Source of the DNA: a virus
Strand: one strand, 5' to 3'
IMG/VR virus record: IMGVR_UViG_3300009285_014802
Coordinates: 1-25,147 of that record
Length of the DNA stretch: 25,147 nt
Each line of letters begins with the position of its first letter. The first letter of the stretch is position 1. The notes below the pieces were generated by a model, which saw only the letters and a list, made by a program, of their open reading frames with translations, was not told the DNA's origin and ran no database searches. The position numbers were made by a program, and so were the translations under genes. Positions 1 through 25,147 of the stretch are shown piece by piece.

Positions 1-135
1 ATATCCAGTTTTCCCTTTTGATTTTTTACCATAACATTGCATAGAGCAATATTTAACTTGTTTTCTTGAAGGAGAAACTCTAAATTTTTTATGACAATTT
101 TTACAAATAACATTCATAAATTTATTTTCTAGCAT
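1..135 (-). CDS. HNH-type endonuclease, N-terminal zinc finger (partial, runs off left end)
   Basis: Only the first 45 codons are in the window. They encode a small zinc knuckle with Cys at residues 11, 14, 30 and 34 (CxxC, 15 residues, CxxxC) and a basic stretch ending KSKGKTGY. This is the usual N-terminal recruitment finger of phage HNH homing endonucleases, which often sit beside capsid genes; the nuclease domain itself is not visible, so the family call is inference. I chose ATG at 133-135 because AGAAAGG lies 5 bases upstream; a second in-frame ATG at 115-117 has no SD. The SD and start fall inside an extensive inverted repeat (see 132-192). It could also be another protein with the same finger. 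Confidence 0.6.
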   Translation of the reverse strand, partial: MLENKFMNVICKNCHKKFRVSPSRKQVKYCSMQCYGKKSKGKTGY

Positions 136-192
136 TATTGCCTTTCTATCTTCACCCCTAGTAGAAAGGCTACTAGAGGCGAAGAATAATGC
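132..192 (-). promoter_or_regulatory. Compound stem-loop covering SD and start of the HNH gene
   Basis: In the minus-strand RNA, bases 184-170 pair with 164-150 as a 15-bp stem (two G-U wobbles) closed by a 5-base loop CCUUU (169-165). The loop is complementary to the SD AAAGG at 145-141. In addition GCAUUAUU (192-185) is complementary to AAUAAUGC (139-132), which contains the start codon. No U-run follows, so it is not a standard terminator. The pairing is seen in the sequence; a role in shutting off translation of the downstream endonuclease is inference. Confidence 0.55.
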
Positions 193-198
193 TTACTT

Positions 199-225
199 AT
201 TTTGAGCAGTATTATTACTCAAAAT
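199..225 (-). other. Stem-loop in the 3' untranslated region of the capsid gene
   Basis: ATTTTGAG at 199-206 and CTCAAAAT at 218-225 form a perfect 8-bp inverted repeat with an 11-base loop, 18 bases after the capsid stop codon. There is no U-run in either direction, so it may protect or process the capsid mRNA rather than terminate it. Confidence 0.35.
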
Positions 226-243
226 TCAACGATTAGATTATGT

Positions 244-1263
244 TTATAATCCCGTCGTTAATTCCATCTGAAAAGGCTCTCCAATGACTTTCAACACTGG
301 TGCTTCCAAAATAAAGCTAACATAAGAGAATGATGTCGATGGGACATCAACTCTTGACATTGGAATAAGTTCATCGACTTCTATCCAATTCTCTCCCGCT
401 GGCGATTTCTCCGTTAAGAGAAGTGCACCAAATCCTACAAACCTTGACGGTTTAACATCAAAAATTGACTGAGTTACAGGATTTACCAGTCTTGCCAAAG
501 CAAAACCGCCTGTTACTCCAGACACTTCCTGCTGTTGGATAATCCTTTGCTGGATTGTTCCAGAACTCGAAAGGTCATCAGCCAAAGCCTGAAGTTGCAG
601 TGCAGATGCTATAAGGATTGTTGGGTCTCCCCCTCTGGAAAAAAGTGTTCGACAGTTTGCACCAATTCCTGATGCGGTCAAATATCCAGTGTAATTACCA
701 GAATTGGTAGTTATCTGTTTATTTAATCCGTCAAACTCCAAAGAAGAGTTCGCAGTATCTCCTGCGATAAACAACTCTTCCTCACCCAGCATTACCTCAT
801 ACATCTTGACTCTTTCACGGTCTGTCTGCATATCAGGCTGACCGTCTCGGGCTTTTGATGCTGCTAATGCCAGTCCTCCGACTTCAAGCTTCCTACCTAA
901 AAGTTTGTAGGGTGCCGAAGCCAAAGAATAGGTCTGAGAAGTTTCGTTGGGTGCTCCCGCATCGGCAAAAGCTATTTGTGTAGCCGTGCCTGCCGGAACA
1001 TTACCTGTCGGATGCATCCTTGAATGAATCGCAGATGTCATCCTCTTCCACTCCGCCATTTGTCCTTTTCCTTTAACCCTTGGAAATCTATTTCTCAAAG
1101 GAGTATCTATAGGAACGAGAAACTTGATTTTCTCATCCAGATTCTCAGGAGAGAATATAGACCTTGTGGTCGGGGAAAAAGTATAAGTAGAAGTCGTTTC
1201 CGCCGCCTTCATTAACTGATCTTTAATTTGCTGTAAAGCTTCATCTATTACATTACTTGCCAT
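244..1263 (-). CDS. Phage major capsid protein (HK97 fold)
   Basis: This 339-residue protein is most likely the shell subunit of the phage head. It has a helical N-terminal arm (residues 1-25), a region around residues 50-120 rich in conserved-looking Gly/Pro (LVPIDTPLRNRFPRVKGKGQ), a central GEEELFIAGD...FDGLNKQI segment (about 157-184), which in capsid proteins of this type precedes the A-domain, and a beta-rich C-terminus. Length fits non-cleaved or lightly processed HK97-like capsids. It lies directly downstream of the scaffold gene and follows the protease gene, the standard head order. ATG is preceded by GGGGGTGAG with an ATAAATT spacer. Family assignment rests on residue pattern and context, not on an alignment. 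Confidence 0.85.
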   Translation of the reverse strand: MASNVIDEALQQIKDQLMKAAETTSTYTFSPTTRSIFSPENLDEKIKFLVPIDTPLRNRFPRVKGKGQMAEWKRMTSAIHSRMHPTGNVPAGTATQIAFADAGAPNETSQTYSLASAPYKLLGRKLEVGGLALAASKARDGQPDMQTDRERVKMYEVMLGEEELFIAGDTANSSLEFDGLNKQITTNSGNYTGYLTASGIGANCRTLFSRGGDPTILIASALQLQALADDLSSSGTIQQRIIQQQEVSGVTGGFALARLVNPVTQSIFDVKPSRFVGFGALLLTEKSPAGENWIEVDELIPMSRVDVPSTSFSYVSFILEAPVLKVIGEPFQMELTTGL

Positions 1264-1297
1264 AATTTATCTCACCCCCTTCCATAATAGGATATTC

Positions 1298-1319
1298 CCA
1301 GATACCATTTGATATCTGG
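1298..1319 (-). other. Stem-loop between scaffold and capsid genes
   Basis: CCAGATA (1298-1304) and TATCTGG (1313-1319) form a 7-bp perfect inverted repeat with an 8-base loop, 35 bases before the capsid start. There is no U-run, so the capsid should be cotranscribed with the scaffold; a role in setting the capsid to scaffold ratio by mRNA cleavage or stability is possible. Confidence 0.35.
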
Positions 1320-1390
1320 TTAATTAGATTTTTCAGATGAACCTAATTCACCTCTAAAGAAAATCTATAAACTCCTTGTTTGACTTGGTT

Positions 1391-2194
1391 CTAAGCCCCA
1401 GCTTCTTTAAGCTGATCCCTCTCAGCCATTAAGCTAAAGGCTTTTTCCCATTTCTTTTCCTTTTGGAACTTGTCCATATCGGACTTTTTCATCTCCTCAA
1501 GATCGGTCAACTCCTTGTTTATTTCCTCAAGACGCTGTTGATTCGGACTTATAACGTTTCCGCCTTTGGTCACTACTTGAGCAGATACCACCTTTGAAGG
1601 TGCAGGCTGTTCCTCTATTGTTTTTATGCGAGTTTCCAAAGCTTCAAGCTTTTCATTGAGGGCTTTTTCAAGCTTTTCAATCTGGCCTGGAACTTTTTGG
1701 ACTATTGCATAAACTTTCGAAACTTCCGCCCCTTCTAGTGAAGCACCTTCTGTTCCACCCTCATCAGGTGTAACAGGTGCTGAGTCTGACTCAGCTGATA
1801 CTGTGTCCTCTACAACCGCATTCTCTGCAGGTTCTTCAGGAGCTGCTTCTTCAGAAGCTGCCCCTTCAGCAGAAGCGGATTCCCCCTCTTGTGGGTCATC
1901 CTGTTTCTTTAGGGATTCTTCAAGTTTTTGAATTTTGTCAAGAACCTGTTTTACCAAGTCTGTTACTTTATCACTGGCAGCTACTTCTTCAGTAGCTTCA
2001 TCTTTTGCTTCCTCGGCTGGTGCTTCTCCCTCAGTAGCAACAGCTTCCTCGGTTGTCTCTTCTTTAGTTTCCTCAGCCACTTCTTCCTCTTTTACTTCAG
2101 GAGCAGCTTCCTCGGTTACTTTTATTTCAGCAGTTTCTTCAGCTACTTCTTCTTTAGGTTCTTCATCTTGTTTTTTTACTGTTTTTTTTGTCAT
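1391..2194 (-). CDS. Internal-start scaffold protein (nested product)
   Basis: ATG at 2192-2194 (Met146 of the long product) is preceded by AAGGAGG at 2202-2208 with a 7-base spacer, the best ribosome site in the head module. The 267-residue product MTKKTVKKQDEEPKEE... contains the acidic region and the C-terminal coiled coil but not the DUF6582-like domain. Phage lambda makes its Nu3 scaffold from an internal start within the C protease gene, so nested scaffolds are known; here the longer product is a domain-scaffold fusion rather than a protease-scaffold fusion. That it is made is inference from the SD. Confidence 0.65.
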   Translation of the reverse strand: MTKKTVKKQDEEPKEEVAEETAEIKVTEEAAPEVKEEEVAEETKEETTEEAVATEGEAPAEEAKDEATEEVAASDKVTDLVKQVLDKIQKLEESLKKQDDPQEGESASAEGAASEEAAPEEPAENAVVEDTVSAESDSAPVTPDEGGTEGASLEGAEVSKVYAIVQKVPGQIEKLEKALNEKLEALETRIKTIEEQPAPSKVVSAQVVTKGGNVISPNQQRLEEINKELTDLEEMKKSDMDKFQKEKKWEKAFSLMAERDQLKEAGA

Positions 2195-2629
2195 GTTTTC
2201 ACCTCCTTCCACTTTCCCGCCAATTTCAATTCCTACCTGCTTAGCCGCAGCCACGAGCTTTGTCCGTGCAGAGGCTTTAGCAGAAGCGGGAATATCGGTT
2301 TGATTGAGTCTAGCAAGTGCATTCCTTACATGAGCAGGGTCTATTTTTCCATTAGCGTCTTTATAAGGAAGATGACGTTTGCTTCGTGGAATAGTCTTGT
2401 TTTCTTTATCCTTTTTCCCATGTTCAACATATGCGAAACTTGAGTCGGGGAAATTATTGATAATAGCAGTACTCCATACACTTTTATTTATATCACTCAT
2501 ATCTATTTTTTTGTTTCCCATAATTGATGAATGGCAAATAGCAATGGAATGAGATTTTCTTTCTTTATGATTAGGATATTTTGACTGCATCTTTGGATCA
2601 ACCATTAAGTCAGAAATGCAATTTTCCAT
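1391..2629 (-). CDS. Scaffold-type head protein with N-terminal DUF6582-like domain
   Basis: The 412-residue product has three parts: residues 1-40 with the pattern CISDLM...AICHSSI; residues about 60-134 of the DUF6582 type (SSFAYVEHGKKD...RHLPYKD...AHVRNALARL...AKARTKLVAAAKQVGI); and a very acidic Glu/Ala/Thr-rich region (150-300) followed by a predicted coiled coil (310-412). This layout is typical of phage scaffold or head-assembly proteins beside the capsid gene. A perfect SD and ATG inside the gene (2194) should give a second, 267-residue scaffold. The ATG at 2629 lacks a well-spaced SD, while AAAGGAGG (2677-2684) sits 8 bases before an ATC codon (2666-2668) in the same frame, which would add 13 residues (IPYPGIPQSKIKD). 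Stop is TAG. Confidence 0.75.
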   Translation of the reverse strand: MENCISDLMVDPKMQSKYPNHKERKSHSIAICHSSIMGNKKIDMSDINKSVWSTAIINNFPDSSFAYVEHGKKDKENKTIPRSKRHLPYKDANGKIDPAHVRNALARLNQTDIPASAKASARTKLVAAAKQVGIEIGGKVEGGENMTKKTVKKQDEEPKEEVAEETAEIKVTEEAAPEVKEEEVAEETKEETTEEAVATEGEAPAEEAKDEATEEVAASDKVTDLVKQVLDKIQKLEESLKKQDDPQEGESASAEGAASEEAAPEEPAENAVVEDTVSAESDSAPVTPDEGGTEGASLEGAEVSKVYAIVQKVPGQIEKLEKALNEKLEALETRIKTIEEQPAPSKVVSAQVVTKGGNVISPNQQRLEEINKELTDLEEMKKSDMDKFQKEKKWEKAFSLMAERDQLKEAGA

Positions 2630-2697
2630 GTCCTTAATTTTAGACTGTGGGATACCTGGGTACGGGATTTTAATATCCTCCTTTCATATTTTTAACC

Positions 2698-2755
2698 AAA
2701 AAAAATGCGGCTACTTTCGTAGTCCGCACTGATTCCAACACTTAATTGTTGGAAT
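2698..2755 (-). terminator. Tandem leader hairpins with U-run upstream of scaffold gene
   Basis: Two hairpins follow the scaffold promoter. The first is a perfect 9-bp stem (ATTCCAACA, 2732-2740, with 2747-2755; 6-base loop). The second pairs GCGG-CTAC with GTAG-CCGC (2707-2714 with 2719-2727, one bulged base) around a GAAA tetraloop, followed in the minus-strand RNA by eight U (2698-2705). It has the form of an intrinsic terminator but lies between promoter and gene, so it may be an attenuator, or mark the end of the upstream transcript. Confidence 0.7.
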
Positions 2756-2772
2756 TACAATACCTAATAGGG

Positions 2773-2801
2773 ATTATAAAACACACAATACAAAAAATCA
2801 A
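2773..2801 (-). promoter_or_regulatory. Sigma70-like promoter for scaffold-capsid operon
   Basis: On the minus strand TTGATT (2796-2801) and TATAAT (2773-2778) are separated by exactly 17 bases. The -35 box sits inside a 16-base sequence (2792-2807) that is repeated identically at 13209-13224, at the -35 position of another promoter. Confidence 0.7.
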
Positions 2802-2831
2802 TAGGCAAAATATAATTAATAGGGAGTGAGC

Positions 2832-2861
2832 TTGACAAAGCTAAACTAGCTTTGATATAAT
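2832..2861 (+). promoter_or_regulatory. Plus-strand promoter with palindromic operator in the spacer
   Basis: TTGACA (2832-2837) and TATAAT (2856-2861) are 18 bases apart, both perfect consensus. The spacer is almost entirely an inverted repeat, CAAAGCT-aaact-AGCTTTG (2836-2854), a plausible repressor site. It is back to back with the minus-strand scaffold promoter, 30 bases between the two -35 boxes. Confidence 0.65.
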
Positions 2862-2868
2862 TTTAGAA

Positions 2869-2994
2869 ATGCCATATAAGGAAAAGATTGACTTACAAAA
2901 ACATAATAAAAAATATTATAGAAAGAACCGTAAAAAGATTCTTCTAAAACAGAAATTGTCTATAGAAAAAAGGAGAAAAAATTGGAGGGTATAG
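2869..2994 (+). CDS. Small Lys/Arg-rich protein, probably leaderless
   Basis: The only plus-strand gene I accept. It encodes 41 residues, MPYKEKIDLQKHNKKYYRKN and a further basic half ending KRRKNWRV. The ATG begins 8 bases after the consensus -10 box, so the transcript would have essentially no leader and no SD. The MPYK start followed by a highly basic helix resembles small phage and HNH-associated peptides I recall with MPYKDxEK starts, but I cannot name a function. It is embedded between head genes read the other way and is preceded by an operator-like palindrome, which fits a small regulatory or nucleic acid-binding peptide. Confidence 0.5.
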   Translation: MPYKEKIDLQKHNKKYYRKNRKKILLKQKLSIEKRRKNWRV

Positions 2995-3055
2995 TATCAA
3001 AAGAAAAAAGACCAGATAAGAAAAGGAAAAATTAAATCAGGTCAAATATATAAAT

Positions 3056-3100
3056 CCCGATTTAATCAGGATAAGCCTAAAGTGGCTTTTTCTCATCGGG
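3056..3100 (+). terminator. Weak nested hairpin at the convergent gene ends
   Basis: CCCGAT (3056-3061) pairs with ATCGGG (3095-3100), enclosing AAGCC-taaagt-GGCTT (3073-3088), followed on the plus strand by a short T-run. It lies between the plus-strand small gene and the end of the amber-interrupted minus-strand gene and could terminate the former. The stem is short, so the call is tentative. Bases 2995-3055 hold nothing else I can support. Confidence 0.35.
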
Positions 3101-3403
3101 TAAAGTAGTTACTTGATTTGTGAAACTAATGGATTTAATTTCTGTAGTTGTTGGAGTAGATATCTGACCTTCTGATGCAGAAAAAACAGAACGGAATGTA
3201 GGAGTTACCGTATAAGTTTCTGTTGTTCTGCCCTATCTAGTGTCTGCACCATCAATAATTACCTCTGGAGTTGGCTCTGGAGGGGTATCATCCGATATTC
3301 CCTCTACCTCTTCTGCTACAGGGGTTTCTTCAACTGGAGTTTCATCAGGAACAGGTCCTGGAAACTCCTCTTCCGGCAATGGCATTTCATTCTTCTTTGG
3401 CAT
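3077..3403 (-). pseudogene. Small acidic head-module gene with in-frame amber codon
   Basis: ATG (3401-3403) has a good SD (AGGTG, 7-base spacer) overlapping the stop of the protease gene. It encodes 56 residues rich in Glu and Pro (MPKKNEMPLPEEEFPGPVPD...) and then meets TAG at 3233-3235. The same frame stays open for 51 more codons (GRTTETYTVTPTFRSVFSAS...DEKKPL) to a second TAG at 3077-3079. The downstream half is Thr/Ser-rich and protein-like and has no start of its own. It may be a nonsense mutation, a suppressed or read-through amber, or a true 56-residue protein followed by chance open frame. The position between protease and scaffold suggests a head role. Confidence 0.5.
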
Positions 3404-3413
3404 AATTTATCAC

Positions 3414-4259
3414 CTAGCCTAAAACTTTCTTCAAGTCCTCAAAATATCCTGGTGTCCAAGTAGTATTAACATATAGCTTAATATCTTTCTTTTTGTTATC
3501 ATTATCTTTTAAATCTTTAATAGTTGTAAACTTGTTTAATTCTTCAAAATCAATTCCATAAAGAATTTTATCAAATGTTTTTTTATCCTCACCGCTTAAG
3601 ACTTTAACTGCTAATTTCTTCAAGGCAGTCAAAGCAGTTGATAATTCAATGGTTGATCGACCTTCAGACTGAAATATGTTTAGCATCATTCTTATGTCTC
3701 TTGCCAGATCAAGAAGATGACCGGCATCCTGTACCGAGTAATTCTGATTGTGGGGCGGTTTTGGCATCATCATATCCACCCCCTGCTTGTCAATTACTTT
3801 TCCCTTATCGTCAATTTTTACCATTGCAAATACAGCATCGGGATTAGCAGGTCTGTCAACCAGAGAAATCTCAGAAAGTTTTAAATCTTTAATTCTGTTT
3901 CCCACTTGTTTTATTATTTTACCACCAATAGAGAATCCTGCATAGACCCCTTCTTTTACTTTTTCCCATGCATCCTTATCAACCACTTTTCCTTCAATCC
4001 AGAGTCCTTTGTCATCTACTTTTGCCTTCATTGTTTTGCCAACAGCTGACATTTGGTGCATCTCTCTCAAGCCCCCCAGTTTATAGCGGTTTTTCTCTTG
4101 GTCAAATTCTCCTAAATATCCAGGTAATGCTCTTTCTATTGCATCTTTTTCTACTATTTCCCCCTGTGAATCCAGAGCCTCGGAAGAGGCATAGCCACTT
4201 ACAGTTTTCTTTTCTTCGTCTTTCTTTGTAAATTCTATAAAACGTCTAAAATCATTCAT
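3414..4259 (-). CDS. Prohead protease, XkdF-like
   Basis: This 281-residue protein matches the phage prohead maturation serine protease pattern: an N-terminal beta domain (VSGYASSEALDSQGEIVEKD, about 20-40), a conserved His in LREMHQMSAVGKT (His68), and LKLSEISLVDRPANPDAVF (127-144) carrying the likely nucleophile Ser132. It would cut scaffold and capsid during head maturation. Residues about 150-281 form a Lys-rich, helical extension not needed for catalysis, possibly a scaffold-like targeting tail. ATG is preceded by AGGAT and follows the stop of the Ser/Thr-rich gene by two bases, so it is cotranscribed from the promoter near 5300. The family call is firm; exact catalytic assignment is from pattern memory. 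Confidence 0.82.
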   Translation of the reverse strand: MNDFRRFIEFTKKDEEKKTVSGYASSEALDSQGEIVEKDAIERALPGYLGEFDQEKNRYKLGGLREMHQMSAVGKTMKAKVDDKGLWIEGKVVDKDAWEKVKEGVYAGFSIGGKIIKQVGNRIKDLKLSEISLVDRPANPDAVFAMVKIDDKGKVIDKQGVDMMMPKPPHNQNYSVQDAGHLLDLARDIRMMLNIFQSEGRSTIELSTALTALKKLAVKVLSGEDKKTFDKILYGIDFEELNKFTTIKDLKDNDNKKKDIKLYVNTTWTPGYFEDLKKVLG

Positions 4260-4261
4260 AT

Positions 4262-5194
4262 TTATCCTAAAGTTGTACTAGTTGATGTACTGGTTGTCGT
4301 GCTGGTACTTGTTGTTGTTGATTGAGATGTTGATGTACTCGTGCTTTGGGTTGTAGATGTTGACTGAGTAGTTGAGCTGCTGGTAGTAGTTGAACTTGTG
4401 GAAGTTGATTTTGTAGTAGAAGTTGATTGAGTCGTAGAACTACTTGTTGTTGTACTACTGGTTGATGTAGAAGTACTTTGTGTCGTACTGGTAGATTGAC
4501 TTGTTGTTGTACTGCTTGTAGAAGTTGATGTAGAAGTACTTTGTGTCGTACTGGTAGATTGAGTAGTAGAAGTACTCTGTGTTGTAGAGCTACTTGTAGT
4601 TGTAGACGAAGTTGATGTAGATTGAGATGTTGAACTTGAAGTAGTCGTACTGCTAGTTGATGTAGAAATAGAAGTACTGGTTGATTGGGAAGTTGAGGTG
4701 CTGGTTGTTACAGTAGTAGAAGTACTGCTTGAAGTAGTAGTGCTTGAAGTAGTGGTTGAGGTTGAAGTTGTAGTAGTCTCCCCAGAAAGTCCATAGACTA
4801 TTCTCATTCCATATTGTATTCCAGCACCGCCGGCACAAGTTACGTTTATTTCATCTCCCTGTCCAAACCATAAGTCCTGAGCAGGAATAAAAAGAAAGCC
4901 TGTGTCACCTGCAGATAAAGTTTGTGTTTCAAGTGTTACATTATATTGACTTCCAAGTCTTGAAACAAGAGTAACAGTTACGGGTTGAGTTGGAGTTGAG
5001 GCAAATTTAACAGAAATATGATTAAGCCTGAAGGAGCCATCTATATTAGTGGTATAATTAATATTACCTGTTCCTGTTTGGTCATCTTCCTTAAAATCAG
5101 GACCTGCTTCAACACGCTGTTTTCCTCCTCTGGTAACAGTTGCGGTTCTTCCTAATCCTGTATATTCTTCCTGAAATTGATAGTTAACTGCCAC
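4262..5194 (-). CDS. Beta-domain protein with Ser/Thr mucin-like tail
   Basis: 310 residues starting at GTG (5192-5194) with AAAGGA 8 bases upstream. Residues 1-140 form a beta-rich domain with no family I recognise (MAVNYQFQEEYTGLGRTATV...GAGIQYGMRIVYGLSGE), probably a virion or head-decoration module. Residues 141-309 are almost only Ser and Thr with a Gln or Lys about every 6-17 positions. It has no signal peptide or membrane segment. It is the first gene after a promoter-hairpin leader and is followed directly by the prohead protease, which suggests a head-associated protein. The tail is like those of the two next larger genes and could be O-glycosylated by the enzymes further upstream; that is inference. 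Confidence 0.65.
   Translation of the reverse strand: MAVNYQFQEEYTGLGRTATVTRGGKQRVEAGPDFKEDDQTGTGNINYTTNIDGSFRLNHISVKFASTPTQPVTVTLVSRLGSQYNVTLETQTLSAGDTGFLFIPAQDLWFGQGDEINVTCAGGAGIQYGMRIVYGLSGETTTTSTSTTTSSTTTSSSTSTTVTTSTSTSQSTSTSISTSTSSTTTSSSTSQSTSTSSTTTSSSTTQSTSTTQSTSTTQSTSTSTSTSSTTTSQSTSTTQSTSTSTSSTTTSSSTTQSTSTTKSTSTSSTTTSSSTTQSTSTTQSTSTSTSQSTTTSTSTTTSTSTSTTLG
4268..4774 (-). repeat. Ser/Thr-coding degenerate repeat tract (310-residue protein)
   Basis: Imperfect tandem units encoding variants of SSTTTSSSTSTTQSTST. DNA copies differ at many synonymous positions while the protein pattern holds. Confidence 0.85.
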
Positions 5195-5222
5195 TAATTT
5201 ATTCCTTTCATATCACAAAAAA

Positions 5223-5246
5223 ACCACCCAGCTTTCGCTAGATGGT
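5223..5246 (-). terminator. Leader hairpin with GAAA loop and U-run before the 310-residue gene
   Basis: In minus-strand RNA ACCAUCUAGC (5246-5237) pairs with GCUGGGUGGU (5232-5223), a 10-bp stem with two G-U pairs and a GAAA tetraloop, followed by about six U (5222-5217). It is an intrinsic terminator by form, but lies only about 20 bases after the predicted transcription start. A mini reading frame Met-Asn-Tyr-Thr-Ile-stop ends inside its 5' arm. Confidence 0.75.
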
Positions 5247-5273
5247 ATAGTTCATTAACTTACCCTACTGTAG

Positions 5274-5302
5274 ATAGTATAACAATAATATAGTTCTGTC
5301 AA
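5274..5302 (-). promoter_or_regulatory. Sigma70-like promoter for the 310-residue gene and protease
   Basis: TTGACA (5297-5302, perfect) and TACTAT (5274-5279) are 17 bases apart on the minus strand. The predicted start is near 5267, just upstream of the hairpin at 5223-5246. Confidence 0.65.
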
Positions 5303-5316
5303 GCCCCAAAATAGCC

Positions 5317-8142
5317 TCAAGGATCAACTATCCATGCCCTATCTTTATAAACACTTGTACCAATTCTGTTTTTAATTAACATTGATGCAAGAGTTGTTGT
5401 AGTTGTAGAAGTTGAAGAAGACGTTGATTTAGAAATAGTTGTTGATGAACTTGTTGTGGTTGAACTAGTACTTGTGCTGGAACTTGTTGAAATAGTAGTA
5501 CTGCTTGAGGTTGTCGTACTACTAGTCGAAGTAGTTAAGGATTGAGTTGTGGTTAAAGAAGTACTCGTTGATTGTGTAGTACTCGTCGAACTACTGGTAG
5601 TTGTACTTGATGTACTAGTTGATTGAGTAGTAGAGGTTGACTGAGTAGTAGAAGTGCTTTGAGTTGTACTCGTACTAGAAGAAGTTGTTGTAGATGATGT
5701 AGAAGTCGAGGTTGAGCTTGTTGTACTGGTTGATTGGGTTGTACTTGTACTCGTAGATTTAGTAGTAGAACTGCTGGTTGTGGTAGAAGAAGTTGAAGTC
5801 GACTGAGATATCGAAATACTAGTAGAAGTACTTTTAGTTGTAGAAATGCTCGAAGAAGTAGTCGTAGAAGAAGTACTGGTTGATTGAGTTGTACTAGATG
5901 AAATTGATGTTGAACTAGTAGTAGAAGTACTGCTTGAAGTTGTTGTTGAGGATATACTGATACTTTGAGTTGTAGAAGAACTTGTCGATTGAGTTGTTGT
6001 TGTTGAGCTACTCGTGGTCGTACTGCTAGTTGAAGTACTTGTGCTGAGCGTAGTCGATGTACTCGATGTAGTCGAAGTAGAACTACTTACAGTTGTGGAA
6101 GTACTCGTACTGAGTGAAGTTGATGTAGTCAACGAAGTTGAAGTAGATTTAGTTGTCGTTGTTGAAGAAGATGTCGTAGTTGAAGATGTACTTGTGCTGA
6201 GCGAAGTCGAGGTACTCAATGAAGTCGAAGTACTTATGGATTGAGTGGTAGAAGTACTGGAACTCGTTGTCGTAGAACTAGTACTGGTAGTAATAGAAAA
6301 TGTGGTTGAAGTAGAAGTGGAACTCGTAGTACTTATACTTGATGAAGTAGTTGTAGAGGAAGTGGATGTACTTGATGAAGTTGTAGTTGAAGTGCTTGTG
6401 CTGAGCGAAGTTGACAAAGTCAACGAAGTCGAAGTAGACTGTGTTGTTGAAGTAGATGAACTTGTAGTTGTAGAGCTAGTACTAGTAGACTGAGTTGTAC
6501 TGGTACTCGTTGATTGGGTAGTACTACTTGATGTGGTTGTACTACTAGTACTGGTTGATTGAGTAGTTGATGTTGATTGAGTTATACTTGTGCTAGATGA
6601 AGTAGTAGTACTTGAAATTGAAGTAGATGTTGATTGGGTGGTACTCGTAGACTGAGTAGTAGAGGTACTGCTACTCGTAGTAGTAGAACTGGTTGAAGTA
6701 CTTTTAGTTGTAGAACTACTCGTTGATTGAGTGCTACTGGTTGAACTCGAGGTGGTGGTCGAGCTTGTAGAGGTACTTTGAGTAATTGAGGTACTTGTAG
6801 ACTTGGTGGTACTCGTACTAGAGCTAGTAGTTGTGCTGGACGTACTCGTTGATTTTGTTGTGGAAGTAGATTGAGTAGTAGAAGTAGAAGAACTCGTTGT
6901 GGTTGAGGACGTACTTGTTGATTGAGTAGTACTGCTTGATGTCGACTTAGTAGTAGAAGTTGAACTGCTGGTTGTGGTAGAAGAAGTTGAAGTAGAGCTT
7001 GAAGTAGATGTTGTAGCTACTGCCATAGGTTGATGATCTACAAGAAGCCAGAGGGTAGAAATTCTAACATCATCAAAATTTCCAGTAATTCTTGCTCCTA
7101 TTTGTGCAGTATCCAAATCAGCCTTTGTCCAAGCCGTTGTGGAAACACCAGGAAGATCATATAAGGTAAGAGAATAATTTCTAGGAGCAGATGGTTTATT
7201 GGTAAAATAGGTTTCAGAACTATCCGCTATAGAACTTGATTCTTCTACTGTTCCCCCTGAAGATGATTTTATTCTTAGAACAAATGTGCAACTACCCTGT
7301 TCAGAAAATCTAACTCCGACCTGAACAACATTTATAGTATCGTCTGAAGCCAATCCTGCAGGAGTTGCATCTATATTGTAATCGTTTGTTCCATCACTCC
7401 CATCGTTAAAAATAGTTGTTGTTGCATCATCAGGAGTTACTTCATCTACCGCAGTATATGCTCCTGTATCAGCATTATCTCCTGCCGCATTGGGTCTCAA
7501 ATGAATTATTTCTCCCTTCCCTGGATAAGAGTTTTGGAAAGAACCATTTGAGTCATTAATTGCTATATCGTCAAAAAACCAATCTCCTGTAGTTTGAGCT
7601 TCTGTTCTTATATTCCCCCCGAAAGCCATAGAGTGAATTGTTGCGGCTAAAGTAAGATTGGCGGCTCCTGCAAATTCAACCCCATCAATTAATGCTCTTA
7701 ATTCTTCACTTCCATCAGCAGGAGCTTTATCAAACTTAACCTCAACCCTATACCAGGTGTCTGCAGATAGAGCTGAACTATCACTTCCTATTTGGGTTGC
7801 TCCGTTAAAAAGCTGTAATGCTCCGCCACTCGTAAGCAATATGGCAACACCTGCTGCCTCCGCTACTGCGGTATCGTCATCAACTGAAAATATAGTATTA
7901 GTGGCAGAAGGTAGAGTGGCATACCTAAAGTAGAAACGGATAAAATAAGGGCCATTCCCTGCTGCTGAAGCAAATTGATAGAGAAATCCCCTAGCTGTTC
8001 CAGAAGCAAGAGAGCTTATACGTCCTGCATATGTTCCACTTCGTATTGTAGTTGTTGAAATTGTTCCGTTTGTTACAGTTGTAAATTCAACCCCTGCAGT
8101 TGTGGAATTTAATTCAAATCCTGTACTAAATAATCTTGCCAT
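5317..8142 (-). CDS. Giant LamG-like appendage protein with mucin-like Ser/Thr tract
   Basis: 941 residues. Residues about 1-200 look like a concanavalin/LamG jelly roll (FSTGFELNSTTAGVEF... YFIRFYFRYA...WYRVEVKFDKAPADGSEELRALIDG...WFFDDIAINDSNG). Residues about 205-372 are a second beta domain (GEIIHLRPNAAGDNADTGAY...STLWLLVDHQPM). Residues about 375-915 are Ser/Thr only, apart from single Gln, Lys, Leu or Ile spacers. The last 25 residues (ASMLIKNRIGTSVYKDRAWIVDP) resemble the C-terminus of the neighbouring 918-residue protein (Y.DKA.I.DP). LamG-like folds bind sugars or proteins, so an adhesive or receptor-binding virion fibre is plausible. The first two domains are paralogous to the 10916-12109 product. 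The start lacks an SD and is 7 bases after the previous stop. Confidence 0.7.
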   Translation of the reverse strand: MARLFSTGFELNSTTAGVEFTTVTNGTISTTTIRSGTYAGRISSLASGTARGFLYQFASAAGNGPYFIRFYFRYATLPSATNTIFSVDDDTAVAEAAGVAILLTSGGALQLFNGATQIGSDSSALSADTWYRVEVKFDKAPADGSEELRALIDGVEFAGAANLTLAATIHSMAFGGNIRTEAQTTGDWFFDDIAINDSNGSFQNSYPGKGEIIHLRPNAAGDNADTGAYTAVDEVTPDDATTTIFNDGSDGTNDYNIDATPAGLASDDTINVVQVGVRFSEQGSCTFVLRIKSSSGGTVEESSSIADSSETYFTNKPSAPRNYSLTLYDLPGVSTTAWTKADLDTAQIGARITGNFDDVRISTLWLLVDHQPMAVATTSTSSSTSTSSTTTSSSTSTTKSTSSSTTQSTSTSSTTTSSSTSTTQSTSTTKSTSTSSTTTSSSTSTTKSTSTSITQSTSTSSTTTSSSTSSTQSTSSSTTKSTSTSSTTTSSSTSTTQSTSTTQSTSTSISSTTTSSSTSITQSTSTTQSTSTSSTTTSSSTTQSTSTSTTQSTSTSSTTTSSSTSTTQSTSTSLTLSTSLSTSTSTTTSSSTSTSSTTTSSSISTTSSTSTSTTFSITTSTSSTTTSSSTSTTQSISTSTSLSTSTSLSTSTSSTTTSSSTTTTKSTSTSLTTSTSLSTSTSTTVSSSTSTTSSTSTTLSTSTSTSSTTTSSSTTTTQSTSSSTTQSISISSTTTSSSTSTTSSTSISSSTTQSTSTSSTTTSSSISTTKSTSTSISISQSTSTSSTTTSSSTTKSTSTSTTQSTSTTSSTSTSTSSTTTSSSTSTTQSTSTTQSTSTTQSTSTSSTTTSSSTSTTQSTSTSLTTTQSLTTSTSSTTTSSSTTISTSSSTSTSSTTTSSSTTISKSTSSSTSTTTTTLASMLIKNRIGTSVYKDRAWIVDP
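5392..7014 (-). repeat. Ser/Thr-coding degenerate repeat tract (941-residue protein)
   Basis: About 540 codons of the 17-residue pattern (Q/K)STSTSSTTTSSSTSTT with shortened and lengthened copies. Ser positions use both AGY and TCN codons. Several copies that encode Leu (for example 6038-6057 and 6191-6210) match the dispersed CTTG...TGAGCG.AGTCGA repeat found elsewhere in the window. Confidence 0.85.
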
Positions 8143-8149
8143 AATTTAT

Positions 8150-10906
8150 TTAGGGATCTGATATCCCCGCTTTATCAGTATACTTTTTATTTTGTGCTTG
8201 GTGTGGTGTTTGTTCCGAAAAGGGTTTTGCTTTTGCTTGATGTGGTGTTTGTTGCGTAAATGGCTTAGTTTTTTCAGTTATGATACCAGTCTGGCTGTGG
8301 TATAGTCTTGCCTGAGTTCCATGCGGAGATTGGGGTGTAATCAAAGTCGCCTTTCTGGTTTGGAATAAGATTGGCGGCAGGGTAGTAGATGTTGATGTAG
8401 AGGTTGACATAGTTGTCGTAGTGCTGCTTGACGTGGTAGTCGAGGAAGTTGATGTAGAAGTCGAAGTAGATGTAGATAAAGTAGTAGAACTCGATGAACT
8501 TGTAGTTGTACTTGAGGTAGATGAGCTAGTTGTTGTCGAAGTACTCGTAGAAATTGTAGTCGAGGTTGAACTCGTTGTCGAGCTTGATATAGAAGTTGTA
8601 GTAGAACTGGTTGAGGTCGATTTTGATGTACTTGTTGAGCTGCTCGTAGTAGTAGAAGATGTAGAAGTAGACCGAGATGAACTTGTAGTTGTAGAGCTAG
8701 TACTGGTAGAGGTTGACCTCGTAGTTGTTGTAGAAGTAGATTTGGTTGTTGAAGTTGAAATTGTCAAACTAGTAGAACTTGAAGTCGTTGTGGAAGATGT
8801 ACTGGTACTTTGAGTTGTACTCGTTGACGATGAGGTTGTTGTACTGCTTGTACTTGTTGATTTCGTTGTAGAGGTTGAAGAACTAGTCGTAGTACTACTT
8901 GTAGAAGTACTTTGTGTCGTACTTGTAGAAGAAGAAGTTGTTGTCGATGAAGTACTCGTACTTTGTGTTGTTGATGTTGAACTAGAAGTAATCGTCGAGG
9001 AAGTGGAAGTCGAAATTGAAGTTGAAGAACTAGTCGAAATTGTTGTCGAGGTGGAACTACTCGTGGTTGTAGAAGAAGTTGAAGTACTTGTGCTAAGCGA
9101 AGTCGACGTACTAGTACTTTGAGTAGTTGAGGTAGAAGAACTTGTAGTCGTAGAACTTGTAGACGTTGATTGAGTAGTACTTGTGCTACTGCTAGTTGTT
9201 GTTGAGGAAGTAGAAGTTGTTGTTGAGCTGGATGTACTCGTAGATTGAGTTGTACTTGTTGATGAACTAGTTGTAGTAGAGCTGGTACTGGTACTTATAG
9301 AGGATGATGTTGAAGTGGATCGGGTTGTTGTGGTTGATGAAGAAGTGGTGGTAGATGAAGTAGAAGTAGAAATAGTTGTCGATGTAGAACTAGATGTAGT
9401 AGTGCTACTTGTGCTAGTAGATTGAGTCGTAGAACTACTAGAAGATGTTGAAGTGCTTTTAGTTGTACTAGTGCTGGAACTTGTAGTGGTACTGCTAGTA
9501 GACGTGCTTGTTGTGGTTGAGCTTGTAGTTGAACTGGATGTAGTAGTCGAACTTGTACTTGTAGACTGGGTAGTAGTTGTTGAAGTTGTTGGAGCTAATG
9601 TAGTAGTTGTAGAAGTACTAATTGTAGTACTGGTTGAAGATGATGTTGTTGTGGAACTTGTACTCGTTGATCGTGTTGTGCTTGTACTAGTTGACTGAGT
9701 AGTACTAGTGCTACTAGAAGTAGTAGTTGAACTCGTGGATGTTGTGGTGCTACTGGATGTCGTTGTAGAAATAGTCGTGGTTGTGCTACTGGATGTCGTA
9801 GTACTGCTTGTAGAAGTACTGGAACTTGTAGTGGTAGAACTTGTAGAAGTAGATTGTGTTGTTGAGGTTGATGTTGACTGAGTGGTAGATGTACTGGAAG
9901 AAGTTGTTGTACTACTTGTAGAAGTAGACTGCGTAGTTGAAGTCGTAGTCGATTGAGTAGTACTTGTAGAGCTACTAGTGGTAGTTGAACTCGTAGACGT
10001 ACTTATAGAAGTTGAAGTACTAGTAGTCTGAGTGGTACTGGTACTTGAAGATGTGGTTGTAGAACTAGTTGATGTGGATATAGTTGAGCTCGTGGAGGTA
10101 CTTTTGGTTGTTGAGGTTGATGAGCTAGTCGTAGTGGAACTTGTCGAAGTAGAAATTGTAGTACTAGTCGAGGTACTTTTGGTTGTTGAGGTAGAAGAGG
10201 AAGTAGTCGTAGAACTTGTTGAGGTACTGATAGATGTACTCGTTGATGTTGACTGAGTGGTTGAAGTAGAGCTACTTGTTGTAGTTGAGGATGTGCTTGT
10301 CGTAATGCTGGTAGTTGTAGAAGTGGTTAAAGTAGTACTAGTGCTAGATGATGTGGTTGTACTAGAGGTTGAAGTACTAATAGTAGAACTCGTAGAAATT
10401 GTCCGGGTTGTACTCGTAGATGATGAAGTGGTTGTAGATGATGTACTGGTTGATTGAGTAGTTGTGGTAGAAGTAGATTTTGTTGTACTGGTTGAAGATG
10501 AAGTAGTTGTACTACTAGTTGATGTGGAACTACTTATAGTAGTAGAAGTAGATTTTGTAGTACTGGTGGAGGAAGAAGTAGTAGTTGAACTAGTGCTGGT
10601 AGAGCTACTAATAGTTGTACTTGTAGATTTTGTGGTTGAAGTACTACTACTAGTGGTAGTTGAAGAAGTACTGGTAGTTAAGGAAGTTGATGTACTTATT
10701 GATTGAGTTGTACTTGTTGAAGAAGAAGTGGTTGTAGAAGTGCTAGTGGAAGTACTGGTAGTAGATGTACTAGTAGTCGAAGTCGTGGATGTAGAGGACG
10801 AAGTACTAGTTGAACTGGTAGAAGTACTGGTAGTAGTAGCTTCAGGTAAAGGTACTGTTACCCGAATTATGTATATCTTGCCGTAACTTCGCCATATTCT
10901 TGCCAT
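8150..10906 (-). CDS. Giant mucin-like Ser/Thr-repeat protein
   Basis: 918 residues with almost no folded domain. The N-terminus (MARIWRSYGKIYIIRVTVPL, about 22 residues) is a short hydrophobic/basic beta-like stretch, perhaps an anchor to the virion. Residues about 23-850 are a Ser/Thr tract with the 17-residue repeat and Gln, Lys, Arg, Ile or Leu spacers. The last 65 residues contain short repeats around TPHQA (SPHGTQARLY, KPFTQQTPHQAKA, KPFSEQTPHQAQN) and end KYTDKAGISDP. It lies between two LamG-domain genes with stops and starts nearly touching, so all three are one operon. A long, stiff, O-glycosylated stalk or fibre is the simplest idea, but no activity can be read from the sequence. 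The start has no clear SD. Confidence 0.65.
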   Translation of the reverse strand: MARIWRSYGKIYIIRVTVPLPEATTTSTSTSSTSTSSSTSTTSTTSTSTTSTSTSTSTTTSSSTSTTQSISTSTSLTTSTSSTTTSSSTSTTKSTSTTISSSTSTSSTTTSSSTSTTKSTSTTISSSTSTSSTTTSSSTSTTKSTSTTTTQSTSTSSTTTSSSTSTTRTISTSSTISTSTSSTTTSSSTSTTLTTSTTTSITTSTSSTTTSSSTSTTQSTSTSTSISTSTSSTTTSSSTSTTKSTSTSTTISTSTSSTTTSSSTSTTKSTSTSSTISTSTSSTTTSSSTSTTQTTSTSTSISTSTSSTTTSSSTSTTQSTTTSTTQSTSTSSTTTSSSTSTTQSTSTSTTQSTSTSSTTTSSSTSTSSTTTSSSTTTTISTTTSSSTTTSTSSTTTSSSTSTTQSTSTSTTRSTSTSSTTTSSSTSTTISTSTTTTLAPTTSTTTTQSTSTSSTTTSSSTTSSTTTSTSTSSTTTSSSTSTTKSTSTSSSSSTTQSTSTSSTTTSSSTSTTISTSTSSTTTSSSTTTTRSTSTSSSISTSTSSTTTSSSTSTTQSTSTSSSTTTSTSSTTTSSSTSTTQSTSTSSTTTSSSTSTTQSTSTSTSLSTSTSTSSTTTSSSTSTTISTSSSTSISTSTSSTITSSSTSTTQSTSTSSTTTSSSTSTTQSTSTSSTTTSSSTSTTKSTSTSSTTTSSSTSTTQSTSTSSTTTSSSTSLTISTSTTKSTSTTTTRSTSTSTSSTTTSSSRSTSTSSTTTSSSTSTSKSTSTSSTTTSISSSTTSSTSTTISTSTSTTTSSSTSSTTTSSSSSTTLSTSTSTSTSTSSTTTSSSTTTTMSTSTSTSTTLPPILFQTRKATLITPQSPHGTQARLYHSQTGIITEKTKPFTQQTPHQAKAKPFSEQTPHQAQNKKYTDKAGISDP
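8385..10838 (-). repeat. Ser/Thr-coding degenerate repeat tract (918-residue protein)
   Basis: About 820 codons built from a 51-base unit encoding STSTSSTTTSSSTSTT plus a Q/K/R/I spacer. Units are conserved as protein and scrambled at synonymous sites. Confidence 0.87.
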
Positions 10907-10915
10907 ATATCATAC

Positions 10916-12109
10916 TTAATAAGTATTGCTTCTATTAACCGCCTGATTCAACTGGACAATCCTCTGCCTATGTGGTTCATCATCATACACGATAGCCGCC
11001 AAAATAGTTGAACAGCGTGTTACCACGCCAGATGTCCCCAAAATTCTGGTAAAACCCACATTAGCCTCATCGGCGGTTGTCGGAGTCCAGGGAATATTAA
11101 GTGTCGGCCTGAGTATGGAGAAAGAACCTGTCCATGTAAATCCAGTGCTAAAGACTTGTGCCCCCCAGTCACGGGCTATCAAACTAGCAGTCCCGTCAGG
11201 GTGGCGTATCTTGACACGGGGAGTTCCAGGGGTACCAGGATCAACATAAGCGTGATAAGCCCAGCAACCAATAGCCTGTAGATAAGAATCTGCTGGCAGG
11301 TTTGCAGAAGGTTTGGTAAATAACTGATTGCCTGATGTAGTCTTACAGACATAGCTGGTTGCATCATCAGGTGGCAATCCTTCGTCAACTTCGGTGTATT
11401 TATCGGTAGGCGTAGCATCACTACAATCGGCTGATTTCCCCCATGTACCATCGCTTGACAAGGTAGTGTCACCAGTCGGTAAAATAAAAGCGACAAATCT
11501 GCAAGCACCTAATTTTTTTGTGAAAGTATAGTAAAAGTTATCAAAGTCAGCTTGGAAACTATTATTATAACCTTGTAATTTGCCTATTCGGGCAAGAGTG
11601 CTTGTAGGATTAAAGAAACCAGCAGCTTCGGTATCCACTGAAAGGGTTAATTCTTCTTTTCTATCAATCCACAAAGACGCTGTTAATTTGCTGTAAGAGG
11701 CTACTCCCGAAGTATCGTTCTTCCACGCCCTTATTTCAATTAAATAAGTATTGTTTATAGAAAGAACGGTTGAACCTAAATCGCTGGTATTCGCTGCAAT
11801 ATCAAGATGAAGTTTGCCATTAGGGTTTTGGACTATTCGGAGAAACAGACCATTAAACTCAAAAATCTGCATGGTGGTTGTTACTGGCAAGCCGCTTGGT
11901 TTATAATGAAACCCCGCATATTCGTTGGGATTATCCAGGCTGGTTTGGTTTATACGAATAACCCCACTATCACTAAGATTACCAGCCCCAGCCCTAAAGC
12001 CGTAAGCCCCGTTAATTGCCGCTGCGGCTGGGAAGGAAAAGTCCGTACCTTCCGTGGTAGACCACTCAGTAGCATCGCCAAATTCAAATCCAGAAAAGAA
12101 ATTAGCCAT
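10916..12109 (-). CDS. LamG-like two-domain virion protein (no Ser/Thr tail)
   Basis: 397 residues. Residues 1-200 look like a LamG/concanavalin jelly roll (MANFFSGFEFGDATEW...YAGFHYKPSGLP...YLIEIRAWKNDTSG...LWIDRKEELTL...DFDNFYYTF). Residues about 205-397 form a second beta domain, with YTEVDEGLPPDDATSYV aligning with YTAVDEVTPDDATTTIF of the 941-residue protein, so the two genes share both domains. Here the mucin tail is absent, making this the compact paralogue. Its ATG overlaps the end of the 109-residue gene by 8 bases and is preceded by GAGGT. A tail or head appendage that binds host surface sugars is plausible; this is inference from fold type. Confidence 0.68.
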   Translation of the reverse strand: MANFFSGFEFGDATEWSTTEGTDFSFPAAAAINGAYGFRAGAGNLSDSGVIRINQTSLDNPNEYAGFHYKPSGLPVTTTMQIFEFNGLFLRIVQNPNGKLHLDIAANTSDLGSTVLSINNTYLIEIRAWKNDTSGVASYSKLTASLWIDRKEELTLSVDTEAAGFFNPTSTLARIGKLQGYNNSFQADFDNFYYTFTKKLGACRFVAFILPTGDTTLSSDGTWGKSADCSDATPTDKYTEVDEGLPPDDATSYVCKTTSGNQLFTKPSANLPADSYLQAIGCWAYHAYVDPGTPGTPRVKIRHPDGTASLIARDWGAQVFSTGFTWTGSFSILRPTLNIPWTPTTADEANVGFTRILGTSGVVTRCSTILAAIVYDDEPHRQRIVQLNQAVNRSNTY

Positions 12110-12431
12110 CTTCTGTTACCTCATCTATTATGCGTTCGCCTTCCTGAATATGGCAATAAACTGTCGGAACCCCATTTTCGTTTAAAGCTATTTCAGGGCG
12201 GAAACCCAGTTTTAACCCCTCAAGGCGTTTGTTGGCAGCTAGAAGCCATTTGTCTATCGGTGCTTCGGGCGGAGGTAAAAGAATGGACAACTTATACCAG
12301 GCACCTCCAGGCGTACTTATAGGTGTTTTTTTCTCAACCAGCTCTGCGTTCAGCTCAGAAGCAGTATCTGGCATACCCGAAAACTCAAAAGTAACCTTCT
12401 CTTTGTCAATATCTACTTTTCTAACACTCAT
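12102..12431 (-). CDS. Conserved-looking phage structural-module protein, function unknown
   Basis: 109 residues beginning MSVRKVDIDKEKVTFEFSGM, with a mixed alpha/beta pattern, a Pro-rich segment (ISTPGGAWYKLSILLPPPEA) and an acidic C-terminus. I do not recognise the family. ATG is preceded by GGAG with a 7-base spacer; it starts one base after the stop of the 171-residue gene and overlaps the next gene by 8 bases, so it belongs to the same structural operon. Confidence 0.6.
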   Translation of the reverse strand: MSVRKVDIDKEKVTFEFSGMPDTASELNAELVEKKTPISTPGGAWYKLSILLPPPEAPIDKWLLAANKRLEGLKLGFRPEIALNENGVPTVYCHIQEGERIIDEVTEDG

Positions 12432-12432
12432 G

Positions 12433-12948
12433 TTAAATCTCCACTACAACATAGCAGTAGCAATTAACCGCTGTCCCCGCTGTTACCCTTATACGCAGAA
12501 ATTCACTAGGAGCAAATTGCGGCTCACGCCCAAGCGGAAACTGTTTTATATACTGATTTGTAAGTGCAACAAACTGAACATCCATTTCCCTAGTTGCTGT
12601 AATTGTTCCTTCCGCCGTTGCTGTGTAACCACTCTCGTCCCCCGCTGCACCAAAAGCAAACGGGTTATCATCTGTTACTGCTGCGGCATTAGGGTCAAGG
12701 TTAATAATGTCAGCTGCCACAAACTCTGTAATTGTGGCTTTAACTGTACCTGTTGTTAACAATTCGCATTTAATTGGAGTGGCTGCTGCCGAGCCGTCAA
12801 ATGAAATACCCCACTCTATTATCTTGCCTGTATTTGTTGCGGAGCCATTAAGCTTCACCTGAAGCATTGTTTTAATAGCCGTTCCTGTCGTAACTGCTGC
12901 CTGTGCTGCTGTTGTCGGTGCAGGCCCGTTAAACATTATATAAAGCAT
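12433..12948 (-). CDS. Phage structural protein of a recurrent virion family
   Basis: 171 residues, Ala/Thr-rich and beta-rich, with the pattern FNGPAPTTAAQAAVTTGTA, KTMLQVKLNGSA, IIEWGISFDGSAAATPI, KQFPLGREPQF and a C-terminal RIRVTAGTAVNCYCYVVVE. I recall very similar proteins in many tailed phage genomes, usually directly next to the MAYDxHKNF gene that is also present here, where they are annotated as hypothetical or minor structural proteins. The ATG has an ideal SD (AAAGGAGG, 6-base spacer). It follows the truncated gene by 22 bases. Exact position in the virion is unknown. Confidence 0.65.
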   Translation of the reverse strand: MLYIMFNGPAPTTAAQAAVTTGTAIKTMLQVKLNGSATNTGKIIEWGISFDGSAAATPIKCELLTTGTVKATITEFVAADIINLDPNAAAVTDDNPFAFGAAGDESGYTATAEGTITATREMDVQFVALTNQYIKQFPLGREPQFAPSEFLRIRVTAGTAVNCYCYVVVEI

Positions 12949-12970
12949 TCCTTACCTCCTTTCTTAAATA

Positions 12971-13126
12971 TTATCTACAGCTAGGCCAAACAGTTGCATT
13001 GAAAGCAACTGCGGGAAACTTTGCTCCATCTCCTGCGGCAACCACTAAGCTAGTGCCAGTATCCGCAGGACTTGGAGCTGTTAATACTGTTGAATATGAA
13101 AAATTTTTGTGAGCGTCGTATGCCAT
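12971..13126 (-). pseudogene. Truncated MAYDxHKNF-family phage protein (51-residue remnant)
   Basis: ATG at 13124-13126 opens 51 residues, MAYDAHKNFSYSTVLTAPSP then ADTGTSLVVAAGDGAKFPAV then AFNATVWPSCR, ending TAA. Family members I recall continue after the NATxWP motif for at least another 50 residues (a region with AEIVRVTAI and RAQEG), so this copy has lost its C-terminal half just after WPS. The remaining part is intact, which suggests a recent deletion or a shortened but functional form. The U-run of the hairpin at 13132-13164 ends a few bases before the ATG, and there is no clear SD. The family statement is from memory. Confidence 0.6.
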
Positions 13127-13131
13127 AAAAT

Positions 13132-13164
13132 AAAAAAACTTCTACCCTGAGCTTTGGGTAGAAG
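13132..13164 (-). terminator. Hairpin with U-run between promoter and the truncated gene
   Basis: CTTCTACCC (minus strand, 13164-13156) pairs perfectly with GGGTAGAAG (13147-13139), 9 bp with an 8-base loop, followed by seven U (13138-13132). It is a textbook intrinsic terminator. It may end the glycosyltransferase transcript, but a promoter lies upstream of it at 13191-13218. Confidence 0.75.
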
Positions 13165-13190
13165 CTAAATTTTTAACCCCTCTGTTATTT

Positions 13191-13218
13191 ATTCTACAAC
13201 TTTATCTTAAAAAATCAA
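13191..13218 (-). promoter_or_regulatory. Promoter-like site upstream of the structural operon
   Basis: TTGATT (13213-13218) and TAGAAT (13191-13196) with a 16-base spacer on the minus strand. The 16 bases 13209-13224 are identical to 2792-2807, where they carry the -35 box of the scaffold promoter. Confidence 0.5.
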
Positions 13219-13224
13219 TAGGCA

Positions 13225-14199
13225 TTATCTTGGATCCTCCACGAAGAAACCTTCCTGTTTAAGTTTTCTTTTATTCCCAAAAGGCTTATCTGGTTCATCT
13301 CTAGGTGGGAATATCGGTGAATTAGCTCCATCTGGACTAAATTCAAATAATGCATCACAATTTTGGAAAGAAGGTTTAGTATAGGGAACAATTTCTGCTG
13401 TAGTATTAGATCTTTTCTTACTAGCCATCCATTCGTGCCATACGAAGGAACGCATGGTAGCTGAAGCCCGCCCTCCCGCTAAATAAATTCTATGGCAGAG
13501 TTGATAATCTTCCGCTCCTGCGGGACCAAACCTTTCATCATATAACCCCACATTTTCCCAGAAATCTCTCTTGCCCACCACAAACCAGCCCGCAAATCCT
13601 TCAATATGTCCTTGGCGGTGGGCAAGTAACATATCGTAGCCTTTCTTGGTTTGAGCTATTTCCAAAGTAATAGGGCTACCATCTGGAGCTTTAGGGTATA
13701 TATTATTGCCAATTTGTATTCCCCATGGTGGGCACGAATTTCCAGGTATCCAATGACCATCATCAGCTAAACCATAACCAAAACCAGGTTCAATTGGCGA
13801 AGCTGGATTAACAGCCTTCATTTCGGGAAAAGCATCGAACTGGTCTAAGATTCCCTGCCACCAACGATCTGAAATCATCAAAATATCATCATTGCAAGCA
13901 GCTACATATTTAGAACCCCAGTACAATCCGTGAATAATTCCTTCATTCATACTCTTTGCAAATCCCATGTTTTTCCTTTTAGGATTTCTAATAATCAAGT
14001 CGGCATAATCATGTACAAGTCCATAGACTCCATCTTTAGTTTGATCTACTACAATTACCCTGAAATTAACAGGAGTATATTTATATAAAGATTCCAAAGC
14101 TGGCCTAATAAAATTAGTTAAAACTGGATTAAACACGAATGTTACTTCTATATTACTATTAGTCAACCTCCTTGCCCTGAGCGTAGTCGAAGGGTTCAT
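13225..14199 (-). CDS. GT-A family 2-like glycosyltransferase
   Basis: 324 residues from the ATG at 14197-14199. That start has GGAGG 8 bases upstream and an ATGA overlap with the previous gene; an in-frame ATG 15 bases earlier lies in the SD itself and is less likely. Motifs: IEVTFVFNP strand at 17-24, VVDQTKDG (50-57), metal-binding NDD (103-105), and a C-terminal acceptor-side motif FAGWFVVGKRDFWENVGLYD ... AEDYQLCHR with catalytic-type Glu-Asp, then SFVWHEW. It transfers an unknown sugar from a nucleotide donor. The first residues (MNPSTTLRAR) are encoded by a dispersed repeat, so the native N-terminus was changed. Being next to the mucin-like genes, it is a candidate modifier of them. 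Confidence 0.78.
   Translation of the reverse strand: MNPSTTLRARRLTNSNIEVTFVFNPVLTNFIRPALESLYKYTPVNFRVIVVDQTKDGVYGLVHDYADLIIRNPKRKNMGFAKSMNEGIIHGLYWGSKYVAACNDDILMISDRWWQGILDQFDAFPEMKAVNPASPIEPGFGYGLADDGHWIPGNSCPPWGIQIGNNIYPKAPDGSPITLEIAQTKKGYDMLLAHRQGHIEGFAGWFVVGKRDFWENVGLYDERFGPAGAEDYQLCHRIYLAGGRASATMRSFVWHEWMASKKRSNTTAEIVPYTKPSFQNCDALFEFSPDGANSPIFPPRDEPDKPFGNKRKLKQEGFFVEDPR
14171..14194. repeat. Dispersed short repeat, copy 1
   Basis: CTTGCCCTGAGCGTAGTCGA plus AGGG. It encodes PSTTLRAR at the start of the glycosyltransferase. Related copies are at 15606-15627 and 21591-21609. Confidence 0.7.
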
Positions 14200-14486
14200 C
14201 TTACCCACCTCCATAAATTATTCCACAATTTTTCCAAAAATGATGTTTTTGGAAATGGGTACATAGGATATTCAGGAATAAATGATGTCGTAGTTGTACT
14301 TCCCCATTTAGATTTTATCCTGCTAACACTTTTAATTGGATTGGTCGTTCCCAATTTAGATTTAGTCCTTACAGGTTTAATACCTTTATATATTTTAGGT
14401 AATTCTTTTTCAAAATCTTTTAATGCTTTAGATTTAATCCTAATAATTCTTTTCTTATTTTTTATATTTTCTTTTTTATTCTTCAT
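14196..14486 (-). CDS. Small very basic protein, unknown function
   Basis: 96 residues, strongly Lys/Arg-rich (MKNKKENIKNKKRIIRIKSK...), with a duplicated segment (RTKSKLGTTNPIK and RIKSKWGSTTTTS) and an aromatic C-terminus (FLEKLWNNLWRWVR). No family recognised. It starts 7 bases after the aminotransferase stop and ends in an ATGA overlap with the glycosyltransferase, so it is translated as part of that operon. The basic character suggests nucleic acid or membrane surface contact, but this is only a guess. Confidence 0.5.
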   Translation of the reverse strand: MKNKKENIKNKKRIIRIKSKALKDFEKELPKIYKGIKPVRTKSKLGTTNPIKSVSRIKSKWGSTTTTSFIPEYPMYPFPKTSFLEKLWNNLWRWVR

Positions 14487-14493
14487 ATTACTA

Positions 14494-15636
14494 TCACCAC
14501 CCCGATTTTATCACAGAGCAAATTTCAGCAACTTGCTCTTCTGTTACATAATGATGCATTGGTAATACTAAATATTTATGTTCTAAAGCATCCATATTGG
14601 GACAGTTATAAACTCTTCCACCATAAACTTTATATCTATCAGCCCGATAATGAACTGGATTTGACTCAATGTTATTTTCCAAAAGTTTTTTCTTCAAAGC
14701 CTCTCTGCTTTCAGTTTCAACTGTACAAAGCCAATAACTAGACTCAATATTATCTGGCACATCTTTATTGATTAATCTAATTCCTGGTATTCCTTCCAGT
14801 CCCTTTTTATATGCCTCGAATCTTTTCTTTGCCCCTTCAATTAAGTCATCAAGCTCATTAAGCCCTTCAATTCCCATTGCGGCCTCAATACTTGTCATTT
14901 GATACTTGAAACCTACTTCCCAAATATCCTGCTTCCATCTGTCTTCAAACTTAGCTTTTCTGTCAATTCCAAACCATCTAATTCTCTTAGCTTGTTCTTC
15001 CTGCATCGGATCTTCTATTGTCAGCATCCCACCATCTCCAGTAGTTATGGTTTTCACCGCCTGAAAACTGAAAGCAGTATATTGGCAAATCTCACCAACA
15101 CGTTTCCCTTTGTAAGTTGCCCCGATTGCCTGAGCCGCATCTTCAATAATCGGTACATTCCATTTCTTAGCGATTGGCAAAAGTCTATCATAATTACAAG
15201 GCATACCCGCATAATCCACGGCAATAATTGCCTTAATTCTTTCTCCCTGCTGTTTAAATAGCTCCTCTACATGATTAGGATCAATATTCATTGTATCTTT
15301 TTCAATATCAGCAAAAACCATCTTTGCCCCCTGATATAAGATTCCCGAATACGAGGCTGAACAGGTAAAAACAGATCCAATAACCTCTTCCCCCTCTTTT
15401 ATCCCAGCTAGAATATATGCCAGATGAAGTGCCGATGTGCCAGAATTAACTGCAATTGCCCGATGTTTACCAGAAATGCGGTTCTCAAATTTTTTCTCAA
15501 ATTCTTCTACAAGAGGTCCTTCACCTATCCATCTATTATCCATTTGTAGTCTTGCCCGATTTTTAGCAGATTCAGATAAATAAGGATGAAACAAAACTAT
15601 TTTATCTTGTCCTGAGCTTGTCGAAGGATTATCCAT
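14494..15636 (-). CDS. DegT/DnrJ/EryC1/StrS-family sugar aminotransferase
   Basis: 380 residues, full length for the family. It is a PLP enzyme that converts a keto-sugar nucleotide into an amino sugar. Visible motifs: GPLVEEFEKKF (40-50), VNSGTSALHLA (63-73), IEDAAQAIGATYKGKRVG (164-181, Asp166 contacting the PLP ring), and FSFQAVKTITTGDGGML (189-205) with Lys195 as the Schiff-base lysine. ATG at 15634-15636 has AAGGAGA six bases upstream and overlaps the preceding gene by 8 bases. Residues 4-10 (PSTSSGQ) come from the dispersed repeat at 15606-15627, inserted right after the start. With the neighbouring epimerase and acetyltransferase it could make an N-acetylated aminodeoxy sugar; the exact sugar cannot be read. 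Confidence 0.85.
   Translation of the reverse strand: MDNPSTSSGQDKIVLFHPYLSESAKNRARLQMDNRWIGEGPLVEEFEKKFENRISGKHRAIAVNSGTSALHLAYILAGIKEGEEVIGSVFTCSASYSGILYQGAKMVFADIEKDTMNIDPNHVEELFKQQGERIKAIIAVDYAGMPCNYDRLLPIAKKWNVPIIEDAAQAIGATYKGKRVGEICQYTAFSFQAVKTITTGDGGMLTIEDPMQEEQAKRIRWFGIDRKAKFEDRWKQDIWEVGFKYQMTSIEAAMGIEGLNELDDLIEGAKKRFEAYKKGLEGIPGIRLINKDVPDNIESSYWLCTVETESREALKKKLLENNIESNPVHYRADRYKVYGGRVYNCPNMDALEHKYLVLPMHHYVTEEQVAEICSVIKSGW
15606..15627. repeat. Dispersed short repeat, copy 2
   Basis: CTTGTCCTGAGCTTGTCGAA plus GG. It lies inside the first ten codons of the aminotransferase (PSTSSGQ). Its first nine bases are also found at 16476-16484. Confidence 0.7.
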
Positions 15637-16468
15637 AAATTATCTCCTTAAATTCTGTTTCACAGAGTATCGTCTGGTATTCTGCTTTGGGGAAATTGGC
15701 CTTGTTTTCTGGGGTTACTATAAATTGTTCTCCAGAAGGTACAAATCCTTCTTCAAAGTCTCCGTATGGCACTCCGCTTTTAACAAAAGAAAACATATTG
15801 TTCCAATTTGTTATTATAACACCCATAATAGAAAAAAGCAAGGTAGTAACCACATCTTCCTTATCCATTTGCCCCTCATTTATCTGGATTACCAAAGGAT
15901 AAATGCTTTGCCAGGCGTAAGTTTGAGATGCCATAAAAAACGCTCCTAGAAAAGGTGCTCCTATGGTTGGATTTTCATCTTGGGAAAATTCCAAATTATC
16001 ATAAACAGTCTGAAAACAAGGATAATGAAATAATATCCTATCTAATACTTTCTTGCTTATTCCTCCCGATATATTAAAAGCCCCGATTATTGTCGGCTTA
16101 CTTGAAGAATTAAAAATATCAACCAAAGTTTCCGCCCAGTCGTTTCTTATAAAAAAGGTATCATTATGCATCCGTACGCATAGCCTCGTCTTTATGTCCA
16201 TAAATCCCGCTTCCTGTTTATAAGTGCTTTGGGCATACTGTATCGCTTTTCCTTTAATATTGTGTTTTAAGAGAAGATTGTAAGTTTCCATATCCCCCTT
16301 GTCATAAACCACCAAAGTATTTTTAACCACTTCAGGCGGTGTCATCTTGATATATTGGGGAATAAACCACTTAATTCTCTTCACATATTGAGAAGCTTGA
16401 GGTATTACCACAGACAAATCCCCCAGAGTGTAGGGTAAAAATTGTCCAACTGGTATTATTTTATTCAT
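15629..16468 (-). CDS. Divergent glycosyltransferase-like protein
   Basis: 279 residues. The layout suggests a GT-A domain: an early strand-helix region, NTLVVYDKGDMETYNLLLKH (about 50-69), and VRMHNDTFFIRNDWAETLVD (about 98-117), where HND takes the place of the DxD metal site; then GAFNISGG, GAPFLGAFFMAS, and an acidic NEGQMDKEDVVTT segment (about 197-209) in the position of the ED acceptor motif. Similarity to GT2 is weak, so donor and acceptor are unknown. It overlaps both neighbours by 8 bases, which places it in the aminotransferase-acetyltransferase-epimerase operon, and the pathway context supports a sugar-transfer role. Confidence 0.6.
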   Translation of the reverse strand: MNKIIPVGQFLPYTLGDLSVVIPQASQYVKRIKWFIPQYIKMTPPEVVKNTLVVYDKGDMETYNLLLKHNIKGKAIQYAQSTYKQEAGFMDIKTRLCVRMHNDTFFIRNDWAETLVDIFNSSSKPTIIGAFNISGGISKKVLDRILFHYPCFQTVYDNLEFSQDENPTIGAPFLGAFFMASQTYAWQSIYPLVIQINEGQMDKEDVVTTLLFSIMGVIITNWNNMFSFVKSGVPYGDFEEGFVPSGEQFIVTPENKANFPKAEYQTILCETEFKEIIYG

Positions 16469-17066
16469 TTGTTACTTGTCCTGTCTGCCCGCCTTTGGAG
16501 GGAGCAAAGTCAAAGGATTCTTTCTCCAATAAACTCATCATAATATAGCTATGATACTTTCCATCTCTGTAAAGAGCCTGTCGTTGCTTTCCTTCAACCT
16601 TAAATCCAAACTTATCATAAAGTTTTTTTGCTACTTTATTGCCTTCTGCCACCAAGAACCAGATACGATTCATCCCCTGTTGTTTAAACAAATAATCTAT
16701 AAATGCCCCAAAAGCCTCACTTGCAAATCCCTTTCCCCTATATTTTGGCACAATATCAATTCCAATCCTTACAGACCTATTTATTCTATCCCATTCATCA
16801 GAACGCAGCATTCCAACAAATCGGGGGGCAATAAACTCAGCTAATTTTGGGTTGATATTTTTATTCTCCGGTTTATATTCAATTGCCAAATACATTTGTG
16901 ATTTATCCAATTGAAGTTTTTTAAACCACTCTTTCTGAGCTTCCTCACTAATAGGTGTAATATCAGTCAACCAATGAGAAGTTGTCGGATCATTTCTCAT
17001 CTTCCTCAAATCCTCCAAGTGTCTTTCTTCAAGAAGTACAATTTTCAATCGTTTAGTTTCAATCAT
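16461..17066 (-). CDS. GNAT-family N-acetyltransferase (RimJ/RimL-like)
   Basis: 201 residues. It starts IETKRLKIVLLEERHLEDL, has the strand VRIGIDIVPK, the acetyl-CoA loop YRGKGFASEAF (109-119), and the C-terminal VAEGNKVAKKLYDKFGFKVEG (139-159), all typical of RimJ/RimL-type GNATs, including those that N-acetylate amino sugar nucleotides (PseH and WecD-like). ATGA overlap with the epimerase gene and an 8-base overlap with the next gene put it in one operon. The last residues (FAPSKGGQTGQVTNE) look like an appended repeat-derived tail encoded by 16476-16503. An amino sugar as substrate is inference from its neighbours. Confidence 0.78.
   Translation of the reverse strand: MIETKRLKIVLLEERHLEDLRKMRNDPTTSHWLTDITPISEEAQKEWFKKLQLDKSQMYLAIEYKPENKNINPKLAEFIAPRFVGMLRSDEWDRINRSVRIGIDIVPKYRGKGFASEAFGAFIDYLFKQQGMNRIWFLVAEGNKVAKKLYDKFGFKVEGKQRQALYRDGKYHSYIMMSLLEKESFDFAPSKGGQTGQVTNE
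16476..16503. repeat. Possible second type of dispersed repeat at the acetyltransferase C-terminus
   Basis: The GC-rich stretch encodes PSKGGQTGQ and differs in composition from the AT-rich gene around it. I recall similar PSKGGQAG-type insertions in metagenomic proteins. Only one copy is in the window. Confidence 0.35.
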
Positions 17067-17866
17067 AAAAGATCCCTTAATCCTTCTCTTAAATCAATAC
17101 CAGGCTTAAAAGACAAATGCCTTGCTTTAGTCAAATCGGCTTTCGAGTACCTGACTTCTTTTCTAGGGTCATCATAAATAATTCTTGGTTGCTTCTGCAT
17201 CAACTCTCCTATAATAACAGCTAATCTGTTAACACTGGTAGTCTTACCAGTTCCTATATCTATTACGCTTCCTGATGTTATTTTTTTCTCTACGGCAAGT
17301 TTTATGGCTCTTGCTACATCTCTAGCGTGGATAAAATCCCTTGTCTGTTTTCCGTCTCCATGGATAATAATCCTACCTCTTTTAGTTCCTTTAATAAAGT
17401 TATCAATAACCCTTCCATAAACAGGATTAGAACCCTTCCCATAAATATTAAAAAATCTAAGAGAGACTGTGTCGATTTCATCTTTAAAACAATCCAAAAT
17501 CAACTCAGGTACATATTTAGTTAAGGCATAAATCGAAGAAGTCGGTTGGGAGGAAGCCGAAGAAGAAGCATAAATAATTTTCCCAACTCCAGCCTTTATT
17601 GCAGCCCCTACAACGCACATTGTTCCCTCAATATTATTCTTTTTATATATCTGGGGCTGTTTTTCAGAATCCGCCACAGATACATAGGCCGCCAGATGAA
17701 TAATAGTATCTGTTTTATTCTTTTTAAGAATACGAAAAAGATGCTGTTTATTTAAAATATTATCTTTATTTGAGTTTTTTACATCATAACCTATCGCATC
17801 AGGAAATAGCTCCATTACATAAGAACCGACAAAACCAGAAGATCCCGTCACCAAGATTTTATTCAC
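17063..17866 (-). CDS. NAD-dependent sugar epimerase/dehydratase (extended SDR)
   Basis: 267 residues from GTG at 17864-17866, which has AGGAGG 6 bases upstream and a GTGA overlap with the previous stop; an ATG 27 bases earlier would place the SD inside the gene. The Rossmann motif TGSSGFVG is at 7-14, HLAAYVSVADS at 57-67, and the catalytic YALTK (Tyr113, Lys117) follows the SSSASS serines. The substrate domain has LRFFNIYGKGSNP and GDGKQTRDFIHARDVARAI, the usual nucleotide-sugar epimerase pattern. It is a little short compared with the roughly 310-residue norm. It likely supplies the keto or epimerised sugar for the aminotransferase of the same operon. The precise reaction cannot be told. 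Confidence 0.82.
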   Translation of the reverse strand: MNKILVTGSSGFVGSYVMELFPDAIGYDVKNSNKDNILNKQHLFRILKKNKTDTIIHLAAYVSVADSEKQPQIYKKNNIEGTMCVVGAAIKAGVGKIIYASSSASSQPTSSIYALTKYVPELILDCFKDEIDTVSLRFFNIYGKGSNPVYGRVIDNFIKGTKRGRIIIHGDGKQTRDFIHARDVARAIKLAVEKKITSGSVIDIGTGKTTSVNRLAVIIGELMQKQPRIIYDDPRKEVRYSKADLTKARHLSFKPGIDLREGLRDLL

Positions 17867-18171
17867 TTGCTTCCTCCTGTTCCCCAACCACATCTATTAC
17901 AGCTTTCACTCCAATATCTCTCACTCTCAGTTTTTATAATTTTTCCTTCACACCCCAAGTATCCACAAACTACCAGCATTTCCGAAGTTACTTTATGTTT
18001 AATTTTCTTTTTTCCATTCTTCTTAAATATTATTAATGGACCATTACAATATTTTATCCACTTATTACACTTACACTCATAAATTTTGTCACAAGCAGAC
18101 ATTCCTATCCCTGTCATTTTATGTCCTTTCGGACATTTATCTATTCTATAATACGGTTTTGATATTTTCAT
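17863..18171 (-). CDS. Cys-rich zinc-ribbon protein, unknown function
   Basis: 102 residues with ten cysteines: CPKGH at 13-17, Cys27, CKC at 33-35, Cys42, then CGYLGC (69-74) and CNRC (91-94), which looks like a zinc ribbon. ATG forms an ATGA overlap with the preceding glycosyltransferase, and its stop forms a GTGA overlap with the epimerase. No enzymatic domain is visible. Small zinc proteins are frequent in this part of the window; a DNA- or RNA-binding role is possible. Confidence 0.55.
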   Translation of the reverse strand: MKISKPYYRIDKCPKGHKMTGIGMSACDKIYECKCNKWIKYCNGPLIIFKKNGKKKIKHKVTSEMLVVCGYLGCEGKIIKTESERYWSESCNRCGWGTGGSK

Positions 18172-18845
18172 TCTTTATATATATCCATTAATGTCCTGCA
18201 AACCAGATTACGGTTCTTATAATGTTCTCCTCCGTGAGATTGACCGACCCCAAGCTCTCCCAATTCTATCAAATCCGAATTCTCCGAAACAGGTATAACC
18301 ATATTTTTTCCTTTATTAAGGTACTTGTTTCCCAAAGACAAATAAACATCATCCAAAGAAACCCTTGGCAGTTCGGGATGAAGTGTCTGCAATTGCAGTC
18401 CCAATGTTAATAATTTGGAAGGAACAAAGTAAGTTCTCAAGATTATATCAACCTCTATCAATCTATCTCCTCGTCTTATCGGCGTATCATTGGCATAAGG
18501 AATCGGTGTATCTCCCAAAATACTTCCCTGATATCCTAAAATAGTATCTGGTTTGGCATAACTTAAAAAGTTTTCCAAAGTCTTTTCTCTTACGCTTAGA
18601 TCGTCATCTATGAAAAAACAATATTCGGTATCAAAATAAGTTCCTAAAGCAAAACGGATTCTGGGAAGAAAGTTTTTGTCGGAGTGGATAATAGTAACTG
18701 TGTCATCATCAAACTCTATTTGAGGATTGTCAATAAATATTACTATCTCTTTCGGTTTGACTGTTCCAGACATAAGATTATCAACTATCTGCTTCAGATG
18801 AGACTCTCTCTCTTTAAAATGAGACAAAATAATGACAGTTATCAT
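18168..18845 (-). CDS. GT-A family glycosyltransferase
   Basis: 225 residues, a compact GT-A domain. MITVIILSHFKERESHLKQI opens the nucleotide-binding fold, FIDNPQIEF follows, and YCFFIDDDLSV (75-85) carries the DDD metal site. Downstream, PRVSLDDVYLSLGNKYLNKG (about 165-185) holds the Asp-Asp acceptor-side motif, and a C-terminal GQSHGGEHYKNRN supplies a likely metal-coordinating His. This pattern is shared by GT2 and GT64-like enzymes. It starts 3 bases after the stop of a 33-residue membrane peptide. Donor and acceptor are unknown. Confidence 0.75.
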   Translation of the reverse strand: MITVIILSHFKERESHLKQIVDNLMSGTVKPKEIVIFIDNPQIEFDDDTVTIIHSDKNFLPRIRFALGTYFDTEYCFFIDDDLSVREKTLENFLSYAKPDTILGYQGSILGDTPIPYANDTPIRRGDRLIEVDIILRTYFVPSKLLTLGLQLQTLHPELPRVSLDDVYLSLGNKYLNKGKNMVIPVSENSDLIELGELGVGQSHGGEHYKNRNLVCRTLMDIYKE

Positions 18846-18848
18846 CTT

Positions 18849-18950
18849 TCAAAAACTCCCAAAAATCACAAAATAAATACTCTGGGCAACAACAATTCCA
18901 AACACAATCCCTATCACAGCTGACAATATCGCAAACTTAATATCTTCCAT
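18849..18950 (-). CDS. 33-residue single-pass membrane peptide
   Basis: ATG at 18948-18950 forms a TAATG overlap with the upstream stop, and its TGA lies 3 bases before the glycosyltransferase start, so it is tightly coupled on both sides. The product MEDIKFAILSAVIGIVFGIV followed by VAQSIYFVIFGSF is one hydrophobic helix with an acidic N-terminus. No SD is visible, which fits translational coupling. It might be a small membrane anchor or partner of the downstream glycosyltransferase, or a minimal holin-like peptide; the sequence alone does not decide. Confidence 0.5.
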   Translation of the reverse strand: MEDIKFAILSAVIGIVFGIVVAQSIYFVIFGSF

Positions 18951-19132
18951 TATCTGAATTTTCCGTTTTTGTATTCTCTTGCCATATGTTCTTCAATAAA
19001 CTTTTTGTCAAACTCTCCTCTTAGTTCTTTATAAAATATGTCAATAGCATCTTTTCTATTTTTAGCATCAATTTCCGATTCAAAATCAGGTATCTCAGTA
19101 TGGGATTTTATTATTAATAGATAAGTATTCAT
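18950..19132 (-). CDS. Small hypothetical phage protein
   Basis: 60 residues from ATG 19130-19132, one base after the upstream stop; a longer frame from 19168 overlaps the preceding gene and is less likely. MNTYLLIIKSHTEIPDFESE starts a beta-alpha-beta pattern, and KNRKDAIDIFYKELRGEFDK a helix. This is typical of small phage accessory proteins of unknown function. Confidence 0.5.
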   Translation of the reverse strand: MNTYLLIIKSHTEIPDFESEIDAKNRKDAIDIFYKELRGEFDKKFIEEHMAREYKNGKFR

Positions 19133-19133
19133 T

Positions 19134-19295
19134 TTAAGATATTGAATTATTCCATCTATCTTTTGCAAATTTCAATGAACATTCCTTATGATAAAAATTC
19201 TTTTTACCCCAATCTAAACTTCTTTTATAAAAAGAATACCTAAGTTCCAAAGACTTTCCGCATCCCGAACACTTAACTGTTATCTTTTTTACCAT
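19134..19295 (-). CDS. Small zinc-finger protein
   Basis: From ATG 19293-19295 the product has 53 residues, MVKKITVKCSGCGKSLELRY... with CSGC and a later HKEC, a likely Cys3His zinc site, followed by basic residues (KFAKDRWNN). A start at 19337 is possible but would be deep in the preceding gene. Overlap of 23 bases with the upstream gene. Function unknown. Confidence 0.5.
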   Translation of the reverse strand: MVKKITVKCSGCGKSLELRYSFYKRSLDWGKKNFYHKECSLKFAKDRWNNSIS

Positions 19296-19548
19296 TTTTC
19301 TTCCAAAACTTCCACCACCACTTCTTCTTATACTCAATTTCTATCCCTGTAAGACCTAGTTTTGCCTGGCAATCCCAGCAAGGCTGAAAAATCCAATTAG
19401 GATACATATTATAGACAGCTTTATTTTCATTACATATCCAGCACAATAAATTATGGCTTGTTCCGCCAGCTCCTAAATCCAAAAGTTCTATGGATACATT
19501 TTTGCCCAGCTTAGTCGTCCAATGAGTCTTCCCTGCATATTTTTTCAT
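19273..19548 (-). CDS. Small zinc-ribbon protein
   Basis: 91 residues from ATG 19546-19548, with GAGGAAAAA just upstream; a TTG start at 19575 is less likely. It contains CWICNENK and PCWDCQAK (two CxxC pairs about 17 residues apart), a treble-clef or HNH-like zinc site, then an aromatic-basic tail KKKWWWKFWKK. HNH nucleases carry similar paired CxxC sites, but no HNH motif is seen. Function unknown. Confidence 0.5.
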   Translation of the reverse strand: MKKYAGKTHWTTKLGKNVSIELLDLGAGGTSHNLLCWICNENKAVYNMYPNWIFQPCWDCQAKLGLTGIEIEYKKKWWWKFWKKNGKKDNS

Positions 19549-19568
19549 TTTTTCCTCTTCAAATGCCT

Positions 19569-19706
19569 CTAGCAATAGCTTTTTAAAGTTTGAGCGAATT
19601 TAACACCTATAGGAAACATATCTGAATATATACTTTTCAGTGTAGCCTTCCCACCGCATTTAGGACATTTAATTCTTCCTGTTTTTTCTTCTATTTCTAA
19701 ATACAT
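19569..19706 (-). CDS. 45-residue zinc-ribbon micro-protein
   Basis: ATG at 19704-19706 forms a TAATG overlap with the upstream stop; TAG ends it at 19569-19571. The product is MYLEIEEKTGRIKCPKCGGK then ATLKSIYSDMFPIGVKFAQT then LKSYC. CPKC at 14-17 is one half of a zinc site, and the final Cys could take part. The coupling and Cys pattern support a real gene. Function unknown. Confidence 0.5.
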   Translation of the reverse strand: MYLEIEEKTGRIKCPKCGGKATLKSIYSDMFPIGVKFAQTLKSYC

Positions 19707-20125
19707 TATGCAAAATAACTGAAATTAGGCTTAAAATCTAAACCAAGCTTTTTCCCTACCTTTAATACAAAATCCTGATAAGAATCGGTAATAGATTTTG
19801 CTCCATATAATAAATTACCATTTCTATCCTCCGTATCATAAAATCTCGAAGCTACGGGAGCATAATCTCCTCCTGAAATAATATAATGTCTAGTTTCTAC
19901 ATCTACCCAACTATTTAAGGTTTCATTAGCTTCATTAGAATACTCATCTTCAATAATCCCCATAGTCTTTCGGAAATTATCCAGCTTACCCCATTCTGTA
20001 TTTTCTAAGTTACTAAAAACAGTACTTGGCACTATAATATAACCCCTTGCTTTATGGTACAGAGTAGAAAATAAAGACATCTGGAGTCTATCTATGTGAT
20101 TTTTATATTCTTTATTTTTTCTCAT
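19706..20125 (-). CDS. Hypothetical phage protein
   Basis: 139 residues, MRKNKEYKNHIDRLQMSLFS..., mixed helix and strand, with aromatic-rich SGGDYAPVASRFYD near residue 85-98. No recognised family. It overlaps the upstream gene by 14 bases and is coupled to the downstream micro-protein. A later Met (residue 16) could also be the start. Confidence 0.5.
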   Translation of the reverse strand: MRKNKEYKNHIDRLQMSLFSTLYHKARGYIIVPSTVFSNLENTEWGKLDNFRKTMGIIEDEYSNEANETLNSWVDVETRHYIISGGDYAPVASRFYDTEDRNGNLLYGAKSITDSYQDFVLKVGKKLGLDFKPNFSYFA

Positions 20126-20441
20126 AATTGCTTGCCTTGCATTTAGAACATTCCCACTTCCATTCAGATCCTACATATTTTGGAATTCCTCTACAAGTAC
20201 AATAATATTTATAAAAATCATCTGGATTTTTAGCATTAATTCTTTTCTGAATCAGATGTCCCTTTTTTACTTTTCCTCCATTATACTTTCTAATTACATC
20301 AGCTATTTTAGGCGTAACATAGCTTATCTCTCCTGTAGGCATAAATTTTATTGGTACAATTTCCTCCTCATTCCAAACCTTTTGTAATGATTCTAGGGAT
20401 ATCTCTGATTGCTTTGTCTTTTTTGTATATGTATAATTCAT
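20112..20441 (-). CDS. Hypothetical protein with C-terminal zinc ribbon
   Basis: 109 residues from ATG 20439-20441, 10 bases after the upstream stop; an in-frame TTG at 20480 is less likely. The C-terminal third has YYCTCRG and WECSKCKAS, a CxC...CxxC zinc ribbon. The N-terminal part (SLESLQKVWNEEEIVPIKF) is helical. Function unknown. Confidence 0.5.
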   Translation of the reverse strand: MNYTYTKKTKQSEISLESLQKVWNEEEIVPIKFMPTGEISYVTPKIADVIRKYNGGKVKKGHLIQKRINAKNPDDFYKYYCTCRGIPKYVGSEWKWECSKCKASNYEKK

Positions 20442-20451
20442 ATCTCTATTC

Positions 20452-20751
20452 TTACTTACTTGTACCAAAATGCTTTTCAATAATAATTTGCATAATTCTT
20501 TCTATTGCATGAATAGCATCAAAAAACCAAACTTTCCCATCATGATTTTCATACATACTTTTATTCTTGTCTATTTCTTCCCAAAGCCAATCCTCTGCCC
20601 TATGTCCTGTTAAAAATACAGTTAAAGCCCAATTCTTATAAATCTTATCTCTTGTTTTATCGTACTTTTTATCAGGATGGTTAAGCCAATCAGTAGGCAC
20701 TTTAATCTTGACACTTATTTCAGTTTGTTTATCTTTACTATAATTTTTCAT
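20452..20751 (-). CDS. Hypothetical phage protein, Trp-rich
   Basis: 99 residues from ATG 20749-20751, in an ATGA overlap with the upstream gene. MKNYSKDKQTEISVKIKVPT starts a strand, followed by helices rich in Trp, His and charged residues (RAEDWLWEEIDKNK, FFDAIHAIERIMQIIIEKHF). Not recognised. Confidence 0.5.
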   Translation of the reverse strand: MKNYSKDKQTEISVKIKVPTDWLNHPDKKYDKTRDKIYKNWALTVFLTGHRAEDWLWEEIDKNKSMYENHDGKVWFFDAIHAIERIMQIIIEKHFGTSK

Positions 20752-20909
20752 TTTAAATATTCTGCAATCCTCCAATTATTTGTACCTGTCATTTGTCCAA
20801 TCGTATAAAGCGAATAACCCTTTTTTACTAATTCACAAAAAATACATTCACAATCAGGATAATTTTTTTCTATATATTCTTTCCAGACTGTTAATTTTCT
20901 CTTTTTCAT
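20748..20909 (-). CDS. Small helix-turn-helix-like protein with CxC/C site
   Basis: 53 residues from ATG 20907-20909, with AAGGAG 11 bases upstream. After a helix (KLTVWKEYIEKNYP) come CECIFC and the segment LVKKGYSLYTIGQMTGTNNW with RIAEYLK, which has the spacing of a helix-turn-helix (Ser-x-x-x-Ile-Gly-x-x-x-Gly, then a recognition helix). It may be a small DNA-binding regulator; there is no direct evidence of a target. Confidence 0.5.
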   Translation of the reverse strand: MKKRKLTVWKEYIEKNYPDCECIFCELVKKGYSLYTIGQMTGTNNWRIAEYLK

Positions 20910-21019
20910 AAATTTAAAAACTCCTTCCAAAATTTTTTATTTATCATTTGAACTTTCCAAATTAAACCCTTTTTTGTTTTTCTAACACTAATTGTTTTTC
21001 CTACAATCTTCTTCTTCAT
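20906..21019 (-). CDS. 37-residue basic micro-protein
   Basis: ATG at 21017-21019 overlaps the upstream stop (ATGA), and its TGA overlaps the downstream start (ATGA). The product is MKKKIVGKTISVRKTKKGLI then WKVQMINKKFWKEFLNL: a basic beta hairpin-like start and an aromatic helix. Coupling on both sides is the main support. Function unknown. Confidence 0.45.
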   Translation of the reverse strand: MKKKIVGKTISVRKTKKGLIWKVQMINKKFWKEFLNL

Positions 21020-21357
21020 ATCTGAGACAATAGTTCCTTCCTAGCCCAACAATTTTCCCAATGGTCAGATCCGCAACCCACTCCACATCCAGGGCATCTT
21101 CCCTTTCTCATCCATTTAGTAAAATGCTTGGCATTACTGCCTTTTGGTCTCAAATCAGCTTTCATAATCAAATTCTCATCTTTTTTATCCAGCAGATAAT
21201 TAACAACCTCTTCTAGTTCCAGAATTGCTTTCTTCAAAGTATCCACCTTATCTTCCAAAGGCTTATATTCACTCGTGCTTGGCAGAACAGGTATGGCTGA
21301 ATTGGAAAATTCGCTCTCAATCTTATAAATTGTCCCATCCTTATTTCTATAAATCAT
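21016..21357 (-). CDS. Hypothetical coiled-coil protein with C-terminal zinc site
   Basis: 113 residues. Residues about 31-66 are a probable coiled coil (YKPLEDKVDTLKKAILELEE...), and the C-terminus has CPGCGVGCGSDHWENC (88-103) with Cys88, 91, 95, 103 and His99 as candidate zinc ligands. ATGA overlaps join it to both neighbours. Function unknown. Confidence 0.55.
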   Translation of the reverse strand: MIYRNKDGTIYKIESEFSNSAIPVLPSTSEYKPLEDKVDTLKKAILELEEVVNYLLDKKDENLIMKADLRPKGSNAKHFTKWMRKGRCPGCGVGCGSDHWENCWARKELLSQI

Positions 21358-21566
21358 AATATCGGATATTTTTCATCCAATAGCCTTAAATACAACCAGA
21401 ATCTAAAATCACTGGCTGAATAAGACTTGTCTTTCTTCCTGTTTATTTTTGACCATCTTTTGTAATGTTTGGGGAAATACTTTGCCAAAGTTAATATTAT
21501 ATGAGGCAACCATCTATTTAAAAACTTAGCATAATCCAGTCTTTTTTTATTAAGTTTATGTTTCAT
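21354..21566 (-). CDS. Small basic hypothetical protein, first gene after a strong promoter
   Basis: 70 residues, MKHKLNKKRLDYAKFLNRWL and a second helical half ending FWLYLRLLDEKYPIL; basic and aromatic, no recognised domain. It is the first gene after the promoter at 21627-21655 and has no good SD. Its stop overlaps the next start (ATGA). Confidence 0.5.
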   Translation of the reverse strand: MKHKLNKKRLDYAKFLNRWLPHIILTLAKYFPKHYKRWSKINRKKDKSYSASDFRFWLYLRLLDEKYPIL

Positions 21567-21590
21567 TATATTTATAGTGAGCTTGTTTAC

Positions 21591-21609
21591 CCTGAGTTTA
21601 TCGAATGGG
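21591..21609. repeat. Dispersed short repeat, copy 3 (diverged)
   Basis: CCTGAGTTTATCGAATGGG, in the leader of the small-gene operon, between promoter and first gene. It shares the CCTGAG...TCGAA frame of copies 1 and 2. Confidence 0.6.
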
Positions 21610-21626
21610 TCGAATCTATTGTATCT

Positions 21627-21655
21627 ATTATAACATATCCCAGTTCATTTTTCAA
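21627..21655 (-). promoter_or_regulatory. Strong sigma70 promoter with extended -10
   Basis: TTGAAA (21650-21655) and TATAAT (21627-21632), 17 bases apart on the minus strand, with TG one base before the -10 box (TGTTATAAT). It begins 62 bases before the 70-residue gene and should drive the small-gene operon. Confidence 0.78.
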
Positions 21656-21658
21656 TAC

Positions 21659-22339
21659 CTATTCTTTTGGTATTTCATTCAAAAACTGTCTTGAAGCATA
21701 TGTATAATGGTACGAACTTACCAAAGTAGTTCGGTAGTGTTTTCCCATTCCTTCAGTTGCATTGCCAAAGTTAATATCAAAGTGGCTCGGGCTATCGCTA
21801 AATCTTATCCCAGTCTCAAAAATCTTCTTATTAAAAAGAGTTACCTGGAAATCTGGATACTTCATTATTTCCAAATTTTCCCTTTCCCACCCAAGTCTTG
21901 GAGAAACAGTTGTCGGATAAGTCAGCTTTCCTTCTTTATCAACCGATTGCTGGTCGAGAGTGATCCAGTCTTCCGGCAAAGTTTCCTTTATCTCAAGCAT
22001 CTTTTTATCCCATTCCTCTTTTACAATTACATCAGCCTCAATTAAGAAAACATTATCAAAGACAGGATTTAGTTTTTCATTAAAAAACTTCTGATGGGCA
22101 TAGCAGAGCCCTATCTGAATTGCTTGACCGAGTCCGTTCTTATGAATAATTCCTGTGTAATCCCTCTTAAGCATAATGACTCTTCTAGTTGGTGATGATT
22201 TGACTGGAAACTCCCCTAAATCAGAGTCATCGTCTATAAGAATATGAAGAAACGGATTAACTGTATATTTATCAATAGCCTCTACCATCTCTCTCACTAT
22301 TTCATAACTTTTATAGACAGGTGTAATTATTAAATTCAT
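21659..22339 (-). CDS. GT-A family glycosyltransferase
   Basis: 226 residues, compact GT2-like. MNLIITPVYKSYEIVREMVE starts the fold, HILIDDDSD (32-40) binds the nucleotide side, GLGQAIQIGLCYA follows, and FLIEADVIVKEEWDKKM (98-114) has EAD in the position of the metal site. SPSHFDINFG near the C-terminus may be acceptor side. ATGA overlap with the methyltransferase gene upstream. It ends TAG just before the small-gene promoter. Donor and acceptor unknown. Confidence 0.73.
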   Translation of the reverse strand: MNLIITPVYKSYEIVREMVEAIDKYTVNPFLHILIDDDSDLGEFPVKSSPTRRVIMLKRDYTGIIHKNGLGQAIQIGLCYAHQKFFNEKLNPVFDNVFLIEADVIVKEEWDKKMLEIKETLPEDWITLDQQSVDKEGKLTYPTTVSPRLGWERENLEIMKYPDFQVTLFNKKIFETGIRFSDSPSHFDINFGNATEGMGKHYRTTLVSSYHYTYASRQFLNEIPKE

Positions 22340-22932
22340 TGTTTAACTCCCCTTAATCTAAAATCAAACTCAGGTTCTCCATGACCACCCTCTCGGGTTC
22401 CATGTCCAAAACCTACCGGAATTTCCTCTATGTTAACAAATCCATGCTCTACCATTCTAAATTTTAAATATTCTTTAGAATAACCGCACAGATGAAATTG
22501 TCCTTCTCCCTCTGCCCCTTGGCTTCCATACAAAAGTCCCATAAATCTAAACCAATCAGCATTATTTTTCTCATTTGAAATATGCACATTCAAAAATAAC
22601 TCACAAGCTTTAGTTAAATCGGGAGTCTCAATTTCAACAATACCGCCCTTTTTAAGTACTCTAAACATTTCTCCAATTGCCTTATTTCCATCATTCATAG
22701 ATATATGCTCAATTACATGAACTGCTATTACTTTATCAAAATATTCATTTGGAAAATCCAGCTTAACTATATCTCCATATAACCATGGAGAATCTGGATA
22801 TTCTTGATGCCAGGTTTTACCATCCTCCAGATTCATTCCTGGATGAGTTGACCCTGGATAATAATACTTATCAATGTTGATAAACCCAGGCAAAGGGACA
22901 TTTCCCGATCCTACATTAAGATATTTTTCCAT
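22336..22932 (-). CDS. Class I SAM-dependent methyltransferase
   Basis: 198 residues. LNVGSGNVPLPGFINID (5-21) is the SAM-binding motif I and first acidic residue, GDIVKLDFPNEYFDKVIAVHVIEHI is motif II and the Methyltransf_11-type HVxEHI signature, and EMFRVLKKGGIVEIETPDL is motif III. The family is often called predicted SAM-dependent methyltransferase and sits in polysaccharide or glycan clusters. It begins one base after the next methyltransferase gene and has an ATGA overlap with the glycosyltransferase. A sugar O-methylation role is inference from context. Confidence 0.78.
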   Translation of the reverse strand: MEKYLNVGSGNVPLPGFINIDKYYYPGSTHPGMNLEDGKTWHQEYPDSPWLYGDIVKLDFPNEYFDKVIAVHVIEHISMNDGNKAIGEMFRVLKKGGIVEIETPDLTKACELFLNVHISNEKNNADWFRFMGLLYGSQGAEGEGQFHLCGYSKEYLKFRMVEHGFVNIEEIPVGFGHGTREGGHGEPEFDFRLRGVKQ

Positions 22933-22933
22933 A

Positions 22934-24046
22934 TTAAATAACCCTTACTTTCGGCAAAGGAATAATGAACTTTAGGTTATTATACTTTTTCAACTTTTCT
23001 CTTATCTCTTTCTCATAATTCCAGGCAAGGATTAAGACATAATCTATATTTTTAAAATCAGCTTCAGATGGAGGAATTATCCGAATGTGAGTCCCTGGCG
23101 TAAACTTACCATACCTTGATGGAGACTCATCAACTATATAATCTAAATACTTAGTATCTATTCCGCAATAGTTAAGTAAAGTGTTGGCTCTGCCTGCCGC
23201 CCCAAAACCTATAATCTTTTTATTCTTAAGCAATTTTAATAAGCTTACTAATTCCTTCTTATGTTTCTTAACTTTCGTATCTAAGTTAATATTAGAAAGT
23301 TTCTTTGTATATACTCTTATTGACCCGCCATGAGTAGGAATTGGTTTTACTTCAAAAATATGGAATCCGTATTTTGATAAGAAAGGAGCAAGAGTTGAAA
23401 CCGTATAATAATTCAAATGTTCAAAGTAAATATTATCATATTGCCCTGCTAAAATATTTAAAAAATTATGAACTTCAAAAATAAAGAGCCCTCCGTCTTC
23501 TAGTAATAGATCAATTCCTTTCATAACATCATCCATATCATCAATATGGGCAAAAACATTATTAGCCACAACCATCTTAGCCTTGCGTTTAATCTTTTTA
23601 GCTATTTTTTGCGTAAAAGGTTCAACTAGAGTAGGAATACCTTTTTCTCTTGCTAACTTGGCTATCCTTTTATCCGGCTCAACTCCCAAAACTTCTATTC
23701 CTAACTGTTGTAATGGTTTTAGCAATACCCCGTCATTACTACCAAACTCAACTACAAAATCCCCAGGCTTTAGAAACCTCTCAATAAGTTCTCCCGCATA
23801 GTTTTTAAAATGAGAAGTAAGCGTGACCGAAGATAAATATGGCTGAAAAAATTCATCCTCAACTACATCCAATAGCTGAACCAATAAGCAGCTTTGACAC
23901 TGATAAAGCTTAAGAGGATAAAAATTCTCTTTCCCAAGATTATAGCCTTCCAAATATGCTCCCTGAGAAGGCTGCTTTCCTAAATCCAGAAATAAGTTAA
24001 AATAATTCTTATGACAAAACCTACAATTATTCCTATGTTTAAGCAT
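22934..24046 (-). CDS. Sugar C-methyltransferase-type SAM methyltransferase (three domains)
   Basis: 370 residues from ATG 24044-24046, overlapping the upstream stop by 8 bases; earlier Met codons are deeper in that gene. The order is an N-terminal zinc domain (CRFC at 8-11 and CQSC at 50-53), a SAM domain with VVEFGSNDGVLL (98-109), and a C-terminal Methyltransf_14-like Rossmann domain (KKIIGFGAAGRANTLLNYCG). IYFEHLNYYT (207-215) matches the Tyr/Glu/His region of the TylC3/TcaB9 NDP-sugar C-methyltransferases. Full length is close to the usual 400. It would add a carbon branch to a keto sugar nucleotide. Family call is confident; substrate is not. Confidence 0.8.
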   Translation of the reverse strand: MLKHRNNCRFCHKNYFNLFLDLGKQPSQGAYLEGYNLGKENFYPLKLYQCQSCLLVQLLDVVEDEFFQPYLSSVTLTSHFKNYAGELIERFLKPGDFVVEFGSNDGVLLKPLQQLGIEVLGVEPDKRIAKLAREKGIPTLVEPFTQKIAKKIKRKAKMVVANNVFAHIDDMDDVMKGIDLLLEDGGLFIFEVHNFLNILAGQYDNIYFEHLNYYTVSTLAPFLSKYGFHIFEVKPIPTHGGSIRVYTKKLSNINLDTKVKKHKKELVSLLKLLKNKKIIGFGAAGRANTLLNYCGIDTKYLDYIVDESPSRYGKFTPGTHIRIIPPSEADFKNIDYVLILAWNYEKEIREKLKKYNNLKFIIPLPKVRVI

Positions 24047-24974
24047 ATCTAATTTCATCCCAATTCTTAATAAGCTCATCAAGAGTAATTTTGGCATTTG
24101 CCTTTACATATTCCCTTGCATCATAAGCCAAGATTAGTATTTCCTCAAGCTGTCCTTCTGCATACTTTCCATACTGATAAGGCATTTCATCTAAATAGTA
24201 TTGGCCTCCACAAATATAAGCTCCTGTTGCCATAGAAAGATGCATATTAGCACTTCTTCCCTCTCCATAATGGCTTCTATACGAAGGATGCTCCACTACA
24301 ACTTCGGGTTGAAGAAGACACTTTTTACCCCACATCCAGGTAGGAATACCAATAAGCAAACTTTCAGCCGTATGCCCGCCTGCTTTTATAAAAGCCTCTG
24401 GGAACATATTACCAATCTTCAAGAGCCAATCTTTTGTACTAATAAATCCATTAATAGAATTGGAGAGTACGGGATAAGGCTCATCTCCCATTTTACAAGA
24501 TTGTCCCTGTCCTGATGTTCTTCCAAATGGGTTAGGCCTAATAAGATCGCTTCCCCCAATATAATCCAATCCTTTTTTTTGCATACTTCCTACCCCAAAG
24601 GGAGAAAATATTACTTCAAATCCGTCTTTTTGTTTTTCTTGTAAGGTCTCAAGCATAACAGTAAACCAGTTAGGAGAAATAACAACATGCGGGTCAAAAC
24701 CGACAATGTATTTTCCAGATGCCTTTTCTACTCCAAATGAGTGAGGCGGAATTGTTCCTTTAATATCATATTCAAAATATTGGATAGGAAAGTTTTTATG
24801 ATAATCTAAAAAAGATTGTAAATTAGATTTATCTTCCTCGCTACTGCCATTATCAACCAAAATAATCTCATAAGGAATTTCAGATTGTTCCAGCTGAAAA
24901 ATAATCTGTGCCAGAGTAAAATTGGTCGCTATAGAATCACTGATTGTTGCTATTACTACCGAAAGCTTTTCCAC
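24039..24974 (-). CDS. GT2-family glycosyltransferase with DxH motif
   Basis: 311 residues, starting at GTG (24972-24974) after GGAGG. LSVVIATISDS opens the fold, IILVDNGSSEEDKS (37-50) is the nucleotide site, and VGFDPHVVISPNWF (91-104) has Asp-Pro-His in place of DxD. DxH is also the metal motif of polypeptide GalNAc-transferases (GT27), which modify Ser/Thr in mucins; many GT2 members have it too. AGGHTAESLLIGIPTWMWGK (about 216-236) is the acceptor-side region. Overlaps the partial epimerase upstream and the C-methyltransferase downstream. Confidence 0.75.
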   Translation of the reverse strand: MEKLSVVIATISDSIATNFTLAQIIFQLEQSEIPYEIILVDNGSSEEDKSNLQSFLDYHKNFPIQYFEYDIKGTIPPHSFGVEKASGKYIVGFDPHVVISPNWFTVMLETLQEKQKDGFEVIFSPFGVGSMQKKGLDYIGGSDLIRPNPFGRTSGQGQSCKMGDEPYPVLSNSINGFISTKDWLLKIGNMFPEAFIKAGGHTAESLLIGIPTWMWGKKCLLQPEVVVEHPSYRSHYGEGRSANMHLSMATGAYICGGQYYLDEMPYQYGKYAEGQLEEILILAYDAREYVKANAKITLDELIKNWDEIRYA

Positions 24975-25147
24975 ATCTCCTCCAATCCTTCCTTTAGACT
25001 AATTTTAGGTTGCCAATCTAAGATAGTTTTTGCTTTATTTATATCAGGCTTACGATGTTTTTGTTCTCCGCTTCTGGTATCTTCTGCAATTTTAATATTT
25101 GAACTAATCATTGAAGCCAATTGCAACATAGTAATAGATTCTTCACT
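24956..25147 (-). CDS. NAD-dependent sugar epimerase/dehydratase, C-terminal end (partial)
   Basis: The last 63 codons of a gene that enters from the right. AEDTRSGEQKHRKPDINKAK then TILDWQPKISLKEGLEEMWK is the typical C-terminal end of extended SDR nucleotide-sugar enzymes (R..D..KA...L.W.P...L..GL). Stop is TAG at 24956-24958, overlapping the glycosyltransferase start by 19 bases. Catalytic residues are outside the window. Confidence 0.75.
   Translation of the reverse strand, partial: SEESITMLQLASMISSNIKIAEDTRSGEQKHRKPDINKAKTILDWQPKISLKEGLEEMWKSFR

Follow-up and report, generated by a model that had tools for sequence, protein, structure and literature searches.

Long Ser/Thr tails encoded beside a glycosyltransferase island suggest a self-made sugar coat in uncultured tailed phages

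Dozens of uncultured viruses were found to pair long Ser/Thr tracts with sugar-attaching enzymes, and the viruses that bear such an enzyme island therefore probably build and wear their own sugar coat. The window, i.e. the whole stretch of 25,147 nucleotides that was analysed, comes from a tailed-phage genome of ~93.9 kb that is circularly permuted (IMG/VR contig G001), and it carries three tract genes placed within its structural module (Table 1). Judged from gene sequence and gene neighbourhood, it is likely that the tracts are phage-encoded acceptor tails of structural proteins, O-glycosylated in the cytoplasm by the phage's own glycosyltransferase (GT) island and forming bristles on the particle. 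They would then belong to a widespread virion-surface system of uncultured tailed phages, made up of purpose-made acceptor tails and a linked glycosylation island, a combination that is undescribed in the open literature covered. If this is true, many environmental phages are clothed in sugars of their own making, and this would matter for adsorption, persistence and interaction with host surfaces.

Table 1. Features of the window that bear on the tract-island system (ORF names give nucleotide positions).
Feature	Position	Strand	Basis
Major capsid protein, SU10 type	244..1263	-	PF17236 E=1e-8
Prohead protease	3414..4259	-	PF04586/PF14550; PHROG head maturation protease
ORF 4262-5194, 169-aa tract (aa 140-308)	4271..4777	-	composition
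ORF 4262-5194, N-terminal beta-rich domain	4778..5194	-	low-confidence prediction, poor model
ORF 5317-8142, 541-aa tract (aa 377-917)	5392..7014	-	composition, codons, order vs shuffles
ORF 5317-8142, LamG/concanavalin-like N-terminal domain (376 aa)	7015..8142	-	PHROG 14065 E=2e-56
ORF 8150-10906, 918-aa virion-type protein, almost entirely tract	8150..10906	-	sequence
ORF 8150-10906, 819-aa tract (aa 24-842)	8381..10837	-	composition, codon scrambling, order vs shuffles
Tract-free paralog, weak LamG-family match	10916..12109	-	hmmsearch E=8.6e-5; PHROG 2448 E=4e-6
GT2-family glycosyltransferase GT2z	13225..14214	-	PF00535 E=2.9e-6; keeps NDD and GGED-type motifs
DegT/DnrJ/EryC1 sugar aminotransferase	14494..15636	-	PF01041 E=1e-89
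Putative glycosyltransferase (weak)	15629..16468	-	PF13712 E=0.002, under cut-off
GNAT N-acetyltransferase	16461..17066	-	PF13302 E=1e-18
NAD-dependent nucleotide-sugar epimerase/dehydratase	17063..17893	-	PF01370 E=5e-36
GT2-like glycosyltransferase	18168..18845	-	PF00535 E=3e-4; homolog in tract phage G021
GT2-like glycosyltransferase	21659..22339	-	PF00535 E=3e-4
Methyltransferase of island	22336..22932	-	PF08241 E=1e-10
C-methyltransferase, nucleotide-sugar type	22934..24097	-	PF08421/PF08484
GT2 glycosyltransferase	24039..24974	-	PF00535 E=7e-12

Composition and order of the tracts

An earlier sequence-only reading of the window had described tracts of about 170, 540 and 825 residues composed almost only of Ser and Thr, the third filling nearly all of its protein. 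The measured lengths were 169, 541 and 819 residues, with Ser+Thr shares of 92%, 90% and 93% respectively (Ser 42-45%, Thr 44-50%) and with mainly Q, I, K and L making up the remainder. The 17-residue pattern proposed in that reading was recovered as well: the idiom STSTSSTTTSSSTSTT(Q/K/R) is present, the residues are autocorrelated, with peaks at lags 25, 17, 6 and 8, and the order-4 entropy of the residues lies far under that of shuffled sequences (z -18.7, -18.0 and -7.0 for the three tracts).

The pattern is kept at the level of the protein, because the 42 copies of the core STSTSSTTTSSST found in the tracts are encoded by 42 distinct DNA sequences and their codon identity (0.257, against a tract-usage per-residue expectation of 0.22 for Ser and 0.32 for Thr) is close to that of independent choice. 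The AGY/TCN mismatch at the Ser positions of the copies was 0.47, the expectation being 0.48. These differences, together with an independent contig that was 100% identical in the overlaps, ruled out a DNA microsatellite or an assembly repeat. Ser and Thr are not interchanged in the tracts, though single base changes could swap them. What reads Ser against Thr is made directly testable by the strict order and the scrambled codons. The term 'mucin-like' used in the sequence-only reading fits only in part, since the two residues are not interchangeable and follow a conserved order; that order goes beyond the need of a generic mucin acceptor, which is a point against the glycosylated-tail reading.

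Among further long tracts analysed the order was strongly non-random (z about -13 or lower) with the exception of one, L135 (z -2.7), and codon identity was mostly near chance. This, and the mostly synonymous differences between near-duplicate units inside the window (43 synonymous and 4 nonsynonymous in 5 pairs), would suit an ordered tract that folds into a defined structure, such as a silk-like fibre or a repeating beta assembly, with distinct packing roles for Ser and Thr and any glycosylation being secondary. We regard such a fold as highly improbable, given that the sequence idioms vary from virus to virus, which disfavours a fixed fold, that AlphaFold returned a pLDDT of 23-31 across most of the 169-aa tract (weak evidence, from a run without an alignment) and that the linkage to GTs would be left unexplained.

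The protein that is almost entirely tract begins with MARIW.., like the start of its LamG-like paralogs, and ends in a basic, Gln-rich tail of ~76 aa; searches of Pfam and PHROGs returned no family for it. When it was used to search for relatives, only the same virus was confirmed among 517 pattern matches, presumably because low-complexity filtering masks the tract. A DNA-pattern scan for the core gave many trivial Thr-rich matches, but also yielded the viruses G015, G017 and G021.

Anchor domains and structural setting

The prohead protease gene lies directly downstream of the tract genes, in a head-module context, and the tract-free paralog is their upstream neighbour. Folded beta domains had been proposed ahead of two of the tracts. 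For ORF 5317-8142 this was borne out by a predicted concanavalin/LamG-like jelly roll (moderate confidence, pLDDT 67) whose structural matches include ConA-like lectin domains as well as LamG proteins of phages, and sequence family, alignment and predicted fold all make the domain a member of PHROG 14065. Sialidase- and lectin-like fold matches were discarded as a guide to function, since the shared jelly roll accounts for them. For ORF 4262-5194 a beta domain was predicted only at low confidence; a search for its relatives found none outside this virus, and it has no detectable kinship to the small beta domain of capsid-neighbour proteins described below.

A fourth tract protein is encoded outside the window (G001 69555-73460), where the tract sits between a LamG-like domain and tail-fibre/virion domains. 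Relatives of the LamG domain bear other repeats at the tract position (ITKSLKYTV in L004, VGQASETDLAQAI in L011-L014) or none (L008, L010, L015).

The glycosyltransferase island

The whole genome contains 11 GT2-family and two GT4-type matches, and its sugar-modifying enzymes are interleaved with virion genes. PF00535 and PF00534 matches above cut-off were obtained among the phage-encoded GTs. The five glycosyltransferases counted in the sequence-only reading were right in kind, and two of the five GT-like proteins pass the Pfam cut-off. Four tract phages have three enzymes in common, one GT4 and two GT2. In all four the GT cluster ends with a member of one family, whose gene adjoins a tract gene or lies a few genes before it; the gene for GT2z forms the tract-gene end of the cluster here, its orthologs occupy the same end in the three other phages, and the NDD and GGED-type motifs are conserved in all four. 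The GT2z profile matches chondroitin synthase.

The GT4 found no match in the collection of cultured phages searched and no NCBIfam family above cut-off. Against all PDB sequences its profile matched only 6kih (Tll1590, E=0.007) and no GtfA chain at E<=0.1; homology to GtfA is thus not supported by profile search, a sequence comparison under which a GT-B fold may still be shared. Two proteobacterial MAG contigs (L270, Luminiphilus, and L272) also contain the GT4, among cellular-looking genes and with no tracts, and the enzyme therefore exists beyond the tract setting.

The island could serve another acceptor. DNA glycosylation by virus-encoded GTs has been described (Pyle 2024, as cited in PMC12619734), and the island might act on hypermodified bases of the phage genome with the Ser/Thr proteins as unrelated neighbours. 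No thymidylate-synthase-family (base hydroxymethylase) gene was however present in six island genomes, the control search being positive in 9 genomes, while a TET/JBP search gave no match in island genomes or in controls and is therefore uninformative. The amino-sugar, methyl-sugar and epimerase genes are moreover typical of surface glycans, and the linkage to tail type would have no explanation, making DNA as the acceptor highly improbable. The nucleotide-sugar enzymes of the island count in favour of tract glycosylation.

Under the glycosylated-tail reading the tract proteins would be synthesised in the infected cell and O-glycosylated on Ser/Thr by the island GTs in the cytoplasm, before particle assembly. 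Priming and extension of the glycan would fall to the conserved trio (one GT4, two GT2), and unusual sugars would be produced and decorated by the variable remainder of the island (aminotransferase, acetyltransferase, epimerases, methyltransferases, deacetylase). Incorporated into the particle, the tails would form long sugar-bearing bristles round head and tail, anchored by the LamG-like domain of ORF 5317-8142 and the beta domain of ORF 4262-5194; in the fourth protein the tract would act as a spacer from the LamG-like domain to the tail-fibre/virion domains. Such a coat may provide shielding, hydration, adhesion or receptor mimicry.

Linkage of tracts and enzymes across viruses

A scan with the island GT4 as the query, in which the tracts were not used, returned 130 relatives, and 80 loci were fetched. 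A Ser/Thr tract (score at least 20) was found within 10 kb in 64 of the 80, compared with 0/25 comparison loci (best score 9), which comprised LamG relatives, 10 INPHARED relatives of the clade capsid protein, Galactica and lambda (Fisher 1e-13). After dereplication at 90% GT4 identity, tracts were present in 42/43 clusters with the clade capsid protein and in 10/23 outside; the latter include several short contigs, and two of them, this virus and G079 (locus L236), bear more distant tracts. As a point against the glycosylated-tail reading, some GT4-positive contigs show no tract in the sequence covered: G067, which is closely related to this virus but truncated, G072 (36.9 kb covered) and G078 (39.6 of 84.6 kb covered).

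Anchoring on the capsid protein of the clade (165 relatives seen, 80 fetched) gave a tract in 33/33 GT4-positive loci having at least 5 kb downstream. In this clade the major capsid protein gene is directly followed by genes for small proteins that terminate in a Ser/Thr tail, and the GT4 gene lies 1-5 kb beyond them; the tract is the extreme C-terminus in 101 of 103 small tract ORFs. One small capsid-neighbour tail protein is encoded at G021 13547-13906. The pairing of tail and island adjoins capsid genes throughout one clade and occurs on further backbones. When the capsid protein of the window itself was the query, only two loci were obtained, which could therefore not provide a baseline.

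In the pattern-scan set at least three GT2 matches were found in 3/7 records with a tract score of at least 50 and in 0/43 without; the other four long-tract records had one GT2 match or none, and some with shorter Thr-rich tracts had none. Among the longest tracts this did not bear out the refuting outcome named in the sequence-only reading, namely that such tracts are common away from GTs. Over three tract cut-offs the association with GT2 count was significant only at the highest (p 0.003 at a score of at least 50, 0.08-0.34 lower down), and it is therefore the GT4- and capsid-anchored tests that carry the argument. They support the earlier proposal that a virus-encoded, glycosylated coat or fibre is tied to the neighbouring GTs, as does a shift of tract type where GT4 is missing.

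Tract type is linked with GT type across viruses. The capsid-clade members G090 and G091 have GT2 but no GT4-type matches, and their tails are (SPSx)n, borne on a domain homologous to the Ser/Thr-tailed domain of the GT4-positive L206 (E=3e-15). The LamG-(SPSx)n phages G003, G004 and G007 likewise have GT2 with no GT4-type matches.

This change of tail along with GT4 inside one capsid clade speaks against a reading in which the tracts are unmodified, extended polar spacers or bristles, the island acts elsewhere, e.g. on host surface glycans during infection, and the neighbourhood is a late-gene cargo region. The fourth protein's tract does link folded domains, LamG relatives carry quite different repeats or none at the same position, and long Thr-rich tracts are also found where a record has a single GT2 match or none (G016, G019, G020), all of which would suit a spacer. 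However, the small proteins almost all terminate in the tract, so that it has no linker role there, and the separation of Ser from Thr is kept; we consider unmodified spacers unlikely.

An extension of the glycosylated-tail reading, held only tentatively, is that tail and matching enzymes form an exchangeable surface-glycan cassette swapped as a unit across unrelated capsids (Ser/Thr with GT4-led, (SPSx)n with GT2-only sets), like a phage serotype locus, with the Ser-versus-Thr order as a template for Ser- and Thr-specific transferases that gives each virus its own glycan pattern. Such a cassette would supply bacterial O-glycosylation enzymes for a simple Ser/Thr template.

Comparison with known systems

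Chloroviruses and mimiviruses encode their own machinery for glycosylating particle proteins, and in carrying such machinery they resemble the phages studied here. They are eukaryotic giant viruses, and we know of no Ser/Thr tail design in them.

The Streptomyces phages Galactica and Hiyaa share the N-terminal LamG-like domain (PHROG 14065); that of ORF 5317-8142 is 34% identical over 99% to Galactica gp11, which is encoded downstream of the major capsid protein at a distance of a few genes. They differ in that the C-terminal part is another repeat with no Ser/Thr tract, and Galactica has no GT2.

Precedent for glycosylation of tailed-phage virions comes from mycobacteriophages and supports the glycosylated-tail reading. 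Their capsid and tail-tube subunits are glycosylated at the C-termini (Freeman 2023, as cited in PMC12619734) and phage-encoded GTs have been implicated (PMC11256854). Glycans at the C-termini of tailed-phage structural proteins would be common to both. In contrast, the present tails are dedicated Ser/Thr stretches of up to hundreds of residues, on separate tail-bearing proteins, and the island of GT and sugar-modification genes that accompanies them is large.

Of systems that work in a comparable way, the serine-rich repeat proteins of bacteria (SRRPs; GspB, Fap1, PsrP) come closest; in them Ser/Thr is O-glycosylated inside the cell and a variable GT set is encoded beside the adhesin gene (PMC6973325). 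Both combine folded domains with Ser-rich repeat tracts of great length, and both have a variable GT set beside the repeat protein. The phage GT4 has no detected sequence relation to GtfA, so the GtfA/GtfB priming of the SRRPs was not recovered; family search of the G001 ORFs examined gave no candidate for SecA2/SecY2, a signal peptide or LPXTG, and the window's tract proteins have no strongly hydrophobic 19-residue stretch (maximum 9 to 12 hydrophobic residues). The phage carrier is a structural-type protein, and its tract combines Ser and Thr in fixed order whereas in SRRPs Ser alternates with A, V or T. The best explanation from this comparison is that the phage tails would function like bacterial SRRPs while standing outside that family.

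The virus and its genome

An independent IMG/VR contig of the same virus (3300025015_000021, here G001; 93,901 bases) begins with window 12349-25147 and ends with window 1-12330, both at 100% identity, and since these parts lie only 18 bases apart in the window the contig is a near-complete circular map. The virus is a tailed phage, with genes for terminase, portal, head morphogenesis, tape measure, Dit-like and endolysin proteins in G001 and for an SU10-type capsid protein and a prohead protease in the window. A protein with a very Glu/Ala/Val-rich middle is encoded between the last two, in a scaffold-like position.

Among the structural genes of G001 were found 11 matches to GT2 and two to GT4-type glycosyltransferases (GTs) and a further GT-B-like enzyme, together with a DegT aminotransferase, a GNAT acetyltransferase and epimerases; the island also holds UDP-glucose-dehydrogenase-like and PIG-L deacetylase-like genes and several methyltransferases. 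A member of the reversibly-glycosylated-polypeptide/UDP-arabinopyranose-mutase family (PF03214, E=8e-33) has a homolog in another phage, G007, and a 2H-phosphoesterase-like protein gives a weak, sub-cut-off match to anti-CBASS Acb1 (E=0.002).

Coordinates of tract proteins, glycosyltransferases and neighbouring genes
Feature	Location	Remark
Tract ORF 1	window 4262-5194	
Tract ORF 2	window 5317-8142	
Tract ORF 3	window 8150-10906	
Fourth tract protein	G001 69555-73460	1301 aa; 209-aa Ser/Thr tract between a LamG-like domain and domains that match tail-fibre and virion structural PHROGs
GT4 common to four tract phages	G001 24163-25467	
GT2 common to four tract phages	G001 20360-22486 (L022:1360-3486, minus)	intein-containing in G001
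Last GT of cluster	window 13225-14214	
Glu/Ala/Val-rich protein	window 1391-2629	412 aa
PF03214 family protein	G001 35312-36187 (L022:16312-17187)	
2H-phosphoesterase-like protein	G001 33169-33789 (L022:14169-14789)	
(SPSx)n tail ORF, G090	L356:12107-12820	
(SPSx)n tail ORF, G091	L357:9343-9951	
(SPSx)n tail ORFs, G007		several ORFs
Long tract, other phage	L259:8539-12777	1389 residues
Long tract, other phage	L263:9725-12730	~977 residues

Ser/Thr tracts are maintained as protein

An ORF check bore out the three tract ORFs claimed in the sequence-only reading, on the minus strand and with the same coordinates. Their tracts comprise 169, 541 and 819 residues, 90-93% of them Ser or Thr, with interruptions that are mostly Q, I, K or L at favoured spacings of 6, 8, 17 and 25, and compared with shuffles their Ser/Thr order is strongly non-random (z -18.7, -18.0 and -7.0). 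The 42 copies of STSTSSTTTSSST all differ in DNA sequence, with a between-copy codon identity of 0.257 (expected per residue 0.22 for Ser and 0.32 for Thr) and AGY/TCN switching at Ser codons is 0.47 vs 0.48 by chance. Because the copies differ in DNA and codon choice is near chance, the repeat is preserved at the level of protein, where Ser and Thr do not replace one another. A DNA-level artefact as the source of the tracts is ruled out. Five recognisable pairs of duplicate 25-codon units differ by 43 synonymous and 4 nonsynonymous single-base codon changes, a per-site ratio of ~0.04 from few pairs. Two tracts in other phages (L259, L263), among the longest found, extend past or close to the end of the locus.

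Linkage of tracts and glycosyltransferases

A scan of IMG/VR with an alignment of the GT4 gave 130 relatives, of which 80 were fetched, and a Ser/Thr tract lay within 10 kb of the GT4 in 64 of these (tract score cut-off 20, our own choice). Neither tract nor GT4 occurred in any of 25 comparison loci (13 LamG relatives, 10 INPHARED relatives of the clade capsid protein, Galactica and lambda). The difference in tract presence (Fisher 1e-13) disregards kinship, the GT4 loci being mutually related and many fragmentary, and the comparison loci few and non-randomly chosen. After clustering at 90% GT4 identity, 42/43 clusters with the clade capsid protein were tract-positive and 10/23 of the others. 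Some tract-negative clusters outside the clade reflect sequence ends and not true absence. G001 itself scored negative because its tracts lie >20 kb from the GT4; a close syntenic relative (G067) stops within the GT cluster, and L236, taken as its full contig (G079), has tracts scoring 375 and 63. One contig (G072) has no tract across 36.9 kb and looks genuinely tract-free.

The GT4 was not found among 50,697 phage records, so the system appears, as far as these sequences indicate, to be restricted to uncultured phages to date. Among bacterial contigs, a GT4 relative (only 27-28% identity) and a tract occurred together solely in those from Deltaproteobacteria/Desulfobacteraceae MAGs. On two proteobacterial MAG contigs (L270, L272) the GT4 homologs form part of longer ORFs (~577 and 692 codons) that are extended at the N-terminus; the surrounding genes look cellular, and Ser/Thr tracts are absent.

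A DNA-pattern scan for tracts revealed further phages with long tracts, and in three of them (G015, G017, G021), as in the window, the end of the GT cluster adjoins large tract-bearing genes. One GT4, one GT2 and the GT of window 13225-14214 are common to these and G001, the last being the final GT of the cluster in all four, adjoining a tract gene or preceding it by a few genes. In G001 an intein that includes a LAGLIDADG homing endonuclease (PF14890, PF14528) interrupts the shared GT2; its homologs in the other three are short and unbroken.

In the main clade the GT4 lies 1-5 kb downstream of the capsid gene, which is followed by small ORFs, mostly of 90-160 codons, with a motif resembling GDEYYNTTxNxWMRYDGxxWxG and a Ser/Thr tail. 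All 33 GT4-positive clade loci with at least 5 kb of downstream sequence were tract-positive, and across all fetched clade loci the tract formed the extreme C-terminus of 101/103 distinct small tract ORFs. The INPHARED capsid relatives (Alcaligenes, Roseobacter, Pelagibacter, Planktothrix and Caulobacter phages, others from Manatee Spring) have no tract after the capsid gene, where a cement-type or hypothetical gene is found instead.

Exchangeable tails

G090 and G091, two members of the clade that lack the GT4, carry (SPSx)n tails ~0.6-0.7 kb past the capsid gene; the small domain that bears these tails is homologous to the Ser/Thr-tailed domain of a GT4-positive locus (L206, E=3e-15). In such tails Ser occupies every other position, on anchor domains that elsewhere bear Ser/Thr tails. 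Ser/Thr and (SPSx)n tails numbered 49:0 with the GT4, including two loci with short tails only (scores 13 and 19), and 1:2 without it, the single Ser/Thr locus (L329) stopping 6 kb downstream (p 0.002, small numbers). GT2 but no GT4-type matches were found in G090, G091 and three phages with (SPSx)n tails on LamG-like domains (G003, G004, G007); these tails and enzyme sets are possibly a parallel acceptor-enzyme pairing.

The N-domain of the second tract ORF falls in PHROG 14065, and its predicted structure (mean pLDDT 67) is a ConA/LamG-like jelly roll. It shares 34% identity with a 'minor tail protein' from Streptomyces phage Galactica whose gene lies a few genes downstream of the MCP gene. 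Among IMG/VR relatives, the domain is joined to (SPSx)n tracts in L005, L006 and L009, to other repeats in L004 and L011-L014 and to none in L008, L010 and L015, and judging from these sequences the tail is exchangeable. The other repeats, regular and in place of the Ser-rich tail, are ITKSLKYTV and VGQASETDLAQAITVLK.

Proposed mechanism and comparison with known systems

We infer that the tails are most likely O-glycosylated by the island enzymes in the host cytoplasm, before or during assembly, and would form a sugar brush over head and tail. At 2.5 angstrom per residue, a rise assumed from mucins for an extended glycosylated chain, the window tracts would span ~42, 135 and 205 nm. DNA glycosylation as the purpose of the island is disfavoured, as no thymidylate-synthase-type base hydroxymethylase was found in the island genomes searched. 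For protein glycosylation, the best candidate for the enzyme that primes the first sugar is the GT4, which all four phages have and which opens the cluster in G015, G017 and G021; the analogy is with the GtfA/GtfB priming step of bacterial serine-rich repeat proteins (SRRPs) (PMC6973325). The GT of window 13225-14214 matches chondroitin synthase in a profile search of the PDB (E=3e-8) and retains NDD and GGED-type motifs, as would be expected of an active inverting GT-A enzyme.

As in SRRP systems, the Ser-rich repeat protein of the phage is encoded beside its own GT set. However, a profile search of PDB sequences detected no relation of the GT4 to GtfA, and the phage gene families examined included no accessory Sec genes; membership in the SRRP family is therefore not claimed, although the phage system would work like SRRPs. 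No description of Ser/Thr-tail phages was found in the open-access literature searched. Mycobacteriophages provide a precedent for glycosylated virions among tailed phages (cited in PMC12619734), so the kind is known and the Ser/Thr-tail form is new.
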